From: Candidatus Epulonipiscium sp.
GTDB taxonomy: Bacteria; Bacillota; Clostridia; Lachnospirales; Defluviitaleaceae
Assembly: GCA_012519205.1 (NCBI GenBank)
Contig: JAAYQR010000016.1
Coordinates: 1-64,000 of the forward strand
Length of the DNA stretch: 64,000 nucleotides
Direction of reading: 5' to 3'
Numbering within the stretch: the first letter of the stretch is position 1; each line of letters starts with the position of its first letter. Under the pieces are notes generated by a model that saw nothing but the letters and a program-made list of their open reading frames with translations, did not search any database and was not told the origin of the DNA. Made by a program: the position numbers and the translations under genes. Positions 1 through 64,000 of the stretch are shown in pieces.

Positions 1-2
1 AA

Positions 3-21
3 GCGTGCAAGATTTGCACGC
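3..21 (-). terminator. Possible stem-loop downstream of ytaF
   Basis: An 8-bp perfect inverted repeat (GCGTGCAA / TTGCACGC) with a 3-nt loop lies about 60 bp past the ytaF stop codon. It is GC-rich compared with its surroundings and could end the ytaF transcript, but the downstream side is cut by the window edge, so a T-tract cannot be checked. Confidence 0.3.
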
Positions 22-80
22 ATCCATAAACTATGGTTAGACAACACTAAAGCATATTTTGATAATTATATAAATCATCA

Positions 81-722
81 TTATAATTTTAAGAATGCTA
101 AGACTATTAACAAGATGCCACTTAACCATGATAGATTAAATGGGAGTTTCCCTGCAATTTTATTACCTATATAGCCCCCTAGCATAATCGCTATAATACC
201 GGTAACAAGGGAGGCTATAAAGACAACAATTCCATTCATATTTCCAAGGACAGTCCCGAATCCAACTACTAGTCCATCCAATGATAATGCAATTGCCAAA
301 GAAGTCGCCTCCTTTGACGAAATTGTCCTTGAAGAGTCAATATCAGCCTCTTCTGGGTTTGCGTACAAGTTCAATATAAATTTAAGGTTAAATGCCGAAA
401 ATTCTATTTCCTTATTAAAATTATTATACCTTCTTATTACTGACTTTATAATGCTATCTAATAGTTTTATAATACCTAATACAAATAAAATAATAAAGCA
501 AACTATTGCCGTAAGCCAATCGGGAATATACTGTTTAATTAAGGTGCCTATTATAAGCGATATTCCTAGCATGGTGCTGCATATAGTATTAATAATCTGA
601 ACAGATAGCATCGGTATTTTGATTTTGTTACTCCCATAAGCAAAACTAGCTACAAATGCATCCATAGATAATGCTGAGGTGAGTATAATTGCCTCTAAAA
701 TTGTAATTAAACTAATTTTCAA
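81..722 (-). CDS. ytaF: YtaF-type sporulation membrane protein (MntP/DUF204 family)
   Basis: A 213-aa polytopic membrane protein of the MntP-like family. It has two related halves: the first carries LSMDAFVASFAYG near residue 20 and the second LSLDGLVVGFG near residue 148, separated by a charged loop. This internal repeat with paired Asp residues is typical of YtaF, which is found in spore formers; its transport substrate is not established. The start is taken as TTG at 722. A GTG nine bases upstream overlaps the AGGAGG Shine-Dalgarno and cannot be used with it, whereas TTG sits 8 nt after it. The gene lies 90 bp downstream of the GH94 gene but seems to have its own promoter. Family assignment is good; any role in this organism is inferred. 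Confidence 0.82.
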   Translation of the reverse strand: MKISLITILEAIILTSALSMDAFVASFAYGSNKIKIPMLSVQIINTICSTMLGISLIIGTLIKQYIPDWLTAIVCFIILFVLGIIKLLDSIIKSVIRRYNNFNKEIEFSAFNLKFILNLYANPEEADIDSSRTISSKEATSLAIALSLDGLVVGFGTVLGNMNGIVVFIASLVTGIIAIMLGGYIGNKIAGKLPFNLSWLSGILLIVLAFLKL

Positions 723-727
723 CTGAT

Positions 728-796
728 ACACCTCCTATTGCCACTTGTAATTTCATTATATTATTTGCTACAAAATTTGTGACAATATGGAGGTGT
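728..796 (-). promoter_or_regulatory. ytaF promoter flanked by an inverted repeat that covers the Shine-Dalgarno
   Basis: On the minus strand TTGTCA (785-780) is followed after 16 nt by TAATAT (763-758), or after 19 nt by TATAAT, a plausible sigma-A promoter. Around it lie ACACCTCCATATTG (796-783) and CAATAGGAGGTGT (740-728), which are complementary over 13 bp with one bulged base. The second arm contains the ytaF Shine-Dalgarno. A transcript reading through from the GH94 gene would contain both arms and could hide the ribosome site; one starting at the internal promoter would lack the first arm. Confidence 0.45.
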
Positions 797-810
797 CCTT
801 TAGTTTTATA

Positions 811-3219
811 TTACATAATTAACAATACTTCATTGGTTTCTTTTAATTCATTTACAGATATAAAATTAGTTTCTAACTTAGTTCCATTAAGATATGTTTC
901 TTTTATTCCTTTTTGACTACCATTTTCATTTTTAACCAATATATTTAATTTCTTTCCTCTGAAGTTTTTGTAAATCGAAATCTCCTTCCAGTCCGATGGT
1001 ATACAAGGGTCAATAGTGATTCCATCTAAACTAGGTTTCATTCCTAATATTCCTTCTACACATCCTACCATAACTGTAGAAGCTGTACCCGTTAGCCAAT
1101 GCACATGGGCACGACCCTCATAAGGACTATCTTTTCCTTCTATAAACTGACCATGGGCATAAGGTTCTAACTTTCTTACTTCCGCTTTATCATTCATACT
1201 AGCAGGATTACATTTTTTATAATATTCATATGCCCTGTTTCCATTCCCCACCATTGTTTCTGCCAATATAATCCAGCCCTGTGGTTGAGAAAATATCCCC
1301 CCATTTTCCTTCGTACAAGGGTTAAATAGAAGCATTAATGCCCCATCGAAGGCATGATTTTTATAAGGTGGATACATAACCATTACCCCATACTCAGTAT
1401 TTAAGATATTATAAACATTATCAAGAGCTAGTTTTGCTTGGTTTTCATCGGCAAATCCACTAATTATGGACCAACTTTGGGGATTAAGCCACATACTTGC
1501 TTCCTTATCATTCTTAGAACCAACAACTATACCATCTTCTCTTATGCCTCTTATGAATCTATCCTCTTCCCAACAATATGTATGAATAGCATTTCCTAAT
1601 TCTTCTTGAATTTTTTCTAGATAGTCTACATAATCCTTATCTTCTTTTCCGATTGCAAAATCTTTCAAAATCCTAATAGCGTAGTAAAGTTGAAGGGCCA
1701 CAAAGGTTGATTCTCCTTTTGGTCCCATTCTTAAGCAATCATTCCAATCTGCATGCAGTCCTGCTGGCATTCCATGGGTACCTAATCTTTCCATGCTAAA
1801 ATTAATAGCTCGTTTTAAATGCTCATACACTGTTCCTACCCCTTTATTAGCAAAGGGAATCACTTCATCTATAAAATTGCGATTGCCACTTTCATTAACA
1901 TATTTTAGGATTGTCGGAAATAGCCATAATGCATCGTCCGCCCTATAAAAAGGATGTCCCGTTTCTTTAACATATTCGGGGTCATCAGGGGTGTTTTCAT
2001 GACCTGCATTATGATTAAATTTAACAAGTGGGAGTCCTCCCCCATTATCAACTTGTGCCGACAACATGAAACGAATCTTATTTGCTGCAAGTTCTGGGTC
2101 TAAGTGAATAATACCCTGTATATCTTGTACTGTATCCCTATAGCCATATCCATTTCTAAGGCCACAATATATAAAAGATGCTGCCCTTGACCAAATGAAT
2201 GTTATAAAACACTGATAAGAATTCCATGTATTTATCATATTATTGAAATTTTCATCAGGAGTTTTAATTTGGAGATTATCTAGTTTTCCATGCCAATGGT
2301 CTTTTAGTTCTTTTAATTCTTCTTCTATAATGTTTAAATTACTATATAAATTCATTATTTTATCTGCTTCCTCACTACCGTAAGCCCCTAGTAAAAAAGC
2401 CAATTCCTTAGTTTCTCCCGGCATTAAGTCAACATCAATCTGCAATACTCCACAGGAATTTGTATTATAGTTTAGGGAATTACTGCATTGGCCATTAACT
2501 ACTTCTATGGGATTGGAATAATTTCTATATTCCCCTATAAAGGTATCCCTATCCCCGTTATAAGCACATACAGGAAAACCAACTGCCCCAAAAAACCTTT
2601 GACCCCCAGTAGCTCCATTGGTATTGGTGTTGTTTTTCTTTACATATTCATTGATATGCTGAATGATTTTATTGTTTTTATATTCGGTCCTTGAGATAAA
2701 CTGAGTATATTGTAAATTCACACTATCTTGTTCATAATTATCGTCATTGGTAAATTCTACAGAACCGAATATTGATAATTTCCTTTCCTTGCTATCATTA
2801 TTAGTAATTTGGAGTCTCCATACTTCATAAGTCTTATCAAGGGGAACATAGTATAGAGTCTTTGTTTCGATATTGTCATATCTCGCAAGCATATTTGTAT
2901 ATGCTGTTCCATGGTGACATTCACTTTGATAGTTTTCCAAATCCTTTCCTACGGGCTGCCAGGAAGTACTCCAGTAATCTTTACTATCTTTATCCCTTAT
3001 GTATATGTATCTTCCTGGTTGATCCATATCAATAGAATTGAATCTATATCTTAGGATTCTTCCATTTGCTCCTGATTTTACAAAGCTGTATCCACCTGCA
3101 TTGTTGGAAATAATCGCTCCATATTCCGGAGAACCTAAGTAGTTTACCCATGGAGCCGGGGTATCGGGTTTAGTAATTATGTATTCCTTATTGTTCTCAT
3201 CAAAATATCCATACTTCAT
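811..3219 (-). CDS. Glycoside hydrolase family 94 phosphorylase (cellobiose/chitobiose phosphorylase type)
   Basis: An 802-aa cytoplasmic enzyme without signal peptide. The opening motif KYGYFD, the segment WVNYLGSPEYG and MDQPGRYIYIRD are characteristic of GH94 disaccharide phosphorylases, which cleave beta-linked disaccharides with inorganic phosphate to give a sugar 1-phosphate and a free sugar. The N-terminal beta-sandwich is followed by the (alpha/alpha)6 barrel, where ADWNDC near residue 490 carries the expected catalytic acid Asp. The C-terminal HWLTGTAS and ITIDPCIPSDW motifs are also family hallmarks. Length matches the family (about 800 aa). The sequence alone does not fix the substrate: cellobiose, laminaribiose or diacetylchitobiose are all possible. 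The start has a GGGGGAG ribosome site. No transporter or regulator is adjacent. Confidence 0.88.
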   Translation of the reverse strand: MKYGYFDENNKEYIITKPDTPAPWVNYLGSPEYGAIISNNAGGYSFVKSGANGRILRYRFNSIDMDQPGRYIYIRDKDSKDYWSTSWQPVGKDLENYQSECHHGTAYTNMLARYDNIETKTLYYVPLDKTYEVWRLQITNNDSKERKLSIFGSVEFTNDDNYEQDSVNLQYTQFISRTEYKNNKIIQHINEYVKKNNTNTNGATGGQRFFGAVGFPVCAYNGDRDTFIGEYRNYSNPIEVVNGQCSNSLNYNTNSCGVLQIDVDLMPGETKELAFLLGAYGSEEADKIMNLYSNLNIIEEELKELKDHWHGKLDNLQIKTPDENFNNMINTWNSYQCFITFIWSRAASFIYCGLRNGYGYRDTVQDIQGIIHLDPELAANKIRFMLSAQVDNGGGLPLVKFNHNAGHENTPDDPEYVKETGHPFYRADDALWLFPTILKYVNESGNRNFIDEVIPFANKGVGTVYEHLKRAINFSMERLGTHGMPAGLHADWNDCLRMGPKGESTFVALQLYYAIRILKDFAIGKEDKDYVDYLEKIQEELGNAIHTYCWEEDRFIRGIREDGIVVGSKNDKEASMWLNPQSWSIISGFADENQAKLALDNVYNILNTEYGVMVMYPPYKNHAFDGALMLLFNPCTKENGGIFSQPQGWIILAETMVGNGNRAYEYYKKCNPASMNDKAEVRKLEPYAHGQFIEGKDSPYEGRAHVHWLTGTASTVMVGCVEGILGMKPSLDGITIDPCIPSDWKEISIYKNFRGKKLNILVKNENGSQKGIKETYLNGTKLETNFISVNELKETNEVLLIM

Positions 3220-3341
3220 AATTTATCTCCCCCTTGGTAAGTTATCCATAAGTTTAATTTATCTAAAATTAAAGCAATATGTATGTTAATTATAAAGTAA
3301 CGTGTATTAATATTCAAGTCTTATCCATAAGTAATTTAAAG

Positions 3342-3384
3342 TCTTAAAAAGACTTATTATGTCCTTTAATAAGTCTTTTTAAGA
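3342..3384. terminator. 18-bp hairpin terminator after nrdD
   Basis: A perfect 18-bp stem (3342-3359 with 3367-3384) and 7-nt loop lie 26 bp past the nrdD stop. The arms begin with an A/T tract, giving U-rich 3' arms in either direction, and the plus side is followed by TGTTTTTTT. It should separate nrdD from the GH94 gene. Confidence 0.8.
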
Positions 3385-3409
3385 TGTTTTTTTAAATTAA
3401 GTAGCTGCT

Positions 3410-4702
3410 TTAAATGCTATGCTTTACCCGTTCTCTTTCTTCTGCTCTTTTTCCATCATTCCATCTATCTAAGTCTCCCACTAAATACCCCGTAATGCGG
3501 CGTATTCTTTCAAAGTATATATTATCTTCACCATCATGTCGTCCACATTGTGGGCATTCATTATCTAAAATTCCATTATAACCACATATAGGATCCCTAT
3601 CTACAGGATGATTAATAGAGCCGTAGCCCACCCCTGCCTCAGCCATTGCCCTAACTATTACTTCAAAGGCATCTAAGTTTTTTAATGGATCTCCATCTAA
3701 TTCCACATAGGTAATATGTCCTCCATTACATAATTCATGATAGGGAGCCTCAATTTGGATTTTATCATATGCTGAAATTGAGTAATATACAGGTACATGG
3801 AAGGAGTTTGTATAATAATCCCTATTGGTCACCCCATCGATAATTCCAAATCGACTTTTATCGATAGCTGTGAATCTCCCTGATAACCCCTCTGCCGGAG
3901 AAGCAATAAGTGAAAAATTTAGCCCGAATTTTTCACTTGCCTCATCCATACGTTTCCTCATATGGGCAACGATTTCTAATCCTAGTTCTTGAGCCTTTTG
4001 AGATTCTCCATGGTGTTTTCCTATAAGGGCTTTTAGTGTTTCAGCTAAACCAATGAATCCCATGGTTAATGTTCCATGCTTAATTATTTCTCTAATCTCA
4101 TCGTCCCTTTTTAGGTTTTCAGAATCAATCCAAATTTTTTGTCCCATTAAAAATGGAAAGTTTTTAGCCTTCTTTTTAGCTTGAATTTCAAACCTTTCTA
4201 ATAATTGTGCTATGACCAAATCAATGGTTCCATCTAGTTTTTCAAAAAAAGTATTTATATTTTTCTTTGAAGTTATTGCAATATAAGGAAGGTTAATAGA
4301 GGTAAAGCTTAAATTCCCCCTACCATATGTAATCTCGCGGGTAGAATCGTAATTATTAGCTGCCACCCTAGTTCTACAGCCCATATAGGCTACTTCCCCT
4401 TCTGTTCCGTATTTATCATAATACACCTTATTAAATGGAGCATCTAAAAAACTAAAATTAGGAAAAAGACGCTTTGCACTTACCCTGCAAGCTAATTTAA
4501 ACAAATCATAATTAGGGTCTTCTTTCTCATAAGAAACACCTTTTTTGATTTTAAATATGGATATGGGAAATATCGGAGTTTCCCCATTTCCAAGACCCCT
4601 TTCCGCCGCTAATAAAAAGTTTTTAGAAACCATTCGTCCTTCGGGGGATATATCCGTTCCAAAGTTGATGCTACTAAAAGGAACTTGTGCTCCTGCTCTT
4701 GA
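3410..4702 (-). CDS. nrdD: Anaerobic (class III) ribonucleoside-triphosphate reductase, 3' exon
   Basis: This is the second coding part of nrdD, to be joined to 5470-6516 after removal of the group II intron. It encodes about 430 residues starting SRAGAQVPFSSINFGTD, which continue NTMH of the first exon with no loss of conserved sequence. The C-terminus has the zinc-binding cysteines (CGYNG and CPQC pairs) and the glycyl radical region RRITGYLVGDLDRW, with the radical Gly in ITGYL. The joined protein would have 779 aa, normal for NrdD. Conceptual translation from the internal ATG at 4633 would lack both the first 23 exon residues and a Shine-Dalgarno, so independent translation is unlikely. 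NrdD reduces ribonucleotides to dNTPs in the absence of oxygen and needs the activase NrdG, which is not encoded next to it here. Confidence 0.92.
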   Translation of the reverse strand, partial: SRAGAQVPFSSINFGTDISPEGRMVSKNFLLAAERGLGNGETPIFPISIFKIKKGVSYEKEDPNYDLFKLACRVSAKRLFPNFSFLDAPFNKVYYDKYGTEGEVAYMGCRTRVAANNYDSTREITYGRGNLSFTSINLPYIAITSKKNINTFFEKLDGTIDLVIAQLLERFEIQAKKKAKNFPFLMGQKIWIDSENLKRDDEIREIIKHGTLTMGFIGLAETLKALIGKHHGESQKAQELGLEIVAHMRKRMDEASEKFGLNFSLIASPAEGLSGRFTAIDKSRFGIIDGVTNRDYYTNSFHVPVYYSISAYDKIQIEAPYHELCNGGHITYVELDGDPLKNLDAFEVIVRAMAEAGVGYGSINHPVDRDPICGYNGILDNECPQCGRHDGEDNIYFERIRRITGYLVGDLDRWNDGKRAEERERVKHSI

Positions 4703-5469
4703 ATAGTGATAGGTAAGACTTTGAAATTATCTCTGTCTTTTCCCCCACTCCGCACCGCACGTGAGCCTTTCAGCTCATGCGGCGCTCCATCAAATTAAAT
4801 CAAACTAAGAAATTGAACCTTATGATTACTTTTAACTTTACCAGTTTGAATTAACCTGACTTGAGGCCATCCCTCCACAGTTTATTATCACTGCTTCGTA
4901 GGTACTGTGCCTCTACTCTCACTTAGATTAAGACATGTTTAGCATATGCTTTTCCATGTCAACGTTTCACAGACGATAATATCTCCACGCTCTAAGCTTT
5001 CCACGTTCCTGTGTCTCTATCCTTACATATGGACTTAGGTTCCTTCTATATACCTGTTATAAGCCTCTTGAGCTAACCCCCTATAAGGGTTAATGGTCTT
5101 TCATAATGCACTATCTTACTCAACCACTTATAACGCTCGACTTGGCGAGCTATGTGCATTTCTACACACTATACTATAGGCATTTTATTTCGAAGGTTCG
5201 TCGTTGCTTTGCAAAGGCAAATCCTAACCATATCCGTTTTATGGACTCCCAGTCTATAGGCTACATCGCTTACCTCTAAGCGACTTTCGTGTTTAACTTA
5301 CGGTAGCTCTCAACTGACTTCACCGAGCTTCTAACATCGAGTTTATTATCTAACTCTTTGCTAGTCGGAGTATTAGAGGTGCATTTCAAGGCGTTACCCT
5401 ATCATTCTACATCTCAAGACACAAGTTCTAATCCCTTGGGCCAACTTTTCATTAGCCAACGTGTCGCAC
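4703..5469 (-). mobile_element. ORF-less group II intron inserted in nrdD
   Basis: The nrdD reading frame breaks after codon 349 (MH) and resumes at 4702. The insert begins GTGCGAC, the group II 5' consensus. Near its 3' end a 34-nt domain V (4785-4752) folds perfectly: GCGCCGCA pairs with TGCGGTGC, a CG bulge follows, and TGAGCT / GGCTCA is closed by GAAA. Domain VI follows (AAGAC 4739-4735 with GTCTT 4719-4715) with a candidate branch-point A at 4714. The insert has the same orientation as nrdD, as splicing requires. No reading frame of reverse transcriptase size exists, so a maturase would have to act in trans. The 3' boundary is uncertain: ending at 4703, 4706 or 4709 all keep the frame and give an AY end. 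Protein homology favours 4703; branch-point spacing (8 nt) favours 4706. Confidence 0.9.
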
Positions 5470-6516
5470 ATGCATTGTATTAAGATTATGTATAAAACCT
5501 TCCATAGCTTGAAAAGTCCTTTCATCAACCTCCCTTGCCGCATGCTTTGAAGCAAACTTTTGGGCTTTTACTACTAATTCTTCTTGATTGTATGCTTCAA
5601 GTTTTTCTTTAATTAACTCAAGCTCTACAAGAATGTATTCAGATTTCATTTCTAATTGAGGATTAATTCCTGTTTTATGAATTGCTACTTTTGTACATTC
5701 TTCTACAACCTCTTTCGCTTTATCAAAGGGCACCTCTAATAAGAATTCCAAGGCCTTGCATAAATTGGATTTATATAATTTAATATATGATTTTTCTACC
5801 CCTTTTGCCAGTCCATAGTCAAAATTAGGAATGGATTGCCCCCCATGCATGTCATTTTGGTTGCTTTGGATAGCAATGGCTGCTAAGGCCGCATAACTAG
5901 AGATATCTTGAGGTTCTCTTAAATAGCCGTGACCTGTAGAAAATCCATTCTTAAATAATTTGACTATATCAATTTGACAGCAGGTCATTGTTAAAGTTAA
6001 AAAATCCATATCGTGTATATGAATTTTCCCATCTTGATGAGCCTTGGAATGGTCCGCATTTAATACATGTAGATGATAAAATTCTTTTGCCCCTTCCGAA
6101 CCATATTTTAACATTGCACCCATAGCTGTATTTCCATCTACATTTGCATTTTCCCTCATTAAATTGTTTTCTTCTGCTTCTTCATATGTAATTCCATGAT
6201 AAGTTTTCATTAGCCTTGTTTGGCTTTCTCTTGTTCTTGTTCTCGCAGCCCTATATAAAATATAAGATTTAGCCGTTTTAGCATGGCCCTTTTCAATCAA
6301 TACTTTCTCCACGCCATCTTGTATGGTCTCCACATCTGGAAGATCATTTCGTGGAAAAGTGTTTACTATATATTCTATAACATCTCTGCTTAATTCTTTA
6401 GCAGTTTGATAATTATGTCCTCCAACTGCCATAGCCGCTTTATAAATTGCTGTTGCAATCTTTTCTTCATTAAATTCTACAATTCTACCATCGCGTTTTC
6501 TGATTTGCATTAACAT
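5470..6516 (-). CDS. nrdD: Anaerobic (class III) ribonucleoside-triphosphate reductase, 5' exon
   Basis: The first 349 codons of nrdD. Residues 3-90 form an ATP-cone regulatory domain, recognisable by QIRKRDGRIVEFNEEKIATA. The catalytic domain follows, with GNTAMGAMLKYGSE near residue 130, the HIHDMDF segment and GGQSIPNFDYGLA, all typical of NrdD. The exon ends in HNLNTMH, immediately before the intron at 5469. Without splicing, translation would add VRHVG and stop at 5452, giving a 354-aa truncated product that lacks the glycyl radical site. The gene starts 11 bp after nrdR ends, with a GGGGGA ribosome site, so the two form an operon in which NrdR probably represses its own target. Confidence 0.93.
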
Positions 6517-6526
6517 AATTGTCCCC

Positions 6527-6991
6527 CTATTTCATTTGCTTTGCATCTAATAATCTCGTAAGTTCATCCATAAATGTATTGATATCTTTAAATTGCCTAT
6601 ATACAGAGGCAAATCTAACATAGGCAACCTCATCAATAACCTTAAGTTTTTCCATTACTAATTCCCCTATTTGAGCACTACTAATTTCTTTATTTAAAGT
6701 ATTTAATATGGTATTTTCTATATCATCTACGATTTCTTCCATCTGCTGTACCGAAATATTTCTTTTATTACATGATTTAACGATACCGTTTAGTATCTTA
6801 TTTCTATCAAATAGTTCTCTTATTCCACCTTTTTTAATTACCATTATAGGTATGGTTTCTATCTTTTCGTATGTGGTAAATCGTTTTTCACATTTTTCGC
6901 ATTGCCTCCTCCTCCTGATACAGTTATTTTCCTCAGATGGTCTTGAATCAATTACTTTAATATATTCACTATTACAAAAAGGGCATCGCAT
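6527..6991 (-). CDS. nrdR: Transcriptional repressor NrdR
   Basis: A 154-aa protein with an N-terminal zinc ribbon (CPFC near residue 3 and CEKC near residue 31, preceded by the basic run CIRRRRQC) and an ATP-cone domain from about residue 49. NrdR senses ATP/dATP through the cone and represses ribonucleotide reductase genes. Length and architecture are standard. The start has the site AAGGAGG seven bases upstream. It is directly followed by nrdD, its expected target. A strong hairpin lies just upstream of its ribosome site (7009-7054). Confidence 0.96.
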
Positions 6992-7008
6992 TAATTTCCT
7001 CCTTATAT

Positions 7009-7054
7009 AACAACATTTTGTGTTTTATTAAAGTATAAAACACAAAATGTTGTT
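7009..7054. terminator. 19-bp hairpin between ylmC and nrdR
   Basis: A perfect 19-bp inverted repeat (7009-7027 with 7036-7054, loop 8 nt) fills most of the ylmC-nrdR gap. On the minus strand it lies only about 5 nt before the nrdR Shine-Dalgarno. The A/T-rich arms (…TTTTGTGTTTTA) suit a bidirectional terminator for the sigma operon, but its position also allows control of nrdR-nrdD. It does not clearly match the NrdR-box consensus. Confidence 0.65.
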
Positions 7055-7096
7055 GGTCAAATGCTTTTTTATTTTTATTATAGTCATTTTTCACTA

Positions 7097-7369
7097 TTAA
7101 TAATCTGATTCTATTAGTACATCATCCCCCACTACATCTACTAAAATAATATCCTCCCCTATTTTTCTTATCCGACCCCAAGAGATTTGATATTCCATAT
7201 CCTTTCCAAAGAACCCCAAGACCCTTCCAGGCCCCGGTACTATAATTTTTTTAATTCTTCCCTCATTTAAATCTACCTCAATATCGCATATGTAGCCCAA
7301 ACGCGACCCATCTATTGTACTAATAACTTCTTTTTGCTTCATATCGTAAATTCTAACCAAAGTATTCAC
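7097..7369 (-). CDS. ylmC: YlmC/YmxH family sporulation protein (PRC-barrel)
   Basis: A 90-aa single-domain PRC-barrel protein. The pattern GSRLGYICDIEVDLNEGRIKKI followed by a GPGRVLGFFGK segment and IGEDIILVD is that of the YlmC/YmxH family, small proteins conserved in spore formers, often encoded next to sigG. Their molecular function is not defined. It is separated from sigG by a hairpin terminator and from nrdR by another, so it seems to be a short transcription unit of its own. Confidence 0.85.
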   Translation of the reverse strand: MNTLVRIYDMKQKEVISTIDGSRLGYICDIEVDLNEGRIKKIIVPGPGRVLGFFGKDMEYQISWGRIRKIGEDIILVDVVGDDVLIESDY

Positions 7370-7407
7370 CTCCTATATCATTATTATAATTATATTCATG
7401 CCCCAGC

Positions 7408-7455
7408 AAATATAAAACGCACTATGATACAAATCCCATAGTGCGTTTTATATTT
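7408..7455. terminator. 19-bp hairpin terminator after sigG
   Basis: A perfect 19-bp stem (7408-7426 with 7437-7455, 10-nt loop) lies 28 bp after the sigG stop codon. The outer bases are AAATATAAAA/TTTTATATTT, so the transcript in either direction has a U-rich 3' arm. It probably ends the spoIIGA-sigE-sigG unit. Confidence 0.8.
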
Positions 7456-7482
7456 GTGCTTTTATATTATTTATAAGTGCTA

Positions 7483-8256
7483 TTATATATACTTTCTCAT
7501 ATGTTTAAGGGCTGTTTTTTCTAATCTTGAAACCTGCGCCTGTGAAATACCTATTTCATCTGCTACCTCCATTTGGGTTTTCCCTTCAAAAAATCTAAGG
7601 GAAAGGATATGCTTTTCCCTGTCATTTAATCTTTTCATTGCCTCATTTAAAGCAATGTTTTCAAGCCATATTTCATCCTGACTTTTATCGTCACTTACTT
7701 GGTCCATGATATAAAGGGCATCTCCCCCATCATGATAAACTGGCTCAAATAGTGATATAGGATCTTGTATTGCATCTAGAGCAAAAACAACATCTTCCTT
7801 GGGAAGACCTAACTCCTTTGCAATCTCTGTGATAGTAGGTTCTTTAGAATTTTTGTTAATTAACCTTTCTTTGGCTTGCAAAGCCTTATATGCCGTATCG
7901 CGGAGAGATCTACTAACCCTTATTGAATTATTGTCCCTTAGGTATCTTCTTATTTCCCCTATAATCATGGGCACTGCATAGGTTGAAAAACGAACATTTT
8001 GTGTTATATCAAAATTATCTATGGCTTTCATTAGACCTATACAGCCCACCTGGAATAAATCATCCACATGTTCTCCTCTATTATTAAATCTTTGAATTAC
8101 ACTTAAAACCAATCTAAGATTTCCCCTAATATATGCTTCTCTTGCTTCCCTATCTCCTTCTAAGATTCTCTTAAATAATTTATCTTTTTCTTCATTACTA
8201 AGAATAGGTAATTTTGAAGTATTTACACCGCATATCTCTACCTTGTTGATTGCCAT
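7483..8256 (-). CDS. sigG: RNA polymerase sporulation sigma factor sigma-G
   Basis: A 257-aa sigma-70 family protein. The N-terminal KVEICGVNTSKLPILS is diagnostic for sigma-G, followed by region 2 (GNLRLVLSVIQRF, DLFQVGCIGLMKAI), region 3 and the region 4 helix-turn-helix ending QVSRLEKTALKHMR. Sigma-G directs late gene expression in the forespore. It follows sigE by 74 bp, the conserved arrangement in spore formers. A possible sigma-F-type promoter lies in the gap (8296-8324). The start has the site GGAGGG. Confidence 0.97.
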   Translation of the reverse strand: MAINKVEICGVNTSKLPILSNEEKDKLFKRILEGDREAREAYIRGNLRLVLSVIQRFNNRGEHVDDLFQVGCIGLMKAIDNFDITQNVRFSTYAVPMIIGEIRRYLRDNNSIRVSRSLRDTAYKALQAKERLINKNSKEPTITEIAKELGLPKEDVVFALDAIQDPISLFEPVYHDGGDALYIMDQVSDDKSQDEIWLENIALNEAMKRLNDREKHILSLRFFEGKTQMEVADEIGISQAQVSRLEKTALKHMRKYI

Positions 8257-8295
8257 GCCGTTCCCTCCAGTATTATAAAATTACATCTACTAAAA

Positions 8296-8324
8296 ATGAT
8301 TACCAGAGAAAACTAATTTATACA
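8296..8324 (-). promoter_or_regulatory. Possible forespore (sigma-F/G type) promoter of sigG
   Basis: In the sigE-sigG gap the minus strand has TGTATAA (8324-8318), then 13 nt, then GGTAATCAT (8304-8296). This resembles the sigma-F pattern GYATA…GGnnAnAnT with one mismatch, and sigma-F dependent transcription of sigG from this gap is the rule in Bacillus. The match is imperfect. Confidence 0.35.
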
Positions 8325-8330
8325 TATAGG

Positions 8331-9068
8331 TCAGTTCATTCTATTTATTTCCTTTTTTAATCTGCATATGATTTTTTTCTCTAATCTTGAAATATAAGAC
8401 TGAGAAATCCCCAACATATCCGCAACTTCCTTTTGAGTTTTTTCCTTTCCCTCACTAGTTAATCCAAATCTAAGTTCGACTATTTCTTTTTCCCTATTTG
8501 ATAACTTATTCATAGCCCTTTTGAGCAAATCCTTATCCACTTCATCCTCTATACTTCTATAAATAATGTCTGGGTCGGTTCCTAGTATATCGGAAAGAAG
8601 CAATTCATTTCCATCCCAATCCACATTTAAAGGTTCGTCTATAGAAATTTCTGTTTTTAGTTTATTTGTTCTTCTAAGATACATAAGTATTTCATTTTCT
8701 ATGCATCTTGAGGCGTAGGTAGCCAATTTAATCTTTTTATCCGGTTTAAAGGTATTGATTGCCTTTATAAGCCCTATTGTACCGATAGATATTAAATCTT
8801 CCACCCCTATTCCAGTATTTTCGAACTTTCTAGCTATATATACCACCAATCTAAGATTCCTTTCTATGAGCACTGATTTTACATGTAAGTCATCTTCCCC
8901 TCCTAGTTGATTAATCAAAAGGTCTTCTTCATCCCTATTTAGGGGTGGAGGCAATACTTCATTTCCTCCTATATAATATATAGAATCCTCTTTTCTTAAC
9001 CCTAATAAATCCAATAGGTGGTGACAAAAATACTGAAATTTAAGTTTAAATCCATATAATATATTCAC
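8331..9068 (-). CDS. sigE: RNA polymerase sporulation sigma factor pro-sigma-E
   Basis: A 245-aa sigma factor of the mother cell. The hydrophobic pro-sequence is followed by [14 protein letters not shown], the region where SpoIIGA cuts pro-sigma-E. Regions 2 ([28 protein letters not shown]), 3 and 4 ([23 protein letters not shown]) are complete. I place the start at GTG (9068), which has GGGGGAG five bases upstream; an open frame continues 16 codons further but without a ribosome site and it would overlap spoIIGA. The gene begins 26 bp after spoIIGA, its activating protease. Confidence 0.96.
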
Positions 9069-9093
9069 TTGTTCTCCCCCTAATTTATATAAT

Positions 9094-10023
9094 TTATGCA
9101 ATCTTATGAAGTACATCAGGATGAAGCAGGGCTTGATATTTATTGTCTTGTGAAAGTCTTTGGTTATATATGCCTATAACTATATCTTTTAAAACTGTAC
9201 AAGTATTATCCTGCTCTATAATTTCAACCTGATCAGGTCTAAACCCTAAAAGCATTCCATTAGGCATACCTAAGCTGGAAAAAGGTATCATTCTTATTTT
9301 AGAACCTATAGATGTTTGTGTAATAGAGTGAAAAAGCAAGTTTAAGTCATTTTCTTTTTTTTCATTAAACAATTCCCTGATGTTATCGGGTAAGAATCCT
9401 TTTACAGTTGAAAATTCAATTACGATAACGGGGCTTTGGCTAAAAGGGTCATATAGTGCATTACCAGTATCTAGAAGTGCAGTTGCATCTATTTTCATCC
9501 CCTCAAAATAAACTTTAATCGGGTAAACGATTCCTTCCTTATTAGAAACCTTTCTAATCCAAAACCATATTAACTTTATAAAAGCATAGGATAAGATACA
9601 AGATACAATCAGTAACACTATGGGGAAATTATCTATATTAAATCTAAGGACATCTTCGATGACCTTACTAATATTCAAATAATAAAACAAGGCAATCCCT
9701 GCCCCTCCGAGAGCAAATGCCGTACCGTGAAATAAGATAAAAATTTTAATTAGCTGTTTAAAGGACTTAGGTTTATAAGTAAGCATTAGGGGAATCATTG
9801 GGAGCAATACAATGCTAATCATATTATAGGTATTCCTAAATATAGGGATAAAAATCATCAAACAATATAAAAGTGCCCCAATAAATGCTCCACCTAATAA
9901 TCTTTTATATGTTACTTTTTGCTTAATCATTTTACTTACAATCCATAAAATGAAATAATCCATAACGAAATTAAGCAAAAACAAAATATCTGCATATATT
10001 TCTATCTGAAATGGCTGCTTCAT
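9094..10023 (-). CDS. spoIIGA: Sporulation sigma-E factor-processing peptidase SpoIIGA
   Basis: A 309-aa membrane protease. The N-terminal half has about five membrane segments (starting [18 protein letters not shown]), and the C-terminal half is an aspartic protease-like domain with the active motif [11 protein letters not shown] near residue 185. It cleaves pro-sigma-E in the mother cell septal membrane in response to a forespore signal. The ATG at 10023 is preferred over one 18 codons upstream because GGGGGG lies about 9 nt before it. It is the first gene of the spoIIGA-sigE-sigG group, downstream of the ftsZ terminator. Confidence 0.93.
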
Positions 10024-10159
10024 ACCTATAATCCCCCCATTTATAATGCTGTATATTCTATATATACTAATTTGCATTCCATATATACCTTCAATTCAAT
10101 ATTTTGCAAAACTGTCTCTTAAAATCAGATTTTAAATACTAAATCCTTTTCCTTTATCC

Positions 10160-10192
10160 ATTATATACAATCTGTAAACCACTTTTTGTAAA
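10160..10192 (-). promoter_or_regulatory. Possible spoIIGA promoter with long spacer
   Basis: The minus strand has TATAAT (10165-10160) preceded after 21 nt by TTTACA (10192-10187). A second TTTACA at 10178-10173 is too close to act as its -35. A long spacer recalls the Spo0A-activated spoIIG promoter of Bacillus subtilis, but no Spo0A box (TGTCGAA-like) is visible here. Confidence 0.3.
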
Positions 10193-10206
10193 AACATCTG
10201 AATATT

Positions 10207-10240
10207 AAAAAAAAGATATGACCTTAATCATATCTTTTTT
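10207..10240 (-). terminator. ftsZ terminator
   Basis: A 13-bp stem (AAAAAAGATATGA / TCATATCTTTTTT, loop CCTTAA) lies just past the ftsZ stop codon. On the minus strand it ends in a run of T, a classical intrinsic terminator separating the division cluster from spoIIGA. Confidence 0.88.
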
Positions 10241-10244
10241 AATA

Positions 10245-11354
10245 TTATTTTCTTCTTCTCTGTAGAAAAATAGGAATATCTATAAAACTGGATTCATCCA
10301 TCTTGTCCGAAACAATATGTGTGTTTTTAACTTCCTCCTTGGGAAGCGTATTTAATGTATTGGTACTTTCTATTTTTTGAGCCTTTATTGCCTTGGAAAA
10401 ATCATTTTCAAAACCCGTAGCTATGACCGTAACGATTACCTCATCCCCTAGATCATCATTGATAGTAGTACCAAATATAATTTCTGCTTCGGGGTCTACT
10501 GATTCCCGAATAAGATTCGCAGCTTCATTGGCTTCTAGTAATCCTAGGCTTGAACCCCCACTAATATTAATTAGAACACCCTTTGCTCCATCAATACTGG
10601 TATCAAGTAATGGACTATGGATGGCTGCTTTTGCTGCCATTTCGGTTTTGTTCTCTCCTGTTGCTCGTCCAATTCCCATATGGGCGATTCCCTTATCGGA
10701 CATAATCGTTCTTACATCCGCAAAGTCAAGATTAATAATCCCCGGGTTAGAAATCAAATCTGAAATCCCCTGTACCCCTTGGCGTAGCACCTCATCAGCT
10801 TTTTTGAATGCATCAATCATTGTTGTCTTCTTATCGATGATATGTAAGAGCTTATCATTAGGAATAATCACTAAAGTATCAACATTTTGTTTTAACTCTG
10901 ATATTCCATTCTCTGCATTAGCCATTCTCTTACGACCTTCGAATCCAAAAGGTTTTGTAACGACACCTACAGTAAGTATGCCTTCGTCCTTTGCAATTTT
11001 TGCAATAACAGGGGCCGCCCCTGTGCCGGTTCCTCCACCCATTCCTGCAGTGACAAAAATCATATCAGCACCTTTTATGGACTCTAAAATTTCTTCCCGG
11101 CTTTCCTCTGCAGACTTATTTCCAATCTCGGGATTGGCACCAGCTCCTAATCCTCTAGTTACCTTTTCGCCTATTTGTATCTTAGTCGTAGCTTTCGAAC
11201 GACCTAATGCCTGTCGATCTGTATTTACAGTGATAAATTCAACACCTTTTAAATCCTCTTCTATCATTCGATCAACAGCGTTGTTACCGCCACCACCTAC
11301 ACCAATTACCTTAATCTGTGCTACATGGTCCTGTGTCATGTCAAATTCCAGCAC
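10245..11354 (-). CDS. ftsZ: Cell division protein FtsZ
   Basis: A 369-aa tubulin-like GTPase that forms the division ring. It has [13 protein letters not shown] near residue 17, the tubulin signature [10 protein letters not shown] near residue 100, and the T7 loop NLDFADV near residue 205. The C-terminal tail ends with [14 protein letters not shown], the conserved peptide that binds membrane tethers. The start is GTG at 11354, with GGGGG seven bases upstream; the frame is open further upstream without a ribosome site. No ftsA precedes it. A sigma-A type promoter is seen at 11523-11551. Confidence 0.98.
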
Positions 11355-11522
11355 CGCAAATCCCCCTTCTCTAATCATTGGATACTTATTATGATTATAC
11401 ACTAAAGCATTAATTTTTTCTATTATAATTTATCCTAAGTAAATATTTTGATAATATCTAGTTCTAAAGATTAATTTAGTATAGTATAGATTAAATTTGT
11501 AATCTTTTTATACCATATGTCT

Positions 11523-11551
11523 ATAATAAAGGTTTTTTTACTTATATTCAA
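11523..11551 (-). promoter_or_regulatory. Likely ftsZ promoter
   Basis: On the minus strand TTGAAT (11551-11546) is followed after 17 nt by TATTAT (11528-11523), in the 220-bp gap between ftsQ and ftsZ. The transcript would have a leader of about 165 nt before the GTG start. No other element was recognised in this gap. Confidence 0.45.
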
Positions 11552-11577
11552 TAATAAAATGCCTTTAAATTAATTTT

Positions 11578-12318
11578 CTATGTAAGTGGCGAAAAAACTG
11601 CCCTACCTTTATCAATATTAATCAAATCTACTTTACCCATATCATATACATCCATGATTTGAATCAACCATTGAATCTTCTTGTCAAATTGCTCCATCCC
11701 GCCAATAGATACATCTAGCCTTTTTACGTATATATGAATATCTCTAAAGTCGCTTATATCAACCTTTACTACATCTTGTAATATATTATATTTTATCATC
11801 ATCTGTGCCATAGTTGCTACCACATCTAAAGATATTTGATTGTTAACAGGAATCACTTGCCCTACTTTAAAAGAATCAAATACCAATCCCTGAACTATAG
11901 GGAGATTTTTTTTATAGGTTTCGCAGGTTTCTAAGACTCGTCCATCTTTATCTATATAAAGATATGTCCCTAAATAAGGAACATATCCTATGGGTTTTCT
12001 TTCATTGATTTTAACCTCTATCGTATTAGGCCAATGAATAGATATCTGAACCATTTCTATATAGGAATCGTCTAAAAGGGCTTTATATGCCTTGTCTTTT
12101 TTGAATAAAAATATATTTTCCCCCACCTTAATACCCATCTTTTCAATAATCTCTTCTTTCGAATAGTGTTCATTTCCATGTAGTAGTATTTGCCTTATTG
12201 AAAAGACTGGAGAGATAAATATGGCTAGCATAAAAATCACAATTAAAATAATTAGAATTAAAAACCTCATGGTTTTTGGCTGTTTTTTATAATTTTTAAT
12301 TGCAATAGTTTTTCCCAT
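11578..12318 (-). CDS. ftsQ: Cell division protein FtsQ/DivIB
   Basis: A 246-aa bitopic membrane protein. A basic N-terminus is followed by one membrane segment (FLILIILIVIFMLAIFI, residues about 20-37), then an extracytoplasmic POTRA domain (IRQILLHGNEHYSKEEI) and the FtsQ domain (VKINERKPIGYV). It belongs to the FtsQ-FtsL-FtsB type divisome subcomplex. The ATG at 12318 has AAGGGTG seven bases upstream; a GTG three codons earlier lies inside that site. It follows murA by 23 bp and ends the mra/mur operon before the ftsZ promoter. Confidence 0.9.
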   Translation of the reverse strand: MGKTIAIKNYKKQPKTMRFLILIILIVIFMLAIFISPVFSIRQILLHGNEHYSKEEIIEKMGIKVGENIFLFKKDKAYKALLDDSYIEMVQISIHWPNTIEVKINERKPIGYVPYLGTYLYIDKDGRVLETCETYKKNLPIVQGLVFDSFKVGQVIPVNNQISLDVVATMAQMMIKYNILQDVVKVDISDFRDIHIYVKRLDVSIGGMEQFDKKIQWLIQIMDVYDMGKVDLINIDKGRAVFSPLT

Positions 12319-12341
12319 AGTTTTCACCCTTGTATTTTAAT

Positions 12342-13595
12342 CTAAAAGCTTTTTTGTATTTTCGCCCCTAGTGAATTTAAATCCTTATCTATTTGCTCAT
12401 ATCCCCTAATGATATGCTTAGCACCTTCAACTACCGTAATCCCTTCTGAAATAAGACCCGCTATAATTAATGCAGCCCCACCTCTTAAATCCTTAGCACA
12501 TACGGTAGTTCCCGTAAGATCTTTAACACCCTTGATGATTGCTGTTCGCCCTTCTAAGGTTATATCTGCTCCCATTCTTATAAGTTCTTCCGCATGTTTA
12601 TACCTTGATTCAAAAACAGTTTCTGTAATAATGCTTGTGCCCCTGGCAACTGTAAGTATAGCCATCATTTGGGCCTGCATATCTGTTGGAAATCCGGGAT
12701 ATGGCTGGGTACGGATAATATCTAAACTTTTTAATTGTTTTGGTGCCTTCAAATATATGCTATCTTTTTCTTCTATAATCCTACATCCAATTTCTCTTAA
12801 TTTGGACGTAATCGCTTGGATATGGTTGGCGTCAACGTTTGTAAGCTGAACCTCTCCACCGGTAATTGCCGCTGCCGCAAGATAGGTCCCTACTACAATT
12901 CTATCGGGAATAACCTTATGCTCTACCTTTTTTAAGGACTTTATCCCTTCAATGTAAATTACATCGGTTGATGCTCCTGATACCTTAGCGCCCATACCGT
13001 TTAAAAAATTTTGCAAATCCTTGATTTCTGGTTCCTTTGCAGCATTATAAATAGTTGTTGTTCCTTCAGCTAAGACAGCCGCTAACATAATATTTTCAGT
13101 TGCTCCCACGCTAGGAAAATCCAAATGAATTTTGGAGCCAACTAATTTTGGAGCTTCACAAATAATAAAACCATGTTCTTCTTTAATTTGAACTCCTAGT
13201 TTTTTTAATGCCTTTAGGTGTAAATCGATGGGTCTAGGGCCTAATGGGCACCCACCAGGATATGAAATAACAATTTTTTTGCATCTTCCCAGAATAGAAC
13301 CAAGTAAAACAATAGAAGAACGCATTTCCCTAACCAAATCTTCGGGAACTTCATAAGAGGAAATTGTTGTAGAATCAACGATTAAGGTTTTATCATCCCA
13401 TCTTACATTGCACCCAATACTTTCAAGAATGCGAATCATGGTAAACACATCCAGTATTTGAGGACAGTCCTGTATATAACTAATATCCCCATTTAAAACG
13501 GTTGCAGCAATAATAGGAAGAACCGCGTTTTTCCCTCCTTGGACGCGGAGCCTTCCCTCTAACCGTCTTCCACCATCTATATAAAATTTGCCCAT
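12342..13595 (-). CDS. murA: UDP-N-acetylglucosamine 1-carboxyvinyltransferase MurA
   Basis: A 417-aa enzyme of the EPSP-synthase fold that transfers enolpyruvate from PEP to UDP-GlcNAc, the first committed step of peptidoglycan synthesis. Visible motifs are GGKNAVLPIIAATVL near residue 20, PGGCPLGPRPIDLH with the catalytic Cys near residue 115, PSVGATENIMLAA, and TQPYPGFPTDMQAQ. The ATG at 13595 is used, with AGGAGG 11 nt upstream; a GTG at 13607 overlaps that site. It takes the place, between ftsW and ftsQ, where murG is usual in related clusters. Its ribosome site can pair with a sequence 78 nt upstream. Confidence 0.97.
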   Translation of the reverse strand: MGKFYIDGGRRLEGRLRVQGGKNAVLPIIAATVLNGDISYIQDCPQILDVFTMIRILESIGCNVRWDDKTLIVDSTTISSYEVPEDLVREMRSSIVLLGSILGRCKKIVISYPGGCPLGPRPIDLHLKALKKLGVQIKEEHGFIICEAPKLVGSKIHLDFPSVGATENIMLAAVLAEGTTTIYNAAKEPEIKDLQNFLNGMGAKVSGASTDVIYIEGIKSLKKVEHKVIPDRIVVGTYLAAAAITGGEVQLTNVDANHIQAITSKLREIGCRIIEEKDSIYLKAPKQLKSLDIIRTQPYPGFPTDMQAQMMAILTVARGTSIITETVFESRYKHAEELIRMGADITLEGRTAIIKGVKDLTGTTVCAKDLRGGAALIIAGLISEGITVVEGAKHIIRGYEQIDKDLNSLGAKIQKSF

Positions 13596-13607
13596 AAAGA
13601 AAGACAC

Positions 13608-13701
13608 CTCCTGAAACTGTCAGGTAAGCCTATATATAAATATAGTATGCATAAGATTAGAAATTGTGACTGAGAGTAAGCATTCTATCAAGCTTCAGGA
13701 G
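13608..13701 (-). repeat. Inverted repeat pairing with the murA Shine-Dalgarno
   Basis: In the ftsW-murA gap, CTCCTGAA (minus 13701-13694) is complementary over 8 bp to TTCAGGAG (13615-13608), which holds the murA ribosome site. The arms are 78 nt apart. Folding could reduce murA translation; chance cannot be excluded. Confidence 0.3.
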
Positions 13702-13711
13702 AAAAGGGTTA

Positions 13712-14854
13712 TTATTTATTTAATTTAGAATATCTAGATATATTGAGTAATATACCCATAGCCGCCATAGTAAATAATAAGGAAGAGCCTCCGTAGCTTA
13801 TAAAGGGAAGGGGCATTCCTGTTGTCGGTATGGTTTTGGTAATAACTGCAACATTAATTAATACTTGTATTCCTATCATACATACTATACCTATGGAAAC
13901 TAAGGAGCCGAATAAATCAGGAGCATTCATGGAAACTTTAATTCCTCTCCAGATTAAAACTAAAAATAAGGACAACAATACTGCTGCTCCTATAAGACCT
14001 AGTTCCTCACAAACAATTGCAAATATTATATCATTATGGGCTTCAGGTATAAACCCAAGCTTTTGCCGACTTTCCCCTAATCCTAGACCAAATAACCCCC
14101 CCGAACCCACAGCATATAGGGATTGAATAGGCTGATAGCCTTTTCCCGTAGGGTCAATCCAAGGATCCTTCCAAATTTGTATTCTACTTAATCTATAGGC
14201 AAATTGAGGGAGCATAACAGCAACTGCACCAAATGCAGCAACCGGTATAGCAAATACAAAAAAGTACCAAACCTTGGGACTGGCAACAAAGAGCATAGCT
14301 ACTCCTATGAACAAAACCACAATGGCAGTACTTAAGTTTGCAATACCAATCAAAACCACAGGAACTGCAATAAAGATAAGATAAAATAAAAGTCCCGTAA
14401 ACTTTTTTAGCTTATTATGATTGTAAACTATTAGAAATGCTAAAAAGAATATAAGGGTGAGTTTTGCAAGCTCAGATGGCTGAAACCCTACAGTTCCAAA
14501 TCCAAACCATCTTTTTTGTCCCTTAACTTCCTTACCTAAAAACAATACCAATACCAAAAGAACTTGGGAAATAAGATATAAAGGTACTGCCCATATTTTT
14601 AAGTTCTTATAATCATAGTTCATCATAAAAATCATGGCACAAAATCCAATCATAGACCATAATATTTGTCTTTTTAGAAAGTGGTACATATCATTATAAT
14701 TATTTAAGGCATAGTAATAACTGGAGCTAAAAATCATTATTACCCCAAATAGAACCAGCAAACATACCGTAAATAAAATGGTGAAGTCACATTGAGTTCT
14801 TTTTATTTTTTTTCTTTGGTGTTTTTTGGATGCCGCAATATCCACTATATTCAC
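13712..14854 (-). CDS. ftsW: FtsW/SpoVE family peptidoglycan glycosyltransferase
   Basis: A 380-aa SEDS family membrane protein with about ten membrane segments. Conserved features include GKEVKGQKRWFGFG in the large loop with the downstream GFQPSELAK, and the C-terminal GMPLPFISYGGSS. SEDS proteins polymerise lipid II into glycan strands with a partner class B PBP. The position after murD fits both FtsW and the sporulation paralogue SpoVE; these cannot be separated by sequence alone. It overlaps the end of murD by 4 bp, so translation is probably coupled. Confidence 0.92.
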   Translation of the reverse strand: MNIVDIAASKKHQRKKIKRTQCDFTILFTVCLLVLFGVIMIFSSSYYYALNNYNDMYHFLKRQILWSMIGFCAMIFMMNYDYKNLKIWAVPLYLISQVLLVLVLFLGKEVKGQKRWFGFGTVGFQPSELAKLTLIFFLAFLIVYNHNKLKKFTGLLFYLIFIAVPVVLIGIANLSTAIVVLFIGVAMLFVASPKVWYFFVFAIPVAAFGAVAVMLPQFAYRLSRIQIWKDPWIDPTGKGYQPIQSLYAVGSGGLFGLGLGESRQKLGFIPEAHNDIIFAIVCEELGLIGAAVLLSLFLVLIWRGIKVSMNAPDLFGSLVSIGIVCMIGIQVLINVAVITKTIPTTGMPLPFISYGGSSLLFTMAAMGILLNISRYSKLNK

Positions 14855-16221
14855 CCTCTCAAGGCATAAACCGCCTGCTTAAATAAATTACCTCTTTCCT
14901 CATAACTTTCAAACATATCCCAACTGGCACAAGCAGGAGAAAGTAAAACATTATCCCCCTCAACTGCCAAATTCTTAGCTAAAACCACTGCCTCCCCTAT
15001 GGAAGATACCCTCTTGATACTATAAAAGCCTTTTTCATTAGCGGTGCGAATAATTTTATCAGAAGTTTCCCCTAGAACGATTAAGGTTTTAACCTTATCC
15101 CCAAACTCATCTATCCATTGGGAAAAATCAGCTCCTTTATCCATTCCCCCTCCGATTAAAACAGTAGGAACTTTCATAGACCTAATGCCAGTAATGGCAG
15201 CATCCACATTGGTCGCCTTAGAATCGTTATAATATTCTACCCCATCTATCTTATCCACATATTCAATTCTATGCTCTACGCCTTTAAATTTTGTGAGAAC
15301 TTCCTTAATCATTTTAACAGGTACCCCAATACAGCTGGCAATTGCCACCGCTGCTAAAGTATTCTCAATATTGTGATTTCCAAATATTCGCATTTCATCA
15401 ATATCACAAATAGCTGTATCCTCACCAAAAAGTTTCAACCATATTTTATTATCTTTTAAAAATACCCCTGTATTTAATTCCTTTTTTCTACTAAAGGATA
15501 CCACCATTGCCTTTGACTTGCTTTTCATTTTCTTGCATATTTCATCATCTTCATTAAGTATACAAAAATCACTTTGATCTTGGTTTTCAAAAATTCTTTC
15601 CTTTGTAGCGATATAATTTTCGAATGTCTTATGTCTATTTAAGTGATCAGGAGTAATATTTAATACTGCACTTATCTTGGGTTTAAATCTATGTATTGTT
15701 TCTAATTGAAAACTACTGATTTCCGCGACAACATAGCTTTCTCTTTTGATATTTCCTACCTGCTCAGTAAATGGAGTACCGATATTACCCACAATAAATG
15801 CATGGGAATTATATCTTTTCATAATCTCCCCTACCAGTGTTGTTGTGGTCGTTTTTCCATTGGTACCTGTAATAGCAATGATTGGGGCAGGACATAGGGA
15901 ATATGCAAGTTCTACTTCCGACCATATGGGTATGTTAAGTTTTTCTGCCTCTTTTATAAATTTTAAATCCGTAGGCACCCCAGGACTTAATATAATTAAA
16001 TCTTGGCAATGTATGATTTCTGTGGGATCTTCCCCAAGTATCATTTCTATTCCCATTTGCTCTAATACTTTTATCTCACCTTCTAAAGTAGTAATCAATT
16101 GGTCTTTCGTTTTCATATCTTGAATTTTTACCCTTGCTCCTAATCTTCGACATAGCTTAGCTGAATTTATTCCACTTCTTGCCATACCGATAATGAGTAT
16201 TTTTTTCTTCTGCCATATCAT
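14851..16221 (-). CDS. murD: UDP-N-acetylmuramoylalanine--D-glutamate ligase MurD
   Basis: A 456-aa cytoplasmic Mur ligase adding D-Glu to UDP-MurNAc-L-Ala. It begins with a Rossmann-like segment (KKILIIGMARSGINSA), carries the ATP-binding loop ITGTNGKTTTTTLVG near residue 112, the central LNITPDHLNRHKT and the C-terminal YNDSKATNVDAAI and GGGMDKGADF. The ATG at 16221 has GGAGG 9 nt upstream; the frame extends 28 codons further into mraY without such a site. It follows mraY by 29 bp. Confidence 0.97.
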   Translation of the reverse strand: MIWQKKKILIIGMARSGINSAKLCRRLGARVKIQDMKTKDQLITTLEGEIKVLEQMGIEMILGEDPTEIIHCQDLIILSPGVPTDLKFIKEAEKLNIPIWSEVELAYSLCPAPIIAITGTNGKTTTTTLVGEIMKRYNSHAFIVGNIGTPFTEQVGNIKRESYVVAEISSFQLETIHRFKPKISAVLNITPDHLNRHKTFENYIATKERIFENQDQSDFCILNEDDEICKKMKSKSKAMVVSFSRKKELNTGVFLKDNKIWLKLFGEDTAICDIDEMRIFGNHNIENTLAAVAIASCIGVPVKMIKEVLTKFKGVEHRIEYVDKIDGVEYYNDSKATNVDAAITGIRSMKVPTVLIGGGMDKGADFSQWIDEFGDKVKTLIVLGETSDKIIRTANEKGFYSIKRVSSIGEAVVLAKNLAVEGDNVLLSPACASWDMFESYEERGNLFKQAVYALRG

Positions 16222-16250
16222 ACTGCTATTCCTCCACTTTATGAAATTAC

Positions 16251-17213
16251 TTAAATCCCCAAGCCCAAAAGTCCTACTAGGCACATAATTGCCGTAGTAA
16301 TACAAAAGACAGAAACTACTTTAGTTTCACTCCACCCAGATAATTCAAAATGATGATGAATAGGGGCCATTTTAAAAATCCGCTCCCGAGTCATTTTAAA
16401 ATAACCTACTTGCAGCATTACTGAAATAGCTTCTATCAAATATATGATTCCAACAATAGCAATAAATATAGGTATTTTAAGGATAAACGCCGTAGCTACG
16501 ACAAATCCCCCTAATGCTAAGGAGCCCGTATCCCCCATAAAAACTTTTGCGGGATGGGAATTAAAAAGTAAGAATCCAAGTAAACTCCCAACAACTGCAG
16601 CCCCTATAGGCAAAATGCTACTGTTTTCTCCCCAGCTTACAATGGTAAAAAAAGTGGCAATTAATACTGTAACACTAGAAGCTAAACCATCTAAACCATC
16701 GGTCAAATTCACTCCATTTACCGTACCTAACATAGTAACAACTAAAAAAGGTATAAACCACCATATACCAAGCTCCATTTCCTTCCCCCCCGAAAAGGGG
16801 ATAAGGGTTTTTGTTCCAATACCTGATATATATAAAATATAGTATGCAAAGCTCCCTGTTATAATGAGTTGCGCTATTATTTTTTGGTATGCCCTTAGAC
16901 CTAAAGATCGTTTCATAACTACTTTAATGAAATCATCTATAAATCCAATAACGCCGAATCCTAAGGTAACTAGTAGAACCGCTATTCCATCTGTATTACC
17001 CTTTATAAATAGTAAAGAAGTAAGTAAAATACTTATAAGAATTATTATTCCACCCATGGTCGGGGTTCCTGCTTTTTTAAAATGGCTTTTTGGCCCGTCA
17101 TCCCTTACATACTGTCCAAGTTTTAGTCTGCTTAAAAAGGGAATCAAAATGGGGCTTAATATCAAATTAATCAAAAATGAAATAAGTGCCGCATATATTG
17201 CTCCTTTATCCAT
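16251..17213 (-). CDS. mraY: Phospho-N-acetylmuramoyl-pentapeptide-transferase MraY
   Basis: A 320-aa polytopic enzyme that moves phospho-MurNAc-pentapeptide onto undecaprenyl phosphate to form lipid I. Family motifs are GTPTMGG near residue 50, FGVIGFIDDFIKV, NLTDGLDGLA near residue 170, FMGDTGSLALGG, and the HHHFE loop (APIHHHFELSGW) near residue 285. It lies 4 bp after murF in the wall operon. Confidence 0.98.
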   Translation of the reverse strand: MDKGAIYAALISFLINLILSPILIPFLSRLKLGQYVRDDGPKSHFKKAGTPTMGGIIILISILLTSLLFIKGNTDGIAVLLVTLGFGVIGFIDDFIKVVMKRSLGLRAYQKIIAQLIITGSFAYYILYISGIGTKTLIPFSGGKEMELGIWWFIPFLVVTMLGTVNGVNLTDGLDGLASSVTVLIATFFTIVSWGENSSILPIGAAVVGSLLGFLLFNSHPAKVFMGDTGSLALGGFVVATAFILKIPIFIAIVGIIYLIEAISVMLQVGYFKMTRERIFKMAPIHHHFELSGWSETKVVSVFCITTAIMCLVGLLGLGI

Positions 17214-17217
17214 AATG

Positions 17218-18618
17218 TTACTTCACCTCTTTTAGTTTTTCTACCGTTTCCTCTAGATGTATTCCTCTTGATGCCTTAAACAATACCATATCCTGATAGG
17301 CAATAAAGTCTTCTAGGTATCTCCAAAGTTCCTGCTGAGTTGAAAACATTTTTACCTTATTATTACTCATACCATCATCAATAGCTCCACGGATAATATG
17401 TTTTGCCTCATTTCCTATACAAAATAAATAATCTATGTCCCTTTTGGCTACATATTTTCCTACTTCCTCATGGGCCTGGGATGAAAAGCTGCCCATTTCC
17501 AACATATCTCCTAATATAGCAATCTTTCTCTTTCCTTCATTTGATTCACTGAGTACATCAATAGCTGCTTTCATAGACTGTGGGCTTGCATTATAGGCAT
17601 CATCAATAATATAAATTCCCTTTTTCGTTTTGGATATATCCATTCTCATTCCAGAAGCCTTATATTTAAGAAGGCCATTTATTATTTCCTGTATGGTTAA
17701 TCCCAATTTAAGCCCAATAGCAAAAGCAACAAGAGCATTATAAACCATATGTTTCCCTGGAGAGGGTATATGTATTGGAATTTCTTGATTATCAAAAACA
17801 ACTACCGCATCTATCCCGGTTATTCCTTTTTGATGTATATCTTTTGCATAAATATTGTTATGGGTTCCTAATCCAAAATATATTGTATTAAAGGGGCTTT
17901 TACTATTTAGATTTATAAGTAAATTATCGTCCCCATTAAGTACTGCTATACCTTCTTTTGGAACATAATCAAATATTTCACTTTTAGCTTTTAAAATTCC
18001 TTCTCTGCTGCCCAAATTTTCAATATGAGACACACCTATGTTTGTAATGATTGCTATATCAGGCTTTGCAATCCTGCTAAGATTATGAATTTCTCCAAAA
18101 TGATTCATACCCATTTCAATGATTGCTGCTTCATGATGTCCATTTAATCTAAAAACTGTTAAAGGTACCCCTATTTCATTGTTAAAATTCCCTTGAGTCT
18201 TTAATATGTTATAGCGTTCACCAATTACGGATGCAATCATATCCTTTGTACTAGTCTTTCCAACACTTCCTGTTATAGCAATAACCGGAATAGGAAAAAG
18301 CGAACGATAAAATGCCGCTAAATCCATCAGGGCTTCTTTGGTATCTTCTACTACTATTAATCCTTTATCATTTGGAACTATTACATCCTCCCTGTTGCTG
18401 ATACAAATTTTGGCCCCCTTATCAAATGCCTGTGGAATAAAATTATGTCCATCGAATTTTTCACCTGAAAGGGCAACAAACAAATCCCCTTCTGAAATTT
18501 TTCTTGTATCCGTAGCTATCTCCTTTATAATTATATCCCCAGCATTTTCTAGATTATCATTTAAAATCAGCCTACCATTTACTGCAGTAACAATCTCACT
18601 TAATTTTATTGCAACCAT
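17218..18618 (-). CDS. murF: UDP-N-acetylmuramoyl-tripeptide--D-alanyl-D-alanine ligase MurF
   Basis: A 466-aa Mur ligase attaching D-Ala-D-Ala to the tripeptide precursor. The ATP loop ITGSVGKTSTKDMIA lies near residue 114, the central domain has GMNHFGEIHNLSRI and TNIGVSHIENLGSREGI, and the C-terminal domain DDAYNASPQSMKAAI and GDMLEMG. The start overlaps the murE end by 23 bp and has AGGAGG 9 nt upstream, so the two are likely translationally coupled. Confidence 0.97.
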   Translation of the reverse strand: MVAIKLSEIVTAVNGRLILNDNLENAGDIIIKEIATDTRKISEGDLFVALSGEKFDGHNFIPQAFDKGAKICISNREDVIVPNDKGLIVVEDTKEALMDLAAFYRSLFPIPVIAITGSVGKTSTKDMIASVIGERYNILKTQGNFNNEIGVPLTVFRLNGHHEAAIIEMGMNHFGEIHNLSRIAKPDIAIITNIGVSHIENLGSREGILKAKSEIFDYVPKEGIAVLNGDDNLLINLNSKSPFNTIYFGLGTHNNIYAKDIHQKGITGIDAVVVFDNQEIPIHIPSPGKHMVYNALVAFAIGLKLGLTIQEIINGLLKYKASGMRMDISKTKKGIYIIDDAYNASPQSMKAAIDVLSESNEGKRKIAILGDMLEMGSFSSQAHEEVGKYVAKRDIDYLFCIGNEAKHIIRGAIDDGMSNNKVKMFSTQQELWRYLEDFIAYQDMVLFKASRGIHLEETVEKLKEVK

Positions 18619-20071
18619 ATGAATTATCCTCCTGAAGAATTGCTCTTACCTCTTCGGCGTCGTCAAAATGATGAACTTTATCTTTGATAATTTGATAGTT
18701 TTCATGGCCTTTTCCTGCGATTAATACTATATCATTTTCACTTGCATTATGGATTGCTTTTTTAATTGCTTTTTTCCTATCTGCTATCTTTTCATAAGGG
18801 CAATCCGTTTCCCTTATACCCTCTTCTATCTCATTGATTATTGCTTCTGGTTCTTCAGATCTTGGGTTATCGGAGGTAATAATGCAATAATCAGAGTAAA
18901 TCCCTGCTATTTTCCCCATAATGGGTCGCTTACTTTTATCCCTATCTCCTCCGCAGCCGAATACGGTTATAATTTTCCTTTTTGCAAACTCTCTAATGGA
19001 TTTAAGTACATTTTCTAATCCGTCTGGGGCATGGGCATAATCTACTATTATGCTAAAGCCTGAATTGCTTTGTATGGTTTGAACCCGCCCTGGGACTCCC
19101 TTCATGTTTTCCAGAGCAGTTTTAATCACCATTACAGGAATTCCTAAATAATAAGCAGAAGCAATGGCTCCTAGAGCATTATATATATTAAATCTTCCAA
19201 TGGTATTTAGTTTAAATCTAATAGCTTCATTATCAATGTTAACTGTAAACTGAATTCCCCTAGAGCTCATCTGAATATCATAGGCCCTAAAATCTACTTC
19301 CTTTTCAATTCCAAAAGTTATAATCTTACAATTTGATTGCCTTATAATTTCTTCGGCATGGGGATCATCCCTATTAATAATTCCGTATTTACACTTTTTG
19401 AAAAGTTTCCCCTTGGCATTTCTATAGTTTTCCATGGTTTTATGGAAATCCAGGTGATCTAAGGTAAGATTTGTAAAGATTCCTACTTCAAAATTACAAG
19501 CAGCTACCCTATCCAATTCAAGAGCGTGGGATGAAACCTCCATTATAATGTGGGTTGCATCTTCTTTATTCATTTGAGAGAACAAGGACTGCAAATCTAA
19601 GGATTCTGGTGTTGTCCTTTCTGCTTCGACAGCCCTTTCCCCGATTCGGTTTTCGATGGTTCCAATAATTCCAACCTTATAATTGTGTTCTTCTAATATT
19701 TTCCCGATTAAAAACGTCGTGGTGGTTTTACCGTTGGTTCCTGTAACCCCTATTAATTGAATATTATTTGTGGGATATTTATAAAATGCTGCTCCAATGT
19801 AAGACATTGCTTTTCTTGTATTGCTTACTTTAATAACCGTAATATCCCTTGGGATGTCTTTAACTTCCTTTTGGACTATAAGGGCTACTGCCCCCCTTTT
19901 AATAGAATCAAACGCATAATTATGCCCATCCACCTTGAATCCCTTAATACAAATAAAGAGAGTATCCCCTCCCACTTGTCTTGAATCATAGGCGATGGAA
20001 CCTATTTCAACATCAGCATTTCCTTGCAGTATTTCATAATCTATATCCTGTAATAAGTCTTTAAGCCTCAT
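18596..20071 (-). CDS. murE: UDP-N-acetylmuramoyl-L-alanyl-D-glutamate--2,6-diaminopimelate ligase MurE
   Basis: A 491-aa Mur ligase. The ATP loop GVTGTNGKTTTTFLIG is near residue 108, TTPESLDLQ and MEVSSHALELDR follow, and the C-terminal domain has SDNPRSEEP near residue 400. The DNPR motif is the known specificity mark for meso-diaminopimelate rather than lysine. It adds the third amino acid of the wall stem peptide. It follows spoVD with a gap of about 100 bp. Confidence 0.97.
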   Translation of the reverse strand: MRLKDLLQDIDYEILQGNADVEIGSIAYDSRQVGGDTLFICIKGFKVDGHNYAFDSIKRGAVALIVQKEVKDIPRDITVIKVSNTRKAMSYIGAAFYKYPTNNIQLIGVTGTNGKTTTTFLIGKILEEHNYKVGIIGTIENRIGERAVEAERTTPESLDLQSLFSQMNKEDATHIIMEVSSHALELDRVAACNFEVGIFTNLTLDHLDFHKTMENYRNAKGKLFKKCKYGIINRDDPHAEEIIRQSNCKIITFGIEKEVDFRAYDIQMSSRGIQFTVNIDNEAIRFKLNTIGRFNIYNALGAIASAYYLGIPVMVIKTALENMKGVPGRVQTIQSNSGFSIIVDYAHAPDGLENVLKSIREFAKRKIITVFGCGGDRDKSKRPIMGKIAGIYSDYCIITSDNPRSEEPEAIINEIEEGIRETDCPYEKIADRKKAIKKAIHNASENDIVLIAGKGHENYQIIKDKVHHFDDAEEVRAILQEDNSYGCNKIK

Positions 20072-20172
20072 ATTATCCTCCTAGTTCTTAGGAATTATTA
20101 CCGCATTATTATAACATACTGATTTATAAAGAACCAACAACAAACACCATTTTTATAGGAAGCAGAAATAAA

Positions 20173-22122
20173 TTACTCACTGGTATAAATAATTACTTTA
20201 CTCTTTGGATTAACTTCTTCCCCTACAAGTGGGAATTGGTCTTTTATTTTTTTGCCATTTCCTATTAATTCATTGCCTAGATTAATCTTTTTCAATTCCT
20301 TTACTGCTTCATTGACTTCTTTATTTATAAGATTAGGTACAATGACCTTTTCTATTTCATCCATTTTTAATTCTTTTTCTGTGTATTTTGCTTCAATATT
20401 TAAATAAGGAAGTATATTTTCTAAAACTTCCTTCATAACAGGTCCCGCCACTGTCCCTCCATAGTAGATGCCCTGGGGTTCGTCTATAATTATCAATGCC
20501 ATAACCTGCGGATTTTCTGCGGGAGCAAAGGCAAGAAAGGATGCGATATACTTTTTACTGCTTCTGGGTAATTTTTCTGAAGTGGCAGTTTTACCACCTA
20601 TGCGAAAACCTGGAATGTAGGTTTTGTTTCCTGTTCCTTCTGCAACTACACTTTCTAATATCTTTTTCATAGTTTCAGAGGTTTCCTTAGATATTACTTG
20701 TTTCCCTTTTTCAAATGAAATTTCTTTAATCACTTTTCCTTCTTCATCTATAATTTTAGATGCAAAATGGGGGGTTATAAGATATCCTCCGTTGACTGCT
20801 GCAGAAGATGCTCTTAGAAGTTGCAGCGGTGTTATCTGAAATGACTGTCCAAAAGACATTGTAGCAAGTTCCACGGGACCTATTTTCTTTAAATCATGCA
20901 TAATGCCTACTGCTTCCCCTGGCACATCTATCCCCGTTTTTTCATTAAAACCAAATAACTTCATGTATTGATAAAATTTCTTAGCACCCACTCTTTCTGC
21001 TGTTACCATAAAAACAGGGTTGCAGGAATTTTGTACCCCTTGAAGAAATGTCTCTGATCCATGGGCCCTTGGATATCTCCAACACTTAATCATTCTCCCA
21101 CCCACAGTATGATAACCCTTGCAATGAAAAGGTGAATTTATATCTATTACTTTTTCCTCCAGCCCCATAGTTGAGGTCATAATTTTAAAGGTGGAACCTG
21201 GCTCATATGTATCATTGATGGCGAAATTACGCCACATTGTGTTTAATTTCTTATATTGATCTTCAGTATTTAGGTGGTCCCATATTTCATTTAACGATGG
21301 ATCATTAATAGTAAAAGGTTCGTTTAAGTCATAATCCGGTTTATTTGCCATGGCATATATTTCACCATTTTGTGGATTTAAAATTATTATACTTCCCCTT
21401 TTTGCACTTTTTGCCTTTACTGCTTTATCTAAGGCTTGCTCCGCATACTGCTGGATGGTTAAATCAATGGTGGTTACTAAATGGTTACCTGGAACAGGTT
21501 CTATCCTTTTTTCGGAGCTGCCTTCTATTTTTCTTCCCTTTCCATCGGTTTCCATTAGAATTTTTCCGGGGCTACCTTTTAAATATTCATCATATTTCAC
21601 TTCTAATCCTATAATACCCTGATTATCTTTTCCGACAAATCCTATGACATGAGAGGCTAGGTTACTATAAGGATAATATCTTTTAGAGTCTTCATCTATT
21701 TTTACCCCAGGCAGATTTAACTTTCTTATTTCATCGGCTACTTCTTTATCGACTTTTGATTGAATCCTTTCAAGGGCAAGTACCTTTGCAACCTTTTTCC
21801 TTACAAATTCATACTCCAAATCAAGCTTCTTAGAAAGTACCCTAGAAACTTCTTCTTCATCTTCAATCTGTGCATGGATTACCCCTATGGTAGTCACCGT
21901 AGCACTTTTTGCCAGCTCTATTCCGTTTCTATCATAGATGGTGCCCCTTTGGGGGGATATAAGCCTGTCTCTTGTATGTTGTTCATAGGCTAATTCCTGA
22001 AGAAAATCCCCCTCCGCAATCTGTAAATAGGCTATTCTAAGTATCAATCCTATGATTGATATTGTAAATACGAACAAAAAAAATAATAGTTTCTGCTTCA
22101 TTTTTACGGTCGGCTTAATCAT
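20173..22122 (-). CDS. spoVD: Class B penicillin-binding protein, SpoVD type, one PASTA domain
   Basis: A 649-aa membrane-anchored transpeptidase: a short cytoplasmic tail, one membrane segment (residues about 12-32), a PBP dimerisation domain (RGTIYDRNGIELA, ASHVIGFVGKDNQG), the transpeptidase domain and one C-terminal PASTA domain (VIVPNLINKEV). Active-site motifs are STFK near residue 310, SCN near 364, and a third motif that reads KTATSEK near 508 instead of the usual KTGT. The single PASTA domain and the second place after another class B PBP match SpoVD, the spore cortex enzyme. A division role (FtsI) is possible, since the two neighbouring PBPs are similar. Confidence 0.85.
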   Translation of the reverse strand: MIKPTVKMKQKLLFFLFVFTISIIGLILRIAYLQIAEGDFLQELAYEQHTRDRLISPQRGTIYDRNGIELAKSATVTTIGVIHAQIEDEEEVSRVLSKKLDLEYEFVRKKVAKVLALERIQSKVDKEVADEIRKLNLPGVKIDEDSKRYYPYSNLASHVIGFVGKDNQGIIGLEVKYDEYLKGSPGKILMETDGKGRKIEGSSEKRIEPVPGNHLVTTIDLTIQQYAEQALDKAVKAKSAKRGSIIILNPQNGEIYAMANKPDYDLNEPFTINDPSLNEIWDHLNTEDQYKKLNTMWRNFAINDTYEPGSTFKIMTSTMGLEEKVIDINSPFHCKGYHTVGGRMIKCWRYPRAHGSETFLQGVQNSCNPVFMVTAERVGAKKFYQYMKLFGFNEKTGIDVPGEAVGIMHDLKKIGPVELATMSFGQSFQITPLQLLRASSAAVNGGYLITPHFASKIIDEEGKVIKEISFEKGKQVISKETSETMKKILESVVAEGTGNKTYIPGFRIGGKTATSEKLPRSSKKYIASFLAFAPAENPQVMALIIIDEPQGIYYGGTVAGPVMKEVLENILPYLNIEAKYTEKELKMDEIEKVIVPNLINKEVNEAVKELKKINLGNELIGNGKKIKDQFPLVGEEVNPKSKVIIYTSE

Positions 22123-22198
22123 ATTATTCCCCCATAATTGTATAGACTATTATTATCATTCTATTTCAATCATGGGGGCATTATTCTATCTTTTGTGC

Positions 22199-24199
22199 TT
22201 ATTCTGTGATTTCATGGTCTATCTTCTCTTCTGTATTTTCCTCATTGCTTTCTGAAAGATATAATTTAATGGTTGTACCTTGTGGAAGCATTGTTCCCGG
22301 TTTGGGGAACTGCTCCTTTATGATATTTCCTATACCAATGCCTTCATAGCTTAGTCCCTTAATAGTAAGGTCCATATCCACCTCTAAAAGGTTTAATCCT
22401 TTATAATCTGGCAATTCCACATTTGATGTTTTTTCAATTTCTTCCGTTGTAGAAGGTTCTATTCCCATATAAGGCAAAACATTTTGGAATATTTCCTTGG
22501 CTACAGGAGCTGCTGTTCCACTTCCTTCAGAATAATATTTTGTTTCATCTAAAAGCACCAGCACAATAATCTGTGGGTTTTCTACAGGGGCATATCCAAT
22601 AAAAGAAAGGACATATTTCCCTTCTTCCCTAGGTAACTTTTCCGCCGTTCCCGTTTTTCCACCAATCCTATATCCTTCTACCTTTGCCTTTTTACCTGTC
22701 CCACCATCAACGACAGATTCTAAATAGTTTCTGAGCACTTGGGAACTTTCCTTAGAGATAACTTTCCTTTTTAGAATAGGGGTTGTTTCGTTTATTGCGC
22801 TGCCATCCTCAGAAACAATTTGCTTAACAATATATGGCTGCATTAAATTTCCCCCATTTATAACAGCTGCAAATCCATTGAGCATTTGGATAGGGGTTAC
22901 GTTAAAGGATTGACCAAAAGAACTGGTAGCTAATTCTACCGGTCTTAAGCCATCCAGATTATGCAAAATTCCCAGGGCTTCTCCCGGCAAATCAATTCCT
23001 GTTAATTCTCCAAAGCCAAACAACTTTTGGTAATGATAAAAAATATCCGGTCCCATTTTTTCTGCAATATCCATCATGGCAATATTACAGGAATTAGCCA
23101 AAACTTCTTCTAGGGTCTGTACCCCGTGCCCAGATGTCTTCCAACATCCTATATTCCGCCCGTATACATTTTTATGCCCCAAACATTCAAAGGTGTCATT
23201 TATCGAGATTATATTTTCTTCTAAGGCAGCTGCAAGTACCAAAGGCTTAAATGTGGAGCCCGGTTCATATGTATCGCTTACGTTGTAATTTCGCCAAATC
23301 TTATTTAATCTTTCTAACTTTTGTTTATCATTTAAATCTTTCCAATCCTTATTTCCATCATATTCACTTAGGTCATTATATTTATTAGGATTGTAGGCTG
23401 GATATGCAGTCATTGCCAGTATCTCACCGGTATTAGGATTCATAACAATCACTGAAGCATTCTTAGGCTGATGCTCATGAATCGCCTTTTCCAAAGCTGT
23501 TTCTGCAAAATGCTGGATTGTTTCATCTATGGTTAGTACAATTGTATTTCCCTGTTTAGCAGGGATATTTTCTTCCGTAATGTACTTACCTTCCTTTAGC
23601 ATGGGAAATACCCGACCGGGGATTCCATTAAGCCGTTGATCATATTGTTGCTCTATACCATATTGGGCTTCTTTATTCCTATTAACAAATCCCAGTATAT
23701 GAGAAGCCGATTCGTTTTTTAAATAATTTCTAACCGAATCCTCTTCTAACCACACCCCTTTTAATTCTTCCTCTTTAATCTTTTGCGCCATATCGACTTT
23801 TATTTGCTTGGCAATCACTTCATACCTAGAATTTGGATTTTTTAATATTCTCTCATTTAGATTCTCAAAGGGTATGTTTAAGAGGTTTCCTATAGTTTCT
23901 AATATCTTCTTTCTTTCTTCTTCAGGGACCTGTTCAATCAATATGTTGGAATCTAATATAACATTGTATACAATTGTACTTAAAGCCAAATCATGATAAT
24001 TCCTGTCAACAATAGAACCCCTATTGGGGTAAATAATTTGTTCTGTATTTAGTCTTTGTAATACAGCCTTTTCCTCATATACTGCTCCATCTACATATTT
24101 AATATATCCTATTCGATACATTAAAAATAGGATGGAGGATACAAAAAACAATAATATCCCAAAGTTTCTTCTTCTCATCTGCCGCATTAGTTTATTCAT
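22199..24199 (-). CDS. pbpB: Class B penicillin-binding protein, FtsI/PbpB type, one PASTA domain
   Basis: A 666-aa paralogue of the downstream PBP, in the position of division PBP2B: after ftsL and before spoVD. It has one membrane segment (residues about 13-33), a dimerisation domain (YPNRGSIVDRN), and a transpeptidase domain with STFK near residue 315, SCN near 369 and the normal KTGTAEK near 515. One PASTA domain (VELPDYKGLNLLEVD) and an acidic tail follow. It should crosslink septal peptidoglycan together with the SEDS protein. It begins 4 bp after ftsL. Confidence 0.88.
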   Translation of the reverse strand: MNKLMRQMRRRNFGILLFFVSSILFLMYRIGYIKYVDGAVYEEKAVLQRLNTEQIIYPNRGSIVDRNYHDLALSTIVYNVILDSNILIEQVPEEERKKILETIGNLLNIPFENLNERILKNPNSRYEVIAKQIKVDMAQKIKEEELKGVWLEEDSVRNYLKNESASHILGFVNRNKEAQYGIEQQYDQRLNGIPGRVFPMLKEGKYITEENIPAKQGNTIVLTIDETIQHFAETALEKAIHEHQPKNASVIVMNPNTGEILAMTAYPAYNPNKYNDLSEYDGNKDWKDLNDKQKLERLNKIWRNYNVSDTYEPGSTFKPLVLAAALEENIISINDTFECLGHKNVYGRNIGCWKTSGHGVQTLEEVLANSCNIAMMDIAEKMGPDIFYHYQKLFGFGELTGIDLPGEALGILHNLDGLRPVELATSSFGQSFNVTPIQMLNGFAAVINGGNLMQPYIVKQIVSEDGSAINETTPILKRKVISKESSQVLRNYLESVVDGGTGKKAKVEGYRIGGKTGTAEKLPREEGKYVLSFIGYAPVENPQIIVLVLLDETKYYSEGSGTAAPVAKEIFQNVLPYMGIEPSTTEEIEKTSNVELPDYKGLNLLEVDMDLTIKGLSYEGIGIGNIIKEQFPKPGTMLPQGTTIKLYLSESNEENTEEKIDHEITE

Positions 24200-24203
24200 T
24201 TCT

Positions 24204-24743
24204 TCACTCTTTCCAGTTTAAGAAGTCAAAAAAGCTAGCAGCTACAAAGTCTTTATTTGTTGTTTCTTCCTCTAATTGCTTTATATTTTTTTCCGGCTGA
24301 TAATAAGCTGTATAGCTTATTTTGGGAATGTTTATGTATACTATTTGATGGGGTGCAGGTTCTATCATTCCTAGGCCTTGTATTGCTTTTTCCTTAATAG
24401 CTGTAAGGTCAATACTTCCTGCTATTTCTGATTTTAAAAGGGCATTGGTATTTTTAATTTCTTTTAAATCTGATTTCATTGTATTGATTTCTTTTTGGTT
24501 AAAAGCAATGGATGCGTACTGTCCCATAAGAAATAAACATCCTATAAAAATCAAAAATACATTCCCTACCAACCTTAATCTATATGATACAGTCCTTTTA
24601 GCTTTTTGAATCTTTTCCTTTTTGGAATAATGGGTATATAATTCCCCATTATCCTCTTGCGCTAGGATATCATGTATATGGGTGTTGATTTTAGGTGCGG
24701 CGCTCCCAAATATATATTGTTCCTGATTGTACCTTCTTGACAT
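24204..24743 (-). CDS. ftsL: FtsL-like cell division protein
   Basis: A 179-aa bitopic protein: a charged cytoplasmic tail of about 70 residues, one membrane segment (LRLVGNVFLIFIGCLFLMG), a coiled-coil stretch (FNQKEINTMKSDLKEIKN) and a region with AIKEKAIQGLGMIEP that is typical of FtsL/DivIC proteins. Sequence conservation is low in this family, so position between rsmH and the division PBP carries much weight. It bridges FtsQ and PBP in the divisome. Confidence 0.85.
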   Translation of the reverse strand: MSRRYNQEQYIFGSAAPKINTHIHDILAQEDNGELYTHYSKKEKIQKAKRTVSYRLRLVGNVFLIFIGCLFLMGQYASIAFNQKEINTMKSDLKEIKNTNALLKSEIAGSIDLTAIKEKAIQGLGMIEPAPHQIVYINIPKISYTAYYQPEKNIKQLEEETTNKDFVAASFFDFLNWKE

Positions 24744-24759
24744 TATAATTCCCCCAAAA

Positions 24760-25695
24760 TTATAATTTTTTTAAAATCCTTAACTTTGCGCTTCTTGACC
24801 TAGGATTACATTCTATTTCTTCTTCCGTAGGTACAATAGGCTTTCTGGTAATTACTTTAACTTGTCCTTTTTTCCCACAAACACATATAGGAAATTCCGG
24901 CGGACAGGTACATGGATTTTCTAAATTTTTAAATGTTTGTTTAACAATCCTATCCTCTAAGGAATGGAATGTAATTATACAAAGTCTCCCATCAGGGGCC
25001 AGTACATCTATAATATCCTGTATGGATTGCTTTAAGATTTCCAATTCTTTATTTACCTCTATTCGTATTGCTTGAAAAGTTCTTTTAGCAGGATGAGGGC
25101 CATTTTTCCTAGCCCCTGCCGGTATGGCTTTTTTTATAATCTCCACCAATTGGTAGGTGGTTTCAATCGGCGTTTTGCTTCTTTCATCCAAAATAAATCT
25201 TGCTATTCTTTTCGCCCATCGTTCTTCACCAAAGTTTTTGATGATATTTTCCAAACCCGCTTCACTATATTCGTTAACCACTTCTTTTGCGGTAAGGGCT
25301 TTGTTTTGATTCATCCTCATATCCAAAGGAGCATCATGCATATATGAAAATCCCCTTTGTGGCTCATCTAACTGATAAGAAGAAACCCCTAAATCTAGAA
25401 GCATTCCGTTAATATAATCAATTTCTAGTTCTTCTACTATTCTCCTTATGTTTGAAAAATTATCATTAACTAAGGCAATGTTTTTGCCCTTATCTAATAG
25501 CTTTATCTTAGAGGCTCTAATTGCATCCATATCTTGGTCTATACCGATAAACCGCCCCTTATCATTTAACTTCTTACATATCTCTTCTGAATGACCTGCT
25601 CCACCCATTGTTCCATCAATGTAAATTCCGCTAGGGTCAATTTCTAATCCTTCTATACATTCATTTAATAGTACTGATACATGATGAAAATTCAT
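24760..25695 (-). CDS. rsmH: 16S rRNA (cytosine-1402-N4)-methyltransferase RsmH (MraW)
   Basis: A 311-aa SAM-dependent methyltransferase with [14 protein letters not shown] at the start, the SAM-binding [13 protein letters not shown] near residue 28, the segment [20 protein letters not shown] near residue 100, and the C-terminal [13 protein letters not shown] and [10 protein letters not shown]. It methylates C1402 of 16S rRNA. Position after mraZ is the standard one. Confidence 0.98.
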
Positions 25696-25713
25696 CTTTT
25701 CACCTCATCATAG

Positions 25714-26145
25714 TTATATTCCTAATTCCTGCATGTTTTCAGCTAAATCATTGGCATCAAAATCTTCATCGTTGTTATATGCTTCCCAATTATCCTTACT
25801 CCATATTTCTACTCTGTTTGTGACACCAATGAATATAACGTCTTTTTCTAGTTTACAGTAACTTCTTAAATTATTAGGAATTAATATTCTTCCCTGCTTA
25901 TCGATTGTACATTCTATGGCTCCTGCAAGAAAAAATCTAACAAACTTTCTAGCATTTGAATTAGTTAGCGGAAGGGCATTTAGTTTTTCTTCAAATACCT
26001 TCCATTCCAAATAGGGATACACAAAAAGGCAGTTATCCAATCCTTTTGTCACAACAAAAGTATCCCCTAGTTCATCCCTAAATTTAGATGGAACTATGAG
26101 ACGTCCCTTAGCATCAATGGTATGTTGGTATTCTCCCATAAACAT
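25714..26145 (-). CDS. mraZ: Transcriptional regulator MraZ
   Basis: A 143-aa protein with two AbrB-like half domains. The first begins [23 protein letters not shown] and the second contains [17 protein letters not shown], the DXXXR repeats that bind DNA. MraZ multimers bind tandem repeats upstream of their own gene and control the division and wall cluster. Such repeats are present just upstream (26170-26199), so the regulator and its operator are both intact here. First gene of the cluster. Confidence 0.97.
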
Positions 26146-26169
26146 ATATATCCCACCTTAGGGGGTATT

Positions 26170-26199
26170 CTACCACTTCCCCCCACTTTCAACCACTTT
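26170..26199 (-). promoter_or_regulatory. MraZ operator: three tandem 10-bp boxes
   Basis: The minus strand reads AAAGTGGTTG (26199-26190), AAAGTGGGGG (26189-26180) and GAAGTGGTAG (26179-26170), three direct repeats with an exact 10-bp period. They fit the AAAGTG[T/G]N3 pattern known for MraZ targets. They lie between the promoter and the mraZ start, a place suited to autorepression. Confidence 0.8.
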
Positions 26200-26208
26200 C
26201 TACCTCAT

Positions 26209-26237
26209 ATTGTAGTATGACAGGCTTTTTTTTTCAA
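26209..26237 (-). promoter_or_regulatory. mraZ promoter
   Basis: On the minus strand TTGAAA (26237-26232) is followed after exactly 17 nt by TACAAT (26214-26209), a good sigma-A promoter. Transcription would start near 26202, at the edge of the MraZ boxes. Confidence 0.7.
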
Positions 26238-26259
26238 GTATTTTTAGGAAAAAATAAAA

Positions 26260-26285
26260 GGAGATAGGAATTATTTCCTATCTCC
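26260..26285 (-). terminator. Terminator after the Spo0E-like gene
   Basis: A 10-bp stem (GGAGATAGGA / TCCTATCTCC, loop of 6 nt) followed on the minus strand by TTTTATTTTTTCC. It ends the small upstream gene and insulates the mraZ promoter. Confidence 0.85.
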
Positions 26286-26308
26286 AAGCAATAAAATTGC
26301 TTATAGCC

Positions 26309-26473
26309 TTATACTTTCAATTGTTTTGTGCGATAAGTTTGATCATAATATAGAACAATTAACTTGTCCAATTCTGTACTTAGTTTATAAATTTCTTGAT
26401 AACTTTTATCCCCTACGATTAAATCATCTAATTTTTCCCGTAGAAGAGTAATTTCCCCATAAACATTATTCAT
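26309..26473 (-). CDS. Spo0E-like aspartyl-phosphate phosphatase family protein
   Basis: A 54-aa small gene read directly from the minus strand. The helical protein contains LSTELDKLIVLYYDQ at residues 31-45, which fits the Spo0E signature S-x-E-L-D-x-L-I-x-x-Y. Members of this family dephosphorylate Spo0A-P and hold back sporulation in Bacillus; clostridial members are less studied. The start has GGGGTGAG a few bases upstream, and a terminator follows 24 bp past the stop codon, so it is a compact single-gene unit between lgt and mraZ. The family call is from motif and size only. Confidence 0.78.
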   Translation of the reverse strand: MNNVYGEITLLREKLDDLIVGDKSYQEIYKLSTELDKLIVLYYDQTYRTKQLKV

Positions 26474-26597
26474 TTTCTCACCCCGTTTTTATAATCCCCA
26501 TAATAAAAAACTTAAAACTTTTATCTCTATTGTTCTAAAATTATTATAATACTTTATAAATGAAAAATCAACATATTTTTACACATTTTTCCCATTT

Positions 26598-27464
26598 CTA
26601 TGTTTCTTTTGTATTTCTCCTCTTATATACAATCATTGATATTGAAATTAGGACTAATACAATCGATACAATTTGGGATATAGCAATCCCCGTATTTCCA
26701 ACCATCAACTGATCAACCCTAATGCCCTCAATCCAAGTTCTTCCACAGCCATAGCCTACCAAGTACAGTAAAAATAATTCTCCATCAAATTTTTTCTTTT
26801 TCCTATACCATAGTAATAAAAGACAAACACCCAAATTCCATATTGATTCATATAAAAAAGTCGGATGTACTTGTATATATTCTACCCCTTCATATGTGTA
26901 GATATTATTAAGTATATTTTCTGTAAGGGGCTGTCCCATTACGTTTTGTTTCATTAAACGCATTGCAAATAAAGAATCGGTATATCGTCCAAACACCTCT
27001 TGATTAAAGAAATTCCCCCATCTTCCTATTGCCTGTCCCAATACTAGGCTTGGGGCAGCTGTATCTGCTAATAACCCAAATGATATGTTTTTCTTCTTTG
27101 TAAATATCCATGCCACAAGAATAGAGGCTAAAATCCCTCCATAAATAGCTAGACCACCTTCTCTAAAGGCAAAAATCTCTAAAAGATTGTCCTTATAATC
27201 GTCCCAAGAAAAAATAACATAGTATAATCTCGCTCCAATAATTGCAGCAATTATACTATACATCAAAAAATCAATGTAATCATCTGGGTTTTGATTTGTT
27301 TTCTTTGCTTCTCTTAGGGCAAGTAATAATCCACTTATAACTCCTAATCCTATAAGTACTCCATATCGATATATAGGAAATCCAAAAACTCTCAGGGCCA
27401 CAGGGTCTAATTTGCTAATTTTAATCCCTAAATGTGGAAACCATACTTCCGGTGCCTTAACCAT
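26598..27464 (-). CDS. lgt: Prolipoprotein diacylglyceryl transferase Lgt
   Basis: A 288-aa integral membrane enzyme that attaches diacylglycerol to the lipobox cysteine of prolipoproteins. It has about seven membrane segments, the motif FREGGLAIYGGI near residue 100, the Lgt signature GRWGNFFNQEVFG near residue 147, and HPTFLYESIWN near residue 205. At least three lipoprotein-like proteins are encoded nearby (27555-28082, 54758-56026), though these are not functionally tied to it. Confidence 0.97.
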   Translation of the reverse strand: MVKAPEVWFPHLGIKISKLDPVALRVFGFPIYRYGVLIGLGVISGLLLALREAKKTNQNPDDYIDFLMYSIIAAIIGARLYYVIFSWDDYKDNLLEIFAFREGGLAIYGGILASILVAWIFTKKKNISFGLLADTAAPSLVLGQAIGRWGNFFNQEVFGRYTDSLFAMRLMKQNVMGQPLTENILNNIYTYEGVEYIQVHPTFLYESIWNLGVCLLLLWYRKKKKFDGELFLLYLVGYGCGRTWIEGIRVDQLMVGNTGIAISQIVSIVLVLISISMIVYKRRNTKET

Positions 27465-27554
27465 AATCTTCCCCCTTTTCTTTAGTCTACTTAATTATAG
27501 TTATTTTTTTCTAAAATGTAAAATATAATTCATGAAAAGCAAATTAAAATCATT

Positions 27555-28082
27555 TTATACAGTTGGGGTAACTCTTCTAATAATAGCTCCTAGTTCTTCT
27601 GATAGACCATTAATTGGCCTACCCTTATTTATGCCTTTTGATATGTCTATAATTCTTTCAACGATTTCCGGGGATGATGTAATGGATATATTTTTCAAGG
27701 AAGCATCCATTAAAAAAGTTTCCTTTTCAACTTTTTTCTTTATCTGATTAACTTGCTCTTCGCCGGTATTAGTCCCTAAGCTTAATCCTATTAATGCTGT
27801 ATTACCTGTTATAACTACGGTTGTTTTTTCTACTTCCGGCAATCGTGCGATTTTTTCTGCAATGCGATTTGCTCTTTGGGTATTATATTCCATGTCAAAA
27901 TAAGTATTAGTTCTTCTTTCAACTTCTTCAGGAGTATTATAAGGATTAGGATTATTAAACTCTTCTATAGAGCCTTTTGTTTTTATCATATCCTTACCAA
28001 TGTAATTTTTTATATTAGTACATCCACTTAATACTAGTACAAACATAGCTATATAATTAAAAATATATTTATTTTTAGACAT
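27555..28082 (-). CDS. YhcN/YlaJ family sporulation lipoprotein
   Basis: A 175-aa secreted lipoprotein: an N-terminal signal peptide ends in the lipobox LSGC, giving a lipidated cysteine near residue 21. The mature part carries the YhcN/YlaJ domain, seen as NRIAEKIARLPEVEKTTVVITGNTALIGL and the later repeat-like KNISITSSPEIVERI. Such proteins are found in the spore of Bacillus and in germination-related sets; the precise role is not known. The gene is divergent from the small plus-strand gene at 28307, with a shared 224-bp gap. Confidence 0.82.
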   Translation of the reverse strand: MSKNKYIFNYIAMFVLVLSGCTNIKNYIGKDMIKTKGSIEEFNNPNPYNTPEEVERRTNTYFDMEYNTQRANRIAEKIARLPEVEKTTVVITGNTALIGLSLGTNTGEEQVNQIKKKVEKETFLMDASLKNISITSSPEIVERIIDISKGINKGRPINGLSEELGAIIRRVTPTV

Positions 28083-28306
28083 ATTTCCACCTCCATCTGT
28101 AGTATTTGAAAATTCTAAGGTTTTTAAAGTAGAAAAGTATGCTCATTTCCCCATTCATTTCATCCCTTATCTATTAATAAAGCGAATAAAAACTATTATT
28201 AATAAAATACTAATAAAAAATGTTTTCTTTTTCTAAGGTTTGATTTATGATAAAATGATTTTAAAGTTCTATCTTTAATCAAAATATTAAATTAGGAGGA
28301 ATAAAT

Positions 28307-28489
28307 ATGTACACCAAAGCCAAAAAGCGTCATTACAGAGTAGCACAAAAAGAGGTGGAACAATCCCCTGCTAAAGGCATTTTTATCGAAAATAATAAAA
28401 AACAGCAATACATTCTTTTTGCTGTAGGTATGTTTGTCTTTACCTTCATACAGGGATTTATTGTAGGATATCTGGTATCAAGGGATTAA
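28307..28489 (+). CDS. Small single-pass membrane protein, unknown
   Basis: A 60-aa protein, one of only two plus-strand genes. A basic N-terminal half (KAKKRHYRVAQKEVEQ) is followed by one membrane helix (YILFAVGMFVFTFIQGFIVGYLV) and SRD. The start has TAGGAGGAATAAAT directly upstream, and a strong terminator follows two bases past the stop codon, which supports real expression. I do not recognise a family. It stands apart from ychF by the terminator and so appears to be its own unit. Confidence 0.72.
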   Translation: MYTKAKKRHYRVAQKEVEQSPAKGIFIENNKKQQYILFAVGMFVFTFIQGFIVGYLVSRD

Positions 28490-28490
28490 C

Positions 28491-28524
28491 AAAAAATGCA
28501 CAATGATTTCATTGTGCATTTTTT
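28491..28524 (+). terminator. Terminator of the small membrane protein gene
   Basis: A near-perfect inverted repeat (AAAAAATGCACAATGA / TCATTGTGCATTTTTT) with a very short loop region and a T-rich 3' arm, immediately after the stop codon. Confidence 0.88.
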
Positions 28525-28621
28525 ATAGGATTGATTAAATCAAATCCTTTGGGTATAATGTAATTTTGAATTGGTTATACGTAAAAACCTCTTTAATTGA
28601 AAATGAAAGGAAGTATTGTTT

Positions 28622-29719
28622 ATGAAGCTTGGTATTGTTGGTCTTCCTAATGTAGGAAAGAGCACATTATTTAATTCTCTTACAAAAGGAGGGGCAGAAT
28701 CGGCTAACTATCCTTTCTGCACGATCGATCCTAATGTCGGCATTGTACCCGTTCCTGATGAGAGGCTGAACCCTTTAGATGAGATGTATCATGCAGAGAA
28801 AGTAACCCCTGCAGTTATTGAATTCGTAGATATTGCAGGACTTGTAAAAGGAGCAAGTAAGGGGGAAGGATTAGGCAATAAGTTTCTATCCCATATTCGT
28901 GAGGTAGATGCTATAGTTCATGTTGTCAGATGTTTTGATGATACGAATATTATCCATGTAGAAGGTTCCATAAATCCAATCCGTGATATTGAAACCATAA
29001 ATTTGGAACTTGTTTTTTCTGACCTTGAAATCATAGAGCGCAGAATTCAAAAGACACAAAAAGCTGCTAAAGCCGATAAATCCCTTCAAAAAGAGCTAGA
29101 GATATTAGAATATCTAAAAAAAGAATTAGAAGATGGTAAATGTGCTAGGAGCATTGGTTTTGATTCTCAAGAAGAAAAGGACTTTGTGGCATCTCTTGAT
29201 CTTTTAACCTATAAACCTGTGCTATATGCAGCTAATGTAACAGAGGATGATTTAATTTCAAATGGTAAGGACAACCCTTATGTACAGACCGTCCTTGATT
29301 ATGCCAAAACAGAAAATTCTGAGGTCTTTGTTATTTGTGCAAAAATTGAAGAAGAGATAGCTGAACTAGATGATGATGAAAAGAAAGTATTTCTAGAAGA
29401 CTTAGGAATCTATGATACCGGTCTTGAAAGACTCGTTGCAGCTAGTTATAAATTATTAGGTCTTATAAGTTATTTAACTGCCGGCCCAAAAGAAGTACGA
29501 GCTTGGACGATTATTAGGGGTACAAAAGCTCCCCAAGCAGCAGGTAAAATCCATTCCGATTTTGAGAGAGGTTTTATCCGAGCAGAAATTGTATCCTATA
29601 ATGACCTAATGAAATGTGGAAATTATACAACAGCTAGGGAAAAAGGACTGGTAAGATTAGAAGGTAAAGAATATATAGTTCAAGATGGCGATATTATATT
29701 ATTTCGTTTTAATGTATAA
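28622..29719 (+). CDS. ychF: Redox-regulated ATPase YchF (Obg-like)
   Basis: A 365-aa P-loop protein: [15 protein letters not shown] at the N-terminus, the switch region [32 protein letters not shown] near residue 68, a coiled-coil insertion, and the C-terminal TGS-like region with [11 protein letters not shown] and [12 protein letters not shown]. YchF/OLA1 proteins prefer ATP over GTP and associate with ribosomes. ATG at 28622 is used, with AAAGGAAG 8 nt upstream; a TTG two codons earlier is too close to that site. Confidence 0.97.
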
Positions 29720-29746
29720 AAACAGGGGCAATAATGCCCCTGTTTT
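29719..29746. terminator. Bidirectional terminator between convergent ychF and ytfJ
   Basis: A 12-bp stem (AAAACAGGGGCA / TGCCCCTGTTTT, loop ATAA) fills the gap between two convergent genes and touches both stop codons. U-tracts arise in both directions. Confidence 0.9.
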
Positions 29747-30146
29747 ATTCTATTTCATCCATAACTTCTTTATATTCTCCCCCATCATCTTTACTCTTCT
29801 TATTTCCAAAATTAAATTTAGATAAAACCCCTGGAATCATATCGATGAGTTTATTAACACTATCTTGACTCTTAACATTAATAAGTTGGGTCGAGCCATC
29901 CTTTATTAGCAAAATAGCACTAGGAGTTATCTTAGCCCCTAATCCTCCCATTCCTGAATCCTTGTTTTCTCCCTTTTCCGTTTTACCCCCTGATGCTCCA
30001 GCTCCAACTCCAAAACTTACATCAACTAGCGGAATAATCATAGCATCCTCTACCTTCATAGGTTCTCCCACAACTGTTTTTGTTGATACAAAGTTTTCTA
30101 ATTGTCCAAAAAGAGCTTCAAAGTTATTCTTCAAGTTCGATTCCAT
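29745..30146 (-). CDS. ytfJ: GerW family spore protein YtfJ
   Basis: A 133-aa protein with the GerW/YtfJ domain: VVGEPMKVEDAMIIPLVDVSFGVGAGASGG (given here only as the region of residues 25-55), a linker rich in Gly, and GLGAKITPSAILLIKDG near residue 80. YtfJ homologues are made in sporulation and are needed for normal germination in some species. It overlaps the end of the DUF2953 gene by 23 bp, so the two are a translationally coupled pair, an arrangement common in spore-forming Firmicutes. Confidence 0.87.
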   Translation of the reverse strand: MESNLKNNFEALFGQLENFVSTKTVVGEPMKVEDAMIIPLVDVSFGVGAGASGGKTEKGENKDSGMGGLGAKITPSAILLIKDGSTQLINVKSQDSVNKLIDMIPGVLSKFNFGNKKSKDDGGEYKEVMDEIE

Positions 30147-30996
30147 TATTATCTTCCTTTCGTTTTCTAAGGTATAGTTTTATAATATTCTTTATAGGTT
30201 TTTTAAGTAGGTACACTATAATATGCCCTATGATTACGCCTATTGAAAACTTCCCTTTACCTTTTATCTCTCCTATGAATATTTCCTTATCAAAATTTCC
30301 TTTAATATGTACACTGTTTCCAAAATACGGCTTTATTATTCCTATTAAGCCTAAAGTATATCCCGTATGGGAAGGGTCCTTGAAACCAAATTCCGCATGC
30401 AGATAAAAATCACGGGGCATAATATGAAGAATTAAATTCTTAATCAATTCATAAGTATGCGAAACAACCTCCTTTTTATGGGGATAGTCCATTAATTCTT
30501 TTATACCAAAACTATCTTTTTCCTCCACCTGCTCTTTTGCCTCTTCTATTGTATCTTCCTTAAATGCTTTAGCCGACTCATTTATTTTTTTGATAGGCTT
30601 TGCAATCTTTTTATGCTGAATCCTTCTAGTTTCTTTTTTTATGCCCTCTTTTTTTTCGCAATTTTCCTTGCTTTTATCTTTAGTTTTAGCATCTGATTCT
30701 TCGTCTACCTTAACAACATCCTTTATGGTATCTTTTTTTATTAAAGTTTTTCCAAATAAACGGAAAAGTTTTTTTGTCATCTTAGATTCTTTTACTACAT
30801 AATGATAATACATTAGATTGATAAACCATGTTATTTTCAAGTCTACATCTGTATCTTTACTTCCTAAAATATGAATAGAGTATCTAACAGGAACAAACAA
30901 AATAATCAGTACTCCAAGGAGCAGTATCCCCAATACAATACCTAGTATAATTCCTATATATTTTAAAATAGATAGTAAAATCAACCATATTGACAT
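30124..30996 (-). CDS. DUF2953 domain protein
   Basis: A 290-aa membrane-associated protein. An N-terminal hydrophobic segment (residues about 2-33, ILLGVLIILFVPVRYSI) is followed by a lysine- and glutamate-rich low-complexity linker (about residues 90-155) and a C-terminal DUF2953 part (HAEFGFKDPSHTGYTLGLIGI). Its function is unknown, but it is regularly encoded beside ytfJ in spore formers, which points to a sporulation role. This link is inference from gene neighbourhood. Confidence 0.78.
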   Translation of the reverse strand: MSIWLILLSILKYIGIILGIVLGILLLGVLIILFVPVRYSIHILGSKDTDVDLKITWFINLMYYHYVVKESKMTKKLFRLFGKTLIKKDTIKDVVKVDEESDAKTKDKSKENCEKKEGIKKETRRIQHKKIAKPIKKINESAKAFKEDTIEEAKEQVEEKDSFGIKELMDYPHKKEVVSHTYELIKNLILHIMPRDFYLHAEFGFKDPSHTGYTLGLIGIIKPYFGNSVHIKGNFDKEIFIGEIKGKGKFSIGVIIGHIIVYLLKKPIKNIIKLYLRKRKEDNNGIELEE

Positions 30997-31006
30997 TCAA
31001 ATGCTC

Positions 31007-31318
31007 CTAATCTAATGCAAAAAATTCTCTAATCTTTAAAGGGTCCTTATACTCCTTATAAACACAAGCCATAATTTGCCTTGTTAATTCAAAAGCTTCG
31101 TCCCTACTGCTGGCAATGCCAATAATCTTATACTTTTCCTTAGAATAGATGTCTTTGATCATTTCCCTACTGCTTAATATCTCCATAAGATGATGGGGTT
31201 TATCCCCGACACAAAGACAATAAATATTCTTTAGGGGGAGATTATTTGCAATGGTTTTAAGGATTTTATCCTTATTCTTTATCGTTTCCCCAATATAACA
31301 CCTTTTAGCAATAATCAT
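31007..31318 (-). CDS. Unrecognised 103-aa protein
   Basis: I do not recognise this gene. It encodes a soluble mixed alpha/beta protein with three cysteines (CYIG near the start, CLCVG near residue 35, MACVYKEY near residue 85) and a basic, charged central part. ATG at 31318 is chosen because AGAGGA lies 6 nt upstream; an ATG two codons earlier would touch that site. It ends 10 bp before the DUF2953 gene begins, so it likely heads the DUF2953-ytfJ operon. Confidence 0.6.
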   Translation of the reverse strand: MIIAKRCYIGETIKNKDKILKTIANNLPLKNIYCLCVGDKPHHLMEILSSREMIKDIYSKEKYKIIGIASSRDEAFELTRQIMACVYKEYKDPLKIREFFALD

Positions 31319-31400
31319 ACGCATTCCTCTTTCATTTGGGTAAACAGCTTATTTATATTAATCTTTGACCAATTCAAAATACATTATAACAAAAATAAAA

Positions 31401-31429
31401 AATAAAGTCACGATATTCGTGACTTTATT
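31401..31429 (-). terminator. Terminator of the 56-aa gene
   Basis: A 13-bp perfect stem (AATAAAGTCACGA / TCGTGACTTTATT, loop TAT) followed on the minus strand by a T-rich tract. The stop codon of the 56-aa gene lies inside the stem. Confidence 0.85.
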
Positions 31430-31595
31430 GCAAAGCTGCCTCTAATTTAGGTATATGTTCCCTAGGAAACAATCTTAAAAGCTGCATATATTGTTCTTGA
31501 TTTAATCCCTGTGTAGATACATATATGTCAATCTTTTGTTCTACATCACCTTTTTGGAAACGTTGTTTCAACTGTTCAAACTGTTGTAGGTCCAT
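31425..31595 (-). CDS. Small 56-aa conserved-looking hypothetical protein
   Basis: Read directly from the minus strand: a 56-aa, Gln-rich helical protein that starts MDLQQFEQLKQRFQKGD and ends LPKLEAALQ-like residues (HIPKLEAALQ). AGGAG lies about 10 nt before the ATG, and the stop codon is built into a strong terminator. The tight fit of start site, frame and terminator supports a real gene. I know of no function; its helical repeats do not match a family that I can name with confidence. Confidence 0.6.
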   Translation of the reverse strand: MDLQQFEQLKQRFQKGDVEQKIDIYVSTQGLNQEQYMQLLRLFPREHIPKLEAALQ

Positions 31596-31701
31596 GTGGA
31601 ATACACTCCTTTAATAGATTTTCTCTCTTAGTATATACCACAATAAATAATCTATTCTATCGTATAATAAACAACTAATCTTTAAAATAAGCTCCTATAA
31701 A

Positions 31702-32133
31702 CTAATCTGAAATAAAGTAAACCCCTAATAAAACTAGTACTGTTCCAAATATCTTACCCATACTCAATTTTTGATTTCTTAAAATAATAAAATCCATATA
31801 AAGGCTGCTTAAAATTTGTGCAGCAACTATCATGGTTAAGGTTATTGTCATTCCCAGCTTGGGTATAGCCTTGGTTACAAAATAAATTATAAATGCCCCA
31901 AATATCCCACCAATAAGATATTGTAGCTTAACATTAAATATTTTGGTATATTCCCTTAAGGTTCCACCGGTTATATTTATGAGAAGCATCACTATTAATC
32001 CCACCAACAAACTATGTAAACTTGCTATTTTAGGATTTACAGCCTTTCCTAATTGTGCATTAATATCCGCTTCTAAAGTAGTGAATATTCCTGCTGCTAT
32101 GGCTAATATATATGGTATAATCTCATGAATCAT
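31702..32133 (-). CDS. DMT superfamily transporter, YdcZ/DUF606 type
   Basis: A 143-aa membrane protein with about five hydrophobic segments and the DUF606 pattern: FTTLEADINAQLGKAV near residue 18, LLVGLIVMLLINITGG, YLIGGIFGAFIIYFVTKAIPKLGM, and the C-terminal KLSMGKIFGTVLVLLGVYF. These are half-size members of the drug/metabolite transporter group and act as dimers; the substrate is unknown. It stands alone upstream of the 56-aa gene. Confidence 0.78.
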   Translation of the reverse strand: MIHEIIPYILAIAAGIFTTLEADINAQLGKAVNPKIASLHSLLVGLIVMLLINITGGTLREYTKIFNVKLQYLIGGIFGAFIIYFVTKAIPKLGMTITLTMIVAAQILSSLYMDFIILRNQKLSMGKIFGTVLVLLGVYFISD

Positions 32134-32226
32134 CGTTAATCACCCCATATTCCTTACTTATGGGATTATATTAAATAAAATGCGTAATTATTACTAATCA
32201 CTTAATAATATATATGAACAAAGAAA

Positions 32227-32249
32227 AACACCCACCAAAAGTGAATGTT
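32227..32249 (-). terminator. rnpB terminator
   Basis: On the minus strand AACATTCAC and GTGGGTGTT pair over 9 bp (two G-U pairs) with a 5-nt loop, followed by TTTTT, about 14 nt past the RNase P RNA. Confidence 0.7.
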
Positions 32250-32262
32250 TAATATATGTAAA

Positions 32263-32618
32263 TGAGCAAATCTATAAGCCGAGTTCTGTATTAGACGGTC
32301 ATCTATCTAGGCATATAGTTACCTATACACTCAAGCAACCTACCATGGAACGGGACGGGCAGCCCCATATGTTCTTTTATGTGGTTTTGCTCCAGGTGGG
32401 GTTTACATAGCCTCCCAAGTCGCCATGGGAGCGGTGAGCTCTTACTTCACCTTTCCATCCTTACTGCCTTATCAAAGATAAGGCTAGCGGTTTATTTCTG
32501 TTGCACTTTCCTTAGAGTCGCCTCCACTGGGGGTTACCCAGCACCCTGCCCTTTGGAGCTCGGACTTTCCTCAAGTACGACCTCACGGTGCTGTACTTGC
32601 GACCATCTGACTTACTCA
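32263..32618 (-). ncRNA. rnpB: RNase P RNA, bacterial type A
   Basis: The minus strand carries the conserved blocks of RNase P RNA: GAGGAAAGTCCGAGCTCC near 32572, the CAGGGTGCTGGGTAACCCCC region, GGAAAGTGCAACAGAAA, GGTGAAGTAAGAGCTCACCG, and AAACCCCACCTGGAGCAA. The ends (TGAGTAAGTC and GATTTGCTCA) pair to close helix P1. The RNA cleaves the 5' leader from tRNA precursors together with RnpA. Length of about 356 nt and the presence of all major helices fit type A, which most Clostridia have. The exact ends are good to a few bases. Confidence 0.96.
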
Positions 32619-32641
32619 TTTTTTATTAAATTTGTCCTATT

Positions 32642-32670
32642 ATATTATCATGATTACTTATGCTAGTCAA
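32642..32670 (-). promoter_or_regulatory. rnpB promoter
   Basis: On the minus strand TTGACT (32670-32665), 17 nt, then TAATAT (32647-32642), placed about 20 nt before the RNA 5' end. Confidence 0.7.
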
Positions 32671-32682
32671 ATACAATTTCTT

Positions 32683-34356
32683 CTAGTGAAAGCAACTTCC
32701 TCCAATAAATTCTCGTATAATAGAGTTTTGTGGTACCACTTCACTGCTTACCCCTAAGAAGTAATCTAAAAATTTAAACAACCGTTTTGCCTCCGAGTAA
32801 TATTTGGATTTAGGATCTACCTTAAAAAGGAGAGGTTCTGCATATTGCTTTAATACTGCCAGTTCGTAGATTAGGGCTGAGTTAAACATAACATCCGCTT
32901 CTTCCTGATAAGGAAAGATATTTTTTTCTTCCCCTCTCCTAACAGAAGGCCACAGTTCCATAGTTCTTTCTGCATTAGTTCCACGATATTGATTATCCCT
33001 TATCATTCTTCTAAGAAGTCTAGTATCTGTCGTAGGAATTCTATTATGATCGTCCACATTCAACTGTGTTAAGGCGCTTATATAAATTTTAAACTTATTT
33101 TCTCTCGGGACATCCGCAGTTAGTTTTTCGTTAAGACCATGAATCCCTTCTATAATCAAAACATCGTTAACATCCATTTTAATCTTTCTACCTTTGTATT
33201 CTCTTTTCCCCGTCTTAAAATTAAAGGAAGGAATGCTAACGATTTCTCCATTTAGAAGGCTTGTTAGGTTTTCGTTAAAAAGCTTAACATCTATAGCCTC
33301 TAAAGCTTCAAAATCATACTCTCCATTTTCATCCCTTGGGGTATACTCCCTGTCCACAAAGTAATCGTCTATGGAAATAGCATGTGGACTCATACCATTT
33401 ACTCTTAACTGGATAGAGAGCCTTTGGGCGAAAGTAGTTTTACCGGATGAGGAGGGTCCTGCTATTAAAATCACTCCTATTGAGTCTCTTTTTTCTGCAA
33501 TCATATCGGCAATATGGGCAATTTTCTTTTCGTGGAGGGCTTCCGAAATCCTAATTAGTCCTCCTATTCCCTGTTCTGCTATCACATCATTTAATGCTCC
33601 AACGGTATCAACCCTCATAATCCTTCCCCAGGCTTTGTATTCCATGAAAACTTGGAATAATTTCGATAAAGGTTCATATTCTGAAAGCTTTTCCGGGGTT
33701 TTTATAGTTGGGAACTGTAGTATAAATCCAGGGGTATGGTTAATGAGTCTGAATATTTTTAGATACCCAGTACTAGGGACCATGTATCCATAAAAGTAAT
33801 TTTTAAGTTCCCCTAATTGGTATAAGTTTACCATGGAAGACCTTCTGTATTTAAATAAATTTCTTTTATCATCCATACCGTTTTGCTCGAAAATTGTCAT
33901 TGCCTGTTCTAGGGGAATGGACATTTTTTCGAAAGGAATATCTTGTTCTGCTATTTTCTTCATTTTATCTTCTATTTGGCCTAGTAATTCTTCAGATAAA
34001 TTATCCATCCCCAGCAATTCGCAATAAAATCCATCTCCCATGGAATGGTGAATTATAACATTTTCATCCTTAAGTACCTGTCTTGCAGCATAGATTAATA
34101 GAAATGATAAACTCCTTTGATAAATTCTCATTCCATCTATAGTAGTTAAATCAATGAATTCGATATTACAGTCTTTGGTAATTTGGCTTCTTAATTCTTT
34201 AATTCTATTATCTATTTTTGCAGCAACAATTGTAGATTCATAATTATCTTGCATTTCCTTTGCAATTTCTTCTAACTTGATTCCCTTTTCATAATCTTTA
34301 GTTTCTCCATTTGGAAAGGTAATTCTAACTTTTGTTTGTTCACCGGTTAATTTCAT
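32683..34356 (-). CDS. TGS domain nucleoside (uridine-type) kinase
   Basis: A 557-aa fusion. Residues about 8-65 form a TGS domain (VRITFPNGETKDYEKG), followed by a region like the second domain of threonyl-tRNA synthetase (HHSMGDGFYCELL), and a C-terminal uridine kinase/phosphoribulokinase domain with the P-loop GPSSSGKTTFAQRL near residue 298, the DDYFVDRE motif, and LIIEGIHGLN. Such fusions are common in Clostridia and are annotated as nucleoside kinases; the role of the TGS part is unknown. The enzyme likely phosphorylates uridine/cytidine. It is a single gene beside rnpB. Confidence 0.88.
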   Translation of the reverse strand: MKLTGEQTKVRITFPNGETKDYEKGIKLEEIAKEMQDNYESTIVAAKIDNRIKELRSQITKDCNIEFIDLTTIDGMRIYQRSLSFLLIYAARQVLKDENVIIHHSMGDGFYCELLGMDNLSEELLGQIEDKMKKIAEQDIPFEKMSIPLEQAMTIFEQNGMDDKRNLFKYRRSSMVNLYQLGELKNYFYGYMVPSTGYLKIFRLINHTPGFILQFPTIKTPEKLSEYEPLSKLFQVFMEYKAWGRIMRVDTVGALNDVIAEQGIGGLIRISEALHEKKIAHIADMIAEKRDSIGVILIAGPSSSGKTTFAQRLSIQLRVNGMSPHAISIDDYFVDREYTPRDENGEYDFEALEAIDVKLFNENLTSLLNGEIVSIPSFNFKTGKREYKGRKIKMDVNDVLIIEGIHGLNEKLTADVPRENKFKIYISALTQLNVDDHNRIPTTDTRLLRRMIRDNQYRGTNAERTMELWPSVRRGEEKNIFPYQEEADVMFNSALIYELAVLKQYAEPLLFKVDPKSKYYSEAKRLFKFLDYFLGVSSEVVPQNSIIREFIGGSCFH

Positions 34357-34449
34357 AATCCTTTTCCTCCCATTATTTTAGATACTACTTCTATTGCAGA
34401 TTAATCAGATATGGAAATCTACCCTAGGATAATCCTAATAGGATGCCTC

Positions 34450-35265
34450 TTATATGACCTTGAAGGGGTCCCCATTGATTTGGGAAGTCTTAATATTTAA
34501 TCCTGAATGTTCGTTTTGAAGCTTTTTTAAATATTGTTTAATAACGGGTACAATTATATTTTCCGTTCCATAATGTCCAGCGTCAATAAGCGTAATTCCC
34601 ATTTCTAATGCCTGTTGCGCCTCGTGGTATTTGATATCTCCTGTTATAAACAAATCTGCTTTTTTATTTACAGCATCCTTTAGATATGACATACCACTTC
34701 CGGTAGTTATTGCAACCTTACTTATTATACTACTTTCATTCCCTACTAATTTTATGTTTGAAAGGCCCAACTTATTTTTAACAAGTTCACCATATTCCTT
34801 TAATGTAGAGGTTCTTTTTAAAGTTCCTATTCTCCCCATACCCTGTATATATTCTTCATTGGAACTATGCAAATGATTTTCTGATAAAACCGACAGGTTC
34901 TCTAATTCAAGGATTTTGGCCAATGTATCATTGGTTCCTCCAAATGCACTATCTAAGTTGGTATGGGCCGAATATATCCCAATATTATTTTGAATTAACT
35001 TGTATATACTTCTACCTAAAGCCATATCCTTTCTAATAGATTTTATAGGTTTAAAAATAAGTGGATGATGGGTAATGATTAAATCCGCTTTTACTTTGAT
35101 TGCCTCATCAATAACTTCCGGTATGGCATCGAGGGCTATCAAAATCGTATGAATTTCTGCTTCCATATCTCCAATTATTAGCCCTACATTATCCCATTCT
35201 TCTGCCAAACCATCGGGAGCTAATTTATTTAATTCTTTAATAATAATATTGCATTTTATAGACAT
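34450..35265 (-). CDS. Nif3-like dinuclear metal centre protein (YqfO)
   Basis: A 271-aa NIF3 family protein. Typical motifs are LAEEWDNVGLIIGD near residue 20, ITHHPLIFKPIKSI near residue 65, YSAHTNLD near residue 97, GDIKYHEAQQALE and DAGHYGTE near the C-terminus; the His/Asp/Glu residues bind two metal ions. It lacks the long middle insertion of Bacillus YqfO. Function is unsettled (GTP cyclohydrolase-like activity has been described for some members). It overlaps trmK by 10 bp, as is usual for this pair. Confidence 0.93.
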   Translation of the reverse strand: MSIKCNIIIKELNKLAPDGLAEEWDNVGLIIGDMEAEIHTILIALDAIPEVIDEAIKVKADLIITHHPLIFKPIKSIRKDMALGRSIYKLIQNNIGIYSAHTNLDSAFGGTNDTLAKILELENLSVLSENHLHSSNEEYIQGMGRIGTLKRTSTLKEYGELVKNKLGLSNIKLVGNESSIISKVAITTGSGMSYLKDAVNKKADLFITGDIKYHEAQQALEMGITLIDAGHYGTENIIVPVIKQYLKKLQNEHSGLNIKTSQINGDPFKVI

Positions 35266-35945
35266 TTTAGCACCTTCTTATAATCCTTTATCTCTTTATT
35301 TACCTCTTGTATGCGTTTATATGTATTATCTGTTTTCGTTTTGTTTAATTGTTCCAAAACTTTTTGAGATTTTAAAAGCTGCTCTTTTATATATTTTGTT
35401 AATATAGGGTTTTTATTTTCTATGGGTACCTTACCAAATGTATAGTACATTTCATCGTCATATTGTTCATTGCCCGGTTCTGAGATAATCACCCAATAAT
35501 ATTTATTTTCTTCCCATATAATATCCTCATGAATAATCTTAAAATGAATTCTATGTAAGTATTTTCTTAATTCTTTTTGGTCTAATTGGGGCTGGAGTAT
35601 AATTCGTTTTGTTGTTTCTACAACCCTAGGGTTTTGATTTAATATGTCGATAATGAGCATCCCACCCATTCCGGCTATAATGAGGGTATCTGCTTCTTTG
35701 GGATTGACTTTTTCCAAACCATTTCCCAGCCTTATTTCGATGGCTTTTTCGCATTTATGTTGTTTAATGTTTTTTGCTGCTTTATTTAGAGGTCCTTGAT
35801 TAATATCCGTGGCAATAGCTTTTTCAATAATTCCTTCTTTAAATAAGTAAATAGGTATGTAGCCATGGTCCGTCCCGATATCAGCAATTACACTTCCTTT
35901 GGGAACCTTACTTGCAATGGCATATAGCCTTTTTGACAATTTCAT
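35256..35945 (-). CDS. trmK: tRNA (adenine-22-N1)-methyltransferase TrmK
   Basis: A 229-aa SAM-dependent methyltransferase with SVIADIGTDHGYIPIYL near residue 18, a NPKEADTLIIAGMGG catalytic segment near residue 80, and the C-terminal helical extension typical of TrmK (YqfN). It methylates A22 in tRNA. It lies between rpoD and the nif3 gene, the same order as in Bacillus subtilis. Confidence 0.94.
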   Translation of the reverse strand: MKLSKRLYAIASKVPKGSVIADIGTDHGYIPIYLFKEGIIEKAIATDINQGPLNKAAKNIKQHKCEKAIEIRLGNGLEKVNPKEADTLIIAGMGGMLIIDILNQNPRVVETTKRIILQPQLDQKELRKYLHRIHFKIIHEDIIWEENKYYWVIISEPGNEQYDDEMYYTFGKVPIENKNPILTKYIKEQLLKSQKVLEQLNKTKTDNTYKRIQEVNKEIKDYKKVLKCL

Positions 35946-35978
35946 ATATTTCTCCTTAAATTACTAAATTATTGAAAA

Positions 35979-36002
35979 AGAAGTTGACTTTTCTCAACTT
36001 CT
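35979..36002 (-). terminator. rpoD terminator
   Basis: AGAAGTTGA and TCAACTTCT pair over 9 bp (6-nt loop) and are followed on the minus strand by CTTTTTC. The right arm overlaps the rpoD stop codon. Confidence 0.75.
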
Positions 36003-37080
36003 ATTCCAAATAATCTTTTAATTTTTTACTCCTACTGGGATGCCTTAATTTTCTTAAAGCCTTGGCTTCTATTTGTCGGATACGTTCCCTAGTAACATTA
36101 AACTCTTTACCGACTTCCTCTAATGTTCTTGCCCTACCATCATCTAGACCAAATCTTAGTCTAAGAACTTTCTGCTCTCTTTCAGTTAGGGTATCTAAAA
36201 CATCTATTAATTGTTCTTTTAAAAGGGTGAATGCAGCTGCCTCTGATGGAACCGGCACATCTTCATCAGGGATAAAATCCCCTAAATGACTATCTTCCTC
36301 TTCTCCTATAGGTGTTTCTAAGGAAACCGGCTCTTGAGCAATCTTCATGATTTCACGAACTTTGGCTACGGGCATACCCATTTCTTTTGCAATTTCTTCG
36401 GGCTGCGGCTCACGGCCTAATTCCTGAAGAAGTTGTCTAGAAATACGAATCAATTTATTGATTGTTTCAACCATATGAACAGGTATGCGAATAGTCCTGG
36501 CCTGATCTGCGATAGCCCTTGTAATGGCTTGGCGAATCCACCATGTTGCATATGTGCTGAATTTATAGCCCTTACGATAATCGAACTTTTCTACAGCTTT
36601 AATAAGCCCTAGATTACCTTCTTGAATTAAATCTAGAAATAACATTCCTCGGCCAACATATCTCTTTGCAATACTAACAACCAATCTAAGGTTGGCCTCT
36701 GCTAATTTTCTTTTTGCCTCTTCTTCCCCTGCTTCCATTCTTTTTGCCAAATCTATTTCTTCTTCTGCTGTAAGAAGGGATACTTTTCCTATTTCCTTTA
36801 AGTACATACGTACGGGGTCATCGATATTTATTCCTTCTGGAAGACTTAAATCCAGTTCGTTTTCTTCTTCTTCTTCTTCCTCTTCTTCGATATTGCCTAG
36901 TACGTCAATGCTTTGTCTTTCAAGGTATTCATAAATTTTTTCAATTCGTTCGGGCTCCAATTCCATATCGGAAAAATGGTCCATAATCTCTTTATATTCG
37001 AGCACACCCTTTTTTTGTTTACCTAATGCGACCAATTCCTTCACACGGGTCAAAAATTTGGCTTGTTCGCTTGTTTTCAC
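36001..37080 (-). CDS. rpoD: RNA polymerase primary sigma factor RpoD (SigA)
   Basis: A 359-aa housekeeping sigma factor. It has a short region 1.1, an acidic linker rich in Glu (residues about 70-80), region 1.2 ([16 protein letters not shown]), region 2 ([25 protein letters not shown], with the melting segment [10 protein letters not shown]), region 3, and region 4 with [12 protein letters not shown] and [17 protein letters not shown]. The start is GTG at 37080 with GGAAGG 7 nt upstream; an ATG seven codons earlier lies inside the ribosome site region. It is 33 bp downstream of dnaG, the conserved macromolecular synthesis order. Confidence 0.97.
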
Positions 37081-37113
37081 GCAGAATCCTTCCTTTCTCA
37101 CCTGTCTACTATT

Positions 37114-38922
37114 TTAACCACTTATAATGTTAATATACAACCTTTCCAGCTGCTTTTTCTGTTCAATAAGAGATTGTATCTCATAGATATCTGTAGTAGT
37201 TCTACTTCTTATGTCGATATTAGCTCTTTTAATAAGTTTTATCTGATCATTGATGGCTTTTTCTACATCATAATCCTGATTATTGCTTTTTTCTTCTCTA
37301 AATATTAAGGATATTTGTTGTTGTTCTTTTAAATCTTCAAAGTAATTAATAATAGTGGCAGGCTGTATTTTCATTCCTTTATCATACTGCTCATAAATCA
37401 ATTGAGCTGCTTTTTTTAATATAGGGTCGCTAAAATCAAAATATGATAAATGGGGTTTAATCTTTTGATAAATCGATGGATTTGAACTAATAATATGCAA
37501 TATGTTTAGTTGAGCCTTATATAAACCATTCGTTTCACCCGAACCTCTACCCCGTTGGCTTTTAACATTATTTTTAGATTCTGTTTTTACACCTTGTGGT
37601 TTCCTATATATATTAAGCTTTTCATTTTTTAATATCTTCCTATTATTATTTACTTCATCGGTAATAGCTTTTGTAGAAATTCCCGTATCCTTTGTTATTT
37701 CCTGTAGGTATGCATCTCTTTCTATGGAATTATCTAATTTTGATATTATTTTTGCTACTTCCTTTGTAAACTGTATCTTTTGTTCGGTATCTTCAGTATT
37801 GTATTTGGTTTTTAGTAACTGTACTTGAAACATAACGGCTCCCATTGCATTATCAAGTAATTTTTTAAAGGCATCTGGTCCATTTTGTTTGATAAAATCA
37901 TCCGGATCCTTTTCCCCGGGAACCTGCATAACCCGTACTTTTAATCCCACGGAGGATAATATGGGTATTGCCCTTAGGGCTGCCTTTGTCCCAGCATTGT
38001 CACTATCATAAATCAAAACAACTTCACCGGTGTATCTTTTTAATAAAGCTGCATGTTGATATGTGAATGCCGTTCCTAAGGATGCTGTAACATTCGTAAA
38101 CCCAGCCTGATATAAAGAGATAACATCCATATACCCCTCAACAATCAATATTTGACTTTGCCTAGAAACCCTTGCATAGTTCAAGCTGTATAAACTTTTA
38201 CTTTTATCAAATAAAGGGGTTTCGGGGGAATTCATATATTTAGGCAACCTATCATCTAATACTCTCCCCCCAAAGCCAATGATCTGATTATGAACATCAA
38301 AAATAGGAAACATAATCCTATTTCTAAATCTATCAATATATCCATCGCCGGATTTTTTAGGTATAATCAATCCACTTTTTAAGACTAACTTCTCACTATA
38401 TCCTTTATATAATAAATATTGATATAAATCGTCAAAATCAGTATTTGAATATCCAATCCCAAACAACTTTTGGATGTTTTCTTTTATTTCCCTCTTTATC
38501 AGGTAATTCAGGGCTGCTTGTCCTCTAGAAGAACGTAAGTTAGCATAAAAATATTTGGCAGATTCTTTATGTATGTTAATAAGCTGTTTTTTTTCATCTA
38601 TCCTTTTCCTAACCTCTTCGGAATAATCTGCCTCAGGTAAGTGAATATTAGCCCTATCTGCTAAGTACCTTATGGCTTCTACAAAACCGAAGTTTTCCAT
38701 TTGCATAATAAAAGTAAATATATTACCTCCCGCTTGGCATCCAAAGCAATAATACATTTGCTTATCAGGACTAACTGAAAATGAAGGTGTATCTTCATTA
38801 TGAAATGGACATAAACCAAAGTAGGAACTACCTTTTTTTTGTATCCTTACATATTCAGAAACTACATCAACCAAATCATTTTGGTTTCGTACTTCTTCTA
38901 TAATATCCTCTGAATAATACAT
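37114..38922 (-). CDS. dnaG: DNA primase DnaG
   Basis: A 602-aa primase. The N-terminal CHC2 zinc finger is seen as CPFHNEDTPSFSVS and CFGCQAGGN, the catalytic core with GFGGRVLDDRLPKY and the TOPRIM domain LIVEGYMDVISLY near residue 262 and VLIYDSDNAG near 308. The C-terminal part is a helicase-binding domain (TTDIYEIQSLIEQKKQLERL). It makes RNA primers for replication. Confidence 0.97.
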   Translation of the reverse strand: MYYSEDIIEEVRNQNDLVDVVSEYVRIQKKGSSYFGLCPFHNEDTPSFSVSPDKQMYYCFGCQAGGNIFTFIMQMENFGFVEAIRYLADRANIHLPEADYSEEVRKRIDEKKQLINIHKESAKYFYANLRSSRGQAALNYLIKREIKENIQKLFGIGYSNTDFDDLYQYLLYKGYSEKLVLKSGLIIPKKSGDGYIDRFRNRIMFPIFDVHNQIIGFGGRVLDDRLPKYMNSPETPLFDKSKSLYSLNYARVSRQSQILIVEGYMDVISLYQAGFTNVTASLGTAFTYQHAALLKRYTGEVVLIYDSDNAGTKAALRAIPILSSVGLKVRVMQVPGEKDPDDFIKQNGPDAFKKLLDNAMGAVMFQVQLLKTKYNTEDTEQKIQFTKEVAKIISKLDNSIERDAYLQEITKDTGISTKAITDEVNNNRKILKNEKLNIYRKPQGVKTESKNNVKSQRGRGSGETNGLYKAQLNILHIISSNPSIYQKIKPHLSYFDFSDPILKKAAQLIYEQYDKGMKIQPATIINYFEDLKEQQQISLIFREEKSNNQDYDVEKAINDQIKLIKRANIDIRSRTTTDIYEIQSLIEQKKQLERLYINIISG

Positions 38923-39100
38923 ACTGCCCCCTTATCTTTCATGTTAACCTATATAAATCCATTATAATTCTTTCGACATATTTCCCGTAAATCCTTTAAA
39001 AATTTACTCTTTTATTAATGTTTGTTTAAAGTATATAAAAAATTCTTTATAAATATGTTTTTTTTATTAAGCTTTGAATCATAAGGTAAATAACTTAGTC

Positions 39101-39541
39101 TTATAACTTTATTTCGATGAGTTTTTTTAGATTTCTTTTAAATTTCTCATCATCTTTTTTTGTTCTTTTATTTGGGCCCTTGGTACGGCCCCCACTTCTT
39201 CTTATTTCACTATTAATATACCTGTTAAATAATAAGATATCTATTTCTTCATTGGTATAGATATTGCCCTTAGGAGATATCGCTTTTGCCCCCTTAGATA
39301 AGATAAGAGATGCCAAGCCATAATCCTGGGTAACGATAACATCTTGTTCTTTAATGCAATTAATAATGGCTAAATCAACTGCCTGAGGTTCTGAATCCAC
39401 TATACAATATTCTATATTAAGCCTCTCTTTGGGCACATGACAGTAGCTACAAAATAAAATCACATCTAAATCATAGCTTTTTGCTATTTCATCGATTATC
39501 CCTATTACAGGGCAGCTATCTCCATCTACAATAATTCTCAT
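39101..39541 (-). CDS. YaiI/YqxD family protein (UPF0178)
   Basis: A 146-aa protein of the UPF0178 family, related to PIN/NYN nuclease folds: RIIVDGDSCPVIGIIDEIA at the start, CIVDSEPQAVDLAII, VTQDYGLASLILSKGAKAISPKG near residue 75 and a basic C-terminal tail with RRSGGRTKGPNKRTKKDDE. The conserved Asp residues suggest a metal-dependent nuclease, but no activity is established. Like in Bacillus, it is near dnaG-rpoD. It follows dgt by 13 bp. Confidence 0.9.
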   Translation of the reverse strand: MRIIVDGDSCPVIGIIDEIAKSYDLDVILFCSYCHVPKERLNIEYCIVDSEPQAVDLAIINCIKEQDVIVTQDYGLASLILSKGAKAISPKGNIYTNEEIDILLFNRYINSEIRRSGGRTKGPNKRTKKDDEKFKRNLKKLIEIKL

Positions 39542-39553
39542 AAATATTTTCTC

Positions 39554-40564
39554 CTAATAGATATTCCATGATGATGGTACATATAATTCGCAATATTTTT
39601 TTATGGCATATCTATCTGTCATACCCGCTATATAATCACAAATAATCTTCTCTTGATCTTCTTTTTCTGTCTTATAGATTGCATAAAATTCCTTTGGAAT
39701 ACTGTTGGGGTTTTTAACAAAATAAAAATAAAGCTGTTTTAAAATATATTGTGCTTTTTCTTCTTCCTTTTTTGCCTTAGAGCCGATGTACACATGTTCA
39801 AACATATATTTCCTAAGCTTTTTCATGCTTTTTTCCACTTCTTGGCTCATAATAATATCTGGTTTATTTAGGCTGTTTACTATGATATCTGTAATCATTA
39901 TATCTATTCTTTCCCCAAAGGTCTTCCCCAAAACTTCTATACAATCCCTTGGAATTTCTTCTTCTCTTATTATCCTGCCTCTTATGGCGTCATCTATATC
40001 ATGATTTATGTATGCTATTATATCAGAAAGTTGAACAACTTTTCCTTCTAGGGTATGGGGTTTCCCCTTTGAGGTATGATTGATAATACCATCTCTAACT
40101 TCTAGGGTAAGGTTTAACCCATTCCCATCTCTTTCAAGCAACTCAATCACCCGAAGACTTTGTTCATAATGTTTAAATCCCATGGGGCATACTTCATTTA
40201 ATATGCTTTCTCCTGCATGGCCAAAGGGAGTATGACCAAGGTCATGCCCTAGGGCTATTGCTTCTGTTAAATCTTCATTTAAAGAAAGGGCCCTTGCTAT
40301 GGTCCTAGCGATTTGAGAAACCTCCAGAGTATGAGTAAGCCTTGTGCGATAGTGGTCACCTTCAGGAGAAATAAATACTTGGGTCTTATGTTTTAAACGT
40401 CTAAAGGTTTTACAGTGTAATATCCTGTCCCTATCCCTTTGAAATTCCGTTCGAATATCACATTTTGACTTTGGTATTGTCCTTCCTTGGGTTTCTTTAC
40501 TTTTTGCTGCATAGGGGCTTAATAAATTCTGCTCTCTTTCTTCTTGGATTTCTCTAATAAGCAA
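39554..40564 (-). CDS. dgt: dGTP triphosphohydrolase-like HD protein
   Basis: A 336-aa HD-superfamily protein: FRRLKHKTQVFISPEGDHYRTRLTHTLEV (residues about 50-78) followed by the HD motif ALGHDLGHTPFGHAGE near residue 105 and DIIAYINHDIDDA near residue 178. These metal-binding motifs are those of Dgt-like dNTPases, which break dNTPs to nucleoside and triphosphate; clostridial forms may act on several dNTPs. The start is likely TTG (40564), 8 nt after AGGTGG, since the GTG codons upstream lie within that site; this is uncertain by four codons. Confidence 0.87.
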   Translation of the reverse strand: MLIREIQEEREQNLLSPYAAKSKETQGRTIPKSKCDIRTEFQRDRDRILHCKTFRRLKHKTQVFISPEGDHYRTRLTHTLEVSQIARTIARALSLNEDLTEAIALGHDLGHTPFGHAGESILNEVCPMGFKHYEQSLRVIELLERDGNGLNLTLEVRDGIINHTSKGKPHTLEGKVVQLSDIIAYINHDIDDAIRGRIIREEEIPRDCIEVLGKTFGERIDIMITDIIVNSLNKPDIIMSQEVEKSMKKLRKYMFEHVYIGSKAKKEEEKAQYILKQLYFYFVKNPNSIPKEFYAIYKTEKEDQEKIICDYIAGMTDRYAIKKYCELYVPSSWNIY

Positions 40565-40748
40565 ATTGACCACCACCTAATCTAAAACGAATTAAAATCC
40601 CTATATCTTATATATACTACACGTTTTTTCAAAATCCTTCAAAATGGCTAAATAAAAATAGATAGGGCTTATCAGACCTATCTTCACTGCTTAATGCATC
40701 TATTATATAATGTCCATTTTTATTTCTTGTATACCAAATTGATTGAAA

Positions 40749-40781
40749 AATAAAAACGTGCACAATGTGCACGTTTTTATT
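40749..40781 (-). terminator. ppdK terminator
   Basis: A perfect 15-bp stem (AATAAAAACGTGCAC / GTGCACGTTTTTATT, loop AAT) placed directly past the ppdK stop codon. Confidence 0.92.
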
Positions 40782-40783
40782 AG

Positions 40784-43426
40784 TTATTTTTGACCAAGGT
40801 TATCGCCATCGCTTACAGCTGCCTGTGCTGCTGCCAATCTTGCAATAGGAACACGGAATGGTGAACAGGATACATAATCAAGTCCAAGTTTATGACAGAA
40901 TTCGATAGATGATGGGTCTCCACCATGTTCTCCACAAATTCCTAGTTTGATATTTGGTCTTGTCTTACGGCCTTTTTCAACAGCTATTTCGATTAAAGCT
41001 CCTACTCCTGTTTGATCGATTCTAGCAAATGGATCAAATTCATAAATTTGCTTTGCATAGTAATCTTCTAAGAATTTACCTGCATCATCACGTGAGAATC
41101 CGAAGGTCATTTGTGTTAAGTCATTGGTACCAAAGGAGAAGAATTCTGCTTCTTTTGCGATTTCATCCGCGGTTACGGTAGCCCTTGGAATCTCAATCAT
41201 AGTACCTACTTGATATTTTAAATCCATTCCTGATTCTTTAATTACTTCATCAGCTGTTTTTACAACAACGGATTTAACATATTCTAGTTCTTTTACTTCT
41301 CCAATTAATGGAATCATTATTTCAGGTACGATATCATATCCTTTGTTTTTCTTAACAGCTACTGCAGCTTCAATTATTGCTCTTGCCTGCATTTCTGCGA
41401 TTTCAGGATAGGATACAGCTAAACGACATCCACGGTGACCCATCATTGGGTTGAATTCATGAAGAGATTCAACTGTTCCCTTTAACTCTTCGAAACTTAC
41501 TCCCATATCCTTAGCTAATGCTTTAATATCTTCATCTGCTTGAGGTAAGAATTCATGGAGTGGTGGGTCAAGAAGACGTACAGTCACTGGGCGTCCTTCC
41601 ATAGCTTCATAAATTCCGATGAAATCCTCTCTTTGAACCGGAAGTAATTCTTCTAATGCTTTTCTTCTATCTGCTTCTGTCTTAGAAAGAATCATCCTAC
41701 GTACTTTAGGAATTCTATCTTCATCAAAGAACATATGCTCTGTACGGGTTAATCCGATACCTTCTGCACCAAATTCTAATGCAACTTTTGCATCCTTTGG
41801 TGTATCAGCATTGGTTCTGATTTTAAGGGTTCTAGCTTTATCAGCCCATGTCATAAATTTAGCAAAATCTCCAGATATTTCTGGTTCTACAGTATGGATA
41901 TCTTCTCCATAAACATTACCTGTTGAACCATCTAGGGAAATATAATCCCCTTCATTGAAACTTTTGCCACCTAAGGTGAAATTTCTTTCTTCCTCGTTAA
42001 TTTTAACTTCTCCAAGTCCAGATACACAGCAAATACCCATACCTCTAGCTACTACAGCTGCATGGGAAGTCATTCCTCCACGGGCTGTTAAGATACCACT
42101 AGATGCTGCCATACCTTCAATATCCTCTGGGGATGTTTCAACACGAACTAGTATAACTCTCTCTCCGGCTTCCTTTGCAGCTTTTGCAGTTTCAGCAGTA
42201 AAGTATACTTTACCTGCTCCTGCACCCGGTGATGCTGGAAGTCCTTTTCCAATTGGAATAGCAGCTTTTAGAGCCTTTTCATCAAATGCTGGATGAAGTA
42301 ATTGGTCTAATTGCTTTGGATCTACTTTTAATAGCGCTTCTTTTTCTGTAATGAGTCCTTCCGCAACTAAGTCAACTGCAATTTTTAATGCTGCACCTGC
42401 TGTTCTCTTACCATTACGGGTTTGAAGGAAGTATAATTTTTTATTTTCAATGGTAAACTCCATGTCCTGCATATCTTTGTAGTGATTTTCAAGACCTTGA
42501 GCTATTTCCATAAATTGATCATAAACTTCTGGCATATCTTCATGTAAAACTTTAATTGGTTTTGGCGTACGGATACCAGCAACAACGTCTTCTCCTTGCG
42601 CGTTGATTAGGTATTCCCCATAGATTGCTTTTTCTCCTGTAGCAGGGTTTCTTGTAAAGGCAACTCCTGTACCGGATTCTTCTCCCATGTTTCCAAATAC
42701 CATCATTTGAACGTTAACAGCTGTTCCCCAGCTAGCAGGAATATCGTTCATTCTTCTATATATGATAGCACGGGGGTTATTCCAAGAACGGAATACAGCG
42801 GTAATGGATGCCATTAATTGTTCTTTGGGGTCCTGTGGGAATCCTTCTCCCTTTTCTTCTTTATAAACTCTTTCAAATCCGGAAACAACATTTTTCATAT
42901 CTTCCGCTGTTAAATCTGTATCCAGTTCGATACCCTTTGATTCTTTGATATCTTCGAGGACTTTTTCAAATTTTGCCCTAGGAATATCCATAACAACATC
43001 TGCAAACATTTGGATAAATCTTCTATAAGAGTCATAAGCAAAACGTGGGTTTCCTGTAGCCTTTGCAAATCCTTCAACAGCCTTATCATTTAAACCTAAG
43101 TTTAGGATTGTATCCATCATACCAGGCATGGATGCTCTTGCTCCTGAGCGAACTGATAGGAGTAAAGGGTTCTCTGTATCGCCAAACTTTTTACCTGAAA
43201 TTTCCTCTAATTTTACTAAGGATTCTTGAATTTGTTTTACGATCTCATCGGAAATCTTTTCTTCATTATTATAATATTCGTTACATGCTTCTGTGGAAAC
43301 AGTGAACCCCTGTGGAATAGGAAGTCCTAGTTTAGTCATTTCAGCTAAGTTTGCACCCTTACCTCCAAGTAGGTTTTTCATGGATGCATCCCCTTCACTG
43401 AACATATAAACAAATTTTTTGCTCAT
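40784..43426 (-). CDS. ppdK: Pyruvate, phosphate dikinase PpdK
   Basis: An 880-aa enzyme interconverting pyruvate, ATP and phosphate with PEP, AMP and pyrophosphate. The N-terminal nucleotide-binding domain has LLGGKGANLAEMTKLGLPIPQGF and SVRSGARASMPGMMDTILNLG, the central domain the phospho-histidine motif GGMTSHAAVVARGMG near residue 455, and the C-terminal PEP/pyruvate domain GHRGCRLAVSYPEI and FGTNDLTQMTFGFSRDD. Length matches the family. In fermentative Clostridia it often works in the glycolytic direction using pyrophosphate; this is inference. AGGAGG precedes the ATG. A possible -35/-10 pair (TTGACT, 18 nt, TATAAA) ends only a few bases before that site. Confidence 0.98.
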   Translation of the reverse strand: MSKKFVYMFSEGDASMKNLLGGKGANLAEMTKLGLPIPQGFTVSTEACNEYYNNEEKISDEIVKQIQESLVKLEEISGKKFGDTENPLLLSVRSGARASMPGMMDTILNLGLNDKAVEGFAKATGNPRFAYDSYRRFIQMFADVVMDIPRAKFEKVLEDIKESKGIELDTDLTAEDMKNVVSGFERVYKEEKGEGFPQDPKEQLMASITAVFRSWNNPRAIIYRRMNDIPASWGTAVNVQMMVFGNMGEESGTGVAFTRNPATGEKAIYGEYLINAQGEDVVAGIRTPKPIKVLHEDMPEVYDQFMEIAQGLENHYKDMQDMEFTIENKKLYFLQTRNGKRTAGAALKIAVDLVAEGLITEKEALLKVDPKQLDQLLHPAFDEKALKAAIPIGKGLPASPGAGAGKVYFTAETAKAAKEAGERVILVRVETSPEDIEGMAASSGILTARGGMTSHAAVVARGMGICCVSGLGEVKINEEERNFTLGGKSFNEGDYISLDGSTGNVYGEDIHTVEPEISGDFAKFMTWADKARTLKIRTNADTPKDAKVALEFGAEGIGLTRTEHMFFDEDRIPKVRRMILSKTEADRRKALEELLPVQREDFIGIYEAMEGRPVTVRLLDPPLHEFLPQADEDIKALAKDMGVSFEELKGTVESLHEFNPMMGHRGCRLAVSYPEIAEMQARAIIEAAVAVKKNKGYDIVPEIMIPLIGEVKELEYVKSVVVKTADEVIKESGMDLKYQVGTMIEIPRATVTADEIAKEAEFFSFGTNDLTQMTFGFSRDDAGKFLEDYYAKQIYEFDPFARIDQTGVGALIEIAVEKGRKTRPNIKLGICGEHGGDPSSIEFCHKLGLDYVSCSPFRVPIARLAAAQAAVSDGDNLGQK

Positions 43427-43592
43427 TGAATTTACCTCCTGTATATTTATAATTATTCTTTTGTAGAATAGTCAAAACTCTAGTTAAAACGAAAATGTAT
43501 CTCTCTTTAATAATATTGTCATGTTTTGTCTATTCAACCCCCATCATTATATCATAAAACCTAAAAAATCATAGGGGTGATTTCAAAAAATT

Positions 43593-44975
43593 TTAGAAAC
43601 TCATTTTACCCCGTAAATACTCTTCTAAACCATCAATTTTTACTCTTTCTTGCTCCATTGTATCACGGTTTCTGATGGTAACGGAGTAGTCTTCTTCTGA
43701 ATCAAAATCATAAGTTATACAAAATGGCGTTCCTATTTCATCTTGTCTTCTATATCTTTTGCCTATGCTGCCGCTTTCATCATAGTCTACACTAAATGAT
43801 TCTAACAACTTTTCATATATTTTATACGCAGAATCTGAAAGTTTTTTAGAAAGTGGCAAAATTGCTGCCTTAATCGGCGCAATTGCAGGGTGGAATTTTA
43901 ATACTGTTCTTATATCATTCTCCCCTACTTTTTCCTCATTATAAGCTTCACAAAGGAATGCTAAGGTCACTCTATCTGCCCCTAGGGACGGTTCAACACA
44001 ATATGGAATATATTTTTCTTGGGTATTAGGATCAAAATAAGACATATCTTCCCCAGAGTGCTCTTGATGCTGTTTTAAATCATAATCAGATCTAGCTGCT
44101 ATGCCCCAAAGTTCCCCCCATCCAAATGGAAATAGAAATTCAATATCAGAAGTGGCCTTGCTATAATGGGATAATTCTTCAGGTGAATGAGGCCTGATTC
44201 GCATATTTTCTTCTTGAATGCCCAATGAAATTAACCAGTTAACACAAAAGTTCTTCCAATACTCGAACCACTCCAAGTCCTTCCCAGGTTCACAGAAAAA
44301 TTGTAATTCCATTTGTTCAAATTCCCTTGTTCGGAATGTAAAGTTTCCCGGAGTTATTTCATTTCTGAAGGATTTCCCAACCTGTCCTATACCAAAAGGT
44401 ATTTTCTTTCTAGTGGTTCTTTGTACATTTTTAAAATTAACAAAAATTCCTTGGGCTGTTTCTGGTCTTAAATACACCGCATTTTTGGAGTCTTCCGTTA
44501 CTCCCTGAAAGGTTTTAAACATAAGGTTAAACTGCCTTATATCCGTAAAATTATGGGCCCCACAATTTGGGCAGCTAATTTTATTTTCATCAATATAGTC
44601 TTTCATCTTTGAATGCTCCCACCCATCTACAGAAAGCTCTATATTATTTTCTTTCATATAATTTTCAATAAGTTGATCTGCTCTAAATCTTTCTTTACAT
44701 TCTTTACAATCCATAAGGGGGTCATTAAAACCTTGAATATGACCAGATGCCATCCATACTTGGGGATTCATTAAAATTGCACAATCCACTCCCACGTTAT
44801 AAGGGTTTCCCTGTACGAATTTTTTCCACCAAGCATTCTTAATATTATTTTTTAATTCGACTCCTAAAGGACCATAATCCCATGTGTTGGATAACCCTCC
44901 ATAAATATCCGACCCTGGATAAACAAAACCTCTGTTCTTTGCTAAGGCTACAACTTGTTCCATAGTCTTTTTCAT
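43593..44975 (-). CDS. glyS: Glycyl-tRNA synthetase, single-chain dimeric type
   Basis: A 460-aa class II aminoacyl-tRNA synthetase of the alpha2 type. It begins [29 protein letters not shown] (residues about 8-36), has motif 2 [25 protein letters not shown], a zinc site ([17 protein letters not shown]), motif 3 [12 protein letters not shown] and an anticodon-binding domain starting [14 protein letters not shown]. It charges tRNA-Gly. A T-box leader directly upstream indicates control by uncharged tRNA-Gly. Confidence 0.97.
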
Positions 44976-45009
44976 CTTCCTACCTCCAATTTCTAACTTA
45001 TATTTTTAC

Positions 45010-45219
45010 AAAATAAAAAAACCTGTTCATCCCTAACCTAAGGGACGAAAGGTTTTACTTCCGCGGTTCCACCCTTTTTGGTGCAAAAGCACCCACTTTG
45101 TCACAATTCACCACTCAAAAGCTCCCTTCACTAAGTAACTTTATCGGGCTTTCACTATCCCCGACTCGCTTAAAAAATTAAGTTAGTTACTCTTCTTTTT
45201 CATCGCAGTTTATTGAATT
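45010..45219 (-). promoter_or_regulatory. T-box riboswitch upstream of glyS
   Basis: The minus strand has the T-box sequence AGGGTGGAACCGCGG (45075-45061), which pairs with the acceptor end of uncharged tRNA, followed by a terminator stem (AAACCTTTCGTCCCTTAGG paired with TAGGGATGAACAGGTTT) and a T-tract at 45021-45015. Upstream is a stem I whose outer strands are GTAACT and AGTTAC. Since the gene is glyS, the cognate tRNA is expected to be tRNA-Gly; I did not identify the specifier codon with certainty. Confidence 0.93.
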
Positions 45220-45225
45220 AACATT

Positions 45226-45254
45226 AATCTAGCAAATAATTTTAGCTTTGTCAA
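45226..45254 (-). promoter_or_regulatory. glyS promoter
   Basis: TTGACA (45254-45249), 17 nt, TAGATT (45231-45226) on the minus strand, just past the recO stop codon and immediately before the T-box leader. Confidence 0.7.
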
Positions 45255-45260
45255 TACGGT

Positions 45261-46013
45261 TTAATTATAAAATGTTTCAACTTCTTTTAAAAAATCTAGG
45301 GTCTTAAATCGTTTTTCTATATGATATGTTAAATAACTCTTAGTGATTTTCTCTAACTCTTCTAATATACTCTCATCTACATTAAATTGAAACAACTCTT
45401 TCAAATCAGAAGTAACTATGTACCAGATAGTATACCAAGTAGTTATAGACATCTTATAAGTATAAGAATCTCTGGTAGAACAACTATTACATAATACTCC
45501 CCCAAGCCTTGTATTAAAACTACCTATACCTTTTTCTATGCCGCAATTTACGCATTGGGTTATTTCAGGCATGTATCCTATTATAGACATTAACCTTAAT
45601 TCATATATTCTTGCAATCAATCTTGGGTTTCGTGTAGTTTTTTCCAAAACTACTAGAGTTTTTAAAGTCAATAAAAGCAATTCTTCATTTGTTTCTCCTT
45701 CCTGTGTTACTCCATCTAAAAGCTCTAAAAAATAGGAGGCATATGTCAATTTAATGATATCCTCCCGTATGCCGTGAAATGTTTCAATAACCTGAAGCTG
45801 TTGAATGATATTATAATTTCTACCTGCATAAATTAAAAAATCTGAGTAGGAAAACAACTGTGTTCCTGCTGATAAACGACTTTTATGTTTTCTTGCTCCC
45901 TTTGCAGAGACGGAAATTTTTCCTTTATCTTTTGTAAAAATCTTAAGAATTTTATCTGCTTCACCTATATGAATTTCTTTTAATATGATGCCTTTTGTCT
46001 TAATATGTTCCAT
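45261..46013 (-). CDS. recO: DNA repair protein RecO
   Basis: A 250-aa protein: an N-terminal OB-fold (KTKGIILKEIHIGEADKIL, TKDKGKISVSAKGARK), a helical middle, and a zinc site formed by CVNCG and LCNSC pairs near residues 158 and 178. RecO helps RecA load on single-stranded DNA in recombinational repair. It begins 6 bp after yqzL, which begins about 100 bp after era. Confidence 0.95.
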   Translation of the reverse strand: MEHIKTKGIILKEIHIGEADKILKIFTKDKGKISVSAKGARKHKSRLSAGTQLFSYSDFLIYAGRNYNIIQQLQVIETFHGIREDIIKLTYASYFLELLDGVTQEGETNEELLLLTLKTLVVLEKTTRNPRLIARIYELRLMSIIGYMPEITQCVNCGIEKGIGSFNTRLGGVLCNSCSTRDSYTYKMSITTWYTIWYIVTSDLKELFQFNVDESILEELEKITKSYLTYHIEKRFKTLDFLKEVETFYN

Positions 46014-46019
46014 ATTTAT

Positions 46020-46181
46020 TCATCTTTCTTTAGCTTTTTCTTCTTTACTATGCTTAATATGAGGAAACAATTCTTCTGAAACCTCTTCATTAAATTTACA
46101 ATGAGTACATTCCTTTGAGGCAAGATAAGCTTCAATATTTCCTGTCTTTTTAAATACATCCCAAAAAACTTTTTCTAGCAA
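46020..46181 (-). CDS. yqzL: YqzL family small protein
   Basis: Read directly from the minus strand: 53 aa, with VFWDVFKKTGNIEAYLASKE at residues 5-24, which is the YqzL family pattern (a W…VF…KTG…IEAYL core). It continues with CTHCKFNEEVSEELFPHIKH and a basic tail, longer than the Bacillus protein and with a CxxC pair. The start is most likely TTG (46181), 8 nt after GGGGG. It is located between era and recO, exactly where YqzL is found in Bacillus. Function unknown. Confidence 0.82.
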   Translation of the reverse strand: MLEKVFWDVFKKTGNIEAYLASKECTHCKFNEEVSEELFPHIKHSKEEKAKER

Positions 46182-46285
46182 TTGAGTTTCCCCCTATCCT
46201 TGGTTTTATAGTATTAGGGTGTCCTCTAAATATCGTTGTATACTGCAAAAAACTTACCAGTACTACATACCTTGACAAAATGTTT

Positions 46286-47191
46286 TCAAATAGACTTTGG
46301 ATCAAACCCAAAATTTTTTAAAGTAAAGGAATCATCCCTCCAATTTTTCTTCACCTTTACCCATAACTCCAAGTATATCTTCGAACCTAGGAGTCTTTCT
46401 ATATCCCTTCGCGACCTTATTCCAATTTGCTTTAACATACTTCCTTGCTTCCCTATGATAATCGATTTATGAGAATCCCTCTCACAATATATGACTGCCT
46501 GTATATCAACTATATCACTATCTTCTCTAGTTTTCATGCTTTCTACTTCTACAGCAATCCCGTGGGGAACTTCCTGTTGCAATAGGTGCAAGGCCTTTTC
46601 ACGGATGAGTTCTCCAACTAATTGTCTTTCCGGCTGGTCCGTAATCATATCCGCTGGGAAATATTGCGGCCCCTCTGGAAGCTTTTTATAAATTGTTTCT
46701 AGTAATCTGTCGCAGTTTTCGCCAGTGTATGCTGAAATAGGAATAATATCGGCAAAGTTATATAAATCCTTATAACTATCTATAATTTCCAATAGATTTT
46801 CTTTTTTTACGGTATCAATTTTATTAATGATTAAAATAACAGGAGTTTTAATATCCCTAAGTCCGGAAATAATATATTTATCCCCCTGCCCAACATTTTG
46901 AGACGGTTCTATGAGCATTAATATGATGTCAACTTCATTCAATGTATTTTCAGCAGCCTTAACCATATACTGGCCTAGTTTATGTTTTGGCTTATGAATT
47001 CCCGGAGTATCGATAAAAACAACTTGATATTCATCCTTTGTCAAAATGCTTTGTATCTTATTCCTAGTAGTCTGAGGTTTGTCAGACATGATAGCTACCT
47101 TTTCTCCTATAAACCGATTCATTAATGTTGATTTCCCCACATTGGGTCTTCCAATAAGGGTAACAAAACCCGAACGATAATCCGATTTCAA
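46286..47191 (-). CDS. era: GTPase Era
   Basis: A 301-aa GTPase for 30S ribosome assembly. It has the P-loop [14 protein letters not shown] near residue 12, DTPGIHKPKH near 60, NKID near 122, and a C-terminal KH domain with SHKSIIIGKQGSMLKQIG near residue 235 that binds the 3' end of 16S rRNA. It follows cdd after a 297-bp gap that holds a terminator. Confidence 0.98.
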   Translation of the reverse strand: MKSDYRSGFVTLIGRPNVGKSTLMNRFIGEKVAIMSDKPQTTRNKIQSILTKDEYQVVFIDTPGIHKPKHKLGQYMVKAAENTLNEVDIILMLIEPSQNVGQGDKYIISGLRDIKTPVILIINKIDTVKKENLLEIIDSYKDLYNFADIIPISAYTGENCDRLLETIYKKLPEGPQYFPADMITDQPERQLVGELIREKALHLLQQEVPHGIAVEVESMKTREDSDIVDIQAVIYCERDSHKSIIIGKQGSMLKQIGIRSRRDIERLLGSKIYLELWVKVKKNWRDDSFTLKNFGFDPKSI

Positions 47192-47320
47192 TTTATATTC
47201 CTCCTTATTTTATGCAAACCATAAATAAAAACCATATTCTTAGTATAAGTCATAAATCTATACTTATAACAATTATATAGTTTTATTTTTATAGTTACAA
47301 TCTATTTCTTTTTATTAACA

Positions 47321-47355
47321 AAATAAAAGTCCTGCAAAATGCAGAACTTTTATTT
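47321..47355 (-). terminator. Hairpin between cdd and era
   Basis: AAATAAAAGT-C-CTGC pairs with GCAG-A-ACTTTTATTT (14 bp with one mismatch). It lies 134 bp past cdd and about 130 bp before era. The rest of this 297-bp gap shows no gene-like feature. Confidence 0.65.
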
Positions 47356-47488
47356 TAACAAATTCATGTATCAAGGGGGAATACTTAATGAATCTTTAGA
47401 AACCTTATTCAATTTCATTGTAATATTATTCTCCCCTAATGTCTATTTCAATAATATTTCGTTTGTATTTCATTTATATTTCAAAGTT

Positions 47489-47881
47489 TTATTTAATATC
47501 GTTTTTTGTAAATGCATAAGGTAAAAAATCTTTAATTGTAAAAATCTTAATATCTCCTTTATTATTTCCTAACACTATCTTTATATCTCTTGTAAATTCC
47601 GAAATTACTTGTCTGCATATACCACAGGGATATGTGAAATCCCCAGAGCTGCTCATTACGGCAATGGCCCTAAATTCATTTTCCCCTTCGGAAATAGCTT
47701 TAAAAATGGCAGTCCGCTCCGCACAATTTGTAGCCCCAAAAGAAGAGTTTTCTATATTGCAGCCCGTAAATATTTCCCCACTTTTAGTTAAAAGTGCAGC
47801 CCCTACCTTAAAGTGAGAGTATGGAACATATGCTTTTTCCTTAGCTTCTAAAGCTTTTTTAATAAGTTCACTATAATCCAT
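47489..47881 (-). CDS. cdd: Cytidine deaminase
   Basis: A 130-aa homotetrameric type cytidine deaminase that converts cytidine or deoxycytidine to uridine forms. It has VPYSHFKVGAALL near residue 20, the zinc/catalytic motif NCAERTAIFKAI near residue 52 with catalytic Glu, and PCGICRQVISEF near residue 85 with the other zinc cysteines. Part of the era-containing series as in many Firmicutes. Confidence 0.97.
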   Translation of the reverse strand: MDYSELIKKALEAKEKAYVPYSHFKVGAALLTKSGEIFTGCNIENSSFGATNCAERTAIFKAISEGENEFRAIAVMSSSGDFTYPCGICRQVISEFTRDIKIVLGNNKGDIKIFTIKDFLPYAFTKNDIK

Positions 47882-47900
47882 AACATTCCCCCTATTTCAA

Positions 47901-48587
47901 TTAGTTCGATGTATCCAAGAATTTATACGGAGCTAGTATTCCCCCTGAAACAACCATCTTGATTGCTTCTTCAACGGAAATATTCAGTTTATATATTTCA
48001 TTTTTTTCCATCATTAACATAAAACCTGATGTAGGGTTAGGTGTTGTAGGCACAAATACAACAGCAAGGTTTTTTTCAATAAGTCCCTTAAACTTCAAAG
48101 GAGTATCAGTGGTTATAAAGCCTATGGCATAGCATCCCCTATAGGGGTATTCAAGCAACACCACATCCTTAAATGCATTCTTCTTTTTGGTAAAAATGGT
48201 ATCCATGATTTGGCTAAAGGCTGTATATATGTTTCCTATTATAGGTATCTTTAGAAACCATATTTCTAGGGATCTAATTATGCCCTTTCCAATCCAATTT
48301 GCAGAAATATACCCTGCAACCATAATTATAAAAATGCTGGTAATAAGCCCCAACCCTGGAATATTAGCTTCCTCAATCGGGATATTTATATTGAATAAGG
48401 AAAAGAAAAAAACGATTATTCTTGCAATTATTTCCCTTGGAATCCTATCAGTAAAATTGAAAACCAGTCCAATTGCATAAAAAGTCAAAGCAAGGGGGAG
48501 TATGGATACCAATCCCGATAAAAACAACCTCCGCAAGTCTAAAAGGCTCTGTTTCATTAAATTTTTATAGGTTCTTGGCTCTTTCAT
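47901..48587 (-). CDS. DUF502 family membrane protein
   Basis: A 228-aa protein with two membrane segments near the N-terminus (LVSILPLALTFYAIGLVF, GLITSIFIIMVAGYISA) and the DUF502 core: IPIIGNIYTAFSQIMD near residue 115, VVLLEYPYRGCYAIGFIT near 142, VFVPTTPNPTSGFMLMM near 178, and a C-terminal SVEEAIKMVVSGG. Function is unknown; homologues are widespread. It lies between ybeY and cdd. Confidence 0.88.
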   Translation of the reverse strand: MKEPRTYKNLMKQSLLDLRRLFLSGLVSILPLALTFYAIGLVFNFTDRIPREIIARIIVFFFSLFNINIPIEEANIPGLGLITSIFIIMVAGYISANWIGKGIIRSLEIWFLKIPIIGNIYTAFSQIMDTIFTKKKNAFKDVVLLEYPYRGCYAIGFITTDTPLKFKGLIEKNLAVVFVPTTPNPTSGFMLMMEKNEIYKLNISVEEAIKMVVSGGILAPYKFLDTSN

Positions 48588-48619
48588 ATTCAGTCTCCTT
48601 TATTGCAGCTTACTCCCCC

Positions 48620-49126
48620 CTATCTTCCAAGTCCCACTAAACCTAACACTCTTTCTTGTTTTTCTACCATTTCTTTTTCTTCATCCTCCGTCATATGATC
48701 ATATCCCATCAGATGAAACATACTGTGAGCTATTAAAAATCCTATTTCTCTTTCTATAGAATGCCCATATTCCCTAGCCTGTTCCTTAGCCTTATCCACT
48801 GAAATTATAATGTCACCCAGCATCAAGTCCCCAGTATCAGGGTTCATATAATCATCTAAACCCTCTAAGGAAAACTCTTCGTCATTTTCATCATCGGATG
48901 CTTCAAATTCTAATAGCGGAAAAGAAAGAACATCCGTAGCCTTATCAATATTTCTAAACTCGTTATTTATCCTTTGTATTTCTTCATTACCTACAAAGGT
49001 AAGACTGATTTCAACGGTAGATGGATATCTTTCTTCCCTTAGTGTTTGTTCAATAATTTTATGTATTAGGGTTTTTATGTTATCGCTTAATAAAAATGAA
49101 GTGTTATTTTCCATTAGAATGTTCAC
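48620..49126 (-). CDS. ybeY: Endoribonuclease YbeY
   Basis: A 168-aa metal-dependent endoribonuclease used in 16S rRNA maturation and ribosome quality control. It has NEFRNIDKATDVLSFPL near residue 55, GDIIIS near 105, and the zinc triad HSMFHLMGYDH near residue 133. It overlaps the end of pgpH by 23 bp; an alternative ATG four codons later (MENNTS) would shorten the overlap. Confidence 0.96.
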   Translation of the reverse strand: MNILMENNTSFLLSDNIKTLIHKIIEQTLREERYPSTVEISLTFVGNEEIQRINNEFRNIDKATDVLSFPLLEFEASDDENDEEFSLEGLDDYMNPDTGDLMLGDIIISVDKAKEQAREYGHSIEREIGFLIAHSMFHLMGYDHMTEDEEKEMVEKQERVLGLVGLGR

Positions 49127-51299
49127 TGTTTTTCTCCTTTAGCTTTTCAGGGTATTTTATTCTTTCGTGATACATACCATTAAAGACTTTCATAAAGGCC
49201 TGAATAATCATTTCTAAGTCTTTTATAGTAAGATTGCTATCATCTAATTGTCCTTCATCTAGTTTGCTTTTTACTAGTTTTCTAACTAATTCTTCATTTT
49301 TTTCTTTATTTTTGTCTTGGAACTCCATGGAGCGAACTGCCGCCTCTGCTGTATCTGCCAACATAATTATTGCTGCTTCTTTTGATTGAGGTATAGGCCC
49401 TTCATAGCTAAAATCTGCTTTTGAAATTTCTTCCTCAGGGCCAATTTTAATTGCTTTATGATAAAAATATTGAATTAAGGTTGTCCCATGATGTTGAGTA
49501 ATCATATCCTTAATAGCCCTTGGTAATTTATACTCGGAAGCCATTTTGATTCCATTAGTAATATGTTGTTGAATAATCTTTGCACTAACGGAGGACTCCA
49601 TGTAATCATGGGGATTGTCTAATGCTTGATTTTCTTTAAAGTATTGGGGATATATAATTTTACCAATATCATGATAATAACTTCCCACTTTAGCCAAAAG
49701 AGGATTAGCACCTATATCAGCGGCGGCTGTTTCTGCTAGATTAGCCACTACTAAGCTATGGTGATATGTCCCCGGGGCTTCTATTAATAATCTTTTTAAT
49801 AGAGGTTGATCGGGATTTGTCAATTCAAGTAGCTTTATAGGGGTTACAACATCAAAAGCCACTTCCCAAAAGGGAAGACTGCCAACAGTGATAATAACAG
49901 CCAAAACACCACTTATAAATCCATACAAACAGATATATGAAATGGATGGGGTATATGTATTATTTAGGAACATTTCGATGCTTAGTAAGGTAACGGCATT
50001 TAGGGCACCTGCTATAAAACCTACCCATAAAATTCTATTCCTTTTATAAGTGTTCATAACAAGCATTGAAAAAATTGTTCCTACTATTAGGAAAAATATC
50101 ATAAAACTTAATCCTTCTTTATTAATCAGAACCCCAACTATTGTAATATAACCGTTTAAGATAATTCCTAATCGCACATCCAGTAAAATCGCCAAGAGCA
50201 TACCTGCAATTGGAATAGGAATCCATGCAAAATCTAAGGAACTCATAAATCTAATCATAATAATACTAATACTATAAATTGAAAAAAGTAAAAGCATTTC
50301 TTTTCTACTTTCAACAATAGATTTATTGAAAAACCATATATATGCATATACAAAGCTTTGTAGGATAACTATTAACAAGACAATCCCTATATACTGTATT
50401 GTACTTTCTTTAAAGTCCTTCTTAATAAATCCCAAGTCATTTAATATACTGTATATTTCGTCTGTGACTATTTCTCCTTCATCAACAATCTTTTGTCCAT
50501 TAAGGATTATAACCGGTTCAACTTTTTGAAGTTTTTCTTCTAGCATCTTATAGGTTGCATCTTCATCTATGATCATATTAGCTCGGATGACAGAGGCAAC
50601 GATATCATATCCAACAATTTTAATATTATCTTCCATATTAAGATTTTCAAAATGTTCTTTCACATCCAATATATTTTTGGTTTTTGTCTCTTCCCTAATG
50701 CCCATACTAAATGTAGTTTCAACGGCGCTAATGCATTGATTTTCTAATTCATTCCTATCGCCTGAATTCATTTTAATAAGAAATTCGAACTCTTCATGGG
50801 ATAAGGATATAGGCGATTGTTTTTTGTATTCTTCTAGTTGGTGCTTTGTCATTTCTATTATATCTTCTATCGAATACTCTTTAATATCCTGGTTTACTTC
50901 CTTTTCCATATCCTCGAACTCTTCGGAGTCTTCTGCTCCCATAGGCTTTGCAGATTCCTGTTTTCTTAGTATTTCATTTTGTATCTTTTTTTGTTCCTCT
51001 ATAAATCTTCTTGTCTCTTCTATATTATCAAATAGGGATTCTACTTTTATAACTGCTTGTTCTCCTACTTTAGTATCCTGTTTATATAGCGGTTCTATAC
51101 TATTTCTTATTTCATCTTTTTTTCTTTCCGTAGCAAATACATTCTCCGTTTCTCTAGGAGCAATGAATCTTTTTGAAGAAACAGCGCCTACTTTAATGTC
51201 TTCCGATCTTTTAAAATATTCCCCTGACATAATTACAGATACGGTTAATACAAAAGATATTATAATTAGTAAAACTCTTACTATTCGCCCCCTACTCAA
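49104..51299 (-). CDS. pgpH: 7TM-HD phosphohydrolase PgpH (cyclic di-AMP phosphodiesterase type)
   Basis: A 731-aa membrane protein: an N-terminal membrane anchor, a large extracytoplasmic 7TMR-HDED domain, seven membrane segments (residues about 305-480), and a cytoplasmic HD domain with PGTYHHSLVVANLAETAA, GSYYHDIGKIIYPQYF and ITQHHGTTL. In Listeria this protein degrades cyclic di-AMP. It is encoded between phoH and ybeY, the standard place. Confidence 0.93.
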   Translation of the reverse strand: MSRGRIVRVLLIIISFVLTVSVIMSGEYFKRSEDIKVGAVSSKRFIAPRETENVFATERKKDEIRNSIEPLYKQDTKVGEQAVIKVESLFDNIEETRRFIEEQKKIQNEILRKQESAKPMGAEDSEEFEDMEKEVNQDIKEYSIEDIIEMTKHQLEEYKKQSPISLSHEEFEFLIKMNSGDRNELENQCISAVETTFSMGIREETKTKNILDVKEHFENLNMEDNIKIVGYDIVASVIRANMIIDEDATYKMLEEKLQKVEPVIILNGQKIVDEGEIVTDEIYSILNDLGFIKKDFKESTIQYIGIVLLIVILQSFVYAYIWFFNKSIVESRKEMLLLFSIYSISIIMIRFMSSLDFAWIPIPIAGMLLAILLDVRLGIILNGYITIVGVLINKEGLSFMIFFLIVGTIFSMLVMNTYKRNRILWVGFIAGALNAVTLLSIEMFLNNTYTPSISYICLYGFISGVLAVIITVGSLPFWEVAFDVVTPIKLLELTNPDQPLLKRLLIEAPGTYHHSLVVANLAETAAADIGANPLLAKVGSYYHDIGKIIYPQYFKENQALDNPHDYMESSVSAKIIQQHITNGIKMASEYKLPRAIKDMITQHHGTTLIQYFYHKAIKIGPEEEISKADFSYEGPIPQSKEAAIIMLADTAEAAVRSMEFQDKNKEKNEELVRKLVKSKLDEGQLDDSNLTIKDLEMIIQAFMKVFNGMYHERIKYPEKLKEKNSEHSNGK

Positions 51300-51308
51300 T
51301 ATAATCTC

Positions 51309-52280
51309 CTACCTTTTCTTATCTTTTTTGTTCTCATATTTTTCATAAGCTTGTATTATTTTTTGAACCAATGGATGCCTTACCACATCGTTTTTAGATA
51401 GAAGGGAAATTCCCACCCCTTCTACTTCCTTTAGTACCTTAAGTGCTTCTGTTAATCCTGATTTTTTACCAGTTGGCAAGTCAATTTGTGTAATATCTCC
51501 CGTCACAACAGCCTTAGAACCAAAACCTATACGGGTTAAAAACATCTTCATTTGTTCAGGAGTTGTGTTTTGAGCCTCGTCCAAAACAATAAAAGAATTA
51601 TCTAGGGTTCGCCCCCGCATATAAGCTAAAGGTGCCACCTCAATTATACCCTTTTCCATGTTTTTTAGAAAGGTTTCTGCCCCCATGATTTCATATAATG
51701 CATCGTATAACGGTCTAAGATATGGGTCTACCTTACTTTGCAAATCTCCCGGCAAAAATCCTAATTTTTCCCCTGCTTCTATGGCAGGTCTTGTTAAAAT
51801 AATCCTGTTTACTTCATTGTTTTTTAAGGCGGTAATTGCCATAGCCATAGCTAGATAAGTTTTCCCTGTCCCTGCTGGTCCCACTCCAAATACGACTACA
51901 TTATTTCTTATCATGTTAACATATTTCTTTTGTCCTAAGGTTTTGCTCTTTATTTGTTTTCCATTGATTGTCATGCATATAAAATCTGAGTGTATTTGAC
52001 TGTATTCTTCTTCTTTATTTTCTCCCACCAAGGAAATTATATATTGTATATTTTGGGTGGCTATCGTTTCTTTCTTATCTGCCAAAGTAATAAGTTGTTT
52101 AAGGGTACGAAGGGTTTTATTTATATCCCCTTCATTCCCGATGATTTTTATGTGTTCGCCTCTATTTACAATTTCAACATTAAATGATTTTTCAATTATC
52201 TTTAGGTTCTCATCAAACTTTCCAAAAATATTAGAAATATATTCAGTCGGTATCTGTAGTGTCTTTTCCTTTTGTTCCAT
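51309..52280 (-). CDS. phoH: PhoH family ATPase
   Basis: A 323-aa P-loop protein: an N-terminal small domain, then VVFGVGPAGTGKTYLAMAMA near residue 130, ILTRPAIEAGEKLGFLPGDLQ near 165, the Walker B DNSFIVLDEAQNTTPEQ near 228 and GDITQIDLP near 262. PhoH proteins are ATPases with suspected RNA-related roles. The start is either ATG 52280 (10 nt after AGGAGG) or TTG 52283 (7 nt). It overlaps the end of yqfD by 38 bp, which suggests coupling. Confidence 0.93.
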   Translation of the reverse strand: MEQKEKTLQIPTEYISNIFGKFDENLKIIEKSFNVEIVNRGEHIKIIGNEGDINKTLRTLKQLITLADKKETIATQNIQYIISLVGENKEEEYSQIHSDFICMTINGKQIKSKTLGQKKYVNMIRNNVVVFGVGPAGTGKTYLAMAMAITALKNNEVNRIILTRPAIEAGEKLGFLPGDLQSKVDPYLRPLYDALYEIMGAETFLKNMEKGIIEVAPLAYMRGRTLDNSFIVLDEAQNTTPEQMKMFLTRIGFGSKAVVTGDITQIDLPTGKKSGLTEALKVLKEVEGVGISLLSKNDVVRHPLVQKIIQAYEKYENKKDKKR

Positions 52281-53481
52281 CAATTAATTTCCTCCTATCG
52301 ATTGCTTGCACTTTGTCTATATGTTCTTTAATTGTAAAAACAGCCTCTACACCTAAGGAATCCTCCTTGGGATGATATTGTATTTCTTGATTTAAAATCT
52401 CGCTATCTTTTTCTATTTGCTCTAGGAGCTTTTTTTGTATTTCTTCTTGAACTAAGTTTTTTGCCTCCTCAATAGTCCATTTATGTTTAACGGGTATATA
52501 TTCCTTGTATTCATAAGTAATACCTTGAACTGGCAAAACGAAATTCTTTGTGATAGCCAATTGTTTGTTACTAATAATTTTATCATAATGTTGAAAAGAA
52601 ATACGGGGTTTTAATAAATTTAATTCTTTATCTAATAAACTTATAGCATATTGCTTTTTTATATTATCTGTATATTGTTTTTCTATATAATATAAGGGCT
52701 GCTTATGCTTTATCTCATATCTAGTTTTAGCGATTACATCCGCATCGGCATGGACGTATTTTGTAATTACCCCCTCTTCATCTTCTTTTACAATTAACTG
52801 ACCACTGACCAATACCTCTCCTTTTTTAACAATATCTTTTGGCTTAACTTTCGGCGTTCCTGCCCTAGTTGTAATGCTTACTATCAGTCCTGTTTTTTCT
52901 GCCACCAAATCACAGGGGGTTGTTTGGTCTACAATTTCAGGTTTTATTACAGTTTCATTTAATTCTATTGTGATTTTTGTGCCTTTAATATTCACAGCTG
53001 TCCAGGATATATCATCAAAGTTTTCCCTTAAGAAGCCTTCTATTTCCGTGTTATCGATTTTATTTTTCAAAACTCCTAATTTTACTCCATGGCTATTTAA
53101 TGCTTCTATTAATTCCTCTAGGGCAATTCTTTCATTACCACTTATTTCTATAACCCATATAAATGAAGACATAAGATATAAAATCCCTAGAAAAACAAAT
53201 ATTCCTAAAGCCATCATCTTTCTTTTTCTATATCTATGGGCGACAAAAGGCCATCCCTTTTTCTCTACAATCTTAACTTTGCATTTTGTTTTTTTAGCGC
53301 AATCTTTCAATAACTTAAATCCGGTTATACTTACTTTCATCTGCATTTTCCCCTTGTTTCTATGAATATCCCACAAATAAATCCCTCTATGGGATGCTAA
53401 ATTCATAAACCTTTCTGCGGAAAATCCCGATACCTGTATAGTAACATAGCCTCGCAAATAATTCCATATAGACAAAAACAT
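52243..53481 (-). CDS. yqfD: Sporulation protein YqfD (SpoIV-associated)
   Basis: A 412-aa protein with one membrane segment (ALGIFVFLGILYLMSSFIWVI near residue 90), preceded by a cytoplasmic part that opens WNYLRGYVTIQVSGFSAERFMN, and an extracytoplasmic domain with WTAVNIKGTKITIELNE and the SPOIV-like region PCDLVAEKTGLIVSI. It is required at the engulfment/sigma-E stage of sporulation in Bacillus. It pairs with yqfC, 34 bp upstream. Confidence 0.92.
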   Translation of the reverse strand: MFLSIWNYLRGYVTIQVSGFSAERFMNLASHRGIYLWDIHRNKGKMQMKVSITGFKLLKDCAKKTKCKVKIVEKKGWPFVAHRYRKRKMMALGIFVFLGILYLMSSFIWVIEISGNERIALEELIEALNSHGVKLGVLKNKIDNTEIEGFLRENFDDISWTAVNIKGTKITIELNETVIKPEIVDQTTPCDLVAEKTGLIVSITTRAGTPKVKPKDIVKKGEVLVSGQLIVKEDEEGVITKYVHADADVIAKTRYEIKHKQPLYYIEKQYTDNIKKQYAISLLDKELNLLKPRISFQHYDKIISNKQLAITKNFVLPVQGITYEYKEYIPVKHKWTIEEAKNLVQEEIQKKLLEQIEKDSEILNQEIQYHPKEDSLGVEAVFTIKEHIDKVQAIDRRKLIDGTKGKDTTDTD

Positions 53482-53515
53482 ATATTATGCCCCCCACAAC
53501 CTGTATATATTGAAC

Positions 53516-53830
53516 CTAAACTAAAAATTCCATCTTAAGAATAGTCCCCTTAACTACAATTTCTTCTGTTGTCATAGCTCTTAAAAATAATCCACGACCT
53601 TCTAATTTAAGGATTCCATTTGATGTATATATTCTTATTCTTTCATTGTCATATTCCAATATTCCTTTATAATTTTCAATATGCATTTCCTCATTTCCTA
53701 CCATTGAAATGATTGGGAGATTTAAAATAACTTCTTTTGGGAGATCTAATATATCTGTCATTTTCTTCTTTATACCAATTGGTTGTAATTCTTTTTTCTG
53801 TTTTTGTTTCTTTTTTTTTCTATTACTCAT
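53516..53830 (-). CDS. yqfC: Sporulation protein YqfC
   Basis: A 104-aa protein of the YabP/YqfC family. A very basic N-terminus (SNRKKKKQKQKKEL) is followed by LDLPKEVILNLPIISMVGNEEMHIENYKG and LKLEGRGLFLRAMTTEEIVVKG, the family pattern. ATG at 53830 has GGAGGG 8 nt upstream; the open frame runs 13 codons further without a site. In Bacillus yqfC-yqfD are transcribed by sigma-E. Confidence 0.9.
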   Translation of the reverse strand: MSNRKKKKQKQKKELQPIGIKKKMTDILDLPKEVILNLPIISMVGNEEMHIENYKGILEYDNERIRIYTSNGILKLEGRGLFLRAMTTEEIVVKGTILKMEFLV

Positions 53831-53945
53831 AAATGTATCCCTCCATTTATATAGGTCTGCACCTCCCATAGGATTGATTCATCTTTAGGTCTTATTAGGG
53901 CTCCCCTATAAATAATATGCAGAAAAAGGGTTTTTAAGACATAAA

Positions 53946-53978
53946 AAACAAGCTGTATAATAAATACACAGCTTGTTT
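53946..53978 (-). terminator. yqeY terminator
   Basis: AAACAAGCTGT and ACAGCTTGTTT form an 11-bp stem with an 11-nt loop, 17 bp past the yqeY stop; a TTTTTTAT tract follows on the minus strand. Confidence 0.85.
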
Positions 53979-53994
53979 CTGCCTTACAATTATT

Positions 53995-54438
53995 TTACTT
54001 TAGTTTTTCTTTAACTATTTTACTAATTCTTCCGTTATCTGCCCGACCTTTTACCTTTGACGCTGCAGCTTTTATAATTTTTCCCATGTCTTTCATAGTA
54101 GCTGCACCAATATCAGAAATCACTTCATTGATAATCTCTTCTAGCTCTTCGTCAGATAACTGCTTAGGAAGATAGTTCATTAAGATTCCAATTTCCCTTT
54201 TTGAATCTTCAATTATATCTTGGCGATTACTTTTTTCTATTTCGGCAAGGGCACTCTTACGTTTTTTAACTTCTTTTAAAATTACTTCAAGAATGCCTTC
54301 CTCGTCCAATTCAATTCTTTGGTCCTTTTCAACTTGCAATATTGCAGCACGAACCATTTGAATTGCATTCTTTCGGACAGTATCCTTTTCTTTCATCGCT
54401 GCTTTCATGTCTTCCATAAGTCTGGCTTTTAAAGACAT
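53995..54438 (-). CDS. yqeY: GatB/YqeY domain protein YqeY
   Basis: A 147-aa protein related to the tail domain of the amidotransferase subunit GatB: LKARLMEDMKAAMKEKDTVRKNAIQMVRAAI, then LPKQLSDEELEEII near residue 95 and DMGKIIKAAASKVKGRADNGRISKIVK. Its own function is not well defined. The third ATG of a cluster (54438) fits best with AAAGG 9 nt upstream. It follows rpsU, as in many Firmicutes. Confidence 0.92.
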   Translation of the reverse strand: MSLKARLMEDMKAAMKEKDTVRKNAIQMVRAAILQVEKDQRIELDEEGILEVILKEVKKRKSALAEIEKSNRQDIIEDSKREIGILMNYLPKQLSDEELEEIINEVISDIGAATMKDMGKIIKAAASKVKGRADNGRISKIVKEKLK

Positions 54439-54469
54439 AAACATCATCCTTTATATGCTTTATAACGAA

Positions 54470-54643
54470 TTATTTAATCTTTTTTCTAGCAGCTTCTGAT
54501 TTCTTTTTACGTTTAACACTTGGTTTTTCGTAATGTTCTCGTTTACGAATCTCTTGCATAATTCCAGCTTTTGCACAGTTTCTTTTAAAACGGCGCAGAG
54601 CACTATCTAAGGATTCATTTTCTCTGACGATAACCTCTGACAT
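54470..54643 (-). CDS. rpsU: Small ribosomal subunit protein bS21
   Basis: A 57-aa basic protein of the 30S subunit: [20 protein letters not shown] at the start, then [20 protein letters not shown] and a Lys/Arg-rich tail ([13 protein letters not shown]). The ATG at 54643 has GGAGGGAGGGG upstream; the longer open frame has no support. rpsU-yqeY is a common pair. Confidence 0.97.
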
Positions 54644-54757
54644 AAATTCCCCTCCCTCCGGATTGCAAGGTTGTGCTTTATGCATACTAACGGAGAAAAG
54701 TTCTAAAGCACTGTAATAGATTATACACAATTAGGTGTCTTTCGTCAATAACCAATC

Positions 54758-56026
54758 TTAAAAAGGATACACATAAAAATCGTCCTTTATTCTTATTTCA
54801 TTTTCTCCTAATAGATGCTGCAATATATACTCCCTTGTGCTTTTGAACCTATTTATTTCATCTCCATTTAATTCTTCCTTTAATTCTTCTTCGGATAAAT
54901 TGTTTCCTATAACTCTTATTAGTCTTTTCCCGTCTTTCTTGCTAAACTGCACCCATGTAGGCATAAATGATACTGATTTCAATTCTGCTTTTTCATTTTC
55001 TATTTTTTCAAAATCCAAATTTAATATAATTCCTGCATCTCTTGGAGGATAAAGGGGTGTTCTTTGAGAAGAAACAAAGTTACCCAGAGAATATATCACA
55101 AAACATATCTTTTCACTACCATCATCCCTTGTAATTTTTCTTGTTTCCATAGACTGAATGACATGGGGATGGGAACCTAATATTATATCAGCCCCGACAT
55201 CAAATAATTCGTCCACTATCTGCTTTTGATTCCCGTTGGGATATTCTTGATATTCCTCTCCAAAATGAATACTTACAACAATAAAATCTGGGGACAAACC
55301 TTTAGCTTTTCTTATATCTGCTTTCATTTTTTCCATATCGATTAAGTTAACTAAATAAGAATGCTCTTTAGGAATTGGTATACCATTAGTCCCATATGTA
55401 TAGGATAAAAAAGCAAAGGAAATAGTATTTACTTCTTTGATTATTATCTGCTCGCTTTCTTCTTGACTTCTGTATGTACCTGTATGTTCAATTTCTAACT
55501 TATCCAATATATCTAAGGTTCTAAGGGCGCCTTTTGCATTTGTGTCCAAGGAATGATTATTAGCCGTGGTAAGTATATCAAATCCAGAATCTTTCAAACT
55601 ATCTCCTAGGGAATCTGGAGTATTAAACCTCGGATAACCGCTATAACCGGCTTCTGAACCTGCAAGGGTAGTTTCTAAATTACCTATTGTAATATCCCCA
55701 TCTTCTAAAAAGGGTTTTACCAATTCAAATTGTCTACCGAAATCATAGGTATTACTTTCTTTATCAAAGGCAGCTTCTATCTGCCACTCATGGACCATAA
55801 TATCTCCTACAACTTTCATTTTTGCAGAATGTATTTCTGGTTCTTTTTTTTCTATAGATATTTCTTCCAAAACAACATTACTGTTTTCTCCATTAATAGC
55901 CATTGCCACTTGTGTATTTCCTTCTATATTCCAGTTGGCCACTATCTCATTGCTTTCTTTCGTCTGTCCGCAGGAAGTTAAAAAAACAAGTGTTAAGAGG
56001 TAAAATAAACAGTATGTTTTTTTCAT
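54758..56026 (-). CDS. CapA family lipoprotein (metallophosphatase fold)
   Basis: A 422-aa exported lipoprotein. The signal peptide ends in the lipobox LTSC (Cys near residue 19). The CapA/PgsA domain has VVGDIMVHEW near residue 72, DGDITIGNLETTLAG near 112, TTANNHSLD near 155, VSIHFGEEYQEYPN near 250, and ILGSHPHVIQSMET near 283, the metal-binding pattern of calcineurin-like phosphatases. Related proteins act in poly-gamma-glutamate capsule synthesis, but no capBC genes are adjacent, so a capsule role is not supported here. Confidence 0.86.
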   Translation of the reverse strand: MKKTYCLFYLLTLVFLTSCGQTKESNEIVANWNIEGNTQVAMAINGENSNVVLEEISIEKKEPEIHSAKMKVVGDIMVHEWQIEAAFDKESNTYDFGRQFELVKPFLEDGDITIGNLETTLAGSEAGYSGYPRFNTPDSLGDSLKDSGFDILTTANNHSLDTNAKGALRTLDILDKLEIEHTGTYRSQEESEQIIIKEVNTISFAFLSYTYGTNGIPIPKEHSYLVNLIDMEKMKADIRKAKGLSPDFIVVSIHFGEEYQEYPNGNQKQIVDELFDVGADIILGSHPHVIQSMETRKITRDDGSEKICFVIYSLGNFVSSQRTPLYPPRDAGIILNLDFEKIENEKAELKSVSFMPTWVQFSKKDGKRLIRVIGNNLSEEELKEELNGDEINRFKSTREYILQHLLGENEIRIKDDFYVYPF

Positions 56027-56093
56027 CTATACATCTCCAATTTAATTCATAATTTAATATTAATTGTACTCTTTAACCTAAAATGTGTCAAAC

Positions 56094-56123
56094 AAGAAAG
56101 CGACAGTATTCTGCCGCTTTCTT
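56094..56123 (-). terminator. alaS terminator
   Basis: AAGAAAGCG and CGCTTTCTT pair over 9 bp, extended inside by 3 bp after a mismatch (loop TATT), 9 bp past the alaS stop codon. Confidence 0.85.
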
Positions 56124-56131
56124 ATTTGAAT

Positions 56132-58774
56132 TTATTTAATTTGACTTTTTAATACCTCTTCTGCCTTACTAAGAGCTTTATCGATTTTTGATAAGTCCTT
56201 ACCACCTGCTTGGGCCATATTGGGACGTCCGCCACCATTGCCCCCTGCTATTTTGGCAATTTCTTTGATAATATTTCCTGCATGGGCGCCTTTTTTAACA
56301 ACATCATCCGTTGCCATTACAACGAAGCTAACTTTGCCATCTTTCCCCGTAGCCAAGGCTATTACTCCCGATACTATTTTATTTTTAATACTATCTCCCA
56401 TATTTCTAAGCCCATTCATATCTAATTCGTCAAATCTGGCTGTTATCAAGGTAACACCATCAATATCTTTTTTGTTTTCAAGCATGTTTTGAACTGTTTC
56501 GATAGACATTTTACTTGTTAATTTTTCTATCTCTTTTTGGTTTTCCTTGGTTTCTAAAATTAACGCTTCTATCTTTTTCGTTATTTGGTCTGGGGTAGTC
56601 TTAAGCATTGAAGATAGTTCTTTAATATACTCTTCTTGCTGTTTATAGTGTTCTAAAGCTGCTGAGCCCGTTAATGCCTCAATTCTTCTAACTCCTGCAG
56701 CAATCCCGGATTCTGAAATAATTTTAAAGGTTCCGATTTGAGCTGTATTATCTAAGTGGGTCCCTCCGCATAATTCTATGCTGTAATCCCCCATATTAAC
56801 CACTCGAACTTTTTCTTGGTATTTTTCACCGAACAATGCCATTGCTCCCATTTTTCTAGCTTCGTTAATATCTGTTTCATGGATTGTTATAGGAATATTA
56901 TCAAAAATCTTTTTGTTTACCTTTTCCTCTACCCTTTGGATTTCTTCTGGAGAAAGAGATGCAAAATGAACAAAGTCAAAACGAAGCCTTTCTGTGGATA
57001 CATGGGAACCTGCCTGTTCCACATGATTTCCCAAGATATCCCTCAATGCCTTATGAAGAAGATGGGTTGCACTATGGTTTCTAGCAGTTGCCATTCTATT
57101 TTCCTTATCCACTATTAAAGAAGCTTTTTCCCCTACTGAAACCGTTCCTTCTACAACCTTCCCTATATGGGGAATATTTCCCCCTGTTGCTTTTATGGAG
57201 TCATAAACTTGAATCGTCCCTTTATCCGTCTTTATAATTCCTTTATCCCCTACTTGTCCACCACTTTCAGCATAAAAAGGAGTTCTATCCACAATAACGG
57301 ATACCTGTTCATCCTCTTGAGCTTGATTTACAAATTCATTGTTTGAAATAATCGCACGAATATTAACATTATCTAGTTTTAGATTTCTATATCCTTCGAA
57401 TTTCGTTAGCCATTCCTTATTTAATTTTGCATATACGGTTTCCTTTGCTCCCATATAGGTGCTTTCTTCCCTAGCAGTTCTTGCCCTTTCCTTCTGTATT
57501 TCCATTTCTTTTATGAATCCTTCTTCATCTAAGTCTAAGCCTTCTTCTTCCAAGATTTCCTTGGTTAAATCAATTGGGAAACCATAAGTATCGTAAAGTT
57601 TAAAAGATTTTTCCCCTAGAAGAACGGTTTGTTTGTTTTCCTTTAACTCTTTAATGTAATCTTTTAGTATTTCCATACCTTGGTCTATGGTCTCATTAAA
57701 TCTTTGTTCTTCTACCGAAAGTATCTTTAGAATATATTCTTTCTTATCTTCCAGTTCCGGATATGCACTACTTGAAGTATCTATGACGGTAGCTGCCAAC
57801 TCTTCTAAGAACAATCCAGTAATCCCCAATAACTTACCATGACGGACTGCCCTTCTTAAGAGTCTTCTAAATACATAGCCTCTTCCTTCATTAGAGGGAA
57901 TTATTCCATCAGAAGCCATAAATGTAATTGCTCTTAAATGGTCTGTAATAACCCGGATAGACACATCTTTTTTATCATCTGTTTGATATTTCACCTTTGC
58001 AATGCTACATACATGGTCACGAATCGATTTAATAGTATCTACATCAAATATTGAATCAACCCCCTGCATAACAGCTGCGACCCTTTCAAGTCCTGCTCCT
58101 GTATCAATATTAGGGTTTGGAAGAGGATTGTAATTCCCGTTTTCATCCTTATCAAATTGAGTGAAAACAAGATTCCAAATCTCTACAAAACGGTCACATT
58201 CACAACCTGGAGCACACTCCTTGCTGCCACATCCGTTTTCTTCTCCTCTGTCAAAATATAATTCCGAACAGGGTCCACAGGGTCCTACTCCTATTTCCCA
58301 GAAATTGTCATCCTTTCCTAATCTGACAATATGTTTTGCAGGTACTCCGACCTTTTCATTCCAAATTTTAAATGCTTCTTCATCTTCCTCGTAAACTGAA
58401 ACATAAAGTTTTTCCGTAGGAATTTCTAGAACCTCCGTAACAAATTCCCATGCCCAGGGAATTATTTCTTCCTTAAAATAATCTCCAAAGGAAAAATTTC
58501 CTAACATTTCAAAAAAGGTCCCATGCCTTGAGGTTTTACCTACATTTTCTATATCCCCTGTTCGAATACACTTTTGACAGGTTGTAACTCTTTTTTTAGG
58601 GGGCTTTTCCTGTCCTGTAAAATAGGGTTTAAGCGGTGCCATTCCGGCATTAACTAAAAGTAGGCTCTTGTCGTTTTGAGGCACAAGGGAAAAACTTCCC
58701 ATCCTTAAGTGACCCTTTTCTTCAAAAAAAGATAAGTATTTTTCTCTGATATCATTTAGTCCCAAAGACTCCAT
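56132..58774 (-). CDS. alaS: Alanyl-tRNA synthetase
   Basis: An 880-aa class II synthetase: the catalytic domain has FFEEKGHLRMGSFSLVPQND and NAGMAPLKPYFTG, the tRNA-recognition and editing domain HSATHLLHKALRDIL near residue 565 and CGGTHLDNTAQIG near 668, and the C-terminal DHHA1 domain has ATGKDGKVSFVVMA and GGGRPNMAQAGG. The second of two adjacent ATGs (58774) is 7 nt after AGGAGG. It is 31 bp downstream of vanY with no T-box between. Confidence 0.97.
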   Translation of the reverse strand: MESLGLNDIREKYLSFFEEKGHLRMGSFSLVPQNDKSLLLVNAGMAPLKPYFTGQEKPPKKRVTTCQKCIRTGDIENVGKTSRHGTFFEMLGNFSFGDYFKEEIIPWAWEFVTEVLEIPTEKLYVSVYEEDEEAFKIWNEKVGVPAKHIVRLGKDDNFWEIGVGPCGPCSELYFDRGEENGCGSKECAPGCECDRFVEIWNLVFTQFDKDENGNYNPLPNPNIDTGAGLERVAAVMQGVDSIFDVDTIKSIRDHVCSIAKVKYQTDDKKDVSIRVITDHLRAITFMASDGIIPSNEGRGYVFRRLLRRAVRHGKLLGITGLFLEELAATVIDTSSSAYPELEDKKEYILKILSVEEQRFNETIDQGMEILKDYIKELKENKQTVLLGEKSFKLYDTYGFPIDLTKEILEEEGLDLDEEGFIKEMEIQKERARTAREESTYMGAKETVYAKLNKEWLTKFEGYRNLKLDNVNIRAIISNNEFVNQAQEDEQVSVIVDRTPFYAESGGQVGDKGIIKTDKGTIQVYDSIKATGGNIPHIGKVVEGTVSVGEKASLIVDKENRMATARNHSATHLLHKALRDILGNHVEQAGSHVSTERLRFDFVHFASLSPEEIQRVEEKVNKKIFDNIPITIHETDINEARKMGAMALFGEKYQEKVRVVNMGDYSIELCGGTHLDNTAQIGTFKIISESGIAAGVRRIEALTGSAALEHYKQQEEYIKELSSMLKTTPDQITKKIEALILETKENQKEIEKLTSKMSIETVQNMLENKKDIDGVTLITARFDELDMNGLRNMGDSIKNKIVSGVIALATGKDGKVSFVVMATDDVVKKGAHAGNIIKEIAKIAGGNGGGRPNMAQAGGKDLSKIDKALSKAEEVLKSQIK

Positions 58775-58804
58775 CATGCAACCTCCTGTATTTTCAACTC
58801 TTTA

Positions 58805-59815
58805 TTATTCTAATTCGAGTTTTTGCGTAATAATATACTCGTCCTTTGTACTCCCTGATACTGCAATAACTTTTTCAATATCAAATTCGTCCCCTAGTAG
58901 TATACCATATTCTTCTTTTTGAACATAGTTTATTTGATACTTGTTCCCATGATAATCCTCAAATGTAATTTGTTCTATCTTTTTGAGGTATTCTATATAT
59001 TCTTCTAAACTCAAATTGTTATTATTCATATACTCTGCATGGGGAATTCCTACATACCTGAAATGCCAAGGTTCTGATATAATCCCTGTGATATCCTTTT
59101 TCTCAGGAAGATATCTTAAAGTAAATCCATACTTCCAGGCATTTTCATACAGCCATTTTCCCTCGGGACTATTTTTAAACTCTTCTACTAAAGGGTCTGA
59201 GGTTTTTAATAATTCTAAACAGGAAAAATCGATAACAAGTCCTGTTTGGTGTTCACTAGTGCCCGGAACAGCAACAATTTCAGAGGCTTTTTCTTTAGCA
59301 GTTTCTAAATCAAAGTCATTAGCAAAATAATTAACCTTTGCATTGTATAATTGGCTTTGATAGCTAAAGGGCCTATATCCACTAACAGCCCTAAGTCCTG
59401 TTATGCCCTCACTGTTTATCCCATCGAATAGCTTAATGGCTGCCCTTAGAGCATTTTCTTGTAAAAGCATTTCTTTTTTGGTTGAAGGTATATCCCCTGC
59501 TCCGTCTAATATAGGGGATGGCTTATAACTTTCGCTTAGTAGATTCCATTTATTAACCAATATTAAATCATCTGTTTTTCTATCTTCTATTGTCTTTAAA
59601 ATCAAATCCAAATCTTTTTCCTTTTGCAGAATAATATTTTTATCTATTGGTGATTCGTCCACTGCTCCACCTCCCTCCTCCTTAGGCAATACTACTTGCT
59701 TATCTACATCACTAAATGTATCCTTAGTAGGATTATTATCCCTTAATCCATATGAATAAATTATACTGACTATGATTGAAACAAAAGCAAAGGCAAAAAT
59801 CATTTTTTTTCCCAT
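58805..59815 (-). CDS. D-alanyl-D-alanine carboxypeptidase, VanY family
   Basis: A 336-aa exported peptidase. The N-terminal hydrophobic segment (MIFAFAFVSIIVSIIYSYG) is a signal anchor. The M15 domain shows VSGYRPFSYQSQLYN near residue 142, SEHQTGLVIDFS near 182 with zinc ligands His and Asp, and EPWHFRYVG near 245 with the catalytic His. It should remove terminal D-Ala from wall peptides. No vancomycin resistance genes are near, so it is likely a housekeeping enzyme. Confidence 0.9.
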   Translation of the reverse strand: MGKKMIFAFAFVSIIVSIIYSYGLRDNNPTKDTFSDVDKQVVLPKEEGGGAVDESPIDKNIILQKEKDLDLILKTIEDRKTDDLILVNKWNLLSESYKPSPILDGAGDIPSTKKEMLLQENALRAAIKLFDGINSEGITGLRAVSGYRPFSYQSQLYNAKVNYFANDFDLETAKEKASEIVAVPGTSEHQTGLVIDFSCLELLKTSDPLVEEFKNSPEGKWLYENAWKYGFTLRYLPEKKDITGIISEPWHFRYVGIPHAEYMNNNNLSLEEYIEYLKKIEQITFEDYHGNKYQINYVQKEEYGILLGDEFDIEKVIAVSGSTKDEYIITQKLELE

Positions 59816-59849
59816 GTATATCCCCCTAGTTTTTTCTTTATTTTAATGT

Positions 59850-59881
59850 AAAAACCTCATCCCAGTAGGAACGAGGTTTTC
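59850..59881 (-). terminator. Hairpin before vanY
   Basis: AAAACCTCGTTCC and GGGATGAGGTTTT pair over 13 positions (including G-U pairs) around a TACT loop and are followed by T on the minus strand. It lies about 40 bp upstream of the vanY start and so might be a second terminator of the upstream gene or an attenuator of vanY. Confidence 0.55.
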
Positions 59882-60042
59882 TTGGGCAGAACATTCTCTC
59901 TAAAAATTATAAGAAAAGATTCGAAGTTTGTCAATATGTAGTATTGTTTGTTATAATAGAACTAAATCTAATTTTTTTATTTCCGCGAACTTATCTAATC
60001 TTTTAAATGGAAGCTTATACCTGCATTTCATTGAATTGAAAA

Positions 60043-60066
60043 AGGATGTGCAAGTCTGCACATCCT
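60043..60066 (-). terminator. Terminator of the YrzQ-like gene
   Basis: AGGATGTGCA and TGCACATCCT form a 10-bp stem with a 4-nt loop, followed by TTTTTC on the minus strand. The stop codon of the small gene lies within the stem. Confidence 0.85.
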
Positions 60067-60226
60067 ATCTTAATCCTTCTATAATATTCCCTGCTTTTTC
60101 AATCATTCTTCTTCCGTTTTTCATCATTTTCCGACGTCCCCTTTTATTGGTTGACATCACCTTAAATCCCATTGCTCCTGCTATGCCACCAAGCATTATA
60201 CCAGCGGTAAATTTATTTATTAACAT
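60065..60226 (-). CDS. Small YrzQ/DUF3918-like membrane protein
   Basis: Read directly from the minus strand: 53 aa with a Gly/Ala-rich hydrophobic N-terminal helix (FTAGIMLGGIAGAMGFKVM) and a very basic amphipathic C-terminus (NKRGRRKMMKNGRRMIEKAG). This resembles the small YrzQ-type proteins encoded near alaS in Bacillus; the match is from pattern and place only. GGGAGA lies close upstream, and the stop codon is inside a strong terminator. Confidence 0.62.
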   Translation of the reverse strand: MLINKFTAGIMLGGIAGAMGFKVMSTNKRGRRKMMKNGRRMIEKAGNIIEGLR

Positions 60227-60424
60227 TACAATCTCCCTTCTTTCTACATATAATATTATTGCAAGACAATGTAATTCTACATAATTAGTATGGGATGCCT
60301 ATATATTATTTATTCATGCTAACTATGTCATTTGTCATTTTTATAAAAATATTTATAAGAGAAGAAGATGAGAAAAGGCCTTTTTTGTCTTATAATATAT
60401 ATTTTTTAACTGAGTGCTACTTTA

Positions 60425-61669
60425 TTAGATTAAGGAATGTATGAATATTCCACTCCTTAATTTGGGTTCAAACCATGTGGATTTTGGAGGCATGATTTTA
60501 TTTGCATCGGCAATGTCCATCAATTCCTCTATAGTGGTTGGGTACATCGAAAAAGCTACCTTCATTCCATTCTCCACTCTGTTTTCTAGCTCTTTTAGTC
60601 CCCTAATTCCTCCGATAAAATCAATTCTATTATCTGTTCTTGGATCTTTTATTCCAAGGATAGGTCCTAATAAATAATTTTGTAAAATAGATACATCCAA
60701 TCTTTTTACCGGGTCTTCATGATTATAAGTTCCTTCCTTGGCTACTAGCCTAAACCATGACTTATTGATATACATTCCAAACTCGTGAGATTTCACAGGC
60801 TCGTAAGGCTTTGAGTTTTCTAATTCTTCGATTTCGAATTTTTCTTTTATAGCGTCAAAAAATTCTTCTTCGCTTAGTCCATTTAAATCCTTAACAACTC
60901 TATTATAATCCATAATATGAAGCTGCTCATCGGGAAAAAGGACGGATAAAAAGTAATTAAATTCTTCCTGCCCTGTATAGGCCCCTTCTTTTCTTCTTTT
61001 TAGTCCTACTTTTACAGCGGATGCGGTTCTATGATGGCCATCGGCTATATACAGATAGTTTATTTCTTTAAAGTAGGTCTTTATTTGTTCTATCATATTA
61101 TTATCGTCAATCACCCATACGATATGACCAATACCATCTTCTGCCTTAAAATCATATACTGCCCTATGGGTTTTCATCCAAGTATTTATTAAATCATTGA
61201 TTTCTTTTTTTGAACGATAGGTTAAAAATATTGGACCTGTATTGGCATTACAATAATCTACATGTTTAATACGGTCTTGTTCCTTATCTTCCCTGGTTAG
61301 CTCATGCTTTTTTATAATATTATCCTGATACTCATCAATGGAAGCACAACCTACAATTCCTATTTGCTCCCGCTCATCCATTATCAATTTATAAATATAT
61401 AAACAAGGCTGGTTATCCTTGATATATACACCATCATCTATCATTTTATTTAAATTATCCCTTGCTTTTTCATAAACTTTTTTATCGTACAAATCTATAG
61501 ATGGTTCTAAATCTATTTCTGCTTTATCTACATGTAAAAAGGAATAGGGATTATCTTTTACCATTTCTTTTGCTTCTTCACTACTCATAACATCATAGGG
61601 TAGAGCCGCTACCTGATGTACAATGTCCTCCCTTGGTCTTATCGCCTCAAAGGGCCTTAGAACTGCCAT
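60425..61669 (-). CDS. DUF1015 family protein
   Basis: A 414-aa soluble protein of the DUF1015 family: AVLRPFEAIRPREDIVHQVAALPYDVM at the start (residues about 2-28), NPYSFLHVDKAEID, YIADGHHRTASAVKV near residue 210 with a His pair, and FPDEQLHIMDYNRVVKDL. The DGHHR motif is ParB/sulfiredoxin-like, but activity is unknown. In the upstream 198-bp gap to the YrzQ-like gene I see no clear element. It is separated from hydA by a terminator. Confidence 0.88.
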   Translation of the reverse strand: MAVLRPFEAIRPREDIVHQVAALPYDVMSSEEAKEMVKDNPYSFLHVDKAEIDLEPSIDLYDKKVYEKARDNLNKMIDDGVYIKDNQPCLYIYKLIMDEREQIGIVGCASIDEYQDNIIKKHELTREDKEQDRIKHVDYCNANTGPIFLTYRSKKEINDLINTWMKTHRAVYDFKAEDGIGHIVWVIDDNNMIEQIKTYFKEINYLYIADGHHRTASAVKVGLKRRKEGAYTGQEEFNYFLSVLFPDEQLHIMDYNRVVKDLNGLSEEEFFDAIKEKFEIEELENSKPYEPVKSHEFGMYINKSWFRLVAKEGTYNHEDPVKRLDVSILQNYLLGPILGIKDPRTDNRIDFIGGIRGLKELENRVENGMKVAFSMYPTTIEELMDIADANKIMPPKSTWFEPKLRSGIFIHSLI

Positions 61670-61688
61670 GGTTTTCCTCCTTTTCTAA

Positions 61689-61717
61689 AAAACTTCCGTC
61701 AAAATGACGGAAGTTTT
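61689..61717 (-). terminator. hydA terminator
   Basis: A 13-bp perfect stem (AAAACTTCCGTCA / TGACGGAAGTTTT, loop AAA) 10 bp past the hydA stop codon. Confidence 0.88.
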
Positions 61718-61726
61718 AAATTAATA

Positions 61727-63490
61727 TTATACCCTATCTTGGGGTGTGTATTTTGTATGAAGCAATTTATGGGCCTTTTCACTCATAGGATGACCTAAAT
61801 ATGTCTCATACAATTCTTTAATTGCAGAATTTTCATGGGATTTTCTGATTGGCTTTCCTGCATCCTCACGGTAAATTGCCTCTGCACGTTTTTTGAGGAT
61901 TTCAATATTACCATGATGGAATGGCTGTCCGCCACCACCAATACATCCTCCGGGACATGCCATAATTTCTATAGCATGAAGATTTCTAGGATTTCCTGCT
62001 TTTATTTCTTCAAGAAGATTTCTAGCATTTCCTAGGCCATGGGCGATACCTATATTAAGGTCTAAATCTCCCATCTTAACAGTTGCAACCCTAACTCCTT
62101 CCATCCCTCTTAATTGTTCAAAATCAACTTTTTCGAGGGTCTTGCCTGTAAATATTTCATAAGCTGTTCTAGTTGCCGCCTCAATAACCCCACCGGTTGC
62201 ACCAAATATTACACCGGCACCGGTAGATTCCCCTAGGGGCTTATCGAAATCTGCATCTATAAGATCATTAAACTCAATGTTTGCCTTTTTAATTAGATGC
62301 GCCAATTCCCTTGTAGAAATAGAAATATCTACATCGGGTTTTCCGTCCACTGAAAACTCTTCCCTAGAAGCTTCGTATTTTTTTGCAAGGCATGGCATAA
62401 TCGAAACAACTACCATTTTTTCTCTAGGAATTCCCAATTTTTCAGCATAATAAGACTTTGCGATAGAACCAAACATTTGCTGTGGAGATTTTGCAGTTGA
62501 GGGTATATCCAATAAGTCTTGGAATTGGCTTTCAATAAAGTTTACCCATCCCGGACAACAAGAAGTAAGAATAGGTAATTTAACACTCTTATCCCCATCT
62601 AAAAATCTCTTTAAACGGTCTAGAAGCTCAGTTCCTTCTTCCATAATTGTTAAATCCGCTGCAAAATCAGTGTCAAAAACATAGTCAAATCCTAATTGTT
62701 TAAGGGCTGCAACCATTTTACCTGTAACTAAGGTACCAGGCTCAAGTCCAAATTCTTCTCCTAGGGCAGCTCTAACAGCCGGTGCTGTTTGCACTACTAC
62801 TACCTTATCGGGATTAGCGAGTTCTTCTACAACCGACCATGTATGATCTTTTTCACTGAGAGCTCCTACAGGGCATACCGCAACACATTGCCCACAATGG
62901 GTACATACAGAATCTTCTAAATTAACCTCAAAAGCAGGGGCCACGACTGCATCAAAGCCTCTATTGATTCCTGATAATGCCCCTACAGTCTGAACCTCAT
63001 TACACATGGTTTCACATCTTCTACACATAATACACTTATCCATATCACGGATAATTGTTCTAGAATAGTCTTTTCTATAGGTTGATTGTGCAGCATCTTT
63101 AAATCGCACTTCCCTAAGTCCGAACTTTTCTGCTAAATCCTGAAGCTCGCAGTCGCCAGATTTCGGGCAAATGAGACAATCTTTCGGATGGTCAGATAAT
63201 AATAATTCTAATACAACTCTTCTAGCATTAAGTACACGAATTGTATTGGTCTTTACCTCCATACCATCAAAAACAGGGGTTGCACAAGCAGGTGCTAGAT
63301 TTCTTCTACCTTCTACTTCAACAACACATATTCTACAGGATGCTGATTTGTTTACCATTTTTATATCATGTAAATCTAGATGGCATAATGTAGGAATATG
63401 GATTCCTACTTTCTGTGCTGCTTGTAAAACCGTACTCCCAGTGGGAATTTCAACTTGTTTTCCATCAATTGTAACCTTTACATATGACAT
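61727..63490 (-). CDS. hydA: [FeFe]-hydrogenase catalytic subunit HydA (bifurcating type)
   Basis: A 587-aa cytoplasmic hydrogenase. In order: a [2Fe-2S] domain (CHLDL near residue 37, SASCRICVVEV, LAPACATPV), a His-ligated [4Fe-4S] site (HPKDCLICPKSGDCELQ near 97), two ferredoxin clusters (CIMCRRCETMC near 142 and CTHCGQCVAVCP near 186), and the H-cluster with TSCCPGW near 298, MPCLAKKYE near 353 and MACPGGCIGGGGQP near 497. A small-subunit-like C-terminal region follows. With the NuoF-like subunit directly upstream it fits the trimeric NAD-linked, ferredoxin-coupled hydrogenase that forms H2 during fermentation. Confidence 0.96.
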   Translation of the reverse strand: MSYVKVTIDGKQVEIPTGSTVLQAAQKVGIHIPTLCHLDLHDIKMVNKSASCRICVVEVEGRRNLAPACATPVFDGMEVKTNTIRVLNARRVVLELLLSDHPKDCLICPKSGDCELQDLAEKFGLREVRFKDAAQSTYRKDYSRTIIRDMDKCIMCRRCETMCNEVQTVGALSGINRGFDAVVAPAFEVNLEDSVCTHCGQCVAVCPVGALSEKDHTWSVVEELANPDKVVVVQTAPAVRAALGEEFGLEPGTLVTGKMVAALKQLGFDYVFDTDFAADLTIMEEGTELLDRLKRFLDGDKSVKLPILTSCCPGWVNFIESQFQDLLDIPSTAKSPQQMFGSIAKSYYAEKLGIPREKMVVVSIMPCLAKKYEASREEFSVDGKPDVDISISTRELAHLIKKANIEFNDLIDADFDKPLGESTGAGVIFGATGGVIEAATRTAYEIFTGKTLEKVDFEQLRGMEGVRVATVKMGDLDLNIGIAHGLGNARNLLEEIKAGNPRNLHAIEIMACPGGCIGGGGQPFHHGNIEILKKRAEAIYREDAGKPIRKSHENSAIKELYETYLGHPMSEKAHKLLHTKYTPQDRV

Positions 63491-63511
63491 TGGTTTTACA
63501 CTCCTTTTTTC

Positions 63512-64000
63512 TTATTTCCTAACAATGGCCTCAAACTTACATTTATCATAGCAAGCTCCACATTTGATACATTTATCTTGATCAATTACATGGGCCGATT
63601 TTACCTTACCTGAAATTGCATTCACAGGACATACTCTTGAACAAGCAGTACATCCAATACATTTTTCTTCGTTAATAATATATTTAAGAAGAGCAGTACA
63701 TTGTCCTGCAGGACATGTATGGTCTTTTACATGGGCTACATACTCATCCCAGAAGATTTCTATAGTTGATAATATTGGGTTTGGTGCTGTTTGACCAAGT
63801 CCACATAGAGCTGTGTCTTTAATAGTCTGACCTAAGGTTTTTAAAATCTCAAGGTCTTCCATGGTTGCCTTGCCTTTAGTTACTTTATCTAGCAATTCGG
63901 ATAAACGCTTTGTTCCAATTCTACAAGGTGTACATTTACCACAGGATTCTTCCTCTGTAAATTCTAAGTAGAATTTTGCCACACTAGGCATACAGTCATC
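63512..64000 (-). CDS. hydB: NuoF-like hydrogenase subunit HydB, C-terminal part
   Basis: The open frame runs off the window edge at 64000, so only the last 162 residues are seen. They contain the NuoF-type [4Fe-4S] site [20 protein letters not shown] with the later [12 protein letters not shown], followed by a two-cluster ferredoxin domain ([17 protein letters not shown] and [16 protein letters not shown]). This order is that of HydB/HndC, the flavoprotein that binds FMN and NAD(P)H and passes electrons to HydA. It ends 21 bp before hydA. Confidence 0.94.

Follow-up and report, generated by a model that had tools for sequence, protein, structure and literature searches.

How is the wall and division gene cluster that begins with mraZ controlled in a Candidatus Epulonipiscium genome, and is the arrangement in front of it shared by relatives? 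The question was raised by a stretch of 64,000 nucleotides (positions 1 to 64,000, forward strand, of contig JAAYQR010000016.1; hereafter the window), in which a first-pass annotation had described a promoter followed directly by MraZ boxes. The features concerned are listed below, in the direction of transcription.

26309..26473, minus strand: small Spo0E-like gene (54 aa) upstream of the mraZ promoter (PF09388, 28.7 bits, cut-off 23).
26260..26285, minus strand: hairpin resembling an intrinsic terminator, 3' of the Spo0E-like gene, with an 11-pair stem and a T tract (1 found, 0.4 expected).
26232..26237, minus strand: -35 hexamer TTGAAA (TTG lies at N17 from the -10 in 20/20 leaders of the window's clade).
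26209..26214, minus strand: -10 hexamer TACAAT, from a hexamer scan and the comparison of leaders.
26190..26199, minus strand: MraZ box 1 of the period-10 array, AAAGTGGTTG.
26180..26189, minus strand: MraZ box 2 of the period-10 array, AAAGTGGGGG.
26170..26179, minus strand: MraZ box 3 of the period-10 array, GAAGTGGTAG, with one mismatch.
26150..26159, minus strand: AAGGTGGGAT, the ribosome-binding site, differing from a box at a single position and placed exactly four periods (40 nt) downstream of box 1.
25714..26145, minus strand: mraZ, 143 aa, with two MraZ domains (motifs DAKGR and DKQGR; TIGR00242, PF02381; predicted fold).
11578..25695, minus strand: rest of the presumed operon, namely rsmH, an FtsL-like gene, two genes for SpoVD/FtsI-type penicillin-binding proteins, murE, murF, mraY, murD, ftsW/spoVE, murA and an FtsQ-like gene (presumably co-transcribed).

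The -35 hexamer, a 17-nt spacer and the -10 hexamer occupied positions 26237-26209 of the minus strand, so that every element of the sigma-A-type promoter claimed in the first-pass annotation (TTGAAA, 17 nt, TACAAT) was present. On the same strand, 9 nt separated TACAAT from box 1, the three boxes covered 26199-26170, and downstream of box 3 came 10 nt, then AAGGTGG as ribosome-binding site and, at 26145, the start codon ATG of mraZ. The claim of three direct repeats of the AAAGTG[T/G]N3 type with an exact 10-bp period was confirmed, with one mismatch to AAAGTGG in the 21 core positions, and the placement of the boxes immediately downstream of the -10, over the start site, was also borne out, the start being put at about 26202 from the position of the -10. 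The promoter hexamers matched at 10 of 12 positions, and nine sites of such quality were found against 7.6 ± 2.8 in shuffled sequence; in a window so rich in A+T the hexamer score taken alone does not exceed chance, and the support for the promoter is comparative. The upstream hairpin would insulate the promoter from the Spo0E-like gene. The box array was singular: on both strands of the window, the only triples with at most 6 mismatches were the mraZ array and two readings of it offset by a box (3 and 6 mismatches), and in the 2.13-Mb assembly two triples had at most 3 mismatches, the array and one shift of it. The reversed pattern gave 0 matches in the assembly at this last threshold.

Two sets of leaders were used for comparison. 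For the named set, one genome per species was scanned, the best 80 of 588 loci were taken and three near-identical leaders were removed, which left 77 leaders, or 78 with the window. The class-wide set held 80 of the 175 genomes with a MraZ match, hand-picked mostly from the top. Conservation of the repeats in relatives, proposed in the first-pass annotation as a check, was found in both: period-10 arrays of three boxes with at most 3 mismatches were present in 73 of the 78 non-redundant leaders, window included (best 80 of 588), and in 64/80 class-wide leaders, poorer arrays (more than 3 mismatches) making up the remaining 5/78 and 16/80, respectively. The best period-10 array had 0-5 mismatches in all 78 leaders (best 80 of 588) and 0 or 1 in 31 of them. 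Other periods from 7 to 14 never gave fewer than 3 mismatches in these 78 leaders, and among 390 dinucleotide-shuffled leaders no array had fewer than 5. The boxes lay on the sense strand; the best array of the opposite strand had at least 7 mismatches in 78/78 leaders (best 80 of 588). The operator is conserved in position, period and strand among relatives.

The sequence AAGGTGGGAT is a possible weak extra box. Box-like stretches at least 33 nt after the first box were seen in 29 of 73 named leaders (best 80 of 588), all in phase 9-2, and in 16 of 64 class-wide leaders, spread over more phases; this evidence from phase is confounded, because leader length is itself conserved. In the leaders of L036, L042, L051 and L064, at least four box-like repeats extended towards the start codon, and box number therefore varies among relatives.

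The promoter in front of the boxes differed between lineages. Most relatives' leaders had AGGAWTT, 14 nt and GAAT in place of TTGAAA...TACAAT, a pattern (AGGAWW-N15-GAAT) which we take to be that of sigma-H. It occurred exactly 33 times in 77 leaders (about 15,400 bases, sense strand; best 80 of 588) and 9 times elsewhere in the same loci (about 928,000 bases, both strands). An unrooted tree of the MraZ and RsmH proteins was computed by a quick method with SH-aLRT support; rsmH adjoined mraZ downstream in 75/77 loci by eye (best 80 of 588), and L026 and L068 were entered with MraZ alone. The window fell in a clade of 20 (support 99) whose records include genomes labelled Epulonipiscium, Anaerotignum, Lachnospiraceae and Eubacteriaceae. 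Outside this clade, AGGAWW-N15-GAAT was exact in 33 of 58 leaders and present with at most one mismatch in 50 (best 80 of 588), and ten other spacings from 9 to 19 gave 0 exact matches in the same 58 leaders. Inside it, none of the 20 leaders had the motif within one mismatch; the best candidate before the boxes of the window had 3 mismatches, and its leader was not classed as sigma-H-type. TTGNNN-N17-TANAAT, a pattern chosen after inspection of the clade's leaders, was found in 20/20 inside versus 5/58 outside (best 80 of 588). The eight outside leaders that lacked the sigma-H-type motif were L017, L021, L039, L042, L052 and, from Bacillaceae, L071, L072 and L084.

The distance between promoter and boxes was similar for the two classes. 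In 36 of the 50 sigma-H-type leaders (best 80 of 588), 6-9 nt separated the end of GAAT from the first box. Among the good-array leaders of the two sets together, TTGNNN-N17-TANAAT lay at 6-9 nt from the box in 36/53 and one box off in 16 more; the split was 12 and 12 of 25 named leaders (best 80 of 588) and 24 and 4 of 28 class-wide leaders. With operator and -10-to-box distance constant across both classes, it is therefore the promoter class that changes while operator and geometry stay. The same Clostridial division operator seems, from these leaders, to be driven by a sporulation sigma factor in some lineages and by sigma-A in others. We somewhat favour the reading that, across Clostridia and their kin, the MraZ operator is a fixed module in front of which the promoter is exchanged, being of the sigma-H type, linked to entry into sporulation, in many lineages and of the sigma-A type in some others as well as in the Epulonipiscium/Anaerotignum-like clade of the window. 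Such promoter swapping would let the whole division and wall operon join or leave the sporulation programme, with the autorepressor and its distance from the promoter unaltered. What is new here is that the promoter class in front of constant MraZ boxes varies with lineage, the window's site itself being of a known kind. No description of a sigma-H promoter of mraZ was found in the open-access literature searched.

The occurrence of sigma-H was then compared with promoter class. A composite pattern, AGGAWW-N15-GAA-N4..20-GTGG-N6-GTGG, was run on 196 Clostridia genomes and matched 30, of which, by eye, 24 were matches in mraZ leaders and 6 looked like chance; the reversed control matched 3 of the 196. 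None of those from the window's order (8 genomes, with the window's own among them) matched. All 24 genomes with a match in the mraZ leader had a spore sigma-H over the curated cut-off, as did 66/196 overall. In the class-wide set, 75 of 80 leaders were counted (left out were G034, G137, G129 and G166, with no mur gene found in the stretch, and G087, with no array; the leader stretch of G177, one of the 'other' class, was too short to score for the sigma-H motif). A sigma-H-type mraZ promoter was present in 28/46 genomes with sigma-H over the cut-off and in 0/29 whose match was weaker or absent at 1e-60, in counts that ignore kinship. A sigma-A-type promoter stood in 16 of the 46 genomes with sigma-H; promoter class therefore follows lineage, and having sigma-H is not by itself decisive.

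Sigma-H is encoded in the window's genome (333.7 bits). Two blocks of this protein, presumably the DNA-contacting regions, were well conserved with 13 others. A changed motif preference of the window's sigma-H was considered, and signs that the usual motif is still read were weak. Genome-wide, the motif matched 46 times and its reversed control 59 times, which is no excess, and the 260-nt stretches upstream of the two spo0A genes and of spoVG held no copy with one mismatch or fewer. AGGTAT-N15-GAAT, with one mismatch, preceded spoIIAA; it may be a chance match, because the same grade and spacing were found 4 times in 3.2 kb of that strand. In this lineage mraZ may have left the sigma-H regulon, or sigma-H may itself have changed. 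The frame of spoIIAA was broken at a run of G (G000:C18:24041-24354, locus L130), which could stem from an assembly error, from gene decay or from a switch. Two proteins of the window's genome were over the curated Spo0A cut-off (G000:C10:40585-41373 and C11:42312-43103; 408 and 373 bits).

The motif of the relatives might instead belong to a sigma-A promoter whose -10 reads TAGAAT, with AGGA present by accident, as the five outside leaders with TTGNNN-N17-TANAAT and the one mismatch carried by 17 of the 50 sigma-H-type leaders would allow. This is unlikely, since 33 exact matches at one spacing stand against 0 at ten others, 33 in some 15,400 leader bases against 9 in some 928,000 other bases (both strands), and, in the class-wide set, 28/46 genomes with a full-scoring spore sigma-H against 0/29 without (kinship ignored). 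The AGGA...GAAT geometry also equals that of the C. difficile ftsZ and spoIIAA promoters assigned to sigma-H (PMC7438776), and the same article proposes that sigma-H drives ftsZ, CD2650 and spoVD; the word mraZ is absent from its main text. Unlike those C. difficile promoters, the window's own mraZ promoter is without AGGA...GAAT. For the relatives, a sigma-H-type promoter in front of the constant MraZ boxes is the reading retained below.

The product of the window's mraZ is identified as MraZ by two curated models, TIGR00242 (175.6 bits, cut-off 98.35) and PF02381 (153.2 bits in two stretches, cut-off 23). The motifs DxKGR in the first domain and D-QGR in the second were invariant in 28 aligned MraZ sequences. 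The predicted structure (pLDDT 91.7) has the solved MraZ fold: it aligned with MraZ of M. pneumoniae and M. genitalium at Z 19-22, with Z values of 21.9 to 1n0e, 21.4 to 9qlg and 19.3 to 9r4j, and to 9sz7 with Z 20.1 (138 aligned, rmsd 1.7). By their entries, both of the latter are cryo-EM structures of M. genitalium MraZ, 9sz7 being 'MraZ in complex with 4 box promoter' and 9r4j MraZ with its promoter.

Successive boxes in Mollicutes are separated by N3, and those of E. coli are usually given as TGGGN with 5-nt spacers, unlike the AAAGTGG boxes of the window. The Mollicute site is described as AAAGTG[T/G] repeats found once in the M. genitalium chromosome (PMC8475190). The window's array resembled it in box sequence, 10-bp period, tandem direct repeats and place before mraZ, and in being single in the genome, here within the assembly; it differed in having three clear boxes against the four of the 9sz7 title, and its operon is far larger and holds mur genes. 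At the dcw promoter Pmra, B. cenocepacia has four 7-nt repeats with 3-nt spacers that lie downstream of the -10 and cover the start site, an arrangement shared with E. coli (PMC7761207), and the window shared box length, spacer length and both aspects of the placement; in E. coli, MraZ represses the dcw genes (PMC8475190). The window fits this known MraZ pattern.

It is highly probable that the sigma-A promoter is overlaid by a three-box MraZ operator at which ring-forming MraZ binds, hinders initiation and limits its own operon. The operator would cover about +4 to +33 of the transcribed region. MraZ, as first product of the operon, would use its ring to read AAAGTGG boxes that follow each other at intervals of one helical turn along a single DNA face; bound over the initial transcribed region, it would hinder promoter opening or escape, and autorepression would limit mraZ, rsmH and ten wall and division genes. 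Both the binding of MraZ to these boxes and repression as the sign of regulation in this organism are presumed from the systems compared above, by analogy with which the window's site is most likely autorepressing.

An activating MraZ, which would for instance aid promoter opening or polymerase recruitment from the boxes, is distinctly improbable. An activator role has reportedly been seen in Mycoplasma gallisepticum, for which activation from MraZ boxes is said to have been proposed, and this counts against repression. Proteins bound downstream of a -10 usually repress, and that is where the boxes are: in most leaders of both promoter classes the gap is 6-9 nt or differs from this by one box. 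Overexpression of MraZ in M. gallisepticum is described as accompanied by filamentation and more FtsZ, but in E. coli and M. genitalium MraZ is a repressor of division genes (PMC8475190). Autorepression by MraZ bound over the start site is accordingly preferred.

That the boxes act as a leader RNA element or a G-quadruplex and not as a protein site has very little probability: they are G-rich, a G-quadruplex has been reported in S. aureus shortly after the mraZ promoter (PMC11796246) and the stretches after box 3 fold with z < -1 in 28/78 leaders (best 80 of 588), but the leader matches no Rfam family at threshold, no hairpin is common to the stretches beyond box 3 (mean z -0.54 across the 78 leaders, 4 of them > 1), a quadruplex needs neither the strict 10-bp period nor the conserved AAA of each box, and MraZ-promoter structures exist (9sz7, 9r4j). 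The Rfam search gave one weak match on the other strand, well under the cut-off. GGGAG...CTCCC in some relatives had hinted at an RNA hairpin downstream of box 3, an idea rejected as no common fold was seen. The S. aureus G-quadruplex is a reported drug target (PMC11796246) and may coincide with MraZ boxes.

The first-pass annotation had also put a 12-gene wall and division cluster under this promoter. The 12 genes from mraZ to the FtsQ-like gene were present at 26145-11578, all in one direction (minus strand), and would be co-transcribed; two of the names were given by place only, the FtsL-like protein having no NCBIfam match at 1e-10 and the FtsQ-like protein a weak one (41 bits, cut-off 353). 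On the 3' side of the FtsQ-like gene lay ftsZ, spoIIGA, sigE, sigG and nrdR.

A sigma-H-type promoter in many relatives may tie these wall and division genes to spore formation. C. difficile wall synthases encoded in the dcw cluster have sporulation-specific roles (PMC10693644), and C. beijerinckii mraZ, in the spoVD/spoVE region, is described as massively transcribed from spore cortex formation onward (PMC6362236). A sigma-H promoter before mraZ would join these two observations to that on C. difficile sigma-H, and promoter swapping, if true, would give a regulatory reason for the sporulation-specific role of the C. difficile synthases. If the sigma-H promoters are real, the mraZ-led division operon would be switched on at the start of sporulation in many endospore-formers and MraZ would tune sporulation division as well as growth; among the species compared, the prediction applies for example to Paenibacillus selenitireducens, Geosporobacter and Tissierella praeacuta. 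The promoter comparison bears on how the dcw wall synthases of spore-formers became restricted to spores, and it matters more than the window's site, which is one more, very clean, MraZ operator.

Two further features of the window were recorded. The dcw cluster held two tandem genes for SpoVD/FtsI-type penicillin-binding proteins (20173-24199, minus strand), and 73 of the 75 class relatives counted had one. A link between the second synthase gene and the sigma-A promoter was rejected, as promoter class does not predict gene number: one gene was found in 28/28 sigma-H-type, 29/31 sigma-A-type and 16/16 'other' clusters, and two in 2/31 of the sigma-A type. The anaerobic ribonucleotide reductase gene nrdD lay in two open frames (3410-6516, minus strand), 6516-5452 corresponding to model positions 1-325 of 746 and 4633-3410 to 347-744. 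No open frame of at least 60 aa was found in the stretch between the halves, which matched group II introns (RF02004 at 5430-5238, 169 bits; RF00029 at 4787-4703, 61 bits); this housekeeping gene is apparently interrupted by an ORF-less group II intron.
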